DNA of 64,000 bases from Posidoniimonas corsicana (GTDB lineage: Bacteria > Planctomycetota > Planctomycetia > Pirellulales > Lacipirellulaceae): contig NZ_SIHJ01000001.1 of assembly GCF_007859765.1 (NCBI RefSeq), positions 1,880,067-1,944,066 on the forward strand. The letters run 5' to 3'. Below are positions 1 to 64,000 of this stretch, one piece after another. The notes beneath the pieces were generated by a model. The model was not told the DNA's origin. It searched no databases and worked only from the letters and a program-made list of their open reading frames with translations. Position 1 is the first letter of the stretch; every line of letters begins with the position of its first letter. Both the position numbers and the translations under genes were made by a program.

Positions 1-228
1 GTCGACCAGTGACTCGAGGCCGGTCGCCAGCCTCCGCTGACGGCTGCGGAAATACTCGCTGCTCACCTGGGCGGTGCGCTGGTAGTCGCGGCGCTGGTCC
101 GCCTCGACCGCGCGGTTGGCGATCACGCCCACCAGGGCGACCGTGGCGGCGCTCATCAGCAGGATCACCAGCAGCAGCGAGGCAATCAGCCGCTGCCCTA
201 TCGACTTTTGGATGCGGATTTTGATCAT
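1..228 (-). CDS. N-terminus of a membrane-anchored sensor protein (partial)
   Basis: The reading frame starts at ATG 228-226 on the minus strand and runs open through 76 codons to the window edge, so only the N-terminus is visible. After a short basic start (MIKIRIQKSIGQR) comes one clear transmembrane helix, about residues 14-37, followed by a charged helical stretch rich in Glu, Arg and Gln. This layout is that of the first membrane anchor and start of the extracytoplasmic sensor region of a histidine kinase, diguanylate cyclase or chemoreceptor. The catalytic or signalling part lies outside the window, so the class cannot be decided. It is transcribed divergently from mobB. The frame fits the window edge exactly, and the other frames here lack this membrane-protein pattern. 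Confidence 0.7.
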   Translation of the reverse strand, partial: MIKIRIQKSIGQRLIASLLLVILLMSAATVALVGVIANRAVEADQRRDYQRTAQVSSEYFRSRQRRLATGLESLVD

Positions 229-632
229 GGCCGGCAACCGTAGCTTCGACGATTTGGCGCAGTCGGCGCATTTTTCGGAAACTACGATTAACGAACCGTC
301 AGGAGGCTGGGAGCTGCGCGATCCGTTGCGACCGCTACCGCTGCCAGACGGTCGCTGCAAACAAAGGTCGGCCTTGCGCACCGTGGCGTCAGAAGTGGAC
401 ATCCAAACGGGGGGCAGCGGCGGCGTTCGGAGGGGACGTGGTGCGAACTACCGCAAGTGTTAACTGCCGAGAGCCACGCAGGCGGGCCAATGCGTCGTCG
501 CATCTCAGGTGGGCTTTGCGGTCGAAACAGGCCGCCTGTCGTGGTCCAATAAGAGTCCAGGCCGCGCCGAGCACGGCGACCGCAGTCAGATACATCGGGC
601 GTTCGATTTCGCCCGTCTCGCAGCTCCCGCGA
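229..632. other. Intergenic region between divergent genes
   Basis: This region separates the leftward sensor gene from mobB. Several short open frames cross it on both strands, but none has a ribosome binding site or a recognisable protein. The mobB frame stays open upstream to 438, but that extension has no MobB-like sequence. I saw no RNA gene or strong terminator. It probably holds the two outward promoters. Confidence 0.5.
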
Positions 633-1142
633 ATGAACCGACTCCACATCATCGGCCGGAAGAATCACGGCAAGACAACGCTAGTGGTCGAGTTGATCGA
701 CCAACTCACCCGGCGTGGTCTGCGGGTTGGCTCGATCAAGCACACGCACCACCGCCACGAATTGGATGTCCCCGGCAAGGATTCGCACCGGCACCGCACC
801 GCCGGCGCGGCGGTGGTGGGGGTGTTGTCCAAGGGCCTCAGCGCGGTGTACCTGCCCAAGGTCGGCACGGATAGCGACGCCGATCCCTACGCGGCGCTGG
901 CGGCGAGCTTCGCCGGTTGCGACTTGGTGCTCGTCGAGGGGGATTCTAAGACCACGGCGCCCAAGATCGAGGTCTGGCGGTCGGCGGTCGGCAGCCCGCC
1001 GCTGGCGGCGGAGGACCAACAGATCCTGGCGATCGTTACCGACGATACGACTCCACTTGACGCCCAAACTCTTCCGCGGAGCGATACGAAGCCACTAGTC
1101 GAGTGGGTGGTTGAGCATTTTGTCGACTCTGGACGCAGATAG
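633..1142 (+). CDS. mobB: MobB, molybdopterin-guanine dinucleotide biosynthesis protein B
   Basis: The 169-residue product is a small P-loop GTPase-like protein that assists MobA in attaching GMP to molybdopterin to form the guanine dinucleotide cofactor. The Walker A loop GRKNHGKTT is at residues 8-16 right after the first beta strand (MNRLHIIG), as in the family. The region SIKHTHHRHELDVPGKDSHRHRTAGA is the typical MobB segment that follows, and the later LVLVEGDSKTTAPKIEVWR matches the family Walker-B-like strand and the conserved VEG. Length agrees with MobB proteins (about 165-175 residues). ATG 633 was chosen because homology begins there. No other molybdenum cofactor gene is in view, so this copy stands alone. 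Its end lies 181 bases before the next gene. Confidence 0.9.
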   Translation: MNRLHIIGRKNHGKTTLVVELIDQLTRRGLRVGSIKHTHHRHELDVPGKDSHRHRTAGAAVVGVLSKGLSAVYLPKVGTDSDADPYAALAASFAGCDLVLVEGDSKTTAPKIEVWRSAVGSPPLAAEDQQILAIVTDDTTPLDAQTLPRSDTKPLVEWVVEHFVDSGRR

Positions 1143-1323
1143 GCGGAGAATTCGAATAAGCGCCGCTATTCAGGGAAGCCCCCCAAGTGGGCGCCATACG
1201 ACGACAGGGCGCGGTACAATCTGGGGACGTCGCCCGCTCATCGACGACATTCCGCGTGGCTGCTTCCGAGCCGGCGGGGCAGGGCACTTCAACTCGTCGG
1301 ACGCTCAGTCAAAGGGAACGGAT

Positions 1324-3774
1324 TTGCTTCGTCTTGCAGTCTACCTAGCGCTAGTCGGCGTTGCGTTTCCGGCCGCGGCGGACGTGAACTTCAGCCGCGA
1401 CATCCGTCCGCTGCTGTCTCAGAAGTGCTTCCACTGCCACGGGCCCGACGAGGGCGACCGTCAGGTTGGGCTGCGGCTGGACGCCGCCGACGGCGAAGAG
1501 GGCGCCTACCGCGAGCTGGCAGGGGTTTCCGCGATCCTGCCCGGTGACCCCGAGGCGAGCGAGGTATGGCGCCGTATCGCGTCGACCGACAAGAGCGAAC
1601 GGATGCCGCCTTTGGACTCGCACCTGGACCCCCTCACCGTTGAGCAGCAAGAGCTAGTCCGCCGGTGGATCGAGGAGGGCGCCAACTACGAGCGGTTCTG
1701 GTCCTTCACCCCTCCCAAACGCGTTGGCCCCAAATCGCCGGTCGACAACGACTGGAGCGGAAAGACGATCGACCGGTTCGTGCTGGACCGGCTCGATGAA
1801 GAGGGGCTGAGTCCGAACGAGAGGGCCGACAAGCGGACGCTGATCCGCCGCGTGACGCTCGACCTGACCGGCCTGCCGCCGACGCTGAGTGAGATCCAAG
1901 AGTTTGTCGCCGACCAGCGGCCCGACGCCTACGACCGGCTGGTCGACCGCCTGCTGGCGAGCCCCCACTACGGCGAGCACATGGCGCGGTACTGGCTCGA
2001 CCTGGTCCGCTTCGCCGACACCAACGGCCGGCACCACGACCACTACCGAGAGATGACGCCCTACCGCGACTGGGTGATCCGGGCGTTCAACGACAACCTG
2101 CCGTTTGACGACTTCACCCGCTACCAGATCGCCGGCGATCTGCTCGATGGAGCAGACGGCGACGGGCCGAGCACCGACCAGCTCATCGCCTCGGGCTTCA
2201 ACCGGCTGCACTTGATCATCGACGTCGGCACGGCCCTCCCGGAGGAGAGCTTCTTCAACAACGTCGTCGATCGGGTGTCGGCGGTCGGCACGGCGTTCAT
2301 GGGGCTTACGCTGCAGTGCGCGTCGTGTCACGACCACAAGTACGACCCAATCAAGCAGAAGGACTTTTATCAGCTCTACGCGTTCTTCAACAACTTCGAC
2401 GGCGCGCCGGAGACCGGCGGCCGAGGCACCGAGGACTTCGCCCGCGGGCTGCAGCCGCCGTACCTCGAACTGCCCACGCCCAAACAGTCTGCGGAGCTGG
2501 GCCGTCTGGCCGCGGAGATCGCCGCCGCGGAGGCCGACCTCGACCGGCTGAAGGCGCAGCAGCATGAGGCGGCTGATGCGCCGCTCGACCAGGTCATCAC
2601 GACCGCCGACGCGGGCGACGCGGTCGCCGCGGCGGAGAAGCGGCTGAAGGACCTCCGCGAGAGGCGCAAGCGGGTCACGCGGAAGGTTCCGGCCACGCTC
2701 GTAATGAGAGAGCGGGACGAACCCCGCCCGGCATACGTGATGATCCGCGGCGCGTACGACAACCCAGGCGAGCGCGTCGAGCGGGACGTCCCCGCGTTCC
2801 TTCCGGTGATGAAGCCCACCGATAGCTTGCGGACGCGCCGCGACCTGGCGGAGTGGCTGGTCGATCCGGGGAACCCGCTCACCGCACGGGTCACGGTGAA
2901 CCGGTTTTGGCAGCAGTTTTTCGGCGTCGGATTGGTCAAGACCTCCGAAGACTTCGGCGCCCAGGGCGAGTGGCCAAGCCACCCGGAGCTGCTCGACCGC
3001 CTGGCGCTAGACTTTGTCGAGTCAGGCTGGGATGTGAAGTCGCTAGTCCGCGCGATTGTCCTGTCCGCGGCGTACCAGCAGGATTCTCGGGCGCCGCGCG
3101 AGCAGTACCGCCAGGACCCGCGCAACCGGCTGCTCGCCCGAGGCTCGCGATACCGGCTGGACGCCGAGGTGATCCGCGACCAACTGCTCTCGATCAGCGG
3201 ACTGCTGAACACGCAGATGTACGGCAAGAGCATCCGTTTCCCGCAGCCGGATGGCCTGTGGAAGATTGTCACGATGCCCAGTTCCAACCCTCGCACGTTC
3301 CGCGCCGACGAGGGCGACGCGATCTACCGACGCAGCGTCTACGCATTCTGGAAGCGTGGGCTGCCGCCCCCCCAGATGACCATCTTCGACGCCCCCAACC
3401 GCGACAGCTGCATCGCCCGGCGGGAGCGCACCAACACGCCTCTGCAGGCGCTCTTGCTGATGAACGAGGAGCTGCACTTCGCCGCCGCGCGGAGCTACGC
3501 ACAGCAGCTTAACTCCCGGGAAGATCTGTCTCCTGAGCAACGGCTCGCCACCGCCTACGAAGCGATCACCGCCCAGAAGCCCGAGCCCGAAGTGCGTGAG
3601 AAGCTGATCGCCGCCTGGCGAGACTTCCGCACGCAGTACCGCGACGACCCGCGAGCCGCCAACGAACTGCTGGCCGACGCGCAGATCCCGACTGAAGAGC
3701 GGGCCGAGCTCGCCGCTGACACGATGGTCATCCACAGCCTGTTCAACCTGGACGCGGCCAAAACCCGAGAGTGA
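1324..3774 (+). CDS. Planctomycete cytochrome-type protein with PSCyt1, DUF1549 and DUF1553 domains
   Basis: The 816-residue secreted protein has three planctomycete-typical domains in order: PSCyt1 with a heme-attachment motif CFHCH at residues 35-39, DUF1549 from about 140 to 350, and DUF1553 from about 505 to 770. A short helical, charged segment rich in Glu, Ala and Arg (about 390-460) links the latter two and may form a coiled coil. Such proteins are very abundant in planctomycetes, almost always paired with a DUF1501 protein as here, and are thought to act outside the cytoplasm; the substrate is unknown. The start is placed at TTG 1324: it is preceded by AAAGGGA and followed directly by a signal peptide ending AAA at residue 19. 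The frame is open back to ATG 1111, which would overlap mobB and bury the signal peptide, so that start is unlikely. Confidence 0.85.
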
Positions 3775-3821
3775 CCCTTCCCGCCGCCCGTCAGCCACCC
3801 ACGCCTAGCAGGACTCCCCAC

Positions 3822-5261
3822 ATGGAGCTAGCGACTCAGCACAACGAGATTCAGCACCGCCGCCAGTTCCTCCGTTCGACCGGAATTGGCCTGGGCGCCG
3901 CGGCGCTCGGGTCGATGGTCGCGACGCCGCGCCGCGCGGTGGGCAGTGTAGGCGTCCACTTTCCCGCCCGGGCAAAGCGGGTGATCTTCCTGTTCATGGC
4001 GGGGGCGCCGAGCCAGATCGACCTGTTCGACTACAAGCCGGGCCTGGCCACGCAGTTCAACGAGCCGCTCCCGCCGAGCGTCAGCATGGGCCAGCGCGTC
4101 ACGGCCATGACCAAGGGCAAAGCCCAGCTGGTGGCGCCGTCGATGTTCAAGTTCTCTCGCCAGGGCGAGAGCGGACTGTGGATGAGCGAGCTGCTGCCGC
4201 ACCTCTCCAGCGTGGCGGACGACCTTTGCCTCATCAAGTCCACGCACACCGACGCCATCAACCACGACCCCGGCAAGACCCTCATCTGCACCGGCTCAGA
4301 GATCCCCGGCAAGGCGAGCCTCGGCGCTTGGCTCAGCTACGGCCTAGGCCGGATGAACGAGAACCTGCCGGACTTCATCGTCATGAACTCCGCCTTCTGG
4401 ACCGGCGGAACGGGCAACGTGCAGGCGCTGTACAGCCGGCTGTGGGGATCGGGCTTCCTGCCTTCGCGGTGCCAGGGGGTGTCGCTGCAGCCTTCGGGCG
4501 ACCCAGTGTTGTTCCTGTCGAACCCCGCTGGCGTCGACCGCGAGAGCCGGCGGCGGATGCTGGACCTGGTGTCGGACCTTAACCGCGACCACCTCCAGGC
4601 GACCGGCGATCCGGAGATCCAAACCACGATCGCTCAGCAGGAGATGGCGTTCCGCATGCAGGCGTCGGTCCCCGAGCTTACTGACCTGTCGCAAGAAACC
4701 GCCGAGACCCTCGCCCTGTACGGCCCGGAGGTGCACAAGAGCGGCTCGTTCGCTCGTAACTGCCTGCTCGCCCGGCGGATGATGGAGCGGGACGTGCGCT
4801 TCGTGCAGCTGTTCCACCGCGGCTGGGACCACCACGTGGGCCTGCCCAAGAAGCTGCGCGGCCAGGCGTTTGATGTCGACCAGCCGAGCGCCGGGCTCAT
4901 CAAGGACCTGAAGCAGCGGGGCCTGCTGGACGACACGCTGGTGGTCTTCGCCGGGGAGTTTGGCCGCACCACCTACTGCCAGGGCCGACTGACCCCGACC
5001 GACTACGGACGCGACCACCACCCACGCTGCTTTACCACCTGGATGGCCGGTGGCGGGATTAAAGGCGGGATTTCCTACGGCGTGACCGATGATTTCAGCT
5101 ACAACATTGTCGAAAACCCGGTCCACGTCCGCGACTTCAACGCCACGATACTGCACCAACTGGGCATCGACCACAACCGGCTGACGTTTCCGTTCATGGG
5201 GCTGGATCAGAAGCTGGTTGGCGTGGAAGAGGCCCACGTCGTCCGCGACATTCTGGGCTAA
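3822..5261 (+). CDS. DUF1501 domain protein, Tat-exported
   Basis: The 479-residue protein belongs to the DUF1501 family, related to sulfatase/alkaline-phosphatase-like folds. The N-terminus carries a twin-arginine signal ([19 protein letters not shown]) starting about residue 11. Family hallmarks include [18 protein letters not shown] near residue 55, the AINHDPGKT region, and later [16 protein letters not shown] and [21 protein letters not shown], which carry likely metal ligands. It lies 47 bases downstream of the DUF1549/DUF1553 gene in the same direction, the usual operon pairing for these families, and the two probably act together in the periplasm. ATG 3822 is preferred over 3771 because the Tat signal begins there. 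Biochemical role is unknown for this pair. Confidence 0.88.
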
Positions 5262-5268
5262 CCGGCCT

Positions 5269-5289
5269 GCCGGCCCAGCGGCGGCCGGC
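5269..5289 (+). terminator. GC-rich hairpin after the DUF1501 gene
   Basis: A perfect 7-base-pair stem (GCCGGCC and GGCCGGC) with a 7-base loop begins 8 bases after the DUF1501 stop codon. No run of T follows, so it may be a terminator or only a transcript-stabilising hairpin. Confidence 0.35.
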
Positions 5290-5443
5290 CCGGTATAAGG
5301 GGTTCGCCGGTTGTCGGCGTACGGCACTCCGCGCGGCAGGCCAAACCGAGTAACTTGTAGCTCCGCCGGCGCCCACGCTTTTCTGCTTGGGAAGTCCGGC
5401 CTCAACGATCCTCCTCCCATATCTCATAGCTGATCAGCCGTAA

Positions 5444-6769
5444 ATGTCCGAAGACGCAAGCGAGCCGCAGGGCGGCGGCCCGGTAATCCCGCCGCACTAC
5501 TTTCTCCCGTTTGTGCTGGTGACGACGCTGTTCGCCTTGTGGGGTTTCGCGAACGACATCACCAACCCGATGGTGGCGGCGTTCAAGAACATCCTGCTGA
5601 TCAGCAACTACGAGAGCTCGCTGGTGCAGTCGGCGTTCTATGGCGGCTACTGCGTGATGGCGATCCCGGCGGCATTGTTCATCCGCCGCATGGGCTACAA
5701 GGCGGGCGTGCTGATGGGGCTCGCGTTGTACGCCACCGGGTGCCTGCTGTTCGTCCCCGCGGGGCAGGCGATGGCGTTCTCCGCGTTCCTGACCGCGTAC
5801 TTCATCATGACCTCCGGCCTGGCGTTCCTCGAAACCACGGCCAATCCCTATATCTTGGCGATGGGGCCCGAGCACAACGCCCCCCGCCGGCTCAACTTCG
5901 CGCAGGCGTTCAACCCGGTAGGGTCGATCATCGGCATGATCACCGCCCGGAACCTGATCCTCGCGCGGCTCGACCCGGCCGACGAGGAGGCCCGCCGCGC
6001 GCTGGCCGAGTCTGAGCCCGCCGCCTTCGAGGCGATCCAGCGATCGGACCTGGCGGTGATCGTCGGCCCGTACGTGACGCTCGGCCTGGTGGTGCTGGGC
6101 GTGCTGGTGGTGTTCGCGCTGGCGAAGCTTCCCCAGGGCGAGACCTACGAGAAGGGCGACTCGCGGCTGCTTCCGACCCTGGGCCGGCTGTTCAGCAACC
6201 CCCGCTACCTGGGCGGCGTCGTCGCACAGGCATTCTACGTCGGGGCTCAGATCATGTGCTGGACGTTCATCATCCAGTACGGCGTCAACGAACTGGGGAT
6301 GAAGGCTGAGGTGGCGCAGAGCTACAACATCGCGGCGATGATCATCTTCGTCACCAGCCGGTTCATCTGCACCTACCTGCTGAAATTCGTCAACCCGGGC
6401 ACGCTGCTGGGCGTGCTGGCGGTGGGCGGCGGGATGCTGGTCTCCGGCGCCATCCTGCTTCCGGGCCAGGCGGGGCTGCTCTGCCTGGTCGGCGTGTCGG
6501 CGTGCATGTCGCTGATGTTCCCCACCATCTACGGCATCGCGCTGCGGGGCCTGGGCGACGACGCCAAGCTCGCCTCGGCCGGACTCATCTGCGCCATCGG
6601 CGGCGGCTGCGTCATGCCGCCTCTGCAGGGGAAGATCATGGACGGCTCCGCCGTCGACCTCGGCTCCCTCACCCTCTCCGCCACCCGCGCCTCGTTCGTG
6701 CTGCCGCTGATCTGCTTTGTGGTCGTGGCCGTCTACGGCTTCGCCACCTCCAAGCGGCAGGCAGCCTGA
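5444..6769 (+). CDS. Sugar:H+ symporter of the FucP family (MFS)
   Basis: The 441-residue protein has about 12 transmembrane helices and matches the FucP-type major facilitator group (L-fucose, glucose/galactose, N-acetylglucosamine permeases). Diagnostic pieces are FALWGFANDITNPMVAAFKN in helix 1, SAFYGGYCVMAIPAALFIRRMGYKAGVLMGL, and FLETTANPYILAMGPEHNAPRRLNFAQAFNPVGS, which is highly characteristic of the family. The second half includes MFPTIYGIALRGLGDDAKLASAGL, also typical. The substrate cannot be read from sequence. The neighbours, a xylonate-type dehydratase and a FAH-type deoxy-pentonate dehydratase, suggest a pentose, L-fucose or a related sugar. It runs toward the leftward dehydratase gene, ending 27 bases from it. 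Confidence 0.85.
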   Translation: MSEDASEPQGGGPVIPPHYFLPFVLVTTLFALWGFANDITNPMVAAFKNILLISNYESSLVQSAFYGGYCVMAIPAALFIRRMGYKAGVLMGLALYATGCLLFVPAGQAMAFSAFLTAYFIMTSGLAFLETTANPYILAMGPEHNAPRRLNFAQAFNPVGSIIGMITARNLILARLDPADEEARRALAESEPAAFEAIQRSDLAVIVGPYVTLGLVVLGVLVVFALAKLPQGETYEKGDSRLLPTLGRLFSNPRYLGGVVAQAFYVGAQIMCWTFIIQYGVNELGMKAEVAQSYNIAAMIIFVTSRFICTYLLKFVNPGTLLGVLAVGGGMLVSGAILLPGQAGLLCLVGVSACMSLMFPTIYGIALRGLGDDAKLASAGLICAIGGGCVMPPLQGKIMDGSAVDLGSLTLSATRASFVLPLICFVVVAVYGFATSKRQAA

Positions 6770-6795
6770 GCGGGCGACACCGCAGACGCGGTGAG

Positions 6796-8769
6796 TTACC
6801 GGCGGCTGATCGCGGCCCGGATGGCGTCTGCGTCGTAGACACAGCCGCCCCACGCTCCGCCGCCGAGCGTTTGCAGCGCCGCCCATAGCCGGGTGTCGTC
6901 GTGCAGGCCGTCGGCCTCCGCCAAGTCGGGCCTGGGCGGGCGTTGGGCGAGTTCCGCGGCGCCCCACTCGGCGTCGCGCAGACCGTCAGCGTCCCCGACC
7001 AGGTCGACCGAGCCGCGGGCCTCAGCCGGTGTGATCTCGATTCGGACCTGGTCGCCGTCGGCAAGCCTGCCGAGGGGACCTCCCGCCAGCGCTTCGGGGC
7101 CGACGTGCCCGATGCACGCGCCGGTCGACACGCCGGAGAACCTCGCATCGGTGATCAGCGGGACCTGCTTGCCCCAAGAAAGGTGCTTGAGGGCGGAGGT
7201 CAGCTGGTAGGTCTCTTCCATGCCGGTCCCGATGGGGCCGCAGCCGACGAGCACTAGCACCTCGCCAGGCGACAAGGCGTCCGCACCGGTGGACTTGATG
7301 GCCGCCATCGCGGCCGCTTCGCTCGTAAACACCCTTGCCGAGCCAGTGTGGCGGAAGATGCCATTATGGAACAACGACGCGTCGATCGATGTCGCTTTAA
7401 CGACCGCCCCGTCCGGCGCAAGATTCCCGGATATAAAGGCCAGCGTTCCCGTGAGACCCTGCTGAGCCGCTTGCTCCGGAGGGAAGATTACACTGTCGGG
7501 ATCAACGCCGTCTGCCTCGCGGAGGCGCCTACGCATCAGCAGCCGTCTGTCGGAAGTTTCCCAGGCGTCGAGCACGGCGCCGAGCGGAACTCCCGACGCA
7601 GTGAGAGCTGAAGAATCTATCAGGCCGAGCCGCCGCAGGTGGAGCATCACCTCGGGAACTCCGCCCGCGAGAAACACGCGCACGGTCGGGTGATCGACAG
7701 GCCCGTTGGGCAGCACGCTCACCAAGCGGGGCGTTGTCCGATTGATCTGAGCCCAGTCGTCGACCGAGGGGCGCCGGACGCCCGCGGCGTGCGCAATCGC
7801 CGGGATGTGCAGCAGCAGGTTGGTGGATCCGCCGAACGCGGCGTGCACGACCATCGCGTTGCGGATGGAAGCCTCCGTAACGAGATCGGCGGTGGTGATG
7901 CCTGCCGCGTGCTGCGCGGCCACCGCGCGGGCGGAGCGTCCCGCCAGTTCCAGCCACACCGGCTGCCCACTTGGCGCCAGCGCCGAGTGCGGGACTGAAA
8001 GCCCCATTGCTTCTCCGACGACCTGCGACGTGGCCGCGGTGCCGAGGAACTGGCATCCGCCGCCAGGCGTCGCGCACGCGCGGCAACCGAGTTCGGCTGC
8101 CTCGCGGAGCGTCAGCTCCCCGTGGCTGTACCGAGCGCCGATGGTTTGGATCTTGCCGGCGTCTTCGCCCGAAGTTGGCGGCAACGTTACCCCGCCCGGA
8201 ACCACCACACCGGGAAGGTCCCGCGACCCGGCGAGCGCCATCATCATGGCGGGATGCCCCTTGTCGCAGGTCGCGACCCCGATCACCCCTTTGCGGGTCG
8301 GCAGCGATCGGATCAGTCGGCGGAGGACGATGGCCGCGTCGTTCCGGTAGGCGAGGCTGTCAAACATGCCGCGCGTGCCCTGTGTCCGGCCATCGCACGG
8401 GTCACTGCATGCGCCGGCAAACGGGATTCCCCCATGGGCACGGATTTCGTTGGCGGCCGCTTCGACCAGCAGCCCCACCTCCCAATGCCCCGTGTGGTAG
8501 CCGAGCGCGATCGGCCGTCCGTCCGGCGCACGCAGCCCCCCTTGGGTGCTAAGGATCAGGTACTCGTCGCGGCCCAGGTCGGCTGGGTTCCAGCCCATCG
8601 CCGCGTCTTGGGTCCATCCGAACAAGTCGCCGCTCGGACGTTGCTTAAGGGCGTTGTCCGTTAGCGGCAATGCCCCGGCAGGTCCCTGTGCCGATGTGGC
8701 AATGTTGGTAAGCGTAGGATCACTTGGGAACCACTCCTTACCGGCATTCTGTGGTGGCTGGCTCGACAT
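6796..8769 (-). CDS. YjhG/YagF-family D-xylonate dehydratase (IlvD/Edd superfamily)
   Basis: The 657-residue protein matches the length and sequence style of the YjhG/YagF branch of the IlvD/Edd iron-sulfur dehydratases. Cluster-binding cysteines are visible in [23 protein letters not shown], in [18 protein letters not shown] (the CDK motif) and in [26 protein letters not shown], the last being diagnostic for the D-xylonate dehydratase branch. The reaction would be D-xylonate, or a stereochemically similar aldonate, to 2-dehydro-3-deoxy-pentonate plus water. A FAH-family enzyme able to perform the next dehydration is encoded divergently 248 bases away, which supports a Weimberg-type oxidative pentose route. 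The exact aldonate used is inferred from family only. Start ATG 8769-8767 gives full family length. Confidence 0.87.
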
Positions 8770-9017
8770 TCAACGCCTAGCAGCGGGGAAGGTTGTCGTT
8801 GACGGAATGCCCAGGGATTGTGTCTGGGCCACCGAGTACTGCGTGCCGCGCTAGAGGGACGAGACCGGCACTATACTTGGTGCTTTATGGGCACGCAATG
8901 TTGTGATCGCGGCAACCTGTTGCGCAATAGATGCTGCGTGTTGCTCTTGGTCCACCATCCTGCGAGACTTAGGCTTTCCGTCGCCCATTCTATCGCCTTC
9001 CGACAGAACGCCCAAAC

Positions 9018-9854
9018 ATGCTTCTCTACAAGACCGCGTCAGGGCCAATCCTTCGAGACGCTTCGCGTTGTGTGCGCGTCGACCGAGACTGGGAGACGCT
9101 GGTAAACGATCCCGACCTTCGGAGAGTACTCATAGAGAGCGCAGGCGGGCTCGATGCCGATGAGAACTTGCTCAAGCAGACAGAGTCCCCCTTAGCGCCA
9201 ATTGGAGAACGACAAGAGATCTGGGCTGCGGGCGTGACCTACTACCGGAGCCGCGATGCTCGGATGGAAGAATCAAAGTCGGCCGGCGGCGGAGACTTCT
9301 ATCAGCGGGTCTACGATGCGCCGCGGCCTGAGATCTTCTTCAAGGCCACCCCGCACCGGGTGGTTGGGCCTGGCGGCCGGATGCGACTGCGGAGCGATTC
9401 GAAGTGGATCGTCCCCGAGCCGGAGCTCGTGCTGCTCGTCGCGCACACCGGCGACATCGTTGGGTACACCATTGGCAATGATCTGAGCTGCCGGGATATC
9501 GAGGGAGAAAACCCGCTCTACCTTCCCCAGGCAAAAACGTTCGATCGATGCGCGTCGGTTGGGCCCGCCATCTACGTGCCTTCGGAGGGGGCCATCGACT
9601 CCGGCGCGGCAGTAACGCTGCGTGTGGACCGCGGTGGCGACACCGCGTTCGAAGGGCAGACGACTCTCTCACAGATGAAACGTGGCCACGAAGAACTCGT
9701 CGGATACTTGATGCGAGAGAACCCCCACCCCTACGGTGTGCTCCTGATGACGGGAACCGGGATTGTGCCGCCCGACGATTTCTCGCTCGCGTCGGGCGAT
9801 CTGGTAACAATCGGCATCGGACCGATCGGCGAACTGTGCAATGCAATGGAGTAA
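9018..9854 (+). CDS. FAH-family 2-keto-3-deoxy-pentonate dehydratase-like protein
   Basis: The 278-residue protein belongs to the fumarylacetoacetate hydrolase superfamily. It resembles the branch containing 2-keto-3-deoxy-D-arabinonate/xylonate dehydratase (KdaD, XylX): [42 protein letters not shown] and the metal-binding [10 protein letters not shown] are typical. The later [21 protein letters not shown] and the C-terminal [31 protein letters not shown] complete the fold. The expected reaction is removal of water from 2-dehydro-3-deoxy-pentonate to give 2,5-dioxopentanoate, the step after the divergently encoded xylonate dehydratase. The following aldehyde dehydrogenase is not in the window. 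A different 2-keto acid substrate is possible, since this superfamily is broad. Confidence 0.78.
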
Positions 9855-10271
9855 ACCGTCAGGTGCACCACCAGCGTGTGTCCTTGATCGGCGGACGCGA
9901 CAGGTCGATCTAGCAGGCAGATCAGTCGCGTAATCACCGCGGGCACGCCGAGAGTCTCAGCTTCCAGACCGCACCGCTGTTGAGCATTCTCATTGCGTTG
10001 GTCGGATAGCTTAGCACGCGGCGCGAAGCTGCATCACGTACTAGCCGGCTTGGCGGTCCTCTCCCCAGAGTGGGTGGTTTGAGGCCACCGTCTGTCGCGG
10101 TATGCGCATCGTGTCCACCAGCTTGACAAGAAAAAGAAACTCGCTCGACGGGTTGTCAAGCAATGCCGCCCTGCTTTAGTTGCTCGGAGCCAGATCGAAG
10201 CCGTGGCCACGGAACCGTTCGCTCAGCTCAGGTACAACCATTCAGTTTCAATCGAAGAAGAGGATCTGACC
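9855..10271. other. Intergenic region upstream of the fasciclin gene
   Basis: No protein-coding frame in this stretch has a recognisable product. It contains the long-spaced inverted repeat listed separately and otherwise shows nothing I can assign. The fasciclin promoter should lie here. Confidence 0.5.
10121..10161. repeat. Inverted repeat with 9-bp arms upstream of the fasciclin gene
   Basis: Arms GCTTGACAA (10121-10129) and TTGTCAAGC (10153-10161) are perfect inverted copies separated by 23 bases. The arm centres are 32 bases apart, about three helical turns, which suits binding of a dimeric regulator; it could also fold as an RNA hairpin. Each arm contains a TTGACA hexamer, one on each strand, but I could not find a matching -10 box for the rightward copy. 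It lies about 110-150 bases before the fasciclin start codon. Confidence 0.5.
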
Positions 10272-11243
10272 ATGCGAATTCTCATGACCATAGCTGCTGC
10301 AGTACTCTTATTTCCCCCGACGGATTCCGCCCGCGGCGCTGAGGGCAAGCAGGACATCGTCGACACCGCGGTATCCGCGGGATCCTTTGGCACGTTGGCG
10401 ACCGCTCTCAAGGCTGCCAACCTGGTGGAGACGCTGAAGGGGGACGGGCCGTTCACCGTGTTCGCTCCCACCGACGCAGCTTTTAAGGCGCTTCCGGAGG
10501 GAACGGTGCATGAGCTGCTCAAGCCGGAGAACAAGAAGAAGCTCGCCTCGGTGCTTACTTACCACGTTGTCCCCGGCGCGAGTCCCGCGGCGGATGTTAC
10601 TAAGGTTAAGGGCCTGACCACGGTGAATGGTCAGCGCGTTGATATTGCGGTAGACGCTGGAAAGGTGAAAGTGGACGACGCCACTGTCGTGTCAGCCGAT
10701 ATTCACTGTTCGAATGGCGTCATCCACGTGATTGACCGGGTGATTCTGCCCGCCAGCGACGACATCCCCACGACCGCGAAGAAGGCTGAAGCGTTCTCTA
10801 CACTGCTTGCTGCGGCGAAGCAGGCGGGACTGGCAGAAGCGTTGGCCGGTGAAGGCCCGTTCACAGTCTTCGCTCCCACAGACCAGGCGTTCGAGAAGCT
10901 GCCGGCGGGCACCGTTGAGTCGCTGCTCAAACCGGAGAACAAAGATCGGCTGGCGTCGATCCTCAAGCATCACGTCGTCTCGGGGCGCGTTTATTCGGAC
11001 GCGGCGGTGAAGGCTGGTAAGGCGGAAACCCTGAACGGCGACAGTCTAACGATTGCCAAGGCCAAGGACGGGGCAAAGGTAGGCAACGCAAGGCTGCTCT
11101 CGACCGACATTGACGCTAGCAACGGCGTCATTCACGTAATTGACACGGTCTTGCTCCCGAAGGGTGGGACGCAGGCCTCGAGTCAGGTTCCAAGTGCACT
11201 ACACGTTAGTGCGCAAGCATCCTGCCCCGCCGCCGGCCACTAG
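10272..11243 (+). CDS. Secreted protein with two fasciclin (FAS1) domains
   Basis: The 323-residue protein begins with a signal peptide ([16 protein letters not shown] to about residue 26) and contains two FAS1 domains, about 26-160 and 165-300. Each shows the H1 box-like [21 protein letters not shown] and the later H2 region ([43 protein letters not shown] and its copy). The two copies are similar enough to suggest internal duplication. FAS1 proteins mediate adhesion at the cell surface or between matrix components. ATG 10272 is preceded by a weak GAGGA and directly precedes the signal peptide; the frame is open upstream to 10203 without signal-like sequence. It is monocistronic, with a strong terminator just downstream. 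Confidence 0.9.
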
Positions 11244-11270
11244 TCCGGCCGCGAAAAGCTGAGAGTCCTC

Positions 11271-11320
11271 AGAGCCAGTCGTCGGCGTAAATTACGCGGA
11301 CGGCTGGCTCTATTGTTTTA
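11271..11320 (+). terminator. Strong hairpin terminator after the fasciclin gene
   Basis: The arm AGAGCCAGTCGTC (11271-11283) pairs with GACGGCTGGCTCT (11299-11311) with one G-T pair. The intervening segment contains a further self-complementary GCGTAAATTACGC, so the stem is long. A TATTGTTTTA tract follows, fitting a Rho-independent terminator on the plus strand. Confidence 0.75.
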
Positions 11321-11404
11321 AGCCGAGGCAAGTTAGCTCAAGAACGCAGCATCTCATTTGACCTGCCGGAGCAGCGCGAATCGGACAATTCGGCAAGCGG
11401 ACAC

Positions 11405-12889
11405 TTACCTCCTCTTTGTAGCTTCCGCTTCACTTACGATTCGTTTTAGCATGCCGCTAAAGATCAGTGCGTGTAGAGGATACAGGGCATACCAGTACGC
11501 AAGCCCTGCGATTCCAACAGGGTCGAAGATTGCTGTCTGGCGTATGGTGGAGCCGTGCTGGCTGGGGGTAACCTCGAATTCCAACCAGGCGCGCCCAGGG
11601 ACTTTCATCTCGGCAAGCAGACGCAGCCGGCCGGCGGGGTCGTACTCCTCGACCCGCCACCAATCGAGCACGTCTCCAACCCTCAGGTCTTGGGGATCTC
11701 GCCGCCCCCTCCGAATGCCGACGCCGCCAACTAGCAGGTCGATCCAGGCTCGGAGCTTCCACAGCGAGTTCGCGTAATACCACCCCCGCCTGCCGCCGAT
11801 GGTCTTGATCGGTTCGAAAGCGGCGCTCGGGTGGGCGTGGGTCTCCACGGTTCGGGAGTCGACGATGCGGTTCTTGAATCGGATGCCCCCCCAGGTTCGG
11901 GACCCCCGCGAAGCGGAGAGTGCGTCCGACCAGCGGGTCTCGGCGAACTCGTTGTCCTCAGCAACCAAAGCCCGCTTGATGGCCTCGGTGAGTCCGCGGG
12001 GCTGAATCGAGAAGGCCTTTCTACCCGTTGGGTCCTGGATGACCGTCGGGTTCTGCACACTGTCAATCAGAATCCTGCCGACGCGTGCATAGACCGGAGT
12101 GACTAGGCCGAGCCACAGGCTCGACAGGCGAGGGGTGAGCACGGGAACCGAGATCAGCCACCGGCGGAGGCCGCGCTGCCGGGCGTACTCCTCCATGATT
12201 TGGCCGTAGCTTACCTGATCGGGCCCACCAATCTCGAGCACCCGACTATCGTCCGCCGGCAGATCAACCGCGGCGAGCAAGTACTCGAGCAGGTCCTCGA
12301 CGGCGATCGGCTGCGTCAGGACCCCAACCCACCGTGGGCAGATCATCACCGGCAGTCGCTCGACCAAGGCCCGGACAAGTTCAAACGAAAGGCTGCCAGA
12401 GCCGATGACAATCGACGCCCGCAGCTCAACCACGGTGGCGCCCGACTCGAACAGCTGCCGTCCGACCTCGTGCCGACTGCGCAGGTGGGGTGAAAGCTCT
12501 TCGCTGTCGTCGCCGAGTCCGCCGAGGTAGATGATGCGGTCAACCCCGACCTTCTTTGCAGTCCTAGCGAAGTTCTCTGCCGCCGCTTTGTCTTGCTCTG
12601 CGAAATCCCCATCCGAACCCATCGAGTGGACCAGGTAGTAGGCGGCGTGCACGCCACGCAGCGCGTCGTCGAGGGATTCTGAATCGAGGAGGTCCCCTTG
12701 AACCACCTCGGTCGTGGGGGCCGCTCGGGCGGTGAGGTTCGCCGGGTTCCGCGCGAGGCACCGCAGACGGACGCCTCTCTGCTCGAGCTTCGTGAGCAGC
12801 CGGCCGCCGACGTAGCCCGTAGCGCCGGTTAAGAGGACGAGTCGGCCACCATCGATGCGGTCGGAGTCGGAACCCTTGGGAGTGCTCAT
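11405..12889 (-). CDS. SDR-family oxidoreductase with C-terminal DUF2867 domain
   Basis: The 494-residue protein has an N-terminal NAD(P)-binding atypical SDR domain with the glycine motif TGATGYVGGRL near residues 21-31, resembling NmrA/complex-I-39kDa-like epimerases (VVQGDLLDSESLDDALRGVHAAYYLVHSM). From about residue 330 the sequence turns into a DUF2867-type domain (GWYYANSLWKLRAWIDLLVGGVGIRRGRRDP, then VGDVLDWWRVEEYDPAGRLRLLAEMKVPGRAWLEFEV). The combination is a known architecture whose substrate is unknown. It is convergent to the fasciclin gene and divergent from the next SDR gene. Such SDR-DUF2867 proteins also occur in light- or stress-induced clusters with CFA synthase and DUF1365 in proteobacteria, so I group it with the lipid island here. 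No strong ribosome binding site is visible. Confidence 0.85.
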   Translation of the reverse strand: MSTPKGSDSDRIDGGRLVLLTGATGYVGGRLLTKLEQRGVRLRCLARNPANLTARAAPTTEVVQGDLLDSESLDDALRGVHAAYYLVHSMGSDGDFAEQDKAAAENFARTAKKVGVDRIIYLGGLGDDSEELSPHLRSRHEVGRQLFESGATVVELRASIVIGSGSLSFELVRALVERLPVMICPRWVGVLTQPIAVEDLLEYLLAAVDLPADDSRVLEIGGPDQVSYGQIMEEYARQRGLRRWLISVPVLTPRLSSLWLGLVTPVYARVGRILIDSVQNPTVIQDPTGRKAFSIQPRGLTEAIKRALVAEDNEFAETRWSDALSASRGSRTWGGIRFKNRIVDSRTVETHAHPSAAFEPIKTIGGRRGWYYANSLWKLRAWIDLLVGGVGIRRGRRDPQDLRVGDVLDWWRVEEYDPAGRLRLLAEMKVPGRAWLEFEVTPSQHGSTIRQTAIFDPVGIAGLAYWYALYPLHALIFSGMLKRIVSEAEATKRR

Positions 12890-13013
12890 CGCAATCCGGG
12901 ACTACTTGGATTAAAAAGGTTCAGCAGGCGCCGGTGAGTGCTGGTCAAGCCGATCGATCTGCCTAGAAAGAAGATAGGCAATTCACGGCAAGAGACAACC
13001 ATTGGAGTGGGTC

Positions 13014-13766
13014 GTGGCCGACGAGAAAGGCTCAGAATTAGGCTGCTGTGTCGTGCTTGGCGCCTCCGGGGACATCGGTTCCTGCGTCGCGAGGAGGCTG
13101 GCGTACCAGGGGCGCCGGTTGCTGCTAGCGGCGCCGGAGAGTGATCGGCTCTCGTCGCTCGCGGATGAACTGCGTGCCGACTCGATGCCTACCGATGCAA
13201 CTAGCTTCGAGGAGGTCGACGCTTGTTTGCAGGCGGCCCAGGAACGCTATGGTAGGGTCGGCGGTGTTGTTAATTGCGTGGGATCGGTCCTGCTGAAACC
13301 CGCCCACCTGACCACCGCAGACGAACTCCACGAGACGCTCTCGCTGAACCTGGTCTCAGCATTCTCGGTCGTGCGGGCGGCAGCGCAGAAGATGGATCGA
13401 TCGGGCGGATCGATTGTGCTCATCTCTTCGTCCGCCGCGAGGATCGGCCTCGTCAATCACGAAGCGATCGCTGCAGCGAAGGCTGGCATTGAGGGTTTGA
13501 CTCGTTCGGCAGCGGCGACCTACGCTCGGCGAGGGTTGCGCGTCAACGCGGTCGCCCCGGGGCTCGTGAAGACCAAGCTAACCGAGCGGATATGGAGCAG
13601 TGAGAGAGCTGCCGCACACTCGCAAGCCCTCCACGCCTTGGGGCGACTTGGCGAACCAGATGATGTAGCGTCACTGATCGCCTGGTTGCTGGATCCGCAT
13701 AACGCCTGGATTACAGGCGAGGTGATTGGCGTTGATGGCGGTCTTGGCCGTACCAAGCTCGCCTAG
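13014..13766 (+). CDS. Short-chain dehydrogenase/reductase (FabG-like)
   Basis: This classical SDR of about 250 residues carries the cofactor motif GASGDIG near the N-terminus, the NxxG-like VNCVGSVLL, and the catalytic Ser in VLISSSAARIG. The usual YxxxK is altered: the corresponding stretch reads HEAIAAAKAGIEGL, so the catalytic Tyr position appears to be His or Glu while the Lys is kept. The C-terminal RLGEPDDVASLIAWLLDPHNAWITGEVIGVDGGL is typical FabG-like. I place the start at GTG 13014 because GGAG lies 6 bases upstream; TTG 13002 is the alternative and adds four residues. It is divergent from the DUF2867 SDR gene. The substrate may be a ketone linked to fatty acid or lipid metabolism, judged by context only. 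Confidence 0.82.
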   Translation: MADEKGSELGCCVVLGASGDIGSCVARRLAYQGRRLLLAAPESDRLSSLADELRADSMPTDATSFEEVDACLQAAQERYGRVGGVVNCVGSVLLKPAHLTTADELHETLSLNLVSAFSVVRAAAQKMDRSGGSIVLISSSAARIGLVNHEAIAAAKAGIEGLTRSAAATYARRGLRVNAVAPGLVKTKLTERIWSSERAAAHSQALHALGRLGEPDDVASLIAWLLDPHNAWITGEVIGVDGGLGRTKLA

Positions 13767-13785
13767 GCCGCCACTTCTAGAGGTC

Positions 13786-14655
13786 CTAAAGAAAAGTAAC
13801 CTGGTCAGCAACTCGGCGGAACATCCTTAGCGGCGCCAAAAGGTTGGCTTTCCATCCTACAGCTCGCTTCGTAGCGCGACAAACGATGACCGTCGCATCG
13901 CCGGCTTCGAGGATGCGAGGGTTTGTCGCTTGGACCTCGCTGAGCAGGCGAGCCGCCAGCCGCTCAGTTCCATCCAGTACGAGACGCTCCGCCAATTTAC
14001 GGATCCCAGCGATGCCGAGAAGGTCTGAATGTGCGTCGACGCACTCCACCAGCGATCCGCTGTAGTAGAGGAGCACGTCCCCCACCGAAAGCCGGGTCTG
14101 CACTTCATGATACTCAGTGGATCTCAGCACCGTATCGGAATGCGTTTCACCAGAGTCGGAAATCGATCCTGAAAGTGCAATCCAAGCTTTCTCCGCATCG
14201 CGGAACAGAAGAGGCGGTGGATGACCAGCGTTGCAGATTGTAAGCGACCGTCGCGGAGAGAAGTAAGTGGCTAGGAGCGAGGAGGCGAAGCAACCGTGCT
14301 CGCTAGCATCGGCCAGACTCTTACTCATCCCCGCCACGCAGGCGTTTTGGCCTAGTCGGTTGACGTTGCGCTTCATCAACGAACGCAGATCGTTTGACAA
14401 CTCAGCAAACCCTTCGCCGCCCGCACAGATGTCCGCCATCAGCAAGCGTGTGATTCGTCCTGATGCGCACGAGGAAACGAGGTGAAGGTCCCCGCCACCC
14501 CTTTGGTGCTCGTTGGCAGAGAGGCTGCTAACCCAGATGTCCAACCCGGGGCGCTCTAAGCTGCACTGCCTCGGCCCGGCGCCGCCCCAAACCTCCATGC
14601 ATCCCATGGGAGCCGCGGGCGGACTCGATTCGTTGCTAACGAGTGATGTGCCCAT
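13786..14655 (-). CDS. PP2C/SpoIIE-type phosphatase domain protein with degenerate metal site
   Basis: The 289-residue cytoplasmic protein resembles planctomycete PP2C/SpoIIE-type serine phosphatases: MEVWGGAGPRQCSLERPGLDIWVSS, then GGGDLHLVSSCASGRITRLLMADI, and CNAGHPPPLLFRD (about residue 141). Conserved Asp56 (GGD) and Asp75 (AD) are kept. However the expected DVSGHG reads DICAGG, the Asp expected in the Y-S/T-D stretch is Gly200 (YYSGSL), and the C-terminal DD pair reads GD (252-253). Several metal-coordinating positions therefore look lost, so it may be a weak or dead phosphatase. The family usually acts on anti-sigma-antagonist or response-regulator partners, which is notable near a sigma factor gene. 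It follows the CFA-like methyltransferase in the leftward direction, 105 bases downstream. AAGG lies 5 bases before the ATG. Confidence 0.75.
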   Translation of the reverse strand: MGTSLVSNESSPPAAPMGCMEVWGGAGPRQCSLERPGLDIWVSSLSANEHQRGGGDLHLVSSCASGRITRLLMADICAGGEGFAELSNDLRSLMKRNVNRLGQNACVAGMSKSLADASEHGCFASSLLATYFSPRRSLTICNAGHPPPLLFRDAEKAWIALSGSISDSGETHSDTVLRSTEYHEVQTRLSVGDVLLYYSGSLVECVDAHSDLLGIAGIRKLAERLVLDGTERLAARLLSEVQATNPRILEAGDATVIVCRATKRAVGWKANLLAPLRMFRRVADQVTFL

Positions 14656-14760
14656 GAAAACCTTCTTTGGCGGGGGCGGAATCTTTTCCTCTACACTAGA
14701 CTGTCAAACAAGCTTGGCAAGAACGACGCGGAGAGTTCTAAGCTGTTTTACAGTCGCTGG

Positions 14761-15867
14761 TTAGCTCCGTGCGCGGGTTCCGCGCTCATGCTCAGGAGTA
14801 TTGAAATGGCTCACGTCGTCACCAACTGGGCAACGCATATTCTCAGTTTCCTCCTTAGGCTCCAAGAGATAGTGGTTAACAAGCCATTCTTGGCCGCCGT
14901 TGAACTTGAAGAGTTCTGCGCATGCCATGAAGAACATCCTCCATCTCTGCAAAGCGATACGCGCATCCGTAGGGCTGAGTGAAGCCGCGAAGACGCGAAG
15001 AAGGTCAGAACGGTTGCGGTCGAGGTTTGCGAGCCAAGCCTCGCAGGTTCGCCAGTACTGGAGTCCATCGACCCTCCACTCACTCGCAACGACCAGGTGC
15101 TCGTCGAATGAGCGAAACAGCCCGACTGACGGCATGACGCCACCGGTGAAGAAGTGCCTAGCCATCCAGTCGTTCTCGCCGGTTTGCTCGAAGAGGTACG
15201 GGGCCCGCCGGTTGCAAAAAACGTGCACAAACGCCTTGCCGCCCGGCGCGAGCCAGGAAGCGACTCGCTCGAAAAGCAACTCGTAGTTCCGCATGTGCTC
15301 GAACATCTCGATCGAAAGCACTCGGTCAAACTTGGCGACGGTCGAAAAGTCACACATGTCGGCTTCGACGACGTTGACGCTTGAGAGCCCCCTCTCGCGT
15401 GCCTGTCCAGCGATGTAGGCACGCTGCGTTGATGAATTGGTGACCGCCGTCACGCGGCAGGCGGGGAACTTCTCAGCAAGCCAAAGTGTCAATGAACCCC
15501 AACCACAGCCGAGCTCGAGCACCTTCATTCCGTCCTGAACCTCCGCCCGGGCGACGGTGAGGCCTAGCATTTCCGATTCGGCGTCCGAAAGAGTAGACGT
15601 CGCTTCATCAAACAGGCAGCAACTGTACTTTAGCCGCGGACCTAGCACTTTTTGAAAGAATTCGGTAGGCGCTTCATAATGCTGCTCATTCGCCGCGTCG
15701 GTAGCTACAGCGAGCGGTCCCTGTCTGAGCTGCTCGAGGATGCGATCGTTCTTACCTTGAAGATCTCCCAGTTGCGACTGCCGCATTGCCAGCAGACGGC
15801 GGATTCCCCAGCGGATGGCCACGTCGGGAATAAGCCCGCGTTCAGCGAGAAAGATGAAACTCTCCAT
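14761..15867 (-). CDS. CFA-synthase-like SAM-dependent methyltransferase
   Basis: The 368-residue protein belongs to the cyclopropane-fatty-acyl-phospholipid synthase (CFA/mycolic acid) methyltransferase superfamily. The SAM-binding motif VLELGCGWGSL is at residues 116-126, preceded by EQHYEAPTEFFQKVLGPRLKYSCCLF, the usual substrate-side motif (compare [24 protein letters not shown] of the second paralogue in this window). SIEMFEHMRNYE follows the second beta strand. Compared with true CFA synthase it lacks the long N-terminal domain and has a distinct C-terminus, and matches the subgroup often found beside DUF1295 and DUF1365 genes. Related enzymes methylate unsaturated acyl chains, some as a step toward furan fatty acids; the product here is not known. 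It is divergent from the DUF1295 gene across a 75-base region containing a perfect 12-bp palindrome. GGGAA lies 6 bases before the start. Confidence 0.82.
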   Translation of the reverse strand: MESFIFLAERGLIPDVAIRWGIRRLLAMRQSQLGDLQGKNDRILEQLRQGPLAVATDAANEQHYEAPTEFFQKVLGPRLKYSCCLFDEATSTLSDAESEMLGLTVARAEVQDGMKVLELGCGWGSLTLWLAEKFPACRVTAVTNSSTQRAYIAGQARERGLSSVNVVEADMCDFSTVAKFDRVLSIEMFEHMRNYELLFERVASWLAPGGKAFVHVFCNRRAPYLFEQTGENDWMARHFFTGGVMPSVGLFRSFDEHLVVASEWRVDGLQYWRTCEAWLANLDRNRSDLLRVFAASLSPTDARIALQRWRMFFMACAELFKFNGGQEWLVNHYLLEPKEETENMRCPVGDDVSHFNTPEHERGTRARS

Positions 15868-15894
15868 ACCGGATTCCCATGGTTCTTAGTCGCC

Positions 15895-15906
15895 CTACAA
15901 TTGTAG
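15895..15906. promoter_or_regulatory. Perfect 12-bp palindrome in the divergent promoter region
   Basis: CTACAATTGTAG is a perfect palindrome located between the starts of the leftward CFA-like methyltransferase gene (15867) and the rightward DUF1295 gene (15943). It contains TACAAT, a good -10 hexamer, on both strands. Leftward, TACAAT lies 17 bases from a poor -35 TTCTAA. The same CTACAAT heptamer forms the -10 region of the MerR-like regulator gene, so this may be either a shared -10 element or an operator overlapping it. Confidence 0.5.
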
Positions 15907-15942
15907 CGATGCGGCAACCCCCTTAGAACGCGGTGAGAGCAC

Positions 15943-16710
15943 ATGCAGGGTGTAATGGGGATGAATCTCGCGGTTCTCGCGGGATATTTCGTAGCAATCT
16001 GGTTCCTGAGCCTGGTCGTACGAGACGCAAGCATTGTGGACATCGGCTGGGGCCTCAGTTTTGTCGTTGTTGCGTGGGTAACTTGGTCCGTTACCGATCC
16101 GACTTCTTGGAGAGAATACCTCCTCATCCTCCTCGTTACCGTCTGGGGGCTGCGGCTATCGGGCTATCTGGCCTGGCGTAACCTTGGCCAGCCTGAGGAT
16201 CATCGCTACCGCAAGATGCGAGAAAGCCACGGCGCATGGTTTCCACTGGTCAGCCTCTTTACGGTGTTTCTACTCCAAGGGGCGGTCGCGTGGGTGGTGT
16301 CCTTTCCAGTGCAGGCCGGCGTTTTCAGCAGCGGCCGATTGAGTTCTACCGCCTACTTGGGCGTCGGGCTATTCGTGATTGGCCTCGTGTTCGAGACGGT
16401 AGGCGACTACCAGCTCGCACGCTTCAAGGCCGATCCAGACAACCAGGGCGTCGTAATGGACCAAGGGCTTTGGCGGTATACCCGGCATCCAAACTACTTT
16501 GGCGACTTTATGGTGTGGTGGGGGTTGTACGCGGTGGCGGCGACGCCTGGCAACTGGTGGTGGACAGCGATTGGCCCATCCGTAATGTCGGTCTGCCTGA
16601 TCTGGGTTTCAGGTGTACGACACCTGGAGAACGCTATCCGGAACCGCAGAGAGGGCTACGAGGAGTACGTGAATCGCACTAGCCCATTCTTTCCAATGCC
16701 GCCCAAGTAA
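15943..16710 (+). CDS. DUF1295 family membrane protein (steroid 5-alpha-reductase/isoprenylcysteine-methyltransferase-like)
   Basis: The 255-residue integral membrane protein has about six transmembrane helices and the DUF1295 signatures: VRDASIVDIGWGLSFV near the N-terminus, LRLSGYLAWRNLGQPEDHRYRKMRE, and the C-terminal motif QGLWRYTRHPNYFGDFMVWWGLY followed by EGYEEYVNRTSPFFP. The RHPNYFG block is shared with steroid 5-alpha reductases and ICMT enzymes, where it helps bind NADPH or SAM. Members often sit in clusters with CFA synthase, DUF1365 and FAD oxidoreductases, as here, which suggests a reductase or methyltransferase working on acyl chains in the membrane. It opens the rightward run of five genes. 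ATG 15943 is used; ATG 15961 is an alternative. Confidence 0.85.
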   Translation: MQGVMGMNLAVLAGYFVAIWFLSLVVRDASIVDIGWGLSFVVVAWVTWSVTDPTSWREYLLILLVTVWGLRLSGYLAWRNLGQPEDHRYRKMRESHGAWFPLVSLFTVFLLQGAVAWVVSFPVQAGVFSSGRLSSTAYLGVGLFVIGLVFETVGDYQLARFKADPDNQGVVMDQGLWRYTRHPNYFGDFMVWWGLYAVAATPGNWWWTAIGPSVMSVCLIWVSGVRHLENAIRNRREGYEEYVNRTSPFFPMPPK

Positions 16711-16772
16711 AGTGAACAATTCATGGAAACTCGCCCTTGGCATTGCGTACTAGGCGCCTACAGCCGTAAGTG

Positions 16773-17729
16773 ATGTCAGTCGACTACAACTCAGAACGCA
16801 TGGCACGAGCCGAAACAAACGACCGCGTTGAGTGGTTTCGCGTGATCCCCTTTCTACTGCTCCATGCGGCTTGCGGCCTAGTGCTGTTGGTGGGATGGAG
16901 CTGGCCCTCCGTCGCAGCCGCGGGCTTCGTCTACGCGGCGCGTGTATTCGGGTTAACCGCGTTTTATCACCGCTACTTCGCCCACCGGGCGTTCAAAACT
17001 AGTCGCGGGGTCCAATTCTTGGGGGCGCTGCTAGGCTGCAGCGCTGCTCAACGTGGGCCGATCTGGTGGGCAGCCCATCACCGCCATCATCACCGCGCAT
17101 CCGATCGGCACGACGATATCCACTCTCCCGTTCAGCAGGGTTTCATTTGGAGCCACATGCTTTGGTTTATGACCCGCAACGCCTACCGCACAAATACCAA
17201 GCTGGTCAAAGATTGGTTGAAGTTCCCCGAGCTTCGCCTGATTGATCGGTTTGACTTCTTAGCGCCAGTCGCCCTGGCAACCGCATTGTATGCGATTGGT
17301 GAAGTGCTGCAGGCGTACTGGCCAACGAGCGGGGTGAGCGGTCTTCAGATGGTGGTGTGGGGATTCGTGTTGTCCACAGTGGCGCTGTATCACGTCACAT
17401 TCTCAATCAACTCGCTGGCGCACCGACTGGGATCTCGGCGCTACGATACGCGCGACGAGAGCCGCAACAATTGGTGGCTCGCTCTGCTCACTTTCGGGGA
17501 GGGGTGGCACAACAATCACCATCACTTCCCATCGTCGGCCCGGCAGGGGTTCTTTTGGTGGGAAGTAGATTTAACCTACTACGGCCTTGTGGTGCTATCG
17601 TGGTTGGGGATTGTGTGGGAACTGAAGCCGGTTCCGGCCCGAGTGCTCTCGCCAGCGCAAGAGACGCCAAAGAAGGGGGACGACCGATGCGAATTGCCGT
17701 CATCGGGGCTGGCGTCAGCGGATGTGTAG
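16773..17729 (+). CDS. Membrane fatty acid desaturase (acyl-CoA Delta-9 type)
   Basis: The 318-residue protein carries the three histidine boxes of membrane di-iron desaturases: HRYFAH in FYHRYFAHRAFKTSR (about residue 70), HHRHHHRASD (about 105), and HNNHHHFP (about 248), with hydrophobic pairs of helices between them. The pattern RGPIWWAAHHRHHHRASDRHDDIHSP is typical of stearoyl-CoA-type Delta-9 desaturases, also found in bacteria acting on phospholipid or acyl-CoA chains. It would supply the double bond that the two CFA-type methyltransferases of this island modify. It lies 62 bases after DUF1295 and its 3' end overlaps the next start by 43 bases. GTG 16770 and ATG 16800 are alternative starts. 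Confidence 0.88.
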   Translation: MSVDYNSERMARAETNDRVEWFRVIPFLLLHAACGLVLLVGWSWPSVAAAGFVYAARVFGLTAFYHRYFAHRAFKTSRGVQFLGALLGCSAAQRGPIWWAAHHRHHHRASDRHDDIHSPVQQGFIWSHMLWFMTRNAYRTNTKLVKDWLKFPELRLIDRFDFLAPVALATALYAIGEVLQAYWPTSGVSGLQMVVWGFVLSTVALYHVTFSINSLAHRLGSRRYDTRDESRNNWWLALLTFGEGWHNNHHHFPSSARQGFFWWEVDLTYYGLVVLSWLGIVWELKPVPARVLSPAQETPKKGDDRCELPSSGLASADV

Positions 17730-18967
17730 CCGCCAGACTCCTCTCAACCAGACACGACGTCAAACTCTTCGATGCCGCCGACTACCCGGGTGGCCACGCG
17801 AATACTGTCGTGGTCGCAGAGAACGGCCGGCCAGTTGCCGTCGACACGGGCTTTATGGTGTTCAACCAGCGCACGTACCCGAACTTCTGTCGGCTACTTG
17901 GTATGCTCGGCATTGACTCCAGGCCGAGTGACATGAGCTTCAGCGTGCGTGACGATGCCCGCGGCCTCGAGTACCAGGGAAGCTCTCTGAATGGTGTTTT
18001 TTCGCAGCGTGCCAATCTTCTCCGACCGCGTTTCCTGGGGATGCTCCGGGACATCATTCGGTTTAACTCGTGCGCCACGCGTGCAGTGCAAGCGGGATCG
18101 GTTCCTCGTGACCAAACCGTCGAGGGCTACTTAGACCAGCACCGGTTGGGGTCGGGTTTTCGGAACTCTTACTTCTTGCCGATGGCCGCAGCCATCTGGT
18201 CGTGCAGCCCGAGCGATATCGCTGAGTTCCCCGCGCACTTTATGCTTGGGTTCTTTGCGAACCATGGCCTGCTGCAGTTGAAAGACCGCCCGCAATGGAA
18301 GACGATCCCTGGCGGATCAAATAGATATGTGCGTCAATTGCTAAATCCCATCGCAGGCTCGGTGCGGCTCTGCAGTCCAGTTACACTGGTCCGTCGACTC
18401 CCCGGCGGCGGGGTGCTCGTAGTCGTCGATGGAGAGGAGGAGCTATTCGACCACGTCGTACTAGCGGTCCATGCGGATCAGGCGTTGGCGGTCCTGGATG
18501 ACGCCTCTCCGGAAGAGCAGGCGGTGCTGAACTGCTTCCCTTACCGCAGGAGCCGAGCGGTCCTGCACACGGACACTAGTCTGCTTCCGAGGCGGGTGCA
18601 GGCATGGGCAAGCTGGAACTACTACGTGCCGACTTCTAAGACCGCTGGCGCGACCGTCACTTATGATCTCCGTCGATTGCAGGGATTGCCAACAGACCAC
18701 GCCCTGCTGCTCACCCTCAACGACGCTGAGCGGATCGCGCCAGCAAAGATTCTCGACTCGTTCGAGTACGCCCATCCAGCGTACGGCCTGCGGTCCGTTT
18801 CGGCGCAGGCCCGCCACGCGGACATCAGCGGGGTGCGACACACGCACTACTGCGGCGCCTACTGGGGGTTCGGATTTCATGAGGATGGCGTCAACAGCGC
18901 GCTTCGTGTAGCAGCGGCCTTCGGACTTGGACTCGAATCATGCAGAGCTGCCTTTACGAAGGTGTAG
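17687..18967 (+). CDS. FAD/NAD(P)-dependent oxidoreductase (amine-oxidase-like, COG2907 type)
   Basis: The 426-residue flavoprotein begins with a Rossmann dinucleotide-binding motif IAVIGAGVSGCVAARLL (GxGxxG at residues 7-12) and continues with FDAADYPGGHANTV and VAVDTGFMVFNQRTYPNFCRLLGMLGI, the hallmark of the predicted NAD/FAD-binding group COG2907. The C-terminal HYCGAYWGFGFHEDGVNSALRVA is also diagnostic. These proteins occur almost always next to DUF1365 and a CFA synthase, as here, and a role in modifying unsaturated or methylated acyl chains has been proposed for such clusters. ATG 17687 is preceded by AAGGGGG and starts inside the desaturase gene (43-base overlap), so the two are probably translationally coupled. 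The frame is open upstream only as a shadow of the desaturase. Confidence 0.87.
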   Translation: MRIAVIGAGVSGCVAARLLSTRHDVKLFDAADYPGGHANTVVVAENGRPVAVDTGFMVFNQRTYPNFCRLLGMLGIDSRPSDMSFSVRDDARGLEYQGSSLNGVFSQRANLLRPRFLGMLRDIIRFNSCATRAVQAGSVPRDQTVEGYLDQHRLGSGFRNSYFLPMAAAIWSCSPSDIAEFPAHFMLGFFANHGLLQLKDRPQWKTIPGGSNRYVRQLLNPIAGSVRLCSPVTLVRRLPGGGVLVVVDGEEELFDHVVLAVHADQALAVLDDASPEEQAVLNCFPYRRSRAVLHTDTSLLPRRVQAWASWNYYVPTSKTAGATVTYDLRRLQGLPTDHALLLTLNDAERIAPAKILDSFEYAHPAYGLRSVSAQARHADISGVRHTHYCGAYWGFGFHEDGVNSALRVAAAFGLGLESCRAAFTKV

Positions 18968-19734
18968 TCAGCCATCACCGACGCGCGCCGACGTCGCATA
19001 GGCTGCGGCGACGCGTCTACATGGCCTATCTGGATCTGGACGAAACTGATTGGCTCGCGGACCGCGGGATCCTTCCGCAGCGCAGGGCGTACCACACCTA
19101 CCGCGATCGAGACCATGTGGGCGGGGCGGACGGAGACCTTAAAGACTCTCTGCTGCAATTCTTGTCCCGCGAACACGGTCTTCGCCCGGGAGGCCCGGTT
19201 CGGTTGCTGACTCAGCTGCGCGTCATGGGTCTCTACTTCAGTCCACTGAACCTGTACTACTGCTTCGACTCGTCCGGCGTGGACGTTCGGGCGGTGGTTG
19301 CCGAGGTCAGCAACACACCATGGAATGAAAGGCGCCGCTATGTGCTTTCAGACCTCAAACAGTCGGGACGACCAAAGCGTCTCGCGTTCGCTCACCCGAA
19401 AGACTTCCATGTCTCGCCATTCATGCCGATGGACATGACCTACCACTGGCGGCTGACCGAGCCAGGCCAAACGGTCGGCGTACGAATACAAGCAGTTCGT
19501 GCCGACAGGGTGGAACTGAACGCGACCATGGCGCTCAACCGCCGCGAACTAACTCCCGCCAATCTCTCAGCTCTTGCCTTGCGTCATCCCGTTGCACCGG
19601 TCCAGATCGTGGGCGGGATCTACTACCATGCCCTCAAGCTCTGGTGCAAGAAATGCCCCACCTTTCCCCACCCGTTGCGGACCGGGAATCCGCCGAACCA
19701 CAGCAGCGGAAGAGTCCCAGAGCACGCACCCTAG
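18940..19734 (+). CDS. DUF1365 domain protein
   Basis: The 264-residue protein matches DUF1365: SCLYEGVVSHHRRAPTSHRLRRRVYMAYLDLDE at the N-terminus, the block VRLLTQLRVMGLYFSPLNLYYCFD, and EVSNTPWNERRRYVL, then FHVSPFMPMDMTYHWRLTEPG. Function is unproven; genetic linkage to an FAD oxidoreductase and CFA synthase is conserved across many bacteria. It starts 28 bases before the end of the oxidoreductase gene, and the CFA synthase gene begins inside its 3' end, so the three are very likely co-translated. Soluble, with no signal peptide. The C-terminal 25 residues after KLWCKKCPTFPHP are covered by the overlapping gene and may be unconstrained. Confidence 0.87.
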   Translation: MQSCLYEGVVSHHRRAPTSHRLRRRVYMAYLDLDETDWLADRGILPQRRAYHTYRDRDHVGGADGDLKDSLLQFLSREHGLRPGGPVRLLTQLRVMGLYFSPLNLYYCFDSSGVDVRAVVAEVSNTPWNERRRYVLSDLKQSGRPKRLAFAHPKDFHVSPFMPMDMTYHWRLTEPGQTVGVRIQAVRADRVELNATMALNRRELTPANLSALALRHPVAPVQIVGGIYYHALKLWCKKCPTFPHPLRTGNPPNHSSGRVPEHAP

Positions 19735-20966
19735 GCGATCTCCTTCCTGCAATCAGTGGCCCGCCTAGAGTCATTGGAAGCGGCACGGCCCGCGCACTAG
19801 TGTTTCGCAAGCTGGGGACGATCCGCGATGGTCTCTTGCGTGTGCGGGAGGGCTCGCATGAAACAGTGTTCGGCCACAATACTGAGTGTGAAATTGAGGG
19901 CGAATTAGCTGTCCGCGACCAAGGTTTCTACTTGCTGCTTGCGACAGGTGGGGCGAACGGCGCCGCTGAGGCCTACCTGAGGGGGTACTGGGATACACCG
20001 GACCTGACGCGGGTCCTGCGGGTGATGGCTAGGAACCTCTCCACTTCCGCACGAATTGGGGGGCTGGCTAGCTGGCTGGTATCTCCTCTCACCTACCTCT
20101 CCAGGGCCGCCTGCCGCAACACAGTGCGGGGGAGCAGGAGGAACATCGCCGCCCACTACGACCTGAGCAACGAGTTCTTCGAGCTGATGCTCGACCCGAC
20201 GATGACGTACTCTTGCGGCGTGTTTGAGCATGAAATGTCGACGTTGGAGGAGGCTTCGCTTGAGAAGTACGACCGATTGTGTCGCCTAATCAGGCTGAGC
20301 GATGCCGACCACGTGCTGGAAATCGGTACCGGGTGGGGCGGATTCGCCGAGTTCGCCGTTGAAAGATACGGCTGCCGTGTCACCACGACAACGATATCGA
20401 AAGAGCAGCATGCGTACGCCAGCAAGCGGCTCCGCTCAGGCCGCTGCGCTGGTCGAGTTAACTTACTGCAAACCGATTACCGCGAGTTGACTGGAGAATT
20501 CGATAAGCTGGTATCTATTGAGATGATCGAGGCGGTGGGTGAGCAGTTCCTGCCTGAGTACTTCGCAAAGTGCTCATCGCTGCTGCGTCCACAGGGGGCA
20601 ATGGCCCTGCAGGCAATCACCATACCCGATCAACGATACGATCATTACCGCCGGGGTGTCGACTTCATTCAGAAGTACATCTTTCCGGGCGGTTTTCTTC
20701 CGAGTATTGGGAAGATTGCATCCTGCATTGGCGGCCACACTGACATGCGGCTGACGTACTCGGAGGACTTCAGCAGAGACTACGCTCAAACGCTCGCGGC
20801 CTGGCGTGGTCGGTTCTCAGAGAACCGGCGGCGAGTGCTCGAACTTGGGTTCGACCAACGCTTCCTGCGGATGTGGGAGTACTACCTATGCTATTGCGAG
20901 GCGGGGTTTCTCGAGAGGAAGGTTGGCGTCCACCAACTGTTGTACAGTAAACCACTTGCAAGGTAG
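19653..20966 (+). CDS. cfa: Cyclopropane-fatty-acyl-phospholipid synthase
   Basis: The 437-residue enzyme is a full-length CFA synthase, which transfers a methylene from SAM to the double bond of an acyl chain in a membrane phospholipid. After an N-terminal domain of about 140 residues come IAAHYDLSNEFFELMLDPTMTYSCGVF, the SAM motif VLEIGTGWGGFAEFA (about 220-234), SIEMIEAVGEQFLPEYFAKCSSLL with the conserved Glu of the bicarbonate site, and AITIPDQRYDHYRRGVDFIQKYIFPGGFLPS. ATG 19653 is chosen; GTG 19644 is close. It overlaps the DUF1365 gene by 82 bases and is the last gene of the rightward run. It is a paralogue of the shorter methyltransferase at the left of the island, so the island encodes two different acyl-chain methyltransferases. 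Confidence 0.92.
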   Translation: MPHLSPPVADRESAEPQQRKSPRARTLGDLLPAISGPPRVIGSGTARALVFRKLGTIRDGLLRVREGSHETVFGHNTECEIEGELAVRDQGFYLLLATGGANGAAEAYLRGYWDTPDLTRVLRVMARNLSTSARIGGLASWLVSPLTYLSRAACRNTVRGSRRNIAAHYDLSNEFFELMLDPTMTYSCGVFEHEMSTLEEASLEKYDRLCRLIRLSDADHVLEIGTGWGGFAEFAVERYGCRVTTTTISKEQHAYASKRLRSGRCAGRVNLLQTDYRELTGEFDKLVSIEMIEAVGEQFLPEYFAKCSSLLRPQGAMALQAITIPDQRYDHYRRGVDFIQKYIFPGGFLPSIGKIASCIGGHTDMRLTYSEDFSRDYAQTLAAWRGRFSENRRRVLELGFDQRFLRMWEYYLCYCEAGFLERKVGVHQLLYSKPLAR

Positions 20967-21009
20967 GCAAGTAAGACGCGTATAAATGCAGTTAGTCGCA
21001 GATGCTCAA

Positions 21010-21879
21010 CTAAGACTCCGGCATCGCGTTGCGAAGCGTGCCTGCGAAGGCCTCGAGATGCTGCATGTTATCGCAGTAGGCGGCGTACTGCATCTGGCGC
21101 CGGGTGGATTCTTTCAGGGCCGTCCCCCCGACCACGAATGCGGTCGTTGAACCGTGTTCGTTGTAGAGGCGGTCGTACTCGGCTAGAAACCGGCTTTCGT
21201 CAGTCAGGTAAGAGCAGCTCACCCACAAGAGTTTGGGCCGTCGCACGCGGATTGCTTGATCAAGCGACGCCAGCGGCAGGTTCGAACCCAATGAAAAGGC
21301 ATTCCACTGGCAGTCCTTGAGGACCAGCTCGGCCATAGTCGTAGCGAGCGAGTAGTGGTCGCCCGCGGTTGAGCAGCCTATCGCGATTGGCGCCTTCGCC
21401 ACCCTAGGGAGGAACGTCGAAAGCTCCTGCAGGACGCGGTGAAGAATTACGCACGCGTGACGCTCCTGGAACACCTCAGCGTCCCCGCACGACCACGCGT
21501 CGCCGATCCGCTCGAATGCCAGTGCGAAGACCTCATCGCAGACGCGGCTCAGCTTGAACTCGGCAAGGTAAAGATCTATTGCGACCTGCCTGGCGCTCTG
21601 CTCGTCGCCCCGCAGCAGCGCGTCGGTCAGCCCGGTGACGGCGCGATCCAGCACGAATTCCCCTTTACCGCTGGTGGCGGGGAGCCCGAGTGCTTCTGGA
21701 AAGGCGAGTTTGTGTTTCGAGTCTGCTAGAAAACGCATCAAGGAGGGCAACGAGACACGTCGGTGTCCTCCTGGTGTGTACTCCGTCTCAATTACCCCCT
21801 TGTCACACCAACGCTTCACCGACGACTCGCTGACCGCCAGGGCCCTTGCGACCTGCTTTGGCGTGATTCGACTGACCAT
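21010..21879 (-). CDS. MerR-type HTH regulator with B12-binding-like domain (LitR/CarH architecture)
   Basis: The 289-residue protein has an N-terminal MerR-like helix-turn-helix (TPKQVARALAVSESSVKRWCDKGVI, then GGHRRV) at about 5-50, and a C-terminal cobalamin-binding-like module of about 75-285. LitR and CarH regulators with this layout use adenosylcobalamin as a light sensor. Here the hallmarks are altered: the Wx9EH motif of the helical cap reads W129, then E139-R-H141, and the ExHxxG motif reads GDHYSL, with the lower-ligand His175 kept but its Glu and Gly replaced. The SLGSNLPLASLDQAI region fits the fold. B12 binding is therefore uncertain. Divergent from the sigma factor gene; a TTGCCC-17-TACAAT promoter precedes it. 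It probably represses or senses for the lipid genes upstream. Confidence 0.82.
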   Translation of the reverse strand: MVSRITPKQVARALAVSESSVKRWCDKGVIETEYTPGGHRRVSLPSLMRFLADSKHKLAFPEALGLPATSGKGEFVLDRAVTGLTDALLRGDEQSARQVAIDLYLAEFKLSRVCDEVFALAFERIGDAWSCGDAEVFQERHACVILHRVLQELSTFLPRVAKAPIAIGCSTAGDHYSLATTMAELVLKDCQWNAFSLGSNLPLASLDQAIRVRRPKLLWVSCSYLTDESRFLAEYDRLYNEHGSTTAFVVGGTALKESTRRQMQYAAYCDNMQHLEAFAGTLRNAMPES

Positions 21880-21943
21880 GCTGGCGTTCAGGTGATTTGC
21901 ACGAATTTACTGCTGATCCAATCCCAGCGATTTTGCCTAAAGC

Positions 21944-21972
21944 ATTGTAGAACAAACCTGATTCTCGGGCAA
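21944..21972 (-). promoter_or_regulatory. Sigma-70-type promoter for the MerR-like regulator
   Basis: On the minus strand TTGCCC (21972-21967) is followed after exactly 17 bases by TACAAT (21949-21944), 65 bases from the ATG. The -10 hexamer sits in the heptamer CTACAAT also present in the palindrome at 15895-15906, which suggests co-regulation or autoregulation. Confidence 0.55.
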
Positions 21973-22041
21973 ATTGGCGTATATGCTGTGGATGCGGCTA
22001 CCCGGTCGGGGTGGTCTGAGGAGTTTTTCTGATTATTTTGG

Positions 22042-22070
22042 TTGAATTCATACGGCGAACTCCATATGAT
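22042..22070 (+). promoter_or_regulatory. Sigma-70-type promoter for the sigma factor gene
   Basis: TTGAAT (22042-22047) and TATGAT (22065-22070) are separated by exactly 17 bases. The predicted transcript would have a leader of about 38 bases, ending in the ribosome binding site GGAGAG (22102-22107) 7 bases before ATG 22115. This is one of the clearest promoters in the window and uses housekeeping-like boxes. Confidence 0.65.
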
Positions 22071-22114
22071 CGAGTGAGCGTTTTGAACGAATTGCACGCC
22101 CGGAGAGTCCAAAC

Positions 22115-23053
22115 ATGACTGCTCTAATCGACACGGCACCCCCTGCTTCTCCTAGCGAGTCGCCTTCTCAAGCTAGGTCGCTCGAGATGCTGATGTCAGC
22201 GGATACGTCGTTCATCCCGAATGATGGCTTCTCTACCCGCACGAAAGTTAGGCGATGCGCGACCTGGGAGCGCCTGCGTAGTCAGCTGACAGGTCGATCC
22301 GACGGGAGAAAATCCACCGGCCCGGTAGCAGGACTTGGGTCGACTGAGCTCTTGTCGCCCGCGGAGGAGGCTGAGTTGTTCCTCCGCATGAACTTCCTCA
22401 AGTTCAGGACCAGCGCACTAAAGAAGAGAATCGCACGCGGCGAACAGAGAACAGAGTTGATAGAGCGTGCAACCGTGCTGCTCGATGAAGCATTGGCGGT
22501 CCGCAACCATTTAATTACCGCCAACATGCGACTAGTCATGGCTGTGGCCAAGAAGTACGTGTCGCCTGTACATGCGTTCGACGAGCTGGTGAGCGAGGGC
22601 ACGATGACGCTCATGCACGCAGTCGACAAGTTCGATGCCGATCGCGGGTTCCGATTCAGCACCTACGCCTACCGCTCAATTGCCCGGAATCTCTACAGGT
22701 GCGTGATGGATGCTCAGAAGGAAAAACAGCGTGTTCCCTGCAGCGTTGAAGAGCACGCCGTGGAGCCAGTGTCTGAGTCACAGGGGTCTGCCGCTCTGGA
22801 CCAATCTTGGCAGAATGTCCGGCGATTGGCTTACTCGATGCTTGAGGGATTGGACCGCCGCGAGAAGTTCATCATCCGCAGCCGTTACGCCTTAGGTGCT
22901 CACCGCAAACCTCGGACATTCCAGTACTTGGCGGACAAGCTTGGCATCTCCAAAGAACGCGCTCGACAACTCGAAGGGCGGGCCGTCAGCAAGCTCAAGC
23001 AGATGGCCGAATCCTACGACCGCGACGAGTTGTTTGGAGCGGTCGTCTCGTAA
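22115..23053 (+). CDS. Sigma-70 family RNA polymerase sigma factor lacking an evident region 3
   Basis: The 312-residue protein has an unconserved N-terminus of about 75 residues, then a region 1.2-like SPAEEAELFLRMNFLKF, region 2 with VRNHLITANMRLVMAVAKKY and VSEGTMTLMHAVDKFDADRGFRFSTYAYRSIARNL (2.1-2.4), and region 4 with LDRREKFIIRSRYALG and the helix-turn-helix FQYLADKLGISKERARQLEGRAVSKLKQM. Between regions 2 and 4 only about 45 residues occur, too few for a normal region 3 domain. It is thus group-2/3-like in regions 1.2, 2 and 4, but two-domain in layout. A clear promoter and GGAGAG site precede ATG 22115. Divergent pairing with the MerR/B12-like regulator suggests it drives the lipid island under a stress signal. 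Confidence 0.88.
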   Translation: MTALIDTAPPASPSESPSQARSLEMLMSADTSFIPNDGFSTRTKVRRCATWERLRSQLTGRSDGRKSTGPVAGLGSTELLSPAEEAELFLRMNFLKFRTSALKKRIARGEQRTELIERATVLLDEALAVRNHLITANMRLVMAVAKKYVSPVHAFDELVSEGTMTLMHAVDKFDADRGFRFSTYAYRSIARNLYRCVMDAQKEKQRVPCSVEEHAVEPVSESQGSAALDQSWQNVRRLAYSMLEGLDRREKFIIRSRYALGAHRKPRTFQYLADKLGISKERARQLEGRAVSKLKQMAESYDRDELFGAVVS

Positions 23054-23073
23054 GTTTGGGTTGATTCCATCTT

Positions 23074-23092
23074 ACTTGGTGGTGCACCGAGT
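23074..23092 (+). terminator. Hairpin after the sigma factor gene
   Basis: ACTTGGTG and CACCGAGT form an 8-base-pair stem (one G-T pair) with a 3-base loop, 20 bases after the sigma factor stop. No T run follows, so it is a weak terminator candidate. Confidence 0.3.
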
Positions 23093-23257
23093 TGAGTGTA
23101 ACGAGTTTTCGTTGCGGCGTGGTCGCAGCGGACGGTAGACGCTCTGGCCGTGTCACGCGATCTGCTGCTATGCCCGTTACACTCTTACCATCTCGACGAG
23201 TTCTACTGCGACGCTCAGACTATACGCCTCGTTCATTTTGAGCAGGCAGTCCCAGAT

Positions 23258-26023
23258 CTATCGATCGACGCGGCGTACGATCACTTGCTCCGACCGGCCT
23301 CCATCGAGAACGGGCACGTCGAACGACCAGGTCGAATCTGCAGAACTGCAAGAATGGTCGCCTAGCGTTTTCCCGCCTGCTGTGGCCCGCCACAGCCCCT
23401 GCTGCGGGAGCGAGACGGTCACTGGCGTGGAACCTCGCACCGGGTTGTCGCTCTCGATGCGGAACGCGATTGAGGACAAATCTGTCGATAGCTCGAGTTG
23501 CTCGCCGGATTGGAAGCGGTCTGTTTCAAGCAGCAAGTGGAGTTTGCGATCGTCTAGCAATGCGTGGAACCGTCGGCGTAGCCCGTCACGTGGTTCGACT
23601 CTAAGCCTTTTCCCATCCGACTCTGACAGGGCGCCGCCGAAGCAGAAACGCCCGAAGATGGGGTCATCGGCGAGCACGGTCGCCGCCGATCGCAGCGCAC
23701 CGCAGTATCCGAGGTCGATCTCGCACGCGTAATACCAAGCACCACGGTGGTGGGGCTGGTTCAGCCACGTCTCGCCCGATAGCGCGGGCTCGAAGCCGCC
23801 TCCAGCGGCGCCATCGTGTTGCTTGCCTGGATACCAGTAGCCGTAGTTGGACTCCGGCGTGCCGGAGTTCATCAGCGCCCACGAGCTCAGGTACGACGTG
23901 TAACCGAGCCTGAGGTACTCCGCCGGCTCGTCCGCGTAGTAGAGTCCGTAGTCGAGCACCGACCAACCGCCCATCTGCGCCATATAGCTGAGTGTGTATC
24001 CGTCACCGCCGCGGCCGCGGTAGTCGCTCCCCAGGTAGTAGTACGCCGGTTCGATGACGCCCCGACAGAACAGGTTTGCGGCGAGCTGCTTTTCCATGAA
24101 GGCCTTCGCCTCTTGCCTAGTGTAGCCAAGGGACTCTCCGGTGCCGGCTGATGCGGACGCCTGCTCCACGGCGTACTTCGCCAGCGCGTGGGTCGACTCG
24201 AAGCCGGTCGAGTCGAAAGCGTACTCCGACTGGAATAGATCGATCTTTCCGTTAACAAACTGCTCCGCCTTGTGCGCCCAGCACTGCCGCAGGAGCCGCG
24301 CCTCGGCCTGCCTGCCGGCGCGCTCCAATGCATCAATCAGATCGACCAGGACCAGCTCGTTGTAGTATCCGGTGGGATAGCCCGACCACTGCACGATATC
24401 CCACGGGACCGTGAACATAGCCCACGCCGTACCGAACGCCCGTTGCAAGTACTCTTCGGCGGTCAGTCGCGTACGGATGTTGGGGAAGTCGCGGGCCAAG
24501 CGGTGCATGTGGTAGTAGATGAGCACGATGTGGGGGTAGTCGTAAGTTCTCCACAGGTGCTGCTGGCCCTTCTCGCCCGGATCGTCACTCTCGCGGTTCT
24601 GCTTCCAGTCTGGGATTCCGTAGATCCCGTAGGAGTAGGGTTCCGTCGTGGTGCGCTGCAGGCCGCCCCAGACGAAGTGCTCGACGTAGTCGTCCAGCGC
24701 AGTGACTTCCCGCTGATCGGGGTACTCGGAATTTTTGGCCGCCAGGAAGGCGGGCTTGCAGAGTCCTGGGTCGTCGCAGGTGACCTCGTAGATCCTCCAC
24801 CCCTTGATCCGGTCGTAGTTGTCTGGTCCGAGCAGGACGCCGCTCTCCATATTCCATTCCGAGATCAGCCCGTGGTACCACTTGCTCGGGTCCAGATGCT
24901 GACAGCGGGCGATGAAGCTGGCGCGCTTCTTGATCAACGTCTCCAGCGGCTCGGTAGAGAAGTACTCGAGGTAGACGTGGCGTCCGTCGCCGTAGCTGAC
25001 CTTGAGGCGGTTCTCGCCTAGCTTGCCGAACTTGACGCGCCAACGGCTGTAGTCGCCATTCGGAGGCAGCTTGTCGATCTGGGTTTCCTCGGGGAACTCG
25101 GCTTCCACCAAAGCGATGGGGTGCTGACAGCGAAGCGCGAGTTCCGCGTGGAGATCCGACGGGATCGTCATGCCGGGCGCGACATGGATGTCGACCAGGC
25201 CGTTCTGGACCAGCAGGTCGCGGACGTGGTCGTAGTCGTCTGCCCACTGGAAACGGAACGAGTAGGTGCGTTTGCTGCGTCGGGCGCCCTTGGGCTGCAG
25301 GATGGCGGTGGTGTGGGGCTGCCGCCACTTGCCTCCCTGCTCAGACGTCTCTGGCCCAATCACGCCGGAGTGGGCGTAAGCGCGGTACAGCCCGCGTTTC
25401 ACGTCCCAGTACTCAAGAGCTGTGTCGCCGATGGGCGTCATTGTCAGGTAGGGGCCAACGCTATTCGAACGCATCCAGAAGAAGAATGACCCATGCCCAG
25501 ATACGAAGCTATGCTTCAGCACCGATGTTGTAGCCGAACCGCGTGCGAATCGCGTATTCATCGGCAGCGGAAACGCGAGGTCTCCCACCTCGATGGGCGC
25601 TTCGCTTGTGTTCTCTAGAGTTACTGTCCAATCGATCGACTCCGTGGCAACGCGGATCGCAATCGTGACGTTCAGCTTAGGTGCAGGTATCGCGTAGGTT
25701 GTGGTGCGCTCGCTGGCGCCGCCATTCGATTGCGTCGCTCCCTTCTCTGCCAGGTCTGAGGTGCTGATCGACCGCCATTCTCCTCCCGGTTTCCGCAGCC
25801 TCAGGTCGACGTCGCCAAGTCGCGCCCCCGAACGGATGTAGGGAGTATCGAACGCGTCGTCGACCCTGCGCAGATCGACGATCGCACCATCGGACCACTC
25901 AACCTTGAAGGTCTCGGAAGGCGATGCAAGACACGTGCCCGCGCTAAGCGTGCACAGCGTCAAGAGCACCGCGGTTGTCGAAGGACGCGACAGTGTGACT
26001 TGGGGCGATCTGGGAGCTCTCAT
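23258..26023 (-). CDS. Secreted DUF5695-like protein
   Basis: The 921-residue protein begins at ATG 26023 with a signal peptide (hydrophobic TTAVLLTLCTLSAGTCLAS around residues 16-35). The frame is open another 57 codons upstream, but those codons look non-coding. The body starts with KVEWSDGAIVDLRRVDDAFDTPYIRSGARLGDVDLRLRKPGGEW and is rich in Trp and Tyr, with GLISEWNMESGVLLGPDN, YDYPHIVLIYYHMHRLARDFP and YYYLGSDYRGRGGDGYTLSYMAQMGGW in the helical second half. This is the pattern of DUF5695, a family with a beta-rich N-terminal part and an (alpha/alpha)-toroid-like part similar to glycosidases; no substrate is established. The name is assigned from memory of family style and is uncertain. 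It is the last gene of a leftward set with the two genes to its right, 302 bases apart. Confidence 0.72.
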   Translation of the reverse strand: MRAPRSPQVTLSRPSTTAVLLTLCTLSAGTCLASPSETFKVEWSDGAIVDLRRVDDAFDTPYIRSGARLGDVDLRLRKPGGEWRSISTSDLAEKGATQSNGGASERTTTYAIPAPKLNVTIAIRVATESIDWTVTLENTSEAPIEVGDLAFPLPMNTRFARGSATTSVLKHSFVSGHGSFFFWMRSNSVGPYLTMTPIGDTALEYWDVKRGLYRAYAHSGVIGPETSEQGGKWRQPHTTAILQPKGARRSKRTYSFRFQWADDYDHVRDLLVQNGLVDIHVAPGMTIPSDLHAELALRCQHPIALVEAEFPEETQIDKLPPNGDYSRWRVKFGKLGENRLKVSYGDGRHVYLEYFSTEPLETLIKKRASFIARCQHLDPSKWYHGLISEWNMESGVLLGPDNYDRIKGWRIYEVTCDDPGLCKPAFLAAKNSEYPDQREVTALDDYVEHFVWGGLQRTTTEPYSYGIYGIPDWKQNRESDDPGEKGQQHLWRTYDYPHIVLIYYHMHRLARDFPNIRTRLTAEEYLQRAFGTAWAMFTVPWDIVQWSGYPTGYYNELVLVDLIDALERAGRQAEARLLRQCWAHKAEQFVNGKIDLFQSEYAFDSTGFESTHALAKYAVEQASASAGTGESLGYTRQEAKAFMEKQLAANLFCRGVIEPAYYYLGSDYRGRGGDGYTLSYMAQMGGWSVLDYGLYYADEPAEYLRLGYTSYLSSWALMNSGTPESNYGYWYPGKQHDGAAGGGFEPALSGETWLNQPHHRGAWYYACEIDLGYCGALRSAATVLADDPIFGRFCFGGALSESDGKRLRVEPRDGLRRRFHALLDDRKLHLLLETDRFQSGEQLELSTDLSSIAFRIESDNPVRGSTPVTVSLPQQGLWRATAGGKTLGDHSCSSADSTWSFDVPVLDGGRSEQVIVRRVDR

Positions 26024-26325
26024 CGCTCGGCATCCTGTGGTTGTGGCGGGCGCGCAACCGCCAATCAACACGCCCTTCGCACTTTGTGGGTTAGGGGGCA
26101 AGTCCGGCCGCAGTTTTGCGCGACGCTGTTGCAACGCGGTCGCTCGCGGGTTAACTCGACGCAGGCGGGTTGCGTTCGAGTAGTGCCTGACCACTAGGGG
26201 CCGGCCTCGTTCTTAAGCCGAGTGCTCGGCAAACGGCCGCTGATGTGGCGTTCGCCAGCTTCGAAAGTTACTGCGTGGGGAGGACTTAGGCGGGAACTCT
26301 GGTGCGCTATGCATCTCAAGGCGAG
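26024..26325. other. Intergenic region upstream of the DUF5695-like gene
   Basis: The in-frame upstream extension of the DUF5695-like gene crosses it without any recognisable protein. No clear promoter, repeat or RNA was seen. Confidence 0.45.
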
Positions 26326-28710
26326 CTACATTGACCGGGCTGGTTCTATGAGGTTGCGTCTCCACTTGGTGCGACACTCGGGCTGCCGCGACAGAGAGAT
26401 GCCGATTGCAAGTGCAACCATCACCAGCGTCGCGGACCGGTGCTCTGGAATCCCCCCCGAGCTCGAGTCGGCAGCGGTGCTGCTGACTGCGCCGTAGTTC
26501 TGGCGCCAGATATCGTAGTCGGATACTGTGACAACTCCATCGCCGTCGCCGTCGGCGCCCGCCCAGGCGGCAACGGTATCACTTAATGAGTCTCTCCAAA
26601 CCGTGAAGTCGGCGGCGTCGATCACATCGTCCTCGTTGTAGTCTCCGGCCGGTGTGCCGAGCACGATCTCTGCCCAGTCGAATCGCGCCTCGCCCCCCTC
26701 CAGGCCGCCAGGGTAAGAACCAGACCAGAGTCCAACCTCGAGCATTCCGGACGCTAGGTTGGGATTGGAAACCTGCTCTCGCATGACCCAGTCGTCCCCG
26801 TCCTGCGAGGTGTATACATCGAACTCGCCATTGCCGTTGTGTACGAGGCGGATGTACTCTAGGTCGTGGTCGAGTGACTGGTTCGTTTCACCTTCGGAGC
26901 CGTTCACGATGTTGGCGGTTTGAAGGTTGTCTCCGGGCTGCTCATCGGTGCCGACGCGGAACGAGTGGGCGGATAGGAATTGGTCATTGGAGTCGTCGTC
27001 GTCCAACGGGCCCGCGAGCCTGACCAGGATCCCTGCTGACGACCAGTTCCCCCGCGTCTGGTTGGAGATCTTGACCCGAACCTCCATCAGGCTCTCGGCA
27101 TCGACCTCACGAAATAGGAAGGGGGCTTCGTCGCCGCCGCCGCCGCCCCAGCCCAGGGGCTCCATCCCCACAGAGAGCTGGCCATCGTTGGTGATGTCCG
27201 CGTCGAACGGCCCGCCAAACCCGCCATTGTGCACGCCGCTCCAGATTCCCGACGCGCCGACTGTGCCGTCTTGGTAGTCGCGGGCGATGTCGAAGGTGTC
27301 GACCATGGGGGAGAGAGGCTCCAGCGGGCCACGCGGCCCTTGGGGTAGCGGCTCTGGGTCCGGCAAGCCCGGGCCACACTGAGCACATATCTTGTAGATG
27401 TCGCCGTCGAGCTCCGCGAAGTAGACGTTCCCCTCAGAGTCTTCTCCAAAGGCGGTTACCCCGTCGCCGAACGAACCTGCGCCGCCGTAGACATCGGAGC
27501 GGCCAAAGGTCTCGGAGAAGTTGAGCGTTGTCCCGGGGACCACCGCTCCCAGCCCGCCGTTGGCGTTGCGGTCGACCTGCACCCCCCAAACCTGCCGGCT
27601 CGACCAGTCGCCGAAGAGGTAGACGCCCTGGAGCTCCTGAATCGGTCCGCGGTACACCACGCCGCCTGTAATCGAGCGGCCCGTTAGTGGCTGCGAGTTT
27701 CCTCCTCCGTAGCCACCGGTGTGGACGTAGTCGTAGATCGGCGAGACAAGCGAAGGGTCGTCCGGCGATGGATCGCCAGGGTCCTGCGGGAACGGGGAGG
27801 GGGTGTCACCCTCGTTGACCCGCCAGCCGTAGTTGGCGCCGCCCACCGCGTCCGCCCGCTGGAAGTTGACTTCTTCGCGGGTTACCTGCCCAACGTCGCC
27901 GAAGTAGAAGTCGCCGTTGGCACGATCGAAACTGGCGCCCCAAGGGGATCGCAGCCCGTAGCTCCAGACCTCGGGCGCTCCGCCGCTTCCATCAGCGTAC
28001 GGGTTGTTGGTTGGGATCGCATAATTCCTGGTAGGGTCCAGCGGGAAGTCGTCGCGAGTAACGTCGACCCGCAGGATCGAACCGAGCAGGTCCGTGTTGT
28101 TCTGCCCTGTCCGCACGGGATCCGGATTGGATCCGTCGTTTCCGCCGTCGCCGACGGCGATCCAAAGCGTGCTATCGTCGCCGGGCTGGAAGCCAAGGAA
28201 CCCGCCATTGTGATCGTGGAGTGGCTGATCAATTCGCAGAATATCCGAGCTGCTGCTGAGGGTAGGTTGGCCCGACAGGGGATCCGAAAAGACGAACTCT
28301 CGAACGTAGGTTCGGTGGTTGACCCCGGCGGAGGGATCTGGGTCATCAGACATATGCGCGTACAGCCGGCCGCTCGTCGCGTAGTCTGGGGCGAATGCGA
28401 CGCCCAGCAGCCCTGAAAACCCGAAGCTTGTATGCACGTCGGGGATGGTCGCGAAGGTGCTGACAGAGTCGTTGGTCAAGTCGACGCGAAGAATGCGACC
28501 GTCAAGCACGCTAACGAATAGATCGTTCGACCTTCCTGGAGCGTGGAAGATTCCCGTGACGCCCTCGCTGGCGTAGTTGAAGAAACTTAGCCCTGTAACA
28601 TATTGGGCTCCAACTCCTTGTGCGCCGGCGCCTGGCGGTGACACAACGAGCAGCGTCGCCGCGACCGCAACCGCCGCTGGTGTGATCGCAAAGCGACGGT
28701 GCACAGACAT
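26326..28710 (-). CDS. Secreted PQQ-type sugar dehydrogenase with dockerin-like domain and PEP-CTERM-like tail
   Basis: The 794-residue protein has a signal peptide (about 1-30), a beta-propeller of the glucose/sorbosone dehydrogenase family (about 35-440) with GFSGLLGVAFAPDY, LHDHNGGFLGFQPGDDSTLWIAVGDGG, VWSYGLRSPWGASFDRANGDFYFGDVGQ and ANYGWRVNEGD, then a concanavalin-like domain (about 465-690), a dockerin-like pair of calcium-loop repeats (GDYNEDDVIDAADFTVWRD, then GDGVVTVSDYDIWRQNYG), and a C-terminal IPEH plus hydrophobic helix ending in basic residues. The last resembles PEP-CTERM with PEH in place of PEP and a longer tail after the helix. The likely reaction is PQQ-dependent oxidation of a sugar at the cell surface. 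Start ATG 28710 is preceded by GGAG 10 bases upstream. Confidence 0.85.
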   Translation of the reverse strand: MSVHRRFAITPAAVAVAATLLVVSPPGAGAQGVGAQYVTGLSFFNYASEGVTGIFHAPGRSNDLFVSVLDGRILRVDLTNDSVSTFATIPDVHTSFGFSGLLGVAFAPDYATSGRLYAHMSDDPDPSAGVNHRTYVREFVFSDPLSGQPTLSSSSDILRIDQPLHDHNGGFLGFQPGDDSTLWIAVGDGGNDGSNPDPVRTGQNNTDLLGSILRVDVTRDDFPLDPTRNYAIPTNNPYADGSGGAPEVWSYGLRSPWGASFDRANGDFYFGDVGQVTREEVNFQRADAVGGANYGWRVNEGDTPSPFPQDPGDPSPDDPSLVSPIYDYVHTGGYGGGNSQPLTGRSITGGVVYRGPIQELQGVYLFGDWSSRQVWGVQVDRNANGGLGAVVPGTTLNFSETFGRSDVYGGAGSFGDGVTAFGEDSEGNVYFAELDGDIYKICAQCGPGLPDPEPLPQGPRGPLEPLSPMVDTFDIARDYQDGTVGASGIWSGVHNGGFGGPFDADITNDGQLSVGMEPLGWGGGGGDEAPFLFREVDAESLMEVRVKISNQTRGNWSSAGILVRLAGPLDDDDSNDQFLSAHSFRVGTDEQPGDNLQTANIVNGSEGETNQSLDHDLEYIRLVHNGNGEFDVYTSQDGDDWVMREQVSNPNLASGMLEVGLWSGSYPGGLEGGEARFDWAEIVLGTPAGDYNEDDVIDAADFTVWRDSLSDTVAAWAGADGDGDGVVTVSDYDIWRQNYGAVSSTAADSSSGGIPEHRSATLVMVALAIGISLSRQPECRTKWRRNLIEPARSM

Positions 28711-28839
28711 ACTGAAGCAGCTCCATGCGTGGTGGGATCGTTGGCGCGAAAAAAGCACGCGGCCGACGGCGCGTCTGGTGACGCGCCGCCAGCGGACGTG
28801 CCATTGGAAAACTCTCGACACCCTATCGTGTGCCGCGCG

Positions 28840-31800
28840 TCAGCAAGTGAATCGACGCCGGGTCGATCTCGAAGCCATCGCGGCAACACTCACCACCGCC
28901 AGCAGCGCGACGCCAAGCGGCTCTGGGACCGTTCCGGTGGTCCCTTCCGGGGCGGAGGATAGACCGTAGTTGTCCCTCCAGGCGTTGTAGTCGTCTGCCC
29001 CGACTACGCCACCAAGCCCCGGGTCACGGTTGGGCAACGTTGTGGACGTCCCCAACGCATCACGCCAAACCGTGTAGTCGGCGGCGTCAACCACGCCGTC
29101 GTCGTTGTAGTCGCCCACCAACCCGAGGACGGGCTCTGCGGTGAGCGTAAGGAGCAGCGAGTTCGCGGTCGCGGTGAGCGAGTAGAACGATGCATCGCTG
29201 CTGTCCAGCTCGATGACGCCCGCGTTATTGACGGAGGAGGCGGTGAGCACCTCCCAGGTCGCCCCGATGTCAGCAGCCGAGGGCACGTAGCCGTTCGCGT
29301 ACTGAATGTCGAGGACGCCGTCGAGCACGGCCGAGCCAAGCACGTAGAGGACGTCGAACTGCCCGGTCGATTCGCCGGCAAGCTCGATGACCAGCGACGA
29401 GGCGCTGTCCTGCGAGTAGTTGCCGTCAATAGTCAGCAACCCAACGCTCTGGCCGGGCGAAACGGCGCCCCCAGTGCTCGTCGCGTTGCCGTTGACACGA
29501 CCGGTTCCTCCGAGCACGCCGCCGTCCACAATCAGCTCGCCGGACGTTCCGGTATCGATGTTGTTGTTGACGTTCACAACACCGCCGCCCTCGACCCGCA
29601 GCGACTTGCCGTTGAGGTTCAGCTGGTTGTTGAAGTCTAGCTGTGTGCCCGGAGCGGCGAAGACGCGGTTGTCATCGGCGGCGGCAGAGCTGATCCCCAC
29701 GGACACCTGGATCTCGTGGGCGCCAGACTCGACACTAATAAAGGTAGCGTCCGCGTCGGTCTCCGATAGCGCGTCAGGTTCTAGAGTGATGCTGCCAAGC
29801 CCAGAGACCGCGTACTTGTCGGCGCTGGTGAAGGAGAGCGAGCGGATTGTTATGTCCTGGTTGTTGTAAACCGTCACTCCGCCGCTACCGGCGTTCGCCG
29901 CCCCCAGCACCACATTCACCGAGTTGGCGTTCGGAACCTCGCCGGGAGCGGTTAGAGACGTCCAGTTCCCTCCGGTGTTCCAGTTGCCATTGGCGACCGT
30001 TCCCCCGGGCGCCCAGGTGGCGTCCGTAAACCGCAGTTGTTTCTGGACCGTGATCTCAAAGAAGTCCAGCTCCGTCTGCCCGAACTCACCACCCTGGAAC
30101 ATCATGAACGACGGCCCAACCTCGAGCAGGCTGCCGGGGCTGTTAAGCAGCGGGTTCACCACCGAGACCCGTTCCGTGTAGGTCACACCGTCGGTCGAAG
30201 TGCTGGTTGTGAACTGCGAAGCCTGCTTGGTGAGCTTCACGTACAGGGGGAAGGCATCCAGCGTGTAGGCGCCCTGACCTTCTTGCTCTTGGAGCCCGCC
30301 ATCGCCGTTCAAGTCGCCAACGTTCTGGACGAGGGCGGCCATATTCAAGGATTCGTCAACGTCGGGCGTTTCGGGGTCGTCCGCGGTTGTGCGGAAATTA
30401 CCGGCGGTGATGAACGCCTCGGATGGGTCAAGCGTGTCACCCGTCCCCAGGCCTACAGGAGGTCCAGACAATCGCGCCACGATGGGCGAGTAGGACCAGA
30501 AGCCGGAGGTTTGGTCGTCGATCTTGATAGTTGCCTCAAAGTTGTCACCGGCGTCGACGTTGGCGAACAAGAACGGGGCATTGTTCTTGTTGCCCTCGAA
30601 GCCGACGCCAAACGCGCCATCGGTATTAACGTGGAAGGCGAGGTCCTCAATCACCAACTTGCCTGGGCGCGAGACCCCCATGCCGTCGGTTCCGCTGGCG
30701 ACAAACGTCGACGGGAAGCTCCCGTCGGTCCCGTTCTGCGCATTGTGGGTCGCCGTCCAAGAGGCCGTGCCCCCCAAGGACGACGTAAACGTGCCCGAGG
30801 GCACGCCGCCGTCGGCGGCGTAATAATCGTAGAAGACGTCGAACTCGTCGCGGTACGTAACGTCCTCGTCCATAGGCCCGAACGTCAACGTGTCCGCCAT
30901 GGCGGGCGATCCGGCTAGCAGAAGTAGCAACGACATGGACGTCCACAGCCTTGGAGAGCAGCGTCGCCTGCGACTGATGCCGCAGAAACCTGCAATCCCG
31001 GCGAGGGTCATAAGCAGCGTGGCGGGCTCGGGCACCGCCTTGGCGATTACGGAAACCGCTGTATCACTAACTAGTAGATCAAACTGACCCGCGTTGGCGC
31101 CGGACAACAGCAGCCCGTTGTCAACGACGCTGCTGGCCGTTAGGAGCGTGTAGCTCGCGCCAGGAGCGGCGACAAAACCTTCAGCGACTGACAGTTCCAG
31201 GGCGCCGCTCAGCTCAGCGATGCCGGCGATGCCGATTTCAGGGCTCTCGCCGAGTGTGTAGAGCAAGCTCCCTCCGCCGGTTTGCGAGTAGTCGCCGTCG
31301 GCCGCCGCAAGCCCCGCGAGAGCGCCGCTGTTGACGATCCCGCCGCCATCGACGAGCACAACGCCGTTGTTGAGGTTGATTGTGCCGGCTCCATCAATGG
31401 TAAGCGTGTTGCCGTTTAAAGAAACCAATGCGTTGATGTCGAGGACGGCGCCTGCTGCGGCGGACGCCGTAACATCGGTCATCAGTGAGAGGTCTGCCTG
31501 GATCTGATGAGTTCCAGAGACGACATCGATCGACCCTCCGGCGCCGGCTGAGTCGAATGTGATCGACCCGCCACCGCCCAGCACGTAGCTGTTGGTGGCG
31601 TTGTCGAACGTCATCTGCTCGACGGTCATGTCTTGGTTGGTAAACACCACCGCTGGTCCGGCGGCTGAGACTGCACCGAAGACCACCTGCGAGATATTCC
31701 GGTTGGGAGCAAAGCGGATTGCGCCGCCCAGTTCGTCGAGCCAGTTCGTTGGGTTGGCGAAATCGCCAGAGCCGTTCACGTTCCAATTGCAGACGACGCA

Positions 31801-32535
31801 CTGCCCAATGTCGCCCGTCTGGACGTTGACCCCGCCCGCGGTCCCGTTCAGGACGCCATCCCAGATTCCGGGGCTGGGTAGGCCGTCGGCAACGAAGTCG
31901 CGTGTGTAGTCGAAGTCGTCGCGGAACGTATCAACCGAAGTCTCAATCTCCACCCAGTCGAAGAGCGCAACGGCTCCCGGCAAGGCGCCGATGGCGCCGC
32001 CGGCGACGCCAACCTGCAGCGTTTGGCCCACCAGGTTAGCGTTGGTTTGGGTGCTTCCGAGAGCGGTCCAGGAGATCGAATCGTCGGTGCCGCTGCCGAA
32101 ATACGCCTGGAACTCACCCAAGCCCAGGTTGTCGAGCCTGACATACGTAAGGTCAGCGCTATCAAGACCGGTTTGTCCAAGTTCGGTCTCGACGCCCGCA
32201 GTAGCCATGTTGTGCTGCAGGTCCCAAGTCCCTTCGTCACCGGGGCGGAAGCTCCACGCGGCCTGCCAGTCCTCTTGATCAGGCAATTGGTCGACCGGAT
32301 TTGGCAACCGAGCGATGACGCCGGCCTGGGACCAGAAGCCCGCGGTCTGGTTGGAGATCTTGGCCTTCACCGAGACCAGTTCGGACTCGGCGACCTCCTT
32401 ATAGACCAGTGGACCGGTGTCGTTGGGAGTTTCCCAGGCGACGCCGTCGAGTCCCAGCTCAAGCACCTGTGCATTCACGCCAGATGCAGGCAACCCACCA
32501 AGAAAAAGACCCAACACGGCAAATCGGCGCCACAT
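28840..32535 (-). CDS. Apparent in-frame fusion of two PEP-CTERM proteins with beta-strand-repeat and dockerin-like domains
   Basis: One continuous 1231-residue frame contains two complete secreted-protein layouts. The first half has a signal peptide (MWRRFAVLGLFLGGLPASGVNA), a concanavalin-like domain (SVKAKISNQTAGFWSQAGVIARL), beta-strand-rich repeats and, at about 500-522, a full PEP-CTERM signal: VPEPATLLMTLAGIAGFCG plus an Arg run. Without any stop there follows, at about 530-545, a second signal-like sequence (MSLLLLLAGSPAMA) and a paralogous second half. That half has a concanavalin-like domain, beta-strand-rich repeats, the dockerin-like GDYNDDGVVDAADYTVWRD and GADDYNAWRDNYG, and a second PEP-CTERM (VPEPLGVALLAVVSVAAM, final Arg-rich tail). 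ATG 32535 follows GGAG by 10 bases. An independent start inside the second half cannot be excluded. Confidence 0.82.
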   Translation of the reverse strand: MWRRFAVLGLFLGGLPASGVNAQVLELGLDGVAWETPNDTGPLVYKEVAESELVSVKAKISNQTAGFWSQAGVIARLPNPVDQLPDQEDWQAAWSFRPGDEGTWDLQHNMATAGVETELGQTGLDSADLTYVRLDNLGLGEFQAYFGSGTDDSISWTALGSTQTNANLVGQTLQVGVAGGAIGALPGAVALFDWVEIETSVDTFRDDFDYTRDFVADGLPSPGIWDGVLNGTAGGVNVQTGDIGQCVVCNWNVNGSGDFANPTNWLDELGGAIRFAPNRNISQVVFGAVSAAGPAVVFTNQDMTVEQMTFDNATNSYVLGGGGSITFDSAGAGGSIDVVSGTHQIQADLSLMTDVTASAAAGAVLDINALVSLNGNTLTIDGAGTINLNNGVVLVDGGGIVNSGALAGLAAADGDYSQTGGGSLLYTLGESPEIGIAGIAELSGALELSVAEGFVAAPGASYTLLTASSVVDNGLLLSGANAGQFDLLVSDTAVSVIAKAVPEPATLLMTLAGIAGFCGISRRRRCSPRLWTSMSLLLLLAGSPAMADTLTFGPMDEDVTYRDEFDVFYDYYAADGGVPSGTFTSSLGGTASWTATHNAQNGTDGSFPSTFVASGTDGMGVSRPGKLVIEDLAFHVNTDGAFGVGFEGNKNNAPFLFANVDAGDNFEATIKIDDQTSGFWSYSPIVARLSGPPVGLGTGDTLDPSEAFITAGNFRTTADDPETPDVDESLNMAALVQNVGDLNGDGGLQEQEGQGAYTLDAFPLYVKLTKQASQFTTSTSTDGVTYTERVSVVNPLLNSPGSLLEVGPSFMMFQGGEFGQTELDFFEITVQKQLRFTDATWAPGGTVANGNWNTGGNWTSLTAPGEVPNANSVNVVLGAANAGSGGVTVYNNQDITIRSLSFTSADKYAVSGLGSITLEPDALSETDADATFISVESGAHEIQVSVGISSAAADDNRVFAAPGTQLDFNNQLNLNGKSLRVEGGGVVNVNNNIDTGTSGELIVDGGVLGGTGRVNGNATSTGGAVSPGQSVGLLTIDGNYSQDSASSLVIELAGESTGQFDVLYVLGSAVLDGVLDIQYANGYVPSAADIGATWEVLTASSVNNAGVIELDSSDASFYSLTATANSLLLTLTAEPVLGLVGDYNDDGVVDAADYTVWRDALGTSTTLPNRDPGLGGVVGADDYNAWRDNYGLSSAPEGTTGTVPEPLGVALLAVVSVAAMASRSTRRRFTC

Positions 32536-33037
32536 GTTATGCAGTCTCCAGGATTGTATTTCGATGAGGCATGCCGTCGTTCGATGCGGAATCAGGATGC
32601 CGATCAACCAAGAAAACGAAGATCGTCCACGTCCGCCAAAACGTGACATTGCGTGCAGAATAAAAACCTCTCCATCAGTAGTCAAGCAGATTTCCATGGA
32701 AATGCCGCTTTTGGCTTCCAGCGTCTTGCGTTGGCCGATTGAGAGCCAGGCCCATGCGGTAAGTCTCGCATCGCTAACCTAACGAGCTGGCAGTTACACC
32801 ATGGGCTGGCGGCTCCCATGCTCGGTCGATCGGCAGGTGACGCTACGCAAAAACCGCAACTCGCTTGTGTGGGTGCGCCTGTTCGTGGACGAACTTGTTC
32901 TGCAACGCCACCCAGCTCTAAACCCGGCGGGCGTCGTGTACAACATAGTGTTAGAGGAAACCGGTCCAAAGCTGGGCTGCCTTCCTCTCGAAGTCAGATG
33001 ACTTGGGTTACCTCTTCTCTGCGTGAGACAGCGTCCA
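32536..33037. other. Divergent intergenic region
   Basis: This lies between the leftward PEP-CTERM fusion gene and the rightward FG-GAP protein gene. It has no supported coding frame. A perfect 14-bp palindrome at 32691-32704 is the only structured element seen; promoters for both neighbours should be here. Confidence 0.5.
32691..32704. promoter_or_regulatory. Perfect 14-bp palindrome, possible operator
   Basis: ATTTCCATGGAAAT is a perfect palindrome in the divergent region, about 155 bases from the left gene start and 335 from the right one. No family of regulator can be assigned. Confidence 0.35.
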
Positions 33038-36000
33038 ATGAACTCAGTTGCTTCGTTTCAAGCCTGCTGCAGGCTCGTGGCGGTCGTAGTTCTGTTGGCT
33101 GGCCTTACTGCCGCCAGTCAAGAAGTATCGGCTGCGGAGGCCGAGTCCGACCTGCTCAGGGCGACGCCGCTCGCCCCGCGGAGCAGTGGGGGCGGCGAGA
33201 AACTGTACGAGACCGTCGATCCCGCCGCGATTGGGATCGACTTTTTTCACAAGTGGAGCCGTCGCTCGGGACAACTCCGTAACAACACAACGGGCTGCGG
33301 GGTCGCCATCGGCGACTACGATGGCGACGGCCTAGCGGACGTTTTTCTTCCACGCTCAACCGATGGTGGCCGACTCTACCGAAACCTCGGTGGGTTCCGG
33401 TTTGAAGACGCAACCTCCAAGGCGGGGATTCTGGCGGTGGGGGATCTGTGGACCACCGGTGCCACCTTCGTTGACATCGACAACGATGGCGACCTCGACC
33501 TCTACGTGTGCGGTTTTGACTGCCCGAATACGTTGTACATCAACAACGGCGAGGGCGCCTTCACCGAGAAGGCCAAGGAATTCGGCCTCGCGTTTAGTGG
33601 TTCCAGTGCTATGGCCGCATTCGAGGATTTTGATCGAGACGGCGACCTCGATCTCTACCTGCTAACCAACCACATACCCCCTGACAACGAGATTGAGTAC
33701 CGGGTGACCTACGACCGCAGGGGCGTCCCCCACGTCCCGGACAGGTTCCGTGAGTACCACGACACCATCCGTTTTCCAGACGGGGGCTATGGGATTATCG
33801 AGTCCGGCCAGTACGACCGGCTCTACCGGAATGACGGCGAGAAGGGCTTCACGGACGTTTCTGAGGAAGCCGGCATTGAGGGCAACCACAAAGGGCTCGG
33901 CGTCGTGTGGTGGGACTACGACAGCGACGGCTGGCCCGACATCTACGTCGCCAATGACTTCTATGGGCCGGATCGCCTTTATCGCAACAACCGTGACGGG
34001 ACCTTCACCGACACGGCTGCGGAGGTCTTGCCGCACACCCCGTGGTTCTCGATGGGGTGCGACTCGGGAGACCTCAACAACGATGGCCTCTTCGATCTCA
34101 TCGGCACCGACATGGCCTCCGACACGCACCTCCGCGCCAAGCAGACAATGGGCGACATCCAAGACGACGGCTGGTTCCTGGAGTCCCCGACGCCGCGTCA
34201 GTACATGCGGAATGCTGTCTACTTGAACGCCGGGTGCGAGCGTATGCAGGAGGTGGCCTACCTGACCGGCATGGCGAGCACCAATTGGACCTGGTCCGTG
34301 CGTATGGACGACCTCGACCAGGACGGGAACGTTGATGTCCACTTCACCAATGGCATGAGTCGTGACTGGGGCAACAGCGACCTCAAGATGTCGGCCATGA
34401 AGATGGGGCCGATGAACTCTGACGCCTACAACGATTACTGGGACCGCCAGGACACACTCAGAGAGAAGAACCTGGCGTTTCAGAACCTCGGCGGGCTACG
34501 GTTTCGTCGGGTAGAAGCGGATTGGGGACTCGACCAGGAGGGCGTCAGCTTCGGCGCCGCCTTCGGTGACTTGGACAATGATGGCGACCTCGATTTAGTG
34601 ATTAACAACTTCAACGAGATGGTGACGGTGTGCCGGAATGACGGCCGGCAGGGCGGCGCCCTCCGGGTCAAGCTTATTGGTCGCACAAGCAATCGATCCG
34701 GGGTCGGAGCGGTCGTGCGGATCAAGTGCGGAGATGTCGAGATGTCAAGGCGACTATCACTTGCGCGGGGCTTCATGTCTTCGAGCGACCCGACGATTCA
34801 TTTTGGGGTTGGGCAGGCAACGCTCATCGATGAGCTCAGCGTTGAATGGCCGAGCGGTCACCGGCAGCAGTTTCATCAGATTGGCGCCAACCAGTTGGTG
34901 TCAGTCACCGAGCCTGCGAGTCCGCCAGCAGCAGAACGCGAGGCGCCGCAAGAGAAGGCGATGTTCAGCCGATCAGCCGCGATAGGTGGGCTTTTGCACC
35001 TGGAGAGTGAGTTCGACGACTTCTCGACACAGCCGCTGCTGCCAGTCGGGCTCTCGCGGCTTGGCCCCGGGCTGGCGTGCGGCGATGTGAGCGGCAACGG
35101 CGCAGACGACCTGTTTCTCGGCGGGTGCCGCAACCTTGCAGGCTCGATCCTGCTTAACGAGAAGAATGGAAAGTGGGGAATGCACGGAAGCGGCTTGTTC
35201 CCGGTTTGGTCGGACCCCGAGGGCGCCAGAGAGGGTCTGAACGCGTTGTTTTTCGACGCTGACGGCGACGGCGACGTCGACCTCTACATCGTAAGCGGCA
35301 GCATCGAGGCGGAGCCGGGAGACGCATCGCTTGCTGATGCGTTATACCTCAACGATGGTTCAGGAGAGTTCTCGCCGGCCCCAGACGGCGCGCTGCCCGA
35401 CCTCCGCGACAGCAGTGCAGCGATTGCGACGGTCGACTTCGACCGCGACGGCGACCTCGACCTGTTCGTCGGTGGCCGGTGCGTTCCCGGCCAACACCCG
35501 ACAACGCCGAACAGCCGCCTGCTCCGCAACGATGGGGGACGCTTCGTCGACGCCACGTCCGAGTCGGCGCCACAACTGCTGAGGTCTGGGTTGGTGACTA
35601 GCGCATTGTGGACCGACGTCAACAGTGACGGCTGGATTGACCTGCTGGTGACTCATGAGTGGGGGCCGGTCAAGGTGTATGTCAACCAGAAAGGCGCACT
35701 ACGGGACCGCACCGCTGAGTCCGGTATCGCCGAATCAAAAGGGTGGTGGAACGGCATCGCCGGCCGCGACATAGACGGCGACGGCGACATCGACTACGTG
35801 GTGTCGAACGTGGGAGCCAACACCGAGTATCAACCATCTCCCGAGCGTCCTGCTTTCCTCTTCTACGGCGATTTCAACGCCGATGGGAGCAAGCTGGCGG
35901 TTGAGGGCGTGCACACCCGTGACGGCCAGCTAGTCCCGACCCGCAGCAAACCGGTGCTGGAACGAGCCATACCGTTTATCGAAGCAGCCTACCCCACCTT

Positions 36001-36730
36001 CGCCGAGTACGCCGCGGCTCCTCTTTCAGAGATGCTTGGCGACGAGGAGCTTGCCGGCGCGATCAAGGTAGAAGCGAACGCGATGCACAGCGTGGTGCTC
36101 CGGAACGACGGGCTGGGACGCTTCAGCATCGAGCCGCTACCGGTGCTCGCTCAGATCGCGCCCGGCATGGGGGTTGTTCTAAATGACTTTAACGGAGATG
36201 GGTACACCGACTGCTTTATTGCTCAGAACTGCTTCTCACCCCGCCGTGAGATCGGGCGATGGGACGGCGGCCTTTCCCTGCTGCTATCCGGGGATCGGAA
36301 GGGGAATTTCTCTTCGGTCTCGCCCGCAGCCAGCGGCCTCGTGGTCCCGGGTGACGCGAGAGCAGCGGTCGCGACCGATTTCAGCGGCGACGGATGGCCT
36401 GACCTGGTAGTGTCTGTGAACAGTGGCGAGGGGCTTGCGTTTGAAAACCGCCCCCCCGAGGGAGGGCGGTTGGCGACTGTGAAGCTGAGTGGCCCCCGCG
36501 GGAATCCAACCGCCATTGGGGCGATGGTGACCCTGCGACGTTCAGACGGATGGACGCAGACCGCGGAAGTCTCGGCGGGCGGCGGCTACCTTTCCCAGCA
36601 GCCGGCGGCGCTCCACTTCGGACTTGGGGCGAAGGGGCGCGTCGAGGCGATCGAGGTTCGTTGGCCTGATGGCGAGCTGGTGAAGTACCGCCCGCACGCC
36701 GATGAACTGCTCTTCGAGCTGAAACGTTAG
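33038..36730 (+). CDS. Secreted FG-GAP (VCBS) repeat protein with two ASPIC/UnbV domains (CRTAC1-like)
   Basis: The 1230-residue protein has a signal peptide (CCRLVAVVVLLAGLTAASQEVSAAE, about 10-35) and then two similar halves. Each is a set of FG-GAP repeats with calcium-loop cores such as GDYDGDGLADVFLP, VDIDNDGDLDLYVCG, EDFDRDGDLDLYLLT, GDLDNDGDLDLVINN and, in the second half, FDADGDGDVDLYIVS, VDFDRDGDLDLFVGG and TDFSGDGWPDLVVSV. Each half ends in an ASPIC/UnbV domain: RTSNRSGVGAVVRI to WPSGHRQQF (about 550-615) and GNPTAIGAMVTLRR to RWPDGELVKY (about 1155-1220). The first half carries about seven repeats and the second about eight, pointing to duplication of a whole unit. Such proteins fold as beta-propellers and are exported in large numbers by planctomycetes; the ligand is unknown. 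ATG 33038 is used (GTG 33023 possible). Confidence 0.87.
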   Translation: MNSVASFQACCRLVAVVVLLAGLTAASQEVSAAEAESDLLRATPLAPRSSGGGEKLYETVDPAAIGIDFFHKWSRRSGQLRNNTTGCGVAIGDYDGDGLADVFLPRSTDGGRLYRNLGGFRFEDATSKAGILAVGDLWTTGATFVDIDNDGDLDLYVCGFDCPNTLYINNGEGAFTEKAKEFGLAFSGSSAMAAFEDFDRDGDLDLYLLTNHIPPDNEIEYRVTYDRRGVPHVPDRFREYHDTIRFPDGGYGIIESGQYDRLYRNDGEKGFTDVSEEAGIEGNHKGLGVVWWDYDSDGWPDIYVANDFYGPDRLYRNNRDGTFTDTAAEVLPHTPWFSMGCDSGDLNNDGLFDLIGTDMASDTHLRAKQTMGDIQDDGWFLESPTPRQYMRNAVYLNAGCERMQEVAYLTGMASTNWTWSVRMDDLDQDGNVDVHFTNGMSRDWGNSDLKMSAMKMGPMNSDAYNDYWDRQDTLREKNLAFQNLGGLRFRRVEADWGLDQEGVSFGAAFGDLDNDGDLDLVINNFNEMVTVCRNDGRQGGALRVKLIGRTSNRSGVGAVVRIKCGDVEMSRRLSLARGFMSSSDPTIHFGVGQATLIDELSVEWPSGHRQQFHQIGANQLVSVTEPASPPAAEREAPQEKAMFSRSAAIGGLLHLESEFDDFSTQPLLPVGLSRLGPGLACGDVSGNGADDLFLGGCRNLAGSILLNEKNGKWGMHGSGLFPVWSDPEGAREGLNALFFDADGDGDVDLYIVSGSIEAEPGDASLADALYLNDGSGEFSPAPDGALPDLRDSSAAIATVDFDRDGDLDLFVGGRCVPGQHPTTPNSRLLRNDGGRFVDATSESAPQLLRSGLVTSALWTDVNSDGWIDLLVTHEWGPVKVYVNQKGALRDRTAESGIAESKGWWNGIAGRDIDGDGDIDYVVSNVGANTEYQPSPERPAFLFYGDFNADGSKLAVEGVHTRDGQLVPTRSKPVLERAIPFIEAAYPTFAEYAAAPLSEMLGDEELAGAIKVEANAMHSVVLRNDGLGRFSIEPLPVLAQIAPGMGVVLNDFNGDGYTDCFIAQNCFSPRREIGRWDGGLSLLLSGDRKGNFSSVSPAASGLVVPGDARAAVATDFSGDGWPDLVVSVNSGEGLAFENRPPEGGRLATVKLSGPRGNPTAIGAMVTLRRSDGWTQTAEVSAGGGYLSQQPAALHFGLGAKGRVEAIEVRWPDGELVKYRPHADELLFELKR

Positions 36731-36960
36731 CCACTCGGCAAAAACTCCTCCCGCAATCGCCAGCCAGCAGCAACGGCTGCGACGCGATTCGCATTAGGCT
36801 GGCGTATCGGTTGCACAAAACGTCCCGACCGCCGCGCCGATGAAATGTTTTTGTACACAATCTCTTGCATCCGGGGCTGGCAACGGGTAAACTCGGGCCT
36901 TGCGGGGCAGGCGCCCGTTGCTCCGGCAGCGCCGATGCGTGCCGGCTAACTGGACAAGCC

Positions 36961-36966
36961 AGGAGG
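36961..36966 (+). promoter_or_regulatory. Consensus ribosome binding site deciding a GTG start
   Basis: AGGAGG lies exactly 6 bases before GTG 36973. It fixes the start of the small lipoprotein gene and argues against the upstream ATG 36865. Confidence 0.75.
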
Positions 36967-36972
36967 CAATCC

Positions 36973-37419
36973 GTGATCCGCAGTAAGAACACTGCCGCAC
37001 AGTGTTGTGACTTTTCAATTCTCTATCTCGCTATCCTCGCCGTTTGTGTGGGGTGCGGTGAGAGCGGTGGCGGCGGAAAGGTTCCCGAGGCGAGCGATGG
37101 CGACATGCTGCGCGGCGTTGTGACGTCGTACCGCAACGCAACGCGCGAGCTCGGGCGCCCACCGAAGGACTACAGTGAACTCGAAGCAATCTTCGCGCCG
37201 GTATCAAACAACCCGGCCGAGTATCTAACTTCTAAGCGAGACGGCGAGAAGTTTGTGGTGGTCTGGGGCCTCAACCTGGCCTCCTCACCGCCCGACACCG
37301 TCGTCGCGTACGAGAAGACGGGAGTCGACGGCAAGCGGATGCTGGTCACGATCGACGGCTTCACCCGCGAGGTCACCGACACAGAGATCAGTCAGCTAGA
37401 AGCTAAGGCGGGACGTTAA
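36973..37419 (+). CDS. Small predicted lipoprotein beside the pilin-like gene
   Basis: The 148-residue protein starts at GTG 36973 after a perfect AGGAGG. The N-terminus is basic, followed by a hydrophobic helix (FSILYLAILAVCVGC) ending in a lipobox-like VGC and a Gly/Ser-rich linker, so it is probably a lipoprotein. The remainder (GDMLRGVVTSYRNATRELGRPPKDYSELEAIFAPVSNNPAEYLTSKRDGEKFVVVWGLNL) is a small mixed domain that I do not recognise, with a strand-rich end containing DPxxTVVAYEKTG-like sequence. Small proteins of this kind are common next to DUF1559 genes in planctomycetes, and this one ends 66 bases before that gene, so the two are probably in one transcript. Confidence 0.78.
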   Translation: MIRSKNTAAQCCDFSILYLAILAVCVGCGESGGGGKVPEASDGDMLRGVVTSYRNATRELGRPPKDYSELEAIFAPVSNNPAEYLTSKRDGEKFVVVWGLNLASSPPDTVVAYEKTGVDGKRMLVTIDGFTREVTDTEISQLEAKAGR

Positions 37420-37485
37420 GCGCCGTCTTGCATGGTAGACGGGCGCGAAAACTATCGTAGAACCGCGAATCTTATGGGGAGTGCA

Positions 37486-38514
37486 ATGGGTAGGGATGTC
37501 ACTTCGAGGCGTGTTTGGGGCGCGAGCCCGCTAAATGGTCGCAGCTCAGGCTTCACGCTGGTCGAGCTGCTCGTCGTGATCGCGATCATAGGCGTCCTCA
37601 TCGCGCTGCTCCTGCCAGCGGTGCAGGCGGCCCGTGAGTCCGCCCGCCGCACGCAGTGTAAGAACCAGATGAAGCAGTGGGCCCTGGCCTGTCTGCTGCA
37701 TGTTGACACGCTGAAGCGGTTCCCGACAGGCGGCCACAACCAGATCTATCACGTCGACCGCGTAATGGATAATGGACGACCCGCGACACTCGACAAGCAG
37801 TCTTGGGGTTGGATGTATCAAACCATGCCCTACCTGGAGGAGAGTCCGCTGTGGAGCGAGACCAACGACCTCGTTGTGCTCCGCAACGGCCCTACCTCAA
37901 TCTTCTGCCCCAGCAGGCGGACCCCCACCTTTACGACCGTTTGGTACCCCACCGGTGGACTGCTCAATGACTACGCAGGCAACGGTGGCGACACCAACAC
38001 TGCCGGCAACACATTCCAAGCCCCTGGCCTCACGCCATACAGGGGTGCGAACCCGTACGATAGGAAGACGATTCACACCGGCGTGATTGTCTCCCAGGAC
38101 CCCACCGCTAAGGCGGCGGCGTCCAACGCGCTGAAAAACCCACTGATTGCGCCTCGGCACATCACCGACGGCACGTCTAAAACGATGCTGCTCGGTGAGA
38201 AGTACGTCCCGCAGAACCTCTACGAGGGTAAGTCTCACGGCGATAACTTTGCGTGGATTCAGGGCGCCCAGTGGGAAGCCGTGCGATTCGCCAACGATCC
38301 GCCAAAAAACGACGACCCGATCGAGATCGTTCCGGACGGACGCGGGGGCTATGTCTGCGGCGACTGCGACCAGTTCGGATCCGCCCACGCGGGCGGCTTC
38401 AACATCGCGTTGTGCGACGGTTCCGTGACAATGGTCAACTACGACATCGACCCCGAGTTCACATGGCTAGCCCTGTGCAATCGGGCCGACGGCGAGGTCT
38501 TTGAGCTGCCGTAA
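37486..38514 (+). CDS. DUF1559 protein with type IV pilin-like N-terminus
   Basis: The 342-residue protein has a prepilin-type cleavage/methylation motif, SSGFTLVELLVVIAIIGVLIALLLPAVQAARESARR, about residues 21-55, where cleavage would occur after the Gly before Phe. The rest is DUF1559: CKNQMKQWALACLLHVDTLKRFPTGG, GWMYQTMPYLEESPLW, ITDGTSKTMLLGEKYV and the C-terminal FGSAHAGGFNIALCDGSVTMVNYDID (H-x-G-G box). Planctomycetes carry dozens of these pseudopilin-like proteins, thought to be surface exposed, function unknown. ATG 37486 has GGGGAG 4 bases upstream; ATG 37474 and 37432 are alternatives. It follows a small lipoprotein gene, the usual neighbour. Confidence 0.9.
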   Translation: MGRDVTSRRVWGASPLNGRSSGFTLVELLVVIAIIGVLIALLLPAVQAARESARRTQCKNQMKQWALACLLHVDTLKRFPTGGHNQIYHVDRVMDNGRPATLDKQSWGWMYQTMPYLEESPLWSETNDLVVLRNGPTSIFCPSRRTPTFTTVWYPTGGLLNDYAGNGGDTNTAGNTFQAPGLTPYRGANPYDRKTIHTGVIVSQDPTAKAAASNALKNPLIAPRHITDGTSKTMLLGEKYVPQNLYEGKSHGDNFAWIQGAQWEAVRFANDPPKNDDPIEIVPDGRGGYVCGDCDQFGSAHAGGFNIALCDGSVTMVNYDIDPEFTWLALCNRADGEVFELP

Positions 38515-38670
38515 ACCACGGGCGGAGAGTCAGGCTGCCCCCTCGCCGTAGTTGAAACGCGTGATCGCACAGCCGCTATAGAACCGTTTGGCGCTGGGTC
38601 TAACCCGGCTCGCGCGACCCGTATCTGGATCAGGCGAACGATCTGCAAGCCCAACTAGGAGCGGATGTTG

Positions 38671-39600
38671 ATGTCTAGCCATTGGAGCGGAGTCTACCCG
38701 GCCGTCACCACGCAGTTCCGCGAAGACGAGTGGGTGGACGTAGAAGCGACGTTGTCGCACGTCAACGCGCTCATAGACGCCGGCGTTCATGGCCTCATCA
38801 TGCTGGGCACGGTCGGCGAGAATTGCTCGCTCGACGCCGGAGAGAAGGTCGATGTCCTCAAGGCCACGGTCGACCTGGTCGACGGGCGGATGCCGGTGCT
38901 GACCGGCGTCGCAGAGTACACCACGTCACTGGCGTGCAAGTTCTCTCAAGCGGCTCAGGACGCCGGCGTCGACGGGCTGATGCTGTTGCCGGCGATGGTC
39001 TACAAGTCCGACGCCAGGGAAACGATCTCCCACTTCCGTACCGTGGCGTCGGCGGTCGACTTGCCGATCATGTGCTACAACAACCCCGTGAGCTACAGCA
39101 TCGACATCACGCCCGAGATGTTCGATGAGATGTCGGACGAGCCCAAGTTCGTGGCGATCAAGGAGTCGTCCGAGAATCCGCGTCGAATAACGGACATCTT
39201 CAACCGATGCGGGCAGCGCTACACGCTCCTGTGTGGCGTGGACGACCTGGTTCTAGAGAGCTTGATACTCGGCGCCCAGGGCTGGGTTTCCGGCCTCGTC
39301 AACGCCTTCCCTGCCGAGAACCGTTTGCTCTGGGACCTCGCCCAGGCCGGTCAGTGGGACGAGGCACTAAAGGTCTACCGTTGGTACACCCCGCTGCTGC
39401 ACCTCGACACCCACCCCAAGCTGGTGCAGTACATCAAGCTAGCAAACGTTGAGTGTGGCTACGGGTCCGAGGTGGTCCGGGCCCCGCGGCTCCCTATCAG
39501 CGGGGTAGAACGCGCAGCGGTGCTTAAGACCATCCGGGATGCGATCGCCACCCGCCCAACCGGCCCTCCGGTGCAGTCGGACACGGCGCTGGCATCTTGA
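38671..39600 (+). CDS. DHDPS/NAL-family class I aldolase or dehydratase
   Basis: The 309-residue TIM-barrel enzyme belongs to the dihydrodipicolinate synthase/N-acetylneuraminate lyase superfamily. The Schiff-base lysine is visible in FVAIKESS (about residue 165) and the proton-shuttling tyrosine in IMCYNNP (about 133). The N-terminal GLIMLGTVGENCSLDAGEK matches the GTTGE loop of the family, here GTVGE. True DapA has GTTGE with two Thr, so this is more likely a catabolic member acting on a 2-keto acid such as 2-keto-3-deoxy-sugar acid or 4-hydroxy-2-oxoglutarate. ATG 38671 is chosen because AGGAG lies 9 bases upstream; ATG 38665 would leave only 3 bases. The facing GntR gene probably regulates it. 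Confidence 0.85.
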   Translation: MSSHWSGVYPAVTTQFREDEWVDVEATLSHVNALIDAGVHGLIMLGTVGENCSLDAGEKVDVLKATVDLVDGRMPVLTGVAEYTTSLACKFSQAAQDAGVDGLMLLPAMVYKSDARETISHFRTVASAVDLPIMCYNNPVSYSIDITPEMFDEMSDEPKFVAIKESSENPRRITDIFNRCGQRYTLLCGVDDLVLESLILGAQGWVSGLVNAFPAENRLLWDLAQAGQWDEALKVYRWYTPLLHLDTHPKLVQYIKLANVECGYGSEVVRAPRLPISGVERAAVLKTIRDAIATRPTGPPVQSDTALAS

Positions 39601-39663
39601 TGAAAGCTCGGTGGTTGGCGGGCCAAGCATGAAACCGGTGCGAATCCGCAGTCTAAGGGGCGT

Positions 39664-39678
39664 CGGCACAGAGTGCCG
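39664..39678. terminator. Hairpin between convergent genes
   Basis: CGGCAC and GTGCCG form a perfect 6-bp stem with a 3-base loop, 4 bases from the GntR stop codon and 63 from the aldolase stop. It could end transcription from both sides, but no T run is present. Confidence 0.35.
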
Positions 39679-39681
39679 CCG

Positions 39682-40578
39682 TCAGCTGGCCGCCTGACCG
39701 GCGCTATGCGATTCCTGCAGCTGGGCGATCAGCGCCTGAACGATCGGCTTCTGGGCCTGGATGTGCTCTTTCAGTGCGGCGCTCGCCTCGCGGAAATTGC
39801 CGTCGATGAGCGCCTCCAGCACGCGGCTGTGCTGGTCGGCCATCTGCTCGACCACCGACGCCTCGGGCGCCGCGTAGTCGAAGAGCGTTCGGTAGTACAC
39901 CGCCTCGCGCTGGAAGAATCGTTGTATGTAAGGGTTCCCGCAGTTGGAGATCCAGTACTGGTGCAGGTTGTTGTCCAACGACTTTGGGCTCATCAGGTCC
40001 GAGGCCTGGTTCGCTTCCAGCAGTTCCTGTAGACGCTCCTCCTGCAGTTCCGGCTGGGCAAGACGCAGCGCTTTGAGTTCCAGGAGTTCGCGGACTTCGA
40101 TGAAGGCGCACAGGTCGTCTTTGTCGAACGGACGGACCTTCCAGCCACGGCGGGGCACCTGCTCGATCAGCCCCTGGCCGGCCAGCCGGCTTAGGATCGG
40201 CCGCAGGGCGGTGCGTCCGATGCCGTAGCGGTCGGCTGCCCAGTTCTCGCGGAGGAAGCCGTCCTCACCCAGAAGACTCTGCCGGATGACGTCCGAGCGA
40301 ATCACTTCCTCGTGATTCACCGGTGGCCTGACGTTGGTGAGCCTGGCCGCCTTGGGCAGTTTCTTTCGGCTGCCGATAGCAAGCCGCCCGTTGTCGAGCG
40401 TCTTCAGCAGCCTGTCCGCAACGAGACGTTCTACCGCTGTGCGGACCGGGCTGAGGCTCACCCCGTAGTGCGATGCGATCGACGAGAGGGTCAAGCGGCA
40501 CGGCGGCTCGCCGTTCTCCGCCAGATTGGTCGCGATGTCCGAGTAGATGTAGTCGGCGAGGCTGGGTTTGCTCTTCAT
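39682..40578 (-). CDS. GntR/FadR-type regulator with two tandem winged-helix domains
   Basis: The 298-residue protein has an unusual layout: two GntR-type winged helices, one at about 5-70 (SLADYIYSDIATNLAENGEPPCRLTLSSIASHYGVSLSPVRTAVERLVADRLL) and a second at about 85-155 (VIRQSLLGEDGFLRENWAADRYGIGRTALRPILSRLAGQGLIEQVPRRGWKVRPF), followed by an FCD ligand domain (about 160-290, with LFDYAAPEASVVEQMADQHSRVLEALIDGNFREASAALKEHI). Most FadR-type regulators have a single HTH. The FCD domain usually binds a small carboxylate, often bridged by a metal ion. It faces the DHDPS-family gene and is its probable regulator, the ligand being a sugar acid or keto acid. Start ATG 40578 is preferred; the frame is open 55 codons upstream without homology. 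Confidence 0.87.
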   Translation of the reverse strand: MKSKPSLADYIYSDIATNLAENGEPPCRLTLSSIASHYGVSLSPVRTAVERLVADRLLKTLDNGRLAIGSRKKLPKAARLTNVRPPVNHEEVIRSDVIRQSLLGEDGFLRENWAADRYGIGRTALRPILSRLAGQGLIEQVPRRGWKVRPFDKDDLCAFIEVRELLELKALRLAQPELQEERLQELLEANQASDLMSPKSLDNNLHQYWISNCGNPYIQRFFQREAVYYRTLFDYAAPEASVVEQMADQHSRVLEALIDGNFREASAALKEHIQAQKPIVQALIAQLQESHSAGQAAS

Positions 40579-40836
40579 TCCGCGGTTTGAAGCTTGTTCT
40601 CGATCGCCGCCTTGCCAGAACAGATCGCGCCAACGCCACCGGCTTGGGAGGCGCGCAATCCGCCGCCGGCGAGTCCGTCGCCGCACTAGATACGCCGGCG
40701 GAGCGAGAGTCCGGGCGCCATCCGGCTGCGGCCCGAGGATCATAGCATGAGGCCAGCGGCGCCGACAACCACGTCCGCGCCGGCCCCTAGGCGTCCCGCG
40801 GGGCCAACGGCCTGTCGTCGGGGCGCCGCTGCTTGC

Positions 40837-43218
40837 CTAAGTCGCCTCGTCCTTGCCGGATGCGGCGCCGGCGGGCTCAGGGCTGTTAGCGCCCGCAGCC
40901 CCCTGATCGGCTATGCCGGCTTTCGAAGGGCCAGACGCCGGCTTACTGACTAGCTGCTCCACAAAGAATTCCTGCATCCGCCGGAACCCGTACTGACCGC
41001 CCATGCCGTGACCGGCGCCGGGAACGAACACGAACTCGAAGTCCTTGTCAGCCTTCACCAGCGCGTCGACTAGCCGGAAGGTCGACTCCGGCGGGACGTT
41101 GTTGTCCATGCCGCCCAGAATCAGCATCAGATCTCCCTGCAGGCGGTGGGCGTTATCAATGTTCGAGGACTCCGCATACTGGGGGCCGACCGGGTACCCC
41201 ATCCACTGCTCGTTCCACGACGACTTGTCCATGCGGTTGTCGTGGCAGCCGCACCCGGAAACGCCAACCTTGTAGAAGTCTGGGTGGAAAAGAAGAGCGC
41301 CGGTGGCGTTCTGCCCGCCCGCGGAGCCCCCGTAGACCCCGACGCGAGTCAGGTCCATGTACGGGCGTTCTTTTGCCGCGGCCTTCATCCAGAGGATGCG
41401 GTCCGGGAATCCCGCGTCCTTGAGGTTGTGCCAGCACACGTCGTGGAACGCCTTGCTGCGGTTGGCGGTCCCCATGCCGTCGATCTGCACGACGACGAAC
41501 CCGAGATCAGCGATCGAAGAGTAGCGGTTGCTGGCCCGGAACGACTTCGGCACGAACGAGCCCTGGGGCCCGGCGTAAATCGACTCGATGACCGGGTAGG
41601 TCTTGGCGGGGTCGAAGTCGGAAGGCAGGCTGATCACCCCCCAGATATCGGTCTTGCCGTCGCGTCCCTTCGCGTGGAATACTTCCAGCGGGCGCCACCC
41701 CTTGTTCTTCAGCTCCGAGATGTCCGCCTCCTCCAGCTTCCTGATCAGAGCGCCGTCGCGGCAGCTGCGGAGCTCGTGCACGGGGGGCGCGTCGACCCGG
41801 CTGGAGGTGTCCACCAAGTAACGTCGGTCCGGTGAGTACTGGACCCGGTGGTCGCCGTTGCCGGACGTCAGCGCCACGAGGTTTTTGCCGTCAAAGTCGA
41901 CCCGGTAGTGGTGCAAGAAATACGGGTCCTGGTCCGAGTTCTTGCCGCTTGCAGAGAACCACACCTGGCGGTTCTCCTCGTCGATCCGCTCGATCCCCCG
42001 CACGACATATTCGCCTTGGGTGATCTGATTCTTTAGCGCGCCCTTGGCCGCATCGTACAGGTAGAGGTGGCGCCACCCGTCTGCTTCCGAGACGTAGATC
42101 AACTCCTCGGCGTCTTCCAGCCAGTTCACCAGGTCCAGGCTTAGGTTCTCGGTGTGCTCCGTCCAGATGAACGTGTCCGACGACTCGTCGACAATGGTCG
42201 CGGCCTCGCCGGTGCGCGAGTCGATCTTGATCACGCGCAGCCGCTTGTGCCCGCGGTCTACCTGCGTGTAGGCGAGGCTGCGGCCGTCGGGCCGCCAGGC
42301 GACTCGGGGCCAGCCGAACTCGATGCGGTCCACGTCCGGCTTCGTGTGGTCGTTGGTCTCGGGGTCGAAGAGGTTCAGCTCATACGACGCCATGCGATCA
42401 CCGGGCAGCGGGTACACGCGGCTGTGCAGCACGGCCCGGCCGCCGCCCTGCGGAGCGGACTCCAATAGGTGTACCTGCTTGTCGTCGCCGGGCGTAATGC
42501 GGAACGCGACCAGGCGCTTTGAGTCCGGCGACCAATCGAGCATGCCGTAGTGGCAGTCGGCGACGCCGTCGTCCGTGAGCGTGACCTCTTCCCCGCCGTC
42601 CGCCTCACAGAACACGACATTGTGATCCCTCACAAAGGCCTCCCACTTTCCGTCCGGGGAAACGGCCCGCTCGTTGGGGCCACCACGTCGACCGCGCCAT
42701 CCGCGCTGGCGGTTGTCTCCCTCGTCGGGCTCCGCCACGTCCGAGCTTGTCAGCTCGTAGGACTGCAGGTCGCACCTGTATCGGTCGCCGCCGAACGAAA
42801 ACCGCATCGCGTCGAGTTCCGGGGTAAGCTCTACCCCCGCCAAGTCGAGTTTGTCGGGGGTGACCTCCGTTTGGGTTGCTTCGCTGATCGCCGAAGCGAG
42901 GCGTTGGTGGTCGAACGCGGGCTGCCGACTGTTCTTTTCAGCATCTATCAGCACGTATTCGCGGACGCCCTCAGGGAGTTCGTTCCGGTACCAGAACATG
43001 CTGGAGTCGGCCAACCAGTGCGGCTCGATCGACGCCTTGTAGACCCCGTCCTCGCCGCGGCGGCGCCATCGTCGCTGCTGTGGCGACTTGGGGCGGTCGG
43101 CATCCTGCAGAGCGCCTGCGCCGCCTGTCGGCTCAGCGGCGGTGCGATCGACCATGACCGTCGCCACGAAGCAAGCAAGCAGCGTGGCGACGACGAGCAG
43201 CGGCGGGCGGCTTGGCAT
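40837..43218 (-). CDS. Exported S9 family (DPP4/prolyl-oligopeptidase-like) peptidase
   Basis: The 793-residue protein has a signal peptide (PPLLVVATLLACFVATVMVDRTAAE), an Arg/Gly-rich segment, a beta-propeller typical of DPP4-type S9 peptidases (VSPDGKWEAFVRDHNVVF, WSPDSKRLVAFRI, WRPDGRSLAYTQVDRGHKRLRV), and a C-terminal alpha/beta-hydrolase domain. The catalytic triad is visible: Ser in GVYGGSAGGQNATGALL (about 630), Asp in GGMDNNVPPE (about 703) and His in PGAGHGMGG (about 737). The nucleophile elbow reads GGSAGG rather than the GWSYGG of classical DPP4. An odd C-terminal tail of about 40 residues (KPASGPSKAGIADQGAAGANSPEPAGAAS) is Ala/Gly/Pro-rich. ATG 43218 is preceded by AGGAA. Probable role: peptide degradation outside the cytoplasm. 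Confidence 0.87.
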   Translation of the reverse strand: MPSRPPLLVVATLLACFVATVMVDRTAAEPTGGAGALQDADRPKSPQQRRWRRRGEDGVYKASIEPHWLADSSMFWYRNELPEGVREYVLIDAEKNSRQPAFDHQRLASAISEATQTEVTPDKLDLAGVELTPELDAMRFSFGGDRYRCDLQSYELTSSDVAEPDEGDNRQRGWRGRRGGPNERAVSPDGKWEAFVRDHNVVFCEADGGEEVTLTDDGVADCHYGMLDWSPDSKRLVAFRITPGDDKQVHLLESAPQGGGRAVLHSRVYPLPGDRMASYELNLFDPETNDHTKPDVDRIEFGWPRVAWRPDGRSLAYTQVDRGHKRLRVIKIDSRTGEAATIVDESSDTFIWTEHTENLSLDLVNWLEDAEELIYVSEADGWRHLYLYDAAKGALKNQITQGEYVVRGIERIDEENRQVWFSASGKNSDQDPYFLHHYRVDFDGKNLVALTSGNGDHRVQYSPDRRYLVDTSSRVDAPPVHELRSCRDGALIRKLEEADISELKNKGWRPLEVFHAKGRDGKTDIWGVISLPSDFDPAKTYPVIESIYAGPQGSFVPKSFRASNRYSSIADLGFVVVQIDGMGTANRSKAFHDVCWHNLKDAGFPDRILWMKAAAKERPYMDLTRVGVYGGSAGGQNATGALLFHPDFYKVGVSGCGCHDNRMDKSSWNEQWMGYPVGPQYAESSNIDNAHRLQGDLMLILGGMDNNVPPESTFRLVDALVKADKDFEFVFVPGAGHGMGGQYGFRRMQEFFVEQLVSKPASGPSKAGIADQGAAGANSPEPAGAASGKDEAT

Positions 43219-43806
43219 TGATATATTCCTGGGAGCGCTTGGCGGTGCAGGGGGCGTCGGCGTGCATCTAGGCGTGCGGTGACCTACCGCGGCACGCTTC
43301 GCCGGACCTTGATTCGCAGGGAGGTGACCCGCTCCGCAACGGCGAATACTCAAGGACAGGTCGCGGCGGCGAGCCCCGGGTATAAGGCACTTTGCACACA
43401 ATGTCAAGAAAATCCGGCGGCACGTCGGGCCTCCCCATGACGCGGAAGGGCGATCTCGGCCGGGAGTGTTAAGTCCGCCCCCGGCGCATCGCCCTTGGGC
43501 GACTCGACTCAGACGCGTTCGTCACAGCCGGTCCTCGCCTTACTCTTGGGCGCCAGAGTGGGAGCGGCTCAAACGCGATCCACGCCCGCCTGGTTCCGTC
43601 ACACAAGAACATCCTGGTAGAGAAATTAGGTGACTGGTGTACTTATTGGTTGGCGAACCCCCAGCAGCGCATGGAAGTCGCGGCGGCCGACGCGGGCGCG
43701 CAGCGCGACCGTCAGCACGCTGTCCGCTACTGCGGGGACTCCGTGCTGGACCGCGCTAAGTGGCCGGAATCGAGTCAAGACTCGCAGTGGGGCAGGGGAG
43801 TTGCGC
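43219..43806. other. Intergenic region upstream of the S9 peptidase gene
   Basis: No frame in these bases has homology or a ribosome binding site. Short ORFs on both strands are composition artefacts. Between about 43381 and 43420 a TATAAGGCAC / TTTGCACACAATG stretch is more AT-rich than its surroundings and could hold a promoter for the peptidase gene. No RNA or repeat was seen. Confidence 0.45.
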
Positions 43807-46536
43807 CTACCGGTCGCGGATCCAGACGATCGATCCCCCGCCACCTCCTCGGCGGCGCCGGCGGCGTTCGCCGTCTTCGGGCTCGGGGATGCGGTTGTTG
43901 CGGGCGTAGTTGGGGATCGCGAGCAGCGGCGAGCCGTCGGCGAACTCCCCTTTGATCACGACCACGCCATCCAGCAGGTCGGGGCGCCACTCGGTAGTCA
44001 GCTCGGCGTCGGGAGGAAGCACCCCATTCAAGTTGTTGCCGTCGACGGCCTCGATGTTATAGACCAGCGGCCCGTACCGCAGCGCGACGCGTCCGCGGTT
44101 GGCCTCGACCAGGTCGACGCACTTGACCCGCTGGGGCGTCATCGGCAGGGCAAACTCGATCGTGTCGCCCCGCTTCCAGGCGCGGTCCATCACGAGGTAG
44201 CCGTTCTCGATCTTGGTCTCGACCGGCGTTCCGTTGACGGACACGGACTCGATGCCGTCCGCCTCGGGGGCGCTGGTGTAGAGCGTGCTGACGCTCCGCT
44301 GCGGCGACCGGATGCGCACGGCGAACGATTTTTCCTGTTCAGGGTTCACGGTGATCTTCACCCCGCCGCTCCAGGGGTAGTCGGTCTCTTGAACCATCTC
44401 AACATCGGTCCCGTCGACGTCCTCCACCTGGATCGTGCTGCCGATGAAGAAGTTGACGTAGATGCCGTTGTCGTCCTTCACGTAGGTCCAGGTGGGTAGC
44501 ATCAGCAGCGTGCGGGGGATGTTGCCCACGCAGCAGGGGCAGCCGTGCCAGGGGTACCGCGGGGCGCCGGACGCCAGGGGATTTTGGTAGTAGAAGTTCT
44601 CGCCCGGCAGGTCGAGCGAGCCGAGCAGCGCGTTGTAGAAGGTCTCCTCGTACAGGTCCACGTACTTGGCGTCATGGTAGGACAGGTTCATCTTGTACTG
44701 GAAGAAGATCTGCCCGCAGCTGGAGCAGGACTCACAGTACGAATTGTTGCGCAGCGAGTAGTTGGGGCCGAAGCCCTCGGAAGTCTCGCCACTGCCAATG
44801 CCGCCGGTCACATAGTACTTCTTGTTGACGATGTTGTCCCACAGCGACATCACCGCCGAACGGTAGTCGAGGTCGCCGGTCTCGGTGGCGACGTCCGCCA
44901 TGCCGGAGTACGAGTAGACCGCCCGCACCGCGTGGCCGACGGCCTCGTACTGCTGCTGCACGGGGACGTGGCTCTGGTCGTACTCGGCGCCGCCGCCGCG
45001 GCAGTCGAGCAGGAACTTGGCGAGCGTGATGTAGTCGTCGCCGGCGCCGTTGCCCTCCATGTCGTTCACAAAGCGGCCGAAGCGGACCAGGCCCTGCTCC
45101 ATCTGCTGGTGCTCGTCGTACCAGGGCTGCTTGCCCTCCTCGGGGCCGATGTTGGCCACCCAGCAGTCGGCCAGTTTCTTGGCGGCGTCGTACAGCCGGC
45201 GGTCGGCGCCGTTGGTGAGCGTGTAGTGGTTGATGGCGGACTCAAGGAAGTAGCCGGCGGTGTACCCCTCGTGGCCGGTGCGGTTCTGCGGGGTCCAGCG
45301 GTTCATCCGGTCGTTGAGCGTGAACGCGGTCTGCAGGTAGCCGTCGGGCTCCTGGGCAGCCAGGATCCGCGGGATCCAGTCCTCCAGGGTCTCCTTGAGG
45401 TCGGCCTGCGTGGCCGCGATCTCCGCATCGCCCTGCGGGTCGACCATCAGCGCGATGCAGATCGACTCGATGGTCTGGTGCACCCAGGCGTTGGCGAACA
45501 CGTAGCCGCGGTGCCGCTCGGCAGGCAGGCCAGCCAGCTTCTTGGCGGCCTCGTCGAAGTTGTTGATGCCGCCCTCGGGCAGGTCGTCGCGGTCGATCCG
45601 CTCGACGCAGTGAGGGATCCAGTCGCAGATAATCGCCTTGGCGCGATGATTCCACAGCGGGCTGTCGATCTTGTAGCGTTTGGTGTACACCACCCCCAGC
45701 GGATCGGTCGGCGGAAGGCTCTCCACGGTCACGTTCACATCCGCCGAGTCGGTCAGGTCGCCCTTGCCGGCGGTCATCCGGAGCACGTAGTCGCCGACTT
45801 CGGAGAACGTGGCGGTTGTTTCCGACGCGTTGGCGTCGGCGAACTCGACCTCGCCTGGTCCAGAGACCTTGCTCCAGGCCACCTGCGGGGAGTCGCCCTG
45901 GGCGAGGGTCTTCACCTTGGCGTTCAGGTAGGTCTTGCCGCCGAGCATCACGATACGATCGATGTCGCCCTCGACCATCGGCGGAAACTTGGGCGAGGAG
46001 CCGCTGTCCAGCACCCGCCACTCGAGGATGCCGGTCGAGTTGCCGGCGTCGTCCGAGTCGATCTCCAGCCGGAGCTTGGTGGTCTCGATCGGGTCGAAGC
46101 CGACCATGTTGAAACGGTCGCGCTCGACCCCGACGCGCTCGGCGCCCGGAACCGGGGCGAACTTGTCGCCATCCCAGTAGAGCAGGCGGCTCGCCTTTGG
46201 CGGGTGCACTCCCTGGCCGTCCGCCCACCAGTAGACCTCCATCTTGTCGGTGGAGATCGCCTTGGGCCACTCGTACTGCACCCACTGGGTGCCGGTGCGG
46301 TTCCAGTTGCCGTAGCTGCCGCGCCGCCGGTCAGCCGACCGCCGCGGGCGAATGCCGTCGTTCAGGGCCGAGACCTTGGTGTCGCCCGATGTGTACGATG
46401 CGCTCGGCTCGGCGACCAGCGCCAGGTTAGCGGCGCCCGAGATTGACCCTTCCTGCGCGTCGGCGACGCTCACGGCCAGCACAACCAACGCGGTGATCGT
46501 CACGCCGATGAGCGATAAAAGTCGTGCAGTCTTCAT
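43807..46536 (-). CDS. GH127 family beta-L-arabinofuranosidase-like enzyme with N-terminal carbohydrate-binding-like domain
   Basis: The 909-residue exported protein has a signal peptide (LLSLIGVTITALVVLAVSVADAQ), a discoidin-like domain (about 30-160, ending LRLEIDSDDAGNSTGILEWRV), an Ig/PKD-like domain, and the DUF1680/GH127 catalytic domain from about 300. The zinc-thiolate catalytic residues of the family are visible: Glu and Cys in YCESCSSCGQIFFQ (about 598-611) and paired Cys in WHGCPCCVGNIPRTLLMLP (about 660-678), one of which is the nucleophile. GH127 removes beta-L-arabinofuranose from arabinan side chains or plant-type glycoproteins. The C-terminus ends in an Arg6-Gly5 low-complexity stretch, which is odd. 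ATG 46536 is 8 bases after AAGGGA. The next gene upstream, a LEPR-XLL protein, ends 34 bases away, so the two may share a transcript. Confidence 0.9.
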   Translation of the reverse strand: MKTARLLSLIGVTITALVVLAVSVADAQEGSISGAANLALVAEPSASYTSGDTKVSALNDGIRPRRSADRRRGSYGNWNRTGTQWVQYEWPKAISTDKMEVYWWADGQGVHPPKASRLLYWDGDKFAPVPGAERVGVERDRFNMVGFDPIETTKLRLEIDSDDAGNSTGILEWRVLDSGSSPKFPPMVEGDIDRIVMLGGKTYLNAKVKTLAQGDSPQVAWSKVSGPGEVEFADANASETTATFSEVGDYVLRMTAGKGDLTDSADVNVTVESLPPTDPLGVVYTKRYKIDSPLWNHRAKAIICDWIPHCVERIDRDDLPEGGINNFDEAAKKLAGLPAERHRGYVFANAWVHQTIESICIALMVDPQGDAEIAATQADLKETLEDWIPRILAAQEPDGYLQTAFTLNDRMNRWTPQNRTGHEGYTAGYFLESAINHYTLTNGADRRLYDAAKKLADCWVANIGPEEGKQPWYDEHQQMEQGLVRFGRFVNDMEGNGAGDDYITLAKFLLDCRGGGAEYDQSHVPVQQQYEAVGHAVRAVYSYSGMADVATETGDLDYRSAVMSLWDNIVNKKYYVTGGIGSGETSEGFGPNYSLRNNSYCESCSSCGQIFFQYKMNLSYHDAKYVDLYEETFYNALLGSLDLPGENFYYQNPLASGAPRYPWHGCPCCVGNIPRTLLMLPTWTYVKDDNGIYVNFFIGSTIQVEDVDGTDVEMVQETDYPWSGGVKITVNPEQEKSFAVRIRSPQRSVSTLYTSAPEADGIESVSVNGTPVETKIENGYLVMDRAWKRGDTIEFALPMTPQRVKCVDLVEANRGRVALRYGPLVYNIEAVDGNNLNGVLPPDAELTTEWRPDLLDGVVVIKGEFADGSPLLAIPNYARNNRIPEPEDGERRRRRRGGGGGSIVWIRDR

Positions 46537-46570
46537 CTTTCGTATCCCTTCGCGGGCTGAATGAACCGGG

Positions 46571-49500
46571 TTAGCGTTGGAAAGCGTTATCCGAAACGGA
46601 AGTTTCAAGGGGCGAGCCGACCGGCGGCTTGGCTTCTAGGTAATCTTCGGTGGAGTCGGCCAGCTGCATTGAGGCGCCGCTAAACGGCTCGTGACCCCGC
46701 CGCGTCCGCTGGCTCTCGAGTTGCAGTGCGACCAGTTCATCGGCGACCGAATTCTCGAGCGGTGCGATTGGCGTAGCCATCGCCGCGTCAGTCGCCGCGG
46801 CGGACGGGCCCGTTTGCGACAAGCCCACCGATGCGAACGCCAACACCCACGGCTCATTCGGTTCTACTTCGCTCTCGCCTGCCGACGTTGCGGGGGCCGA
46901 GGCTGCTAAGCCGCCAATCTCGGTGGCGGACAATGCATAGTTGTAGATACGAACTTCGTCGACGCGGCCTTCTAGAAGCGGGTCGGGCCACTGGCTCTCG
47001 CCGATGTAGTTGAGCGCCGGCGCGAAGTCGCTAGGGTTGAGGGTGATCGGCTCGGAGTCCGCTACACTTCCGTTCACGTACAGCGTGCCGATGTCGCCGT
47101 CGAGCGTCACGGCAACGTGCGTCCACACGCCCGGCGTCATCGCGGCCGTTTCGAGGACCTGTTCGGCGCCGTTGCCGCCGACCGTGATGGCGAACCGCAT
47201 TACTGCCCCGCCGCCTGCCGAGGGTGTCAGGAACATGTACTCGGTCGTGTTGTTGCCGAAGTCGAACAAGCGTTGCCACGCGTCGCCCCCATCCCAGTAC
47301 ACCCAGGCGGACACGGTTATGTCGTCGTGGCTCGCGACGCCCGGCGGGAGCGTCACGAAGTCGTTGGCGCCGTCCAGGTGGATCGCCAAGCCGTCTACGC
47401 CAGTTATGTAGACCGGCTCGCCGGTGGTTTGCGTATCGTACTCCTGGCTGCTGTCCGAGGCGTCGCCGTTGAAGGCGTAGTGTGCGATCAAGAGCTGCTC
47501 GTCAGGGTCCGGCATTACATCCTGCCCCTCGGGCGTGACGATGCCGAAGTGCGACCTCCACACGGCGTAGTCCGCGTCGTCGACCACGCCGTTGTAGTCG
47601 CCGTCGGCGCCCGCTCCCGGGGTCGCCACTGCAACGCCTACCGTGTCCCGCCAGACGGTGTAGTCGGCCGCGTCGACTTGGCCGTCCCGATTGTAGTCGC
47701 CCGGGTCGTGGTCGATCTCCGCTGCGGGGCCGGGCGTGTAGCCGCCTCCGAGCACCTGGCGGACGTCCGAGAGGATCTCCGCAGAGGTGCGCGTGTCGGA
47801 GAAGATCAGGAAGTTGTCGATGTCGCCACGGAAGCCACTCTCGTCCCCCACTCCCTTGCCGAGCAGGGCCGACGTCGCCCGTATCTGGTGCGGGTTCATC
47901 GTGACGGAAGTCTTGGCGGCGACCGCCGCACCGTCCACCCAAAGAGTGGCTGTATAGTCCTCAAACGTTACGGCCACGTGCTGCCATGCTCCCGCAATGA
48001 GCGGTTCGACAGCGTAGAGGGTGCGGGCCACGCCATCGACTGAGATCTCGAACTTCACCCCACCCTGTCTAGAGGTCGGCTGCAGGTAGAGGTAGTTGTC
48101 CGCGTCGCGCGAGAACTCGAAAAGCCTCTGGTCAGTGTCGCCGGTTCCATCCCAGCGGGCCCAGAGCTGAAGGGTTTGGTCGCTGAATGCGGCTAGCTCG
48201 GTCGAAAGCTCAACGTACTGCTCGTCCGTGCCGAACCCAAGCACGCCCGATAGTCCAGAAACCCCCGACGAGAACGCCCAGTCGGCGGGCGTGTCGCTCA
48301 TCCAGCCGTAGGTAGTGTTGAAGTCGTCCCAGACGGCGTTGTCGTCGCGGGTGTCGAACGTGTAGCGGGCGAACAGGTTGTTGTACTGCCTCGTCATTAG
48401 GGGCGACTCCTGCGGCGAGGGTTCGCCGTTGAACTGCACCCCGCGGTCCGTCACCAGGCCCGTCCCGGCGGCCAGCCCGGACGACATCACGATTGCGTTG
48501 CCCTGCATGTCGGCGTTGTCGACCACGCCATACCCCTTCACCACCGTCTGGCCGCCGACGACCGTACTACCGCCGACGATCGTGGCGTAGTCCGTGACTA
48601 GGGCCTGGTCCCTGATCTGGCCGCCGGACACCAACGCGTCGCCGGTCACGCGGGCCTCGCCCGAAACCGCTCCCCCGGCGATGGTCGCGTAGTCGCCTAC
48701 GCTCGCGTCGTCGCGGACGCTGCCCCCCGCGATTATGGCGTGGCCGTACACCACCGCGTTGCCTGCCACCAGGCCGCCGGTGATCGTCGCGTAGCCTTCG
48801 ATCCGGGCGTTCTCCCGGAGCAGCCCGCCGGTCACCCAGACGTTGGGCCCTAGGTAGACGGACGCGGGCACCGCTACCGTCTTCCAGCCGCCGATCGAAC
48901 CGTCCGGGTTGATGTGCCTGACCGCGCTGGCGTTCGGCGCCGGCCGGGCGCCAGCCTCCTCCGAACGTGCTGGAACCGCGCCATCGATCGAAACCCGGTA
49001 TGGAAACCGGTCCAAACCGTAGCCGATGTTGCCAGCCGGATGGAACGGGTGTGACCAAATATAGCTCTTGTGGGCCGACGGGATCGCGGTCACGGCGAGG
49101 TAGAGGTCGGTCTCGTCCGGCTGCAGCGTGAAAGTGAGCGTGCCATCCTGCCACGACTCGCTGAACCGTTCCTGGACCGCGGCGCCCGAGCCGCTAATCG
49201 CCACCAGAGTTGCATACACGCCGCTCGATTGACCGGGAAGCACGTAGCCGTCCAGGTCAACCTCCACCACGTGCGCCTGCCCGGCGACACGGTCGATCGG
49301 CGTCAGCTTGATGAGGTTCGCGCCGTACTGCTCGGGCGTGTCCTGCTCGGGAACCTGGTACCACCCAGGGCTGGACCCCACCGGCTCCAGGTAGGTGCGG
49401 AAGTAACGTTGGGTCGTGTCGTGCGCGGGGATCGAAGGCAGCCCTGACAGCAGGTCGCCCCCATACAGCGATTTGTAGGTCACTGTGCTAGCGACGTATT

Positions 49501-51229
49501 CCGCGTAGACTTGCGCAAATTGCTCGTCTGACGAGAAGTTGTTCCGCAGGACGAGCCACGGGTCCTTGCCCGGCCCCTGGGCGTCGGTGTCCGACCAGAG
49601 GCCGGACGTGACGAACGCTGCGCCGTACTCCGGGAGCTCGGTCAGGTAGTTCAGGAAGGGGTGCGCCTGGTAGCGGAAGTCGGTCGCCATTGAGTAGCGA
49701 TGCCGCCGTTCGCCGTAGCGTCCGTTGATCGAGCTGCGTGCGGTGATCTCGGCCCGGAAGTTGCCGCTGTCGTAGGGGTCGACCAGCGAGGCGCCGAAGT
49801 TGGCGTGCGCCTCGTAGAACGGTCCCGAGAAGTCGCTCGCACCGAAGCCGCCGGACTCGCTCTGCAGCACGTGGGTGAACTCGTGCGGCGTGGTGGTGGT
49901 GTTTGCAACCTGCCCCCACGGCTCGACGTAGATGCTCCTGGGGCTCTGAAACTGGCCTAGCGCCCATGGCGATACGTACATCGCGGAGAAGCCGGTCGGG
50001 TCGGGCCCAGCGAACGCGCCGGAGAACGTCCCGCCGTTTGCGTCCACCCACCACAACCCGGTGTCGAGGATGTACGCGTTGATCTTGTAGTTGACGCCGT
50101 TGCGGGCCGAAGGCGGCGCCATGCCCGACTGCTCGACGATGATGTCCCAAGCCATCTCCAGCCGGTTCAGGTTCTGCTGGATGTAGGTCGAGACCGGCTG
50201 CATCGCGTTGGTCAGGTCTGGGCCCCACTTGAAGACAAAGTGCTCGCTTGCAAGCTGCCCGGCGAAGCGAAATCTTCCGATCACCGCCGCGCGGCCCGAG
50301 TCGCGGATTAGCCACTCCTCCTCAGGCGTGTCAGGCGCGGTAGCCTCGTAGATCTCCACCACATCGGCCGCCGAAAGCGGCTCGTTGTACAACCTCGCCT
50401 CGTCGAGGTACCCGGCAAACCCCCGGTTGTTGCTGCTACTCGCGGAGTTGTTGTTCAGTACGGATCCGCCCCCCGTCCCCAGCAAGAATCGCGTCGTGCC
50501 GTCAGTCCGGCCTAATGCCATTGACTCCCCCCCAGCTACGGTCGCACCGTTGCCCTCGCCGAACTGAACGCCGTCGAGGTATCCCACCATGCCGCCGGCC
50601 TGGGGGGAACTGGAAGGCGTGATAGTCAGCACCACGTGGTGCCACCTCCCGGCGACAACCGCGTGTTGCGACGTGTACAGCCAAGTGCCATTGGTCCAGC
50701 CCGGGATGCTCGAGTTCCAAGCGCCGACGTACAGCCGGTCGTTGTAGAGGTAGATGCTGACGCCACTCGAGCCGGACCCGGACTCGAACAGCGGCATCGC
50801 CACCGGCGTGCCCGAGGTGTTCCCGCCACCCGACCCGTTGGGGTTGTAGCGGGTAGGACTGGTCGTGTCGGCCTTGAACCATAGGCTGACCGCGGTGAAC
50901 TGGGGGGCGTCAGACGCGTCGACGATCGCTCCGTCGGTGTCGCTGAACAGGCGTAGGGCGCCGTTCTGAGTCCCGTCGCCCCACTGGGTCGGGTTCGAGG
51001 CGGTCCACACGGGCATCACATCGACCAGCCCCGTTCCGGTTGAGTTGTAAACCGACGACCCCGTGACAACGCCGTCGGCCGAGCTGACGGAATCGACCAG
51101 AACGGCGCCGGTGGAGGAATCAAATTTCCACTCGGCGACCGGGTCCCCCGCCAACAGCACGCGGTCTTCAAGACGCTCGAACCAGCTACGACGCGACGCC
51201 GTCCCCGCCCGTTTATTACCCCCGGCCAT
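46571..51229 (-). CDS. LEPR-XLL secreted protein: LamG domains, HExxH metalloprotease-like domain, left-handed beta-helix and dockerin-like repeats
   Basis: The 1552-residue protein starts with the LEPR-XLL-type motif WFERLEDRVLLAGD (about 16-29). It then has a LamG/concanavalin domain (about 30-300), a DUF6055-like region (about 320-620; SEHFVFKWGPDLTNAMQPVSTYIQQNLNRLEMAWDIIVEQSGM) with a zinc-protease motif HEFTH (about 447-451), a ladder of short repeats of left-handed beta-helix type (about 785-890; ITGGLVAGNAVVYGHAIIAGGSVRDDASVGDYATIAGG), a second LamG domain, dockerin-like repeats (GDYNRDGQVDAADYTVWRD, then GDYNGVVDDADYAVWRSHFG, about 1176-1223), and a third LamG domain. The C-terminal 58 residues resemble those of the CotH protein in this window. 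AGGAG is 5 bases before ATG 51229. Exported; its target is unknown. Confidence 0.85.
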   Translation of the reverse strand: MAGGNKRAGTASRRSWFERLEDRVLLAGDPVAEWKFDSSTGAVLVDSVSSADGVVTGSSVYNSTGTGLVDVMPVWTASNPTQWGDGTQNGALRLFSDTDGAIVDASDAPQFTAVSLWFKADTTSPTRYNPNGSGGGNTSGTPVAMPLFESGSGSSGVSIYLYNDRLYVGAWNSSIPGWTNGTWLYTSQHAVVAGRWHHVVLTITPSSSPQAGGMVGYLDGVQFGEGNGATVAGGESMALGRTDGTTRFLLGTGGGSVLNNNSASSSNNRGFAGYLDEARLYNEPLSAADVVEIYEATAPDTPEEEWLIRDSGRAAVIGRFRFAGQLASEHFVFKWGPDLTNAMQPVSTYIQQNLNRLEMAWDIIVEQSGMAPPSARNGVNYKINAYILDTGLWWVDANGGTFSGAFAGPDPTGFSAMYVSPWALGQFQSPRSIYVEPWGQVANTTTTPHEFTHVLQSESGGFGASDFSGPFYEAHANFGASLVDPYDSGNFRAEITARSSINGRYGERRHRYSMATDFRYQAHPFLNYLTELPEYGAAFVTSGLWSDTDAQGPGKDPWLVLRNNFSSDEQFAQVYAEYVASTVTYKSLYGGDLLSGLPSIPAHDTTQRYFRTYLEPVGSSPGWYQVPEQDTPEQYGANLIKLTPIDRVAGQAHVVEVDLDGYVLPGQSSGVYATLVAISGSGAAVQERFSESWQDGTLTFTLQPDETDLYLAVTAIPSAHKSYIWSHPFHPAGNIGYGLDRFPYRVSIDGAVPARSEEAGARPAPNASAVRHINPDGSIGGWKTVAVPASVYLGPNVWVTGGLLRENARIEGYATITGGLVAGNAVVYGHAIIAGGSVRDDASVGDYATIAGGAVSGEARVTGDALVSGGQIRDQALVTDYATIVGGSTVVGGQTVVKGYGVVDNADMQGNAIVMSSGLAAGTGLVTDRGVQFNGEPSPQESPLMTRQYNNLFARYTFDTRDDNAVWDDFNTTYGWMSDTPADWAFSSGVSGLSGVLGFGTDEQYVELSTELAAFSDQTLQLWARWDGTGDTDQRLFEFSRDADNYLYLQPTSRQGGVKFEISVDGVARTLYAVEPLIAGAWQHVAVTFEDYTATLWVDGAAVAAKTSVTMNPHQIRATSALLGKGVGDESGFRGDIDNFLIFSDTRTSAEILSDVRQVLGGGYTPGPAAEIDHDPGDYNRDGQVDAADYTVWRDTVGVAVATPGAGADGDYNGVVDDADYAVWRSHFGIVTPEGQDVMPDPDEQLLIAHYAFNGDASDSSQEYDTQTTGEPVYITGVDGLAIHLDGANDFVTLPPGVASHDDITVSAWVYWDGGDAWQRLFDFGNNTTEYMFLTPSAGGGAVMRFAITVGGNGAEQVLETAAMTPGVWTHVAVTLDGDIGTLYVNGSVADSEPITLNPSDFAPALNYIGESQWPDPLLEGRVDEVRIYNYALSATEIGGLAASAPATSAGESEVEPNEPWVLAFASVGLSQTGPSAAATDAAMATPIAPLENSVADELVALQLESQRTRRGHEPFSGASMQLADSTEDYLEAKPPVGSPLETSVSDNAFQR

Positions 51230-51593
51230 GCATTCTCCTGCTGCTCACACACCGGCGGCGGCCCCTGCGGCTCTGGCGCCAGCCCACGGCGGGCGAATGG
51301 CTCTGGCGGGTAGGGTTACGGCGTCGGATTCTCTGTCCCCGATCGGCTCTCGGCGGCTAACCGGCACGCCAAAGGCTTAAACTAATCGCACTCTTCCGCA
51401 GCTCAGAATAACTAATGTTGTGTACAAGGTCAAATTAATTTGCCCTTGTCAGTTAGCACTCCGACGATGGCATTCGCCTGAATACAAGCGGCACGCGGCC
51501 CTTGATTCTGGGATGGGCCGATATCATCATCGCTTAGTCCGGGAGGGCACGGCAGGAGCCGACAGCACGCAAGGTGACGCGGAAGGACGGGTA
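51230..51593. other. Divergent intergenic region
   Basis: This lies between the leftward LEPR-XLL gene and the rightward amidase. The amidase frame is open back to 51420 but without amidase sequence. A near-perfect 26-bp palindrome at 51424-51449 is the standout element. Confidence 0.5.
51424..51449. promoter_or_regulatory. 26-bp near-perfect palindrome, candidate operator
   Basis: The left arm ACAAGGTCAAATT and the right arm AATTTGCCCTTGT are reverse complements except at one pair (51430/51443). It is AT-rich in the centre and lies 145 bases before the amidase start and about 195 bases from the start of the divergent LEPR-XLL gene. A dimeric regulator could control either or both genes from it. 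Confidence 0.5.
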
Positions 51594-53093
51594 ATGGATG
51601 CATCGGAGCTAGCGCGCCAAATCCGCTCACGCAGCATTTCTGCGGTCGAGGCCACGCGCGACGCGATCGACCGAATCGAGCAAGCCAACCCAGCCATCAA
51701 CGCGGTGGTGAGTCCAGCCTATGAGAAGGCGCTCGATCACGCGTTGGAGTTGGAGCGAAGGGCCCAGGGCGGTGAGTGGCAGGGGCCGCTACACGGCGTG
51801 CCGTTGCTAGTGAAGGACCTCTTCGATTTTCAGGCGGGGGTTCGCAACACGTTCGGCTGCCGGGCGATGACGGGGTTCGTCCCTACTGAAACTTGCGCCC
51901 ATGTTCAACGGTTAGTCGACGCGGGTGCGGTTATCGTCGGCAAGACGAACACCCCCGAATTTGGCCACAAGGGCGTAACCGATAACCTCCTATACGGACC
52001 AACCTCTACGCCGTTCGACTTGCTCCGGAATGCGGGCGGCTCATCCGGCGGCAGCGCTGCCGCCGTTTCGGCCGGAATGGTCACGCTCGCGCAGGGCTCT
52101 GACGCAGGGGGCTCGATCCGCATCCCCGCTGCTTGGTGCGGTGTGGTAGGCTTCAAAGCGACGTACGGCCGCGTTCCCAACACCGGCGGGCCGAACGCGT
52201 TTGGCTGCGCCGCTCCGTTCCTCCACGCCGGCCCGCTGGCCGCCACGGTGCGAGACGCCGCACTCATGGCTCAGGTCATGTCCGGCCCGCACCCGGAGGA
52301 CCCGTTCAGCCTTCCGGACGATGGAATGAACCTGCCGGCCGCAGTCGATTCCGACCCCGGCGCACTGAGAATCGCCTACAGCCCCGACCTGGGCGTGTTC
52401 GCAGTCGACCCCGAGGTCCGGCAGGTCGTGGAGGAGTGCGTTCGCGCGGTGGCGGATTCAGGGCTGCAGGTCGATGCCCCCGAGATTCGCCTGCCGCTCG
52501 ACCAGGACGAACTGGCGGAGCTGTGGGTCCGGCAGGTCGGCATCGCCTACCTGGAGATGTTCGATGCAATGGCCGCGGCTGGAGCGGATGTCATTAAGGC
52601 ACACCCTGACGACATCCCCGACCAAATCCAACGCATGGTGGACGCCGCGCGCTTGGCTTCGGCGCTCGACGCTCGCCGCGACGAACAACGGCGCACTCAG
52701 GTTTGGCAGTCCGTTCAAGGTATCTTTGCCGACTGTGATATCCTGCTTACCCCAACGGTGGGCTCGTTGCCGGTCGAGAATGCCGCCAACGGCAACACGC
52801 TCGGTCCGGCTGCTGTCGATGGCAAACCGGTAGAGCGGTCGATTGGCTGGTGCTTGACCCACCCCTTCAACTTTACCGGACATCCGGCGGCGTCCGTGCC
52901 CGCTGGCCTGACAACTGGGGGCCTGCCGGTAGGCATCCAGGTAGTGGGGAAACGTTTTGCCGACGAGCAGGTCGTTAGCATCTGCCGCCGCATCGAGCAG
53001 TCGCACCCGTGGTCAGGAGACCTTGTCAGAATGCGGAGTCATCTTCTGAAGGGGCCAGCGCAGGCCGCCAGTGCAACAGGGGCCGGGTCATGA
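51594..53093 (+). CDS. Amidase (amidase-signature family)
   Basis: The 499-residue enzyme has the amidase-signature catalytic set: Lys in GVPLLVKDLFDF (about residue 70), and Ser residues in RNAGGSSGGSAAAVSAGM (about 145-162) and QGSDAGGSIRIPAAWCGVVGFK (the nucleophile Ser lies in the GGS). It is of normal family length. The substrate is unknown; members hydrolyse amides including Glu-tRNA(Gln)-type, nicotinamide or aryl amides, and this one lacks GatB/GatC neighbours, so it is probably a catabolic amidase. ATG 51594 is preceded by GAAGGA 7 bases upstream. Its stop codon overlaps the next start as ATGA (53090-53093), so the two are translationally coupled. No signal peptide was seen. Confidence 0.88.
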   Translation: MDASELARQIRSRSISAVEATRDAIDRIEQANPAINAVVSPAYEKALDHALELERRAQGGEWQGPLHGVPLLVKDLFDFQAGVRNTFGCRAMTGFVPTETCAHVQRLVDAGAVIVGKTNTPEFGHKGVTDNLLYGPTSTPFDLLRNAGGSSGGSAAAVSAGMVTLAQGSDAGGSIRIPAAWCGVVGFKATYGRVPNTGGPNAFGCAAPFLHAGPLAATVRDAALMAQVMSGPHPEDPFSLPDDGMNLPAAVDSDPGALRIAYSPDLGVFAVDPEVRQVVEECVRAVADSGLQVDAPEIRLPLDQDELAELWVRQVGIAYLEMFDAMAAAGADVIKAHPDDIPDQIQRMVDAARLASALDARRDEQRRTQVWQSVQGIFADCDILLTPTVGSLPVENAANGNTLGPAAVDGKPVERSIGWCLTHPFNFTGHPAASVPAGLTTGGLPVGIQVVGKRFADEQVVSICRRIEQSHPWSGDLVRMRSHLLKGPAQAASATGAGS

Positions 53094-56000
53094 GCAGCCC
53101 AAGCACGAACACCCGCAGTCCAGTCTTGGTAGCCTTGGTCGGCTTGTTGCTGGTCGGCAGCATCGTCGCGGCGGTGCTGGTAACGCGGTCACGCGACGCC
53201 GGTTTGCGTGAGGCGGCTCCGGCCGCCGAACAAGGGAGCGGCGCACCCGCCGTTGCAACCCCCGAGATCCCATTCACGGACGTTGCAAAGGCTAGCGGCG
53301 TTGACTTCGTCCACCACGGCGGCGCGACCGGCGAGAAGATGCTGCCTGAGTCCGGTGGATCGGGCTGCGGGTGGATCGACTACGACAACGACGGCGACAC
53401 CGACCTGCTGCTGATTAGCGGCAGGTCGTGGCCGTGGGACGCGGCAGACGAGGACGCTACTAGCGGTGGCGCGCTCCGTTTGTACCAGAACGACGGGGGC
53501 AAGTTCGCCGACGTCACCCAGGCCGCAAACTTGGCAGCCGACTACTACGGGCAGGGGGTCGCGATTGGCGACTTTGACGCCGATGGCGACGACGACCTCT
53601 ACATCACCGCCGTTGGTCCGGACCACTTGTACCGCAACGACGGTGGAGTGTTCACCGAGGTTGGCGGCGCCGCGAGCGGCCTAGGCGGGTCGGATGCGTG
53701 GACGACGAGCGCTGGATTCTTCGACTACGACAACGACGGCGACCTCGACCTGTTCGTCTGCAACTACGTCGCCTGGGATCGTGCCCGTGACAAGGCCGCC
53801 GTGCTGCGTGTGCCGGGAACTGGGTCATCATACGCGCACCCCTCGAACTTCGACGGAACTAACAACTTCCTGTTCCGCAATGACGCCGGCAGGTTTACGG
53901 ACGTGTCGGCTGAGGCGGGCGTCCATGTGTTCAACGCCGAGGGCGCGCCGCTTGGCAAGGCATTGGCAGTCACTTTTGTCGATTACAACGCCGACGGTTG
54001 GATAGACGTGTTTGTCGCCAACGACACCGTCCGACACTTCTTGTTTCAAAACAACCAGGGCGTGTTCGAGGAGGTTGGCGAGGCCCGTGGTTTCGCGCTG
54101 AACGCCGCAGGCGCGACAACCAGTGGGATGGGCATCGACGCGGCTTGGCTCTACAACGACGACCGGCTAGCGGTGGCGGTATCGAACTTTGCCGGGGAGA
54201 TGACCGAGCTCTTCACCACTCCGGCGGAGCGCTCGGATCACTTCTTCGTCGACGAGACCGTCAACGCCGGCGTCGGGGGCCCGACGCTCGACAGCCTCAC
54301 GTTCGGACTTCAGTTCGACGACTTCGACCTCGACGGCAGGGTCGACATGGTCCACGCCAATGGGCACCTCGAGGAAACGATCCAGTCGGTCCAACCGGAA
54401 CAGTCGTACCGACAGTCGGCCCAGCTCCTCTGGAACACGGGCGCTACCGAGGGGCCCGTCCTGACGCCTGTGCCCGTCGAGAAGCTCAAAGACCTTGCGA
54501 AGCCGATCGTCGGGCGAGCAACCGCGTCGGCCGACTTCGACAACGACGGTGACGTGGACCTGGTGATCACGCAGGCCGGTGGCCCGCCGCTCCTGCTCCG
54601 CAACGACCAGCAACTTGGCGGAAACTGGCTGCACATCCGCCTCCGCGGTCCGGAGGGCAATCCGCACGGGATTGGCGCCCGGATCGAGCTACTCTCCGGC
54701 GGCGACGCGCAGCAACGCACCCTGATGCCGACGCGCAGCTACCTCGCGCAGTCGGCGCCCATGGCAGTGTTCGGGCTCGGCGAGCACGACGAGGTGGATA
54801 GCCTCCGCATCACCTGGGCCGATGGCCGCGAACAGTTTGTCCAGGTCAGCGGAGTCAATCAGGTGGTCACGGTGGCTCGCGAGTCTGCGACTTTCGAGGA
54901 ACTCGCTAACACCGCGGTGGCCCAGCTGGAGAACTCCGAGTTCGAAGCCGCCATCGACACCCTCGAGCGGGCGGTGCAGCTCAACCCTGAATCGGGCCCG
55001 ACACTCCGGAACCTCGCTCGCGCGTACCTGCTTGGCGGGCAGCCGGCCGCCGCGGAACGGCAGCTCACCGGACTGCCCAAAAGCGAGGCCCGCCCGCCGG
55101 CCGGGATCAGTTACCTGCGCGGTCTGGCCGCAAACCGCCTTTCTGAACCTGAGCGAGCGGTTGAACAATTCCGCGAGGCCGTTCGGCTCGACCCACGCGA
55201 GCCCACGCTCCACTTCCAGTTCGCTCTGGCGCTAGCCGCGCTCGGCGACACCGACGCTGCGCAAGCGGAACTCCTTAAGACGGCCGAGCTCGACCCGCTG
55301 CACGGCGGCGCCCAGTACCAGCTGGCCGCTTTCGCCCGCAAGTCCGGCGATCGCGACGCGTTCCGCCGTTACATGCGCGACTACCAGCGGATCCGGAAGT
55401 TGAAAGACGCAACCGACACGCTCGCATTGGAGGTGTGCCGGTACACCATGCCCGAGGTGATGTTGATAGAGGTCGGCGCCCCGGATACGGCTGTGCCGGT
55501 AGAGTTCCAGTGGGAAGCCATCTCGGCGGACGGCGTTCCTGCACTGCTGGCGACCGCGGTGCTGTCCATGAATGACGACGGCCGCTACCAGCTCGTCGGA
55601 ATCACGACGGCGTCCGTGCCGGTGGTGTTCGAATGGGATGCCGAGAACGGCTATCAAGAGCGGGCGCGGGGCGCTGCGCTATTCGAGCAGGCTCTGCCAT
55701 CCGCAGTCGTCGCAGTTGGAAACGCTATCGCGGATTCACCGGTACGCTCTGGAATGGGCGCCGAGGTGGGCGACTTCAGCGAGATCGCCGTGGTGACCCC
55801 AATGGGCACGCGGTTGATCCGGCACACGCCGGACGTCGGATTCGAGGACCTCACCCAGGCTGCAAGGTTGGGCCAAGCGACCGGCGCTATCGCAAAGTGG
55901 GCGGATCTTGACCACGACGGCGACATCGACCTGTGCATCGGCGGCCCCGGGGGCGTCGCGGCGTGGCGGAATAACGGTGACGGCTCGTTTGTCGACGCCA

Positions 56001-58102
56001 CTAGTGAGTTTGGGTTGGCAGACACGGGACCGTGGGTCGACTTCGCGGCGGTCGACCTGGACGGTGTGAACCTTGGCGTCGACCTCGTGCAAACCGGCGG
56101 TGTGCGGCCGCGCGTACTACGGAATGCGTTTGGAGGAGCGTTCAAGTCTGATCCCGAAGCGGCTTGGCCACCTGCCGAGCGGGTGCTACTCGACGATCTC
56201 AACAACGACGGCGTTCCCGAAATAGTGTGCTTCGCGGCCAACGTGTTGACGGTAGTCGACGCGGCGGGCGAGATCCTCGAAGAGATTGCAACTAAACTCA
56301 CCGACATCGAAGCGGCTACTGTCATCGATGCGGACAATGACGGCCGCCTGGACATCGCGGCTGCCGGGGCAATTCAAGGCGCGCCGGCGATCGTCGTGTG
56401 GCGGAACACGGAAAAGGGATTTGCCGGGCAGGCGAGCCACGCAACCCTGCCGGCGCCATGCCGACCGTCGGGGCTGATTGCGATGGACATCACCGCCGAC
56501 GGCAAATCCGACATCGTAGCCGTCGGGCGGGACGACGGCGTTTCGATCCTCGCCAACGCGACAATTACAAAGAACCAGCAGCTCAAGCTGGCGATCCGCT
56601 CGTACGCGGGGCACCCCAGTTCAATCGGTGTCCGCGTGCAGGTGCGTCGAGAACGCTTCGTCGCGTCGCGCTGGCTGCAGGAAGAACTACCGATCGAGCT
56701 CGGCGTCAACTCGCTGTCAGAGGTCGACGCTATCCAGACGCTGTGGCCGAACGGCGTCGCCCGCAACGAGATCGGTAAACAATTCACGGGCGATCCTATC
56801 CGGATCACCATCATCGAGTTTGTGCGCACGAGCAGTTGCCCGTTCCTCTACGCGATGGTGGATGGGGCGTGGACGTTCGTCACCGACCTGTTGGGCACAG
56901 CGCCGCTGAACGTCTCGGTTGCCCGCGGCGTGCCGATGCCGCCCGACCCAGACGAACTCTACGTGCTAGGCCCCGCGGCTCGGTTCACGGATCAGAATGG
57001 CAGAGTGCGACTGCGGGTGACTTCCGAGTTGCGCGAGGCCGTCTACCTCGACTCCGCCTGCCTGTTGGCGGTCGATCACCCGGTGGGCTGTGAGGTTGTT
57101 TCGCGCGACCGCGCCACCACGGTTCCGATCTCGGGCGAACGATTCGCCCTAGCACGCGGCCTAATGCCGGTGCGGAGCGCGTTGGATTCCACGGGCGCCG
57201 ACTGCACCGCGCAGCTCTCAGAGGTTGACGGCGTCTACACTTCCCCCGGCGAGCTGCTGCCGTACCCGGCTGTGGGCTACACACGCCCGCACTCAATCGA
57301 GTTCGAGTTCGGCGAGCTTCCTGCCGGCCAGGAGCTGCTGCTGGTGCTTACGGGCTGGTTCCGCTTTGGAGACTCGTCGACCAACATCGCCGCGTCGCAG
57401 AGGACCGACTTAGCGCAGGTCTGGCCGGTGTTGGAGGCGGCCGGCGACGACGGCAAGTTCTACGTGGTGGACGACGCCATTGGGTTCCCCGCCGGCAACA
57501 CAAAAAGCATCGTGTGCGACCTTAGCGGCAAGCTCTCGCCCAACGCTGTCCGGTTCAGACTTACAAGCTCATTTGAGGTGAGGTGGGACCAGATAGCGAT
57601 GGCTGAATCGGCGCCGTCGGACGCCGCACGAGTGAGTAGGCTGCCGGCTACTTCAGCAGACTTGCAGTGGCACGGCTTTGCCGCGTTGCCGCAGCGGTCG
57701 CTGGATCAGCCGCAGGTCCCTGATCTTTCCCGCATACGCGATCGGCCGCAGTGGCTGACATGCCTTGAGGGGTGGTGCACTCGCTACGGTGAGGTCGCCC
57801 CGCTGCTCGCGACGGCGGATGAGCGGATCGCCATCCTCAACTCCGGCGACGGGGTCATACTTGAGTTTAACGCCTCTCGGCTTCCTGAGGTGGAGCCAGG
57901 CACGCAGCGGACGCTGCTGCTCTACCACCACGGCTGGATCAAGGAAGAGAACCCAAACTCGCTCCCCGACCGCAACGTGGCGCCCTTCCCGGGAAGTGAA
58001 GACGCTGCGGAAGATCCGGAGGACGACTGGCAGTTGCTCTACAACACCCGCTGGGTATCACGCAGTCGCTTTGCGGAAGGCCCGCTGGAGGAAGGTGAAT
58101 AG
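53090..58102 (+). CDS. Very large FG-GAP/ASPIC-UnbV/TPR protein with N-terminal membrane anchor
   Basis: The 1670-residue protein begins with a signal anchor (PVLVALVGLLLVGSIVAAVLV, about 10-32). A first set of FG-GAP repeats follows (IDYDNDGDTDLLLIS, GDFDADGDDDLYITA, FDYDNDGDLDLFVCN, VDYNADGWIDVFVAN, DFDNDGDVDLVITQ) up to about 480. An ASPIC/UnbV domain (GNPHGIGARIELLSGG to TWADGREQF, about 510-585) and TPR repeats (about 600-760; AIDTLERAVQLNPESGPTLRNLARAYLLGGQ, AVEQFREAVRLDPREPTLHFQFALALAALG) come next, then more FG-GAP repeats, an ASPIC-like region, and an unassigned C-terminal part of about 430 residues beginning RTSSCPFLYAMVDGAWTFVTDLLG. ATG 53090 shares ATGA with the amidase stop. Known CRTAC1-type proteins have FG-GAP plus ASPIC; the TPR insertion and long C-terminus are extra. 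Exported or membrane-anchored; the partner is unknown. Confidence 0.85.
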   Translation: MSSPSTNTRSPVLVALVGLLLVGSIVAAVLVTRSRDAGLREAAPAAEQGSGAPAVATPEIPFTDVAKASGVDFVHHGGATGEKMLPESGGSGCGWIDYDNDGDTDLLLISGRSWPWDAADEDATSGGALRLYQNDGGKFADVTQAANLAADYYGQGVAIGDFDADGDDDLYITAVGPDHLYRNDGGVFTEVGGAASGLGGSDAWTTSAGFFDYDNDGDLDLFVCNYVAWDRARDKAAVLRVPGTGSSYAHPSNFDGTNNFLFRNDAGRFTDVSAEAGVHVFNAEGAPLGKALAVTFVDYNADGWIDVFVANDTVRHFLFQNNQGVFEEVGEARGFALNAAGATTSGMGIDAAWLYNDDRLAVAVSNFAGEMTELFTTPAERSDHFFVDETVNAGVGGPTLDSLTFGLQFDDFDLDGRVDMVHANGHLEETIQSVQPEQSYRQSAQLLWNTGATEGPVLTPVPVEKLKDLAKPIVGRATASADFDNDGDVDLVITQAGGPPLLLRNDQQLGGNWLHIRLRGPEGNPHGIGARIELLSGGDAQQRTLMPTRSYLAQSAPMAVFGLGEHDEVDSLRITWADGREQFVQVSGVNQVVTVARESATFEELANTAVAQLENSEFEAAIDTLERAVQLNPESGPTLRNLARAYLLGGQPAAAERQLTGLPKSEARPPAGISYLRGLAANRLSEPERAVEQFREAVRLDPREPTLHFQFALALAALGDTDAAQAELLKTAELDPLHGGAQYQLAAFARKSGDRDAFRRYMRDYQRIRKLKDATDTLALEVCRYTMPEVMLIEVGAPDTAVPVEFQWEAISADGVPALLATAVLSMNDDGRYQLVGITTASVPVVFEWDAENGYQERARGAALFEQALPSAVVAVGNAIADSPVRSGMGAEVGDFSEIAVVTPMGTRLIRHTPDVGFEDLTQAARLGQATGAIAKWADLDHDGDIDLCIGGPGGVAAWRNNGDGSFVDATSEFGLADTGPWVDFAAVDLDGVNLGVDLVQTGGVRPRVLRNAFGGAFKSDPEAAWPPAERVLLDDLNNDGVPEIVCFAANVLTVVDAAGEILEEIATKLTDIEAATVIDADNDGRLDIAAAGAIQGAPAIVVWRNTEKGFAGQASHATLPAPCRPSGLIAMDITADGKSDIVAVGRDDGVSILANATITKNQQLKLAIRSYAGHPSSIGVRVQVRRERFVASRWLQEELPIELGVNSLSEVDAIQTLWPNGVARNEIGKQFTGDPIRITIIEFVRTSSCPFLYAMVDGAWTFVTDLLGTAPLNVSVARGVPMPPDPDELYVLGPAARFTDQNGRVRLRVTSELREAVYLDSACLLAVDHPVGCEVVSRDRATTVPISGERFALARGLMPVRSALDSTGADCTAQLSEVDGVYTSPGELLPYPAVGYTRPHSIEFEFGELPAGQELLLVLTGWFRFGDSSTNIAASQRTDLAQVWPVLEAAGDDGKFYVVDDAIGFPAGNTKSIVCDLSGKLSPNAVRFRLTSSFEVRWDQIAMAESAPSDAARVSRLPATSADLQWHGFAALPQRSLDQPQVPDLSRIRDRPQWLTCLEGWCTRYGEVAPLLATADERIAILNSGDGVILEFNASRLPEVEPGTQRTLLLYHHGWIKEENPNSLPDRNVAPFPGSEDAAEDPEDDWQLLYNTRWVSRSRFAEGPLEEGE

Positions 58103-58244
58103 TAGCCGCGGTAGCCGGGTATGAATTCAACCAAACTGAACCGGATCAGACTGTCGAGATATGCGACGCATTATCGCGGCAAGGTAACGGATCAAGTCTA
58201 GCTCAATCCTCGCCTGCCCGCTGCCTCAACGCCGGCTTCTGCTA

Positions 58245-61200
58245 TCAGAACGCGGAGCCGAGCGGGTTTGCGACGCTACTTCGAGCCTCGTCTTCTTCCT
58301 GCTCGTCGGCTTCGCTGCGCTCCCCCCCAATCGATAAGGCGTCTACTTCTGTCCGGTAACTGTCGAGTACCACGGAGTCTCGCTGTTGCCGTGCAAGGAT
58401 CTGCAGCAGCGAATCTGACACGGCAGGCAAGGGGAGCGCAGCATCAATCTCGGGCGGTGCGGACGGAATCTCCAGGTCCGCGATCGAACCGAACACGATG
58501 TCCGCAGGTGTCGGATCGCGGTCCGCAGGCAACGGAGATTCAAGTTCTCCTTCGCTATCCTCGATGCGCACTGAAGGGGACACGAACGCCGTTTGTGCTG
58601 CCTCAGGCAAGTCAGCATGGGAGGCGCCAAGGTTGTCCCTCCAAACGGTGTAGTCCGCGGAGTCGACTACCCCATCGAAGTTTCCATCGGCGCCGTCGCC
58701 GGCTGCCGCAGGAGACTGGCCGTACTGGCTCCTCCACAGCTGATAGTCGAGCTGATCGACCATGCCGCTCCGGTCATAGTCGCCCGCTAGCGTAGGCGTT
58801 GAGTTTCCGTCGTCGCCAGGCGATCCGCCGTCATTCGTGCTGGCCCGCCAGTTTGTCGGATCATTGGGGTCTCCGTAGGGATCAATGATCTCAAGCGACG
58901 GGCCATTGCCGTCCGGGGCCTCGGGCCAGGGCGCGGCGTCGTCGTACGTGAACGAGAGGATCTGGACGCCGTTAGCGGCGAACAAGGATAGAGTCTCGCC
59001 GCCATTGCTGAGGTTGGCGTCCGCGTATCCGCCGGGGGCGAGGTCGATCTCGGTCCCGTAGATCGATTGGAACACGGCAGGGTTGCGCGCGACGATGATG
59101 TACTCGTTCGGCTCCAGCGACAGACCGTCGGCCAGCACGTACGGCGTGTTCGAGAAGTCGGTAATCTGGACGCCCGACAGGTCCACCGTCTGTGGGCCCA
59201 TATTGAGAATCTCGATGAACTCCTGGTCGGACTCGTCAAGGAGGCTTGGGTTGTTCGGGTGGTAATGCAGTTCGGTGATGGCGAGGGTGGGCACGCTGAC
59301 AGGAGGGCCGGCGATAAATTCGATCGGGTCGGACCAGTGGCTCCACCGGTCGCGGGAGTCCATCATCCTCACGCGCGCCCGGTACGTGCGTCCTTCTTCA
59401 AACTGCCCCGCGCCAACCGTGATTGAATCTTGAAACGAGTCGAGTTCCCCACTCTCCCAGACGGCGTCAATTTCGTACTTCCACGGCGAGCTGGGATCGA
59501 ACCCCGGCGTGTTAGGGTTCGAAACCTCCGCGATCCGCCATTCCATCGCGCCGAACGCTGTCGGAGACCCTGGGAAGTCGGTCGTGGTGAACTCCCACCC
59601 GCCCAAGGCGAACCCCGCCTGACCGGTGTAGGTTAGGGTCGGTGTCTCGGGGATGGTTGATTCGTCGGTCAGGATGTTCTGGTCGATCCACGCGCCGCGT
59701 GTGATTGAGTAGTCAACGAGCACCTGCTTCATGCCGGCGTAGCTTCCGGCCGGCGGAACGCTCCCCCCGCCAGCGTAGAAGCGGCCGTGCCCGGCCTGTC
59801 CAGGGTTCACGTAGCTCGAAACAAGGATGGGGTTGTAGTCCCACATCGCTCGATCCGCGTCGACGAGCGAAGCCTGCCCGTCGGTAAAGACGAAGGACGA
59901 CGATTCGTCCACGAGCAGGGACACCTGCTCTTCGTTGTAGAGAAGGTCACGGATTTCCCGCATGCGGTTGCGGTAGGCCTGCGCGTAGGATCCGAAGGCG
60001 AGCACCCGATCGCGGAAAGGCTCGGCGCCGTTGCCGTACTGATTGTCCGCCCAGGTCAGGTCGAGGTCCCATGGCAGCGTTTCCCACTTTCCCGTTTCTG
60101 GGTTGTGGTAGTAGTAGTAGTTCTTGCCGTAACCGGTGTCGTAGTGGTGGATCGCTTCGAGGATCGACCTGTAGCTGTAATAGCTTTCCAGGTTCAGGTT
60201 TTGCTCCCACCACTCGGCGGTCTGTGGACCGCTCTCGTAGGTAGTCTTGAATGCTATCAGGTCCGACGAGTCGTTAACCTCGGGGTAGTCACCCTGGTTG
60301 CTAAGCTCGCCGCCAATGCCGCCGACGCCTGTCCCGTTCTCCATCTTGTAGAGGTTGCCATCCGGCAAGCCGTGTTGTTCAAGGAAATTGTCGTTCAGCT
60401 GCTCCACAGCGAGGTACAGGCCCTGAAAGTCACCGCTGTACTGGTCGGCCCCGGTCTCGTCAGCGCTCTCGATGATGCGGAAGCTGACGTAGTTGGTGTT
60501 CGGCGACGCCACCCCCGCCATGTTGAAGAGCTTGAACCCCACCGACTCGAACAGCCCTTGCTCGCCACGGTGCTGAGAGAACCCCTGCGAGATGATTGCG
60601 CTTAGGTTTAGCTTGGTCCACGACGAGTCGTACGTTTCACCGTAGTCGTCGCGTGCCTGGAAGTCGTGGCCGCGGTTGAAGTCGAACTTCCACATGTTCT
60701 TGCCCATCGCGTAGCGCCACACCCCGCCCCGCGCGCGGTACCGGATGTGGTCGTACACGACGCCGTCGTACACCAGCGCCCCGTTCCACAAGTACTCGCT
60801 GCCCCCGTAGCCGCTGAAACGGGACGAATCGGGGATAAACTGCGAATCCTCGTGCGCTTCGCGAGTTGTAATGAGGTGGTACGTGGCGACCGAGTCGAGC
60901 AGCTCGCCGTCGTACGTCACCTCTTGGGTTTGGCCCGGTCGGACTGCGCCGGTCCAGTCGGGCGTGTCATCATAGACGAAGTAGGCAAAGTTCCGCTGGC
61001 CGTCGTCTGCGTAGGGGACCGTTACGCTCTCGCCGAGGCTGTCGGCGGCGACCACCCGGTACCGGACCAGGCGGCGGTGGAGTTGGAGGTCGCCGGGAAG
61101 CACGGCGGTGTAAATGTCATCCCCCGGAGACACGTCGCCACCGGCGCCGTCGTCAGTCATCGGCAGCGTGGTCCAGCTCGTCGCGTAGCGGGGGTCGTCG

Positions 61201-62891
61201 ATCGGGATGTAGTCGCCGGGCTCCACGAGCTGGTACTGCAGCGCAACAGTCGCGACGCCCTCTGGGTCGGTGGCTTTGACCGTGATGGTGACGTCTTCTC
61301 CCGAGCGGGGGGAGACCGGGAAGTGGTCTACCTTCCTCGTCTGCGGCGGAGCGTTGATCGCGAACACGGAGTTTGAAGCTCTCGGCGTCGCTGGCGCCGA
61401 GCGCCAACTGCCGCCCAAGTCGTTCTCGAGCAGCGGGCTGATCAGCTGGATCGAGTAGCCTTCAATGTCGCCCACTGTGGGCCAAGGGTAGCCGAGCTGG
61501 TAGTCGACCTCATCCTGCTTGTCGCCATTGTCGTCCCGGAGCTCAATCGTTTCCCCGCTGTTGCTGAGGCGTCCGTCGAACGGCCCCAGCACCGGCACGC
61601 CGAACTGCGATGTAAACTCCGAGGGGTTCTGAGCAATTACAAGGTGCTCACCCGACTGCAGCACTACGCCTGCGGGCAGCGTGTAGCGGACGGCCTCGTC
61701 CAGGCTCCAGCCCGAGATGTCGATGGCTTCGTCGCTGACGTTCAGAAGCTCGATGAACTCCCACGGCTTCGAGTCGTCTCCTACGTCGTAACCGATCTCG
61801 TTGATGACGATCCCGCCGCCGGACAAGGTCGCGAAGGTTCCGCTGAACGGTGAATTGGGCAAACCCGAGTCGCTGCCCAGCAATGCCCCTTCGGCTATCG
61901 TGACTGTATGGAGGCCGTCCCCGGCCACCACCGGGAGAGCGAATTCAATCGAATCTGCATCGATTATTGTCGCCGACACGGCGGGAACGCCATCGACCTC
62001 CAGATCCGACGCGTCCAGACTTGCGGCCGCCAGCGGCTCGCTAAGGTGCACAATGTAGCTCGTTGGCGCAGAGGTCAACGCCGCTCCATCGACTGGGTTA
62101 GTTCCGACCACGTGGAACGTCGGGTCGCTCTCTACTAACTGAATCGCGGTGAGCGCATAGCCCTTTGACCCTCCCGTCGCGGTTCCTGAACCTACGCCGG
62201 GTGTCGCCCCGAGGTACTGCTCCGACACCACTTCAAACTCGCCGTCGGCGCCCGGATCGATGTCGCTCCACCCGACGACGAATCCCTGATCCTCGAGATG
62301 ATTCTCCCCAGTCCAGAGCGCCACCTGGTTCGCCGGGAGGCCGTCGGTGACGACTCCGATGCCGGTGCTGTGGTCCAGGCTGAACGACTCGGCGCCGACG
62401 AGAGTGATCAGCGTCCAGCGATTAGTGTACCCCGCGTTTCCCCTTACACTCGTGCCCGTGAACTCATAGGAGCGATCTGACGACAGCCCGGAAAATGCGT
62501 GGACGTAACGGTCCCCGCCCGTCAGTGCGATGCTGGCGCCGGCCGCACTGCTGAAGTCAATCCAACCGTTGAAGGTGTTCGCCGCATCGGTGCCGTTCGC
62601 GGGCAGGCCGGTGACGCTCTCATAGGAGGCGCCAAGAGAGGTTGTCGAGAGCGTGATCGAGGTCGCTGCCCCGGATTGGCTGTCGACGAGTTGTCCGGAA
62701 TTGTTCCCGAATGCAGCGTACCCGGTGACAAATGGGTGCGTTTCGGCGCCTGTCACGTGGTCGTTGTACATCACAACGTCCCCGGCTAGCAGCACCCGAG
62801 ACTCGAGGACCTCGAACCGACGTGCCCGCCTGACACGGCTCGCTGCGTCTTGTGTTCGGGACCGGGTCGACTTACGCCGCCATTGCCGCAT
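58245..62891 (-). CDS. LEPR-XLL secreted protein with lamin-tail, CotH-kinase and dockerin-like domains
   Basis: The 1548-residue protein starts with an Arg-rich leader and the LEPR-XLL motif FEVLESRVLLAGD (26-38). It continues with a beta-rich region, a lamin-tail domain (about 360-480; GIVINEIGYDVGDDSKPWEFIELLNVSDEAIDISGWSL), and a CotH kinase-like domain (about 690-1060). The latter has YRARGGVWRYAMGKNMWKFDFNRG, GFKLFNMAG, YLAVEQLNDNFLEQHGLPDGNLYKMENG, and LPWDLDLTWADNQYG. A second lamin-tail domain (about 1200-1330), dockerin-like repeats (GDYDRSGMVDQLDYQLWRSQYG, GNFDGVVDSADYTVWRDNLG, about 1367-1423) and a C-terminal tail follow. CotH kinases phosphorylate proteins in spore coats; exported relatives are common in planctomycetes and their targets are unknown. 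AGGGAA precedes ATG 62891. Confidence 0.87.
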   Translation of the reverse strand: MRQWRRKSTRSRTQDAASRVRRARRFEVLESRVLLAGDVVMYNDHVTGAETHPFVTGYAAFGNNSGQLVDSQSGAATSITLSTTSLGASYESVTGLPANGTDAANTFNGWIDFSSAAGASIALTGGDRYVHAFSGLSSDRSYEFTGTSVRGNAGYTNRWTLITLVGAESFSLDHSTGIGVVTDGLPANQVALWTGENHLEDQGFVVGWSDIDPGADGEFEVVSEQYLGATPGVGSGTATGGSKGYALTAIQLVESDPTFHVVGTNPVDGAALTSAPTSYIVHLSEPLAAASLDASDLEVDGVPAVSATIIDADSIEFALPVVAGDGLHTVTIAEGALLGSDSGLPNSPFSGTFATLSGGGIVINEIGYDVGDDSKPWEFIELLNVSDEAIDISGWSLDEAVRYTLPAGVVLQSGEHLVIAQNPSEFTSQFGVPVLGPFDGRLSNSGETIELRDDNGDKQDEVDYQLGYPWPTVGDIEGYSIQLISPLLENDLGGSWRSAPATPRASNSVFAINAPPQTRKVDHFPVSPRSGEDVTITVKATDPEGVATVALQYQLVEPGDYIPIDDPRYATSWTTLPMTDDGAGGDVSPGDDIYTAVLPGDLQLHRRLVRYRVVAADSLGESVTVPYADDGQRNFAYFVYDDTPDWTGAVRPGQTQEVTYDGELLDSVATYHLITTREAHEDSQFIPDSSRFSGYGGSEYLWNGALVYDGVVYDHIRYRARGGVWRYAMGKNMWKFDFNRGHDFQARDDYGETYDSSWTKLNLSAIISQGFSQHRGEQGLFESVGFKLFNMAGVASPNTNYVSFRIIESADETGADQYSGDFQGLYLAVEQLNDNFLEQHGLPDGNLYKMENGTGVGGIGGELSNQGDYPEVNDSSDLIAFKTTYESGPQTAEWWEQNLNLESYYSYRSILEAIHHYDTGYGKNYYYYHNPETGKWETLPWDLDLTWADNQYGNGAEPFRDRVLAFGSYAQAYRNRMREIRDLLYNEEQVSLLVDESSSFVFTDGQASLVDADRAMWDYNPILVSSYVNPGQAGHGRFYAGGGSVPPAGSYAGMKQVLVDYSITRGAWIDQNILTDESTIPETPTLTYTGQAGFALGGWEFTTTDFPGSPTAFGAMEWRIAEVSNPNTPGFDPSSPWKYEIDAVWESGELDSFQDSITVGAGQFEEGRTYRARVRMMDSRDRWSHWSDPIEFIAGPPVSVPTLAITELHYHPNNPSLLDESDQEFIEILNMGPQTVDLSGVQITDFSNTPYVLADGLSLEPNEYIIVARNPAVFQSIYGTEIDLAPGGYADANLSNGGETLSLFAANGVQILSFTYDDAAPWPEAPDGNGPSLEIIDPYGDPNDPTNWRASTNDGGSPGDDGNSTPTLAGDYDRSGMVDQLDYQLWRSQYGQSPAAAGDGADGNFDGVVDSADYTVWRDNLGASHADLPEAAQTAFVSPSVRIEDSEGELESPLPADRDPTPADIVFGSIADLEIPSAPPEIDAALPLPAVSDSLLQILARQQRDSVVLDSYRTEVDALSIGGERSEADEQEEDEARSSVANPLGSAF

Positions 62892-63408
62892 GCCACTTCC
62901 CTCTTCGCGTGATCGTGCAGATGAGAAAGACTGCAGGAGAAGGTGTAGGACGATGCCTGCCTACCAACACTTCATACTAGCTGGCTGCGGCCGGCTTGTC
63001 ACGCGAGATGACTTGCGGTGTCACTGTCTGGTGAGTGGAGTTGAGGTTCGATAGCCCATCCTCCAAGCACGACACGCTGGCATCAGACCGTTCCTTGTGT
63101 GAGGGCCAGGATAGCAGCACTATTGTGTAGGAGGGAACGGCGGCTTGCGAAGCTTATACCTTCCGTGGAACGAGTCCCCCACCATATCAAGGTCGAGCTG
63201 TGCTGCGTGCGCGGATTCGTGCGAGTGCACTGGCATCGGCATTCGTTGGTTGTGCGACGCTCGGTCGGCTTGACGCCAATGCCCGTGCCCACTCTCCCAA
63301 ACCGCCAACCGCGGTAGAGCAATGCCCCGGTGGCTTCGGCAGCATTGCTCTAGCGCTACTCGGGTCAGGTGGAGCAGGTCGACCCCCCGGCCAATGCTGC
63401 GGATGCGG
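62892..63408. other. Intergenic region upstream of the CotH protein gene
   Basis: The stretch between the CotH-protein start and the stop codon of the partial PEP-CTERM gene contains only spurious ORFs. It includes the hairpin at 63315-63352. Otherwise I see nothing assignable. Confidence 0.5.
63315..63352 (-). terminator. Hairpin with perfect 11-bp stem downstream of the partial PEP-CTERM gene
   Basis: TAGAGCAATGC (63315-63325) and GCATTGCTCTA (63342-63352) are perfect inverted copies with a 16-base GC-rich loop. It lies 56 bases beyond the leftward stop codon. No T run follows on the minus strand, so it is a terminator without a classic tail or a processing hairpin. Confidence 0.5.
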
Positions 63409-64000
63409 CTAAGCGACAACCCCCCGGCGGCGGCTTGCTAGTCCGGTCAATGCAAAACAGCCCAGCAGCATGCTCAGTGGTTCCGGAACAGCGCCCGCGC
63501 TGCTAACGACCGCTCCGCTGGCGCCGAAGTTGTCCCGCCACCACTCGTAGTCGGCGGTCCCGACCGGCCCGCTCAGCCCGGGGTTGCGGGTGCCGTCGGC
63601 GAAGGCGGCTGCGGAACCGCCGAGGCTGTCACGGAAGATGGTGTAGTCTGCCGCGTCGACGATTCCGTTTCCGTTGTAGTCGCCGGAAATTGCGCCAGCG
63701 GGCTCTTCGTAGCTTACGACCCCGAAGGAAGGCGCGGCGTCCTCATCGGCAAAGAAGAACTCAAGCGTGAGGTCTTCTTCGCCTGCGGTATTGAATATGG
63801 CGCCGAGATTGTAGCTCGTGCCCTGGGTGAGAACCGTTGCCCCCGCCGCCTTCAGTTCACCGAGCTGTCCCGAGTTGGCGCCAATCTCAAGCCAATCCCC
63901 TCCGGCAGCGCCTTGATCTTCAAGGCTGGACCACCCGCCTGTGAGAAGGGCGCCGCTGGCGGACTTGACGGCGTAGCCGTCGATCGTGATAGAAAGCGGC
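63409..64000 (-). CDS. C-terminus of a dockerin-like/PEP-CTERM exported protein (partial)
   Basis: The frame enters the window at 64000 and stops at TAG 63411-63409, so about 197 residues of the C-terminus are visible. They contain a beta-rich end of an upstream domain (SITIDGYAVKSASGALLTGGW, then EEDLTLEFFFADEDAAPSFG), dockerin-like repeats (GDYNGNGIVDAADYTIFRDSLGG, then GTADYEWWRDNFGA), and a PEP-CTERM signal: VPEPLSMLLGCFALTGLASR and an Arg-rich end RRRGVVA. PEP-CTERM signals direct sorting by an exosortase; none is in this window. The N-terminal domain and hence the role are outside. Confidence 0.85.
   Translation of the reverse strand, partial: PLSITIDGYAVKSASGALLTGGWSSLEDQGAAGGDWLEIGANSGQLGELKAAGATVLTQGTSYNLGAIFNTAGEEDLTLEFFFADEDAAPSFGVVSYEEPAGAISGDYNGNGIVDAADYTIFRDSLGGSAAAFADGTRNPGLSGPVGTADYEWWRDNFGASGAVVSSAGAVPEPLSMLLGCFALTGLASRRRGVVA

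Follow-up and report, generated by a model that had tools for sequence, protein, structure and literature searches.

A probable furan fatty acid biosynthesis locus of Posidoniimonas corsicana and its putative two-step transcriptional switch

Furan fatty acids (FuFAs) are singlet-oxygen scavengers and proposed signals. The UfaM-UfaD-UfaO pathway leading to these lipids has been solved experimentally in Rhodobacter sphaeroides and Rhodopseudomonas palustris (PMC7380195). UfaO carries a DUF1365 domain, and in R. palustris, where each pathway step has been proven, the genes are arranged in the order ufaD-ufaO-ufaM (RPA2571-2569) (PMC7380195). A further methyltransferase of R. palustris, FufM (RPA0924), which is 26% identical to UfaM, makes the dimethyl-furan fatty acid. 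With regard to control, ufaM of Pseudomonas is among the light-induced genes under class II LitR (PplR/PmlR), and the LitR-LitS-crt system of Streptomyces coelicolor, in which light acts through a B12-fold regulator on a sigma gene and through the latter on the effector genes, is a precedent for a regulator-sigma-effector cascade. A literature search found the genetics of FuFAs worked out only in two Alphaproteobacteria, and retrieved no paper joining these lipids with planctomycetes and none on CarH with a planctomycete.

The ufa core and its conservation

The window analysed here comprises 64,000 nucleotides of the P. corsicana genome sequence, and the locus of interest occupies positions 11405-23053. 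Every gene named in the preliminary description proved to be an open frame in its place, of the family assigned to it. At the centre, on the forward strand, lie a DesA-like fatty acid desaturase (FA_desaturase, PF00487; 16770-17729), a ufaD homologue encoding a COG2907-type FAD (amine-oxidase-like) oxidoreductase (PF01593; 17687-18967), a ufaO homologue (DUF1365, PF07103, E 1.3e-68; 18940-19734) whose product is a predicted furan-forming oxygenase, and a gene annotated as CFA synthase (CFA2, PF02353; 19653-20966), here assigned to UfaM-type SAM-dependent acyl methyltransferases. The overlaps of 43 (17687-17729), 28 (18940-18967) and 82 bases (19653-19734) reported between these genes were all confirmed. 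The Rossmann motif of UfaD opens at the ATG at 17687. The value of the last overlap depends on the start codon of the CFA gene, for which the ATG at 19653 is favoured, because similarity to other CFA proteins already begins near 19788, ahead of the next candidate start at 19800. Upstream of the desaturase are a DUF1295 membrane protein gene (PF06966, E 1.5e-71; 15943-16710, forward strand) and, divergent from it, a second SAM-dependent methyltransferase gene (CMAS1, PF02353; 14761-15867, reverse strand).

The three protein families and the order ufaD-ufaO-ufaM are those of R. palustris. The locus differs from the R. sphaeroides and R. palustris pathway in its planctomycete host, in the presence of a desaturase inside the operon, in having a second methyltransferase and DUF1295 adjoining the ufa core, and in lacking an adjacent ECF11 sigma/ChrR pair. 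Orthology with the Rhodobacter and Rhodopseudomonas genes is predicted from protein family and gene order, and by way of intermediate loci in Proteobacteria.

Comparison of gene neighbourhoods, which had been proposed as a check, revealed the same gene set in related genomes: UfaD, UfaO and a CFA-like gene occur together in all 101 planctomycete DUF1365 loci examined, and this co-occurrence is far above chance. DUF1295 accompanies them in 86 of these loci, a second methyltransferase in 77 and a fatty acid desaturase in 27, the latter being placed upstream on the same strand in 26 cases. UfaO itself was found in 82 of the 294 planctomycete genomes sampled (approximately 28%). The same gene set is also present in Alphaproteobacteria and on an Acinetobacter plasmid. 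The desaturase of the window is 50% identical to the one preceding ufaD on this plasmid, UfaD is 39-48% identical to the proteobacterial proteins in the UfaD position, and UfaO shares 29-39% identity with its proteobacterial homologues. The locus belongs, as had been suggested, to the COG2907-DUF1365-CFA-DUF1295 module. Photolyase is indeed absent from the cluster, and also from the whole (95%-complete) genome, but its absence is not supported as a planctomycete trait, since 13 of the 101 planctomycete ufa loci have a photolyase-like neighbour.

Two genes at the edge of the locus, encoding an SDR (PF13561; 13002-13766, forward strand) and a DUF2867-SDR fusion (NAD_binding_10+DUF2867, PF13460 and PF11066; 11405-12889, reverse strand), each have counterparts in 7 of the 101 ufa loci and in some regulator loci, and are loosely linked neighbours.

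Methyltransferases and the predicted product

The "full CFA synthase" of the preliminary description is a member of the CMAS family, but not of the E. coli Cfa lineage: in the phylogenetic tree CFA2 groups with CFA proteins linked to ufaO, and E. coli Cfa stands outside this clade (SH-aLRT 99). CMAS1 falls into a separate clade (SH-aLRT 100). On the basis of this tree, cyclopropane, one of the three products originally envisaged, was rejected as the likely product. The possession of two acyl methyltransferases had been regarded as a planctomycete peculiarity; Alphaproteobacteria and Acinetobacter have the same pair, so that a second methyltransferase is a normal companion of the ufa genes. CMAS1 is 46-47% identical to the second methyltransferases of the Mesorhizobium and Acinetobacter ufa loci, and 23-30% identical to CFA2, a distance resembling that between FufM and UfaM. 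Like FufM, it is an additional, divergent SAM-dependent methyltransferase of fatty-acyl chains, encoded in a genome that bears ufa genes; unlike FufM, it is encoded inside the cluster, divergently from DUF1295. This indirect match in distance and context makes CMAS1 a candidate FufM (dimethyl-furan) enzyme.

Of the proposed products, the furan is the best supported, because the DUF1365 protein corresponds to UfaO and the genes follow the R. palustris order. The core is therefore best described as a set of predicted FuFA synthesis genes, and not as a generic lipid-remodelling island. By analogy with the described pathway, the substrates throughout would be acyl chains of phospholipids. An unsaturated chain, which would be of the 18:1 type, is probably provided by the desaturase; the UfaM-type enzyme would methylate it with SAM, UfaD would convert the methylated product by desaturation into a conjugated diene, and UfaO would add oxygen from O2 and close the furan ring. 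CMAS1 may then, in the manner of FufM, attach one more methyl group, working in some relation with DUF1295.

It could be argued that the pathway ends before the furan, with a methyl-branched or cyclopropane product, and that UfaO plays another role in planctomycetes. Membership of both methyltransferases in the CMAS family and the modest identity of UfaO to its proteobacterial homologues would fit such a scheme. We nevertheless consider it quite unlikely, given that UfaD and UfaO were never separated from the methyltransferase in the 101 loci, that the CFA-like protein lies outside the E. coli Cfa lineage, and that the UfaO residues invariant across planctomycetes and Proteobacteria (H12, R14, D32, T126, Y134, K154 and S159) are all retained in the window. 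The structure of UfaO, predicted with confidence (pLDDT 89), gave no Foldseek match at E 0.001. Its best VIA-align score, Z 7.5 to nitrobindin/FABP-like barrels, was under the trustworthy level, so that no cofactor was assigned.

A B12-type fold lacking the cobalamin histidines

Downstream of the ufa genes, on the reverse strand, lies a regulator gene (21010-21879) whose product combines a BldC-type HTH (HTH_17, PF12728), a B12-binding cap (B12-binding_2, PF02607) and a degenerate B12-binding fold (weak match to PF02310). Its earlier designation as MerR/B12-like holds for the fold, but the HTH is of the BldC/HTH_17 type and not that of a classical MerR protein; with the BldC HTH model NF033787 it scores 35.5 bits (E 6e-9), below the model cut-off of 77. 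The closest solved structure is CtMerR (PDB 8jbs; E 4e-23). With CtMerR and Thermus CarH the regulator shares the HTH, cap and B12 fold, as well as several conserved residues: the GxxW motif (CarH W131) is present as G126..W129, with the Trp in 48 of 49 homologues, GxxxP (G198..P202) is kept in 49 of 49, and nearly all 49 also retain the Glu of the EH motif, the Asp of DxHxxG and the GG motif. It differs from them in both histidines. The EH motif (CarH E141-H142) reads E139-R140, with Arg in all 49 homologues, and GxxH (axial H177) reads G173..Y176, with Tyr in 46 homologues, Phe in two and Ala in one.

These substitutions weaken the original suggestion of light sensing through B12. The published CarH/LitR light signature consists of four motifs, two of which contain the cobalamin histidines, and both of these are lost throughout the regulator family. 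A canonical class I CarH/LitR protein would bind adenosylcobalamin and, on breakage of the Co-C bond by green or blue light, switch the lipid genes on. The fold, the domain order and the retained motifs are those expected of such a protein, and the light induction of ufaM under LitR-type regulators in Pseudomonas points in the same direction. Set against this are the invariant Arg and near-invariant Tyr, the fact that the non-carrier control of the published signature also lacks H177, a score of 45 bits with the NCBIfam CarH equivalog model (cut-off 400), and the photolyase-free genome; canonical B12 light sensing is hence not supported, and we regard a class I regulator as improbable. Light or oxidative stress is possible as the ultimate signal. 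Class II LitR proteins are LitR relatives thought unable to bind B12 and linked to ufaM control, but they keep only the four-helix bundle and work with a LOV protein, whereas the regulator described here keeps the whole B12 fold.

We tentatively suggest, as a reading that has rather less than an even chance of being correct, that the planctomycete regulators constitute a new sensor class of the CarH/LitR superfamily, in which Arg and Tyr have replaced the histidines, another ligand or partner is recognized, and BldC-type 9-bp repeats and an own sigma-70-type factor serve to govern FuFA synthesis.

The operator, the sigma factor and their link with the ufa genes

Divergent from the regulator is a gene for a sigma-70-family factor with regions 2 and 4 (PF04542 and PF04545; 22115-23053, forward strand). 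Sequence inspection revealed a predicted promoter of this gene, identified by consensus only (TTGAAT-N17-TATGAT; 22042-22070, forward strand), which ends 4 bases before a conserved predicted operator. The latter, defined by a pattern search of the loci and of the own genome, is composed of 9-bp direct repeats (AATTCGTTC-AAAACGTTC) placed just downstream of the predicted -10 element, and reads GCGTGC-AATTCGTTC-AAAACGCTC-A in the window (22075-22099, reverse strand). With at most one mismatch, the pattern produced 49 matches in 1.97 Mb of loci, 46 of them upstream of the regulator and/or sigma gene; the reversed pattern, used as a control, produced none. A repeat period of 9 was observed in 34 of the 46 upstream regions, compared with 1-3 at periods of 7, 8, 10, 11 and 12. 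The window operator agrees with the known site of Streptomyces BldC, AATTXXXX(C) in 9-bp direct repeats. BldC has HTH similarity and operator grammar in common with the regulator, but is a protein of 68 residues without a sensor domain.

In the genome of P. corsicana the only intergenic copy found was the one between the regulator and the sigma gene, and the search for a wider regulon yielded 19 further places at two mismatches, all inside ORFs. By eye, we recognized neither a sigma-dependent promoter motif in the CMAS1-DUF1295 intergenic region nor a promoter motif common to this gap and that between the regulator and sigma genes.

That the regulator and sigma factor belong to the cluster, as originally proposed, is borne out by genome comparison. 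Among the 65 genomes holding both genes, 28 have the regulator no more than 12 kb from ufaO (0.25 expected), and such linkage extends over several families within the order and into a second group within the class. Of the 47 loci in which the upstream sequence is long enough, 21 carry a sigma gene divergent from the regulator. Since neither sigma nor ufaD is divergent from it in 18 of these 47, and a large number of ufa loci lack a neighbouring regulator, the coupling is frequent but not universal. In several relatives the regulator/sigma neighbourhood includes, next to these genes, homologues of the SpoIIE-type PP2C-like protein encoded in the window at 13786-14655 (PF07228, reverse strand). 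As read from the sequence itself, the latter retains GGGD and the Asp of ADI, but has SGS in place of SDG and a Gly for the leading Asp of DDxT, so that some of the presumed metal-site Asp positions are not conserved.

The best model for the locus is a LitR-LitS-like cascade, in which the regulator controls the sigma factor and the sigma factor drives furan-lipid synthesis. The regulator would bind head-to-tail to the 9-bp repeats, cover the region where the sigma gene starts and repress that gene; on receipt of a signal it would release the DNA, and the sigma factor then made would direct RNA polymerase to the lipid genes. We infer the repression, the sigma targets and the signal as parts of this model; the ultimate stress would most likely be singlet oxygen or other membrane oxidation. 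As in the LitR-LitS type, the predicted regulator site lies at the promoter of a sigma gene transcribed in the opposite direction. The differences are the BldC-type HTH, the 9-bp repeats, the loss of both B12 histidines, and a sigma-70-type factor that adjoins lipid and not carotenoid genes.

Alternatively, the regulator-sigma pair might be an independent module, merely situated beside the ufa operon and controlling other genes. The pair does occur without ufa genes nearby (e.g. in G311, G389 and G464), the regulator and ufaO are apart in 37 of the 65 genomes, and no operator was found at one mismatch near the ufa promoter of the window. The excess of linked cases and their spread over several families and a second group argue against such independence, as do five operator matches that sit directly between the regulator and ufaD, which also indicate that the sigma step need not apply at every locus. 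We therefore judge this alternative unlikely. Probably the locus as a whole serves FuFA biosynthesis, under a two-step transcriptional switch of its own.

To conclude, the ufa gene set was already known from other bacteria, and what is new here relative to known systems is its regulation. The presence of UfaO in more than a quarter of the sampled planctomycete genomes, together with the lack of any paper joining FuFAs with this group, means that planctomycete lipids deserve a look. The regulator is a natural test of what becomes of the B12 light-sensor fold after the loss of its cobalt ligand, and offers for this a defined predicted operator and, within its genome, one predicted primary target.

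The ufa core and its neighbouring genes

The window (positions 1880067-1944066 of contig C1 in its source assembly, G000; 6.77 Mb, 95% complete) carries a COG2907-type oxidoreductase gene (ufaD homologue, 17687-18967, +), a DUF1365 gene (ufaO homologue, 18940-19734, +) and a CFA-like gene (19653-20966, +). Their frames overlap, and their order matches that of ufaD-ufaO-ufaM in R. palustris (RPA2571-2570-2569). The pathway of R. sphaeroides and R. palustris starts with methylation of an 18:1 chain by UfaM; UfaD (RSP1091) then produces the methylated diene and UfaO (RSP1090), the carrier of DUF1365, forms the furan with O2 (PMC7380195). Reading frames and domain matches recovered all of the genes named in the preliminary description, with the orientations and overlaps that it reported. 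DUF1365 is single-copy in this genome, and the reported lack of photolyase extends to the whole 95% complete assembly.

The product of 19653-20966 shares 41-47% identity with proteobacterial ufaO-linked CFA proteins, compared with 33% for E. coli Cfa, from which all ufaO-linked CFA proteins are split in the tree (SH-aLRT 99). The second methyltransferase (14761-15867, -) falls into a separate clade with those of Mesorhizobium and Acinetobacter (SH-aLRT 100; 46-47% identity). In R. palustris, methylation of the furan ring is the task of FufM (26% identity to UfaM), and the second methyltransferase is the best candidate for a FufM counterpart.

The AlphaFold model of UfaO (pLDDT 89) has a beta-barrel-like fold with a weak, tentative likeness (Z 7.5) to nitrobindin and fatty-acid-binding proteins; H12, R14 and D32 are invariant. 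A gene for a secreted-type fasciclin-domain protein (10203-11243) lies just outside the cluster as originally delimited. It may belong to the island, since 8 of the 101 planctomycete loci have a fasciclin gene no more than 8 kb from ufaO and another adjoins the Mesorhizobium ufa genes. The SpoIIE/PP2C-like protein (13786-14655) lacks some of the expected metal-site Asp residues (SDG to SGS, DDxT to GDAT), which some relatives retain, and may therefore be a pseudo-phosphatase. Past the sigma gene lie genes for a large DUF5695 protein (23258-26194) and a GSDH-type sugar dehydrogenase (26326-28821).

Distribution in planctomycetes and Proteobacteria

DUF1365 was present in 82/294 genomes sampled from the phylum and 88/297 from the order. 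Comparison of gene neighbourhoods upheld the proposed grouping in other planctomycetes: all 101 DUF1365 loci contain both the oxidoreductase and the CFA-like gene. In 100 of them the CFA-like gene lies downstream in the same orientation. DUF1295 (15943-16710, + in the window) accompanies 86 of these loci, a second CMAS-family enzyme 77 and the desaturase (16770-17729, +) 27. A fused membrane protein with a seemingly polyketide-cyclase-like C-terminal domain adjoins 21/101 ufa loci (e.g. 3234-4196 of the fetched locus L110).

Planctomycetes are not alone in having this gene set. An Acinetobacter plasmid carries desaturase-UfaD-UfaO-CFA-DUF1295-methyltransferase consecutively, with a photolyase gene about 2 kb ahead; in Mesorhizobium terrae, methyltransferase-DUF1295 is found next to an ECF sigma-ChrR pair and UfaD-UfaO-CFA-fasciclin; and Salinivibrio and Pseudoalteromonas have a photolyase-linked form. 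Among 86 proteobacterial loci (6 from plasmids, 80 from genomes), DUF1295 occurs in 34 and a second methyltransferase in 30, so that, contrary to the preliminary description, two acyl methyltransferases do not mark out a planctomycete version. The plasmid set included CP125156.1 (5.37 Mb), filed under Klebsiella pneumoniae and possibly a mislabelled chromosome, whose UfaO (507878-508579) is 46% identical to that of the window.

The regulator, its operator and the sigma gene

The regulator (21010-21879, -) matches HTH_17, B12-binding_2 and, below threshold, B12-binding in Pfam; in NCBIfam its HTH leans towards BldC, below that model's cut-off, and CarH is matched weakly. The nearest solved structure is CtMerR (8jbs), a validated light receptor. 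Within the published light signature (GxxW, EH, GxxH, GxxxP), the regulator and its 48 planctomycete homologues retain GxxW and GxxxP, while all 49 have ER in place of EH, and Tyr (46), Phe (2) or Ala (1) in place of the axial His. With both cobalamin histidine motifs replaced, a standard His-on cobalamin light switch appears unlikely, and the suggested B12 light sensing is weakened; the protein may bind cobalamin in some different mode, or a different ligand. A second regulator of this family in the same genome (L141, G000:C1:3577659-3596659; match 3586659-3587489; 31% identical) also has ER, with Ala for the axial His, and no ufa genes lie near it.

The regions upstream of the regulator genes have AATTCGTTC-AAAACGTTC in common. 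When up to one mismatch was allowed, CGTTCAAAWCGTTCA gave 49 matches across 1.97 Mb of locus sequence. Of these, 46 precede the regulator gene, the sigma gene or both, in the very regions which had supplied the consensus; the reversed pattern gave none in the same loci. Independent checks therefore matter. The repeat period is 9 in 34 of 46 upstream regions, against 1-3 at periods 7, 8, 10, 11 and 12 (18, twice nine, in 6), and all 35 strict sites point in the same direction. This fits the crystal-derived BldC site, AATTXXXX(C) 9-bp direct repeats bound head to tail. The sole intergenic site in the genome (22075-22099) begins four bases past the predicted -10 of the sigma-70-type gene (22115-23053, +).

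Of the 65 genomes with both regulator and ufaO, 28 have the two genes at most 12 kb apart (0.25 expected), and the gene divergent from the regulator encodes a sigma-70-type factor in 21/47 loci and UfaD in 7/47. The window shares the layout of LitR-LitS of Streptomyces, in which litS is switched on by LitR and its product, the sigma factor LitS, transcribes effector genes. In the scheme proposed here, the regulator would control the sigma gene, probably by repression rather than activation because the operator overlies the predicted transcription start, and the sigma factor would control the lipid genes. Where regulator and ufaD are divergent, the same operator is suggested to control ufaD directly. 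By analogy with R. sphaeroides, in which the ufa genes are part of the singlet-oxygen response, membrane photo-oxidation would be the likeliest stress behind the cluster.
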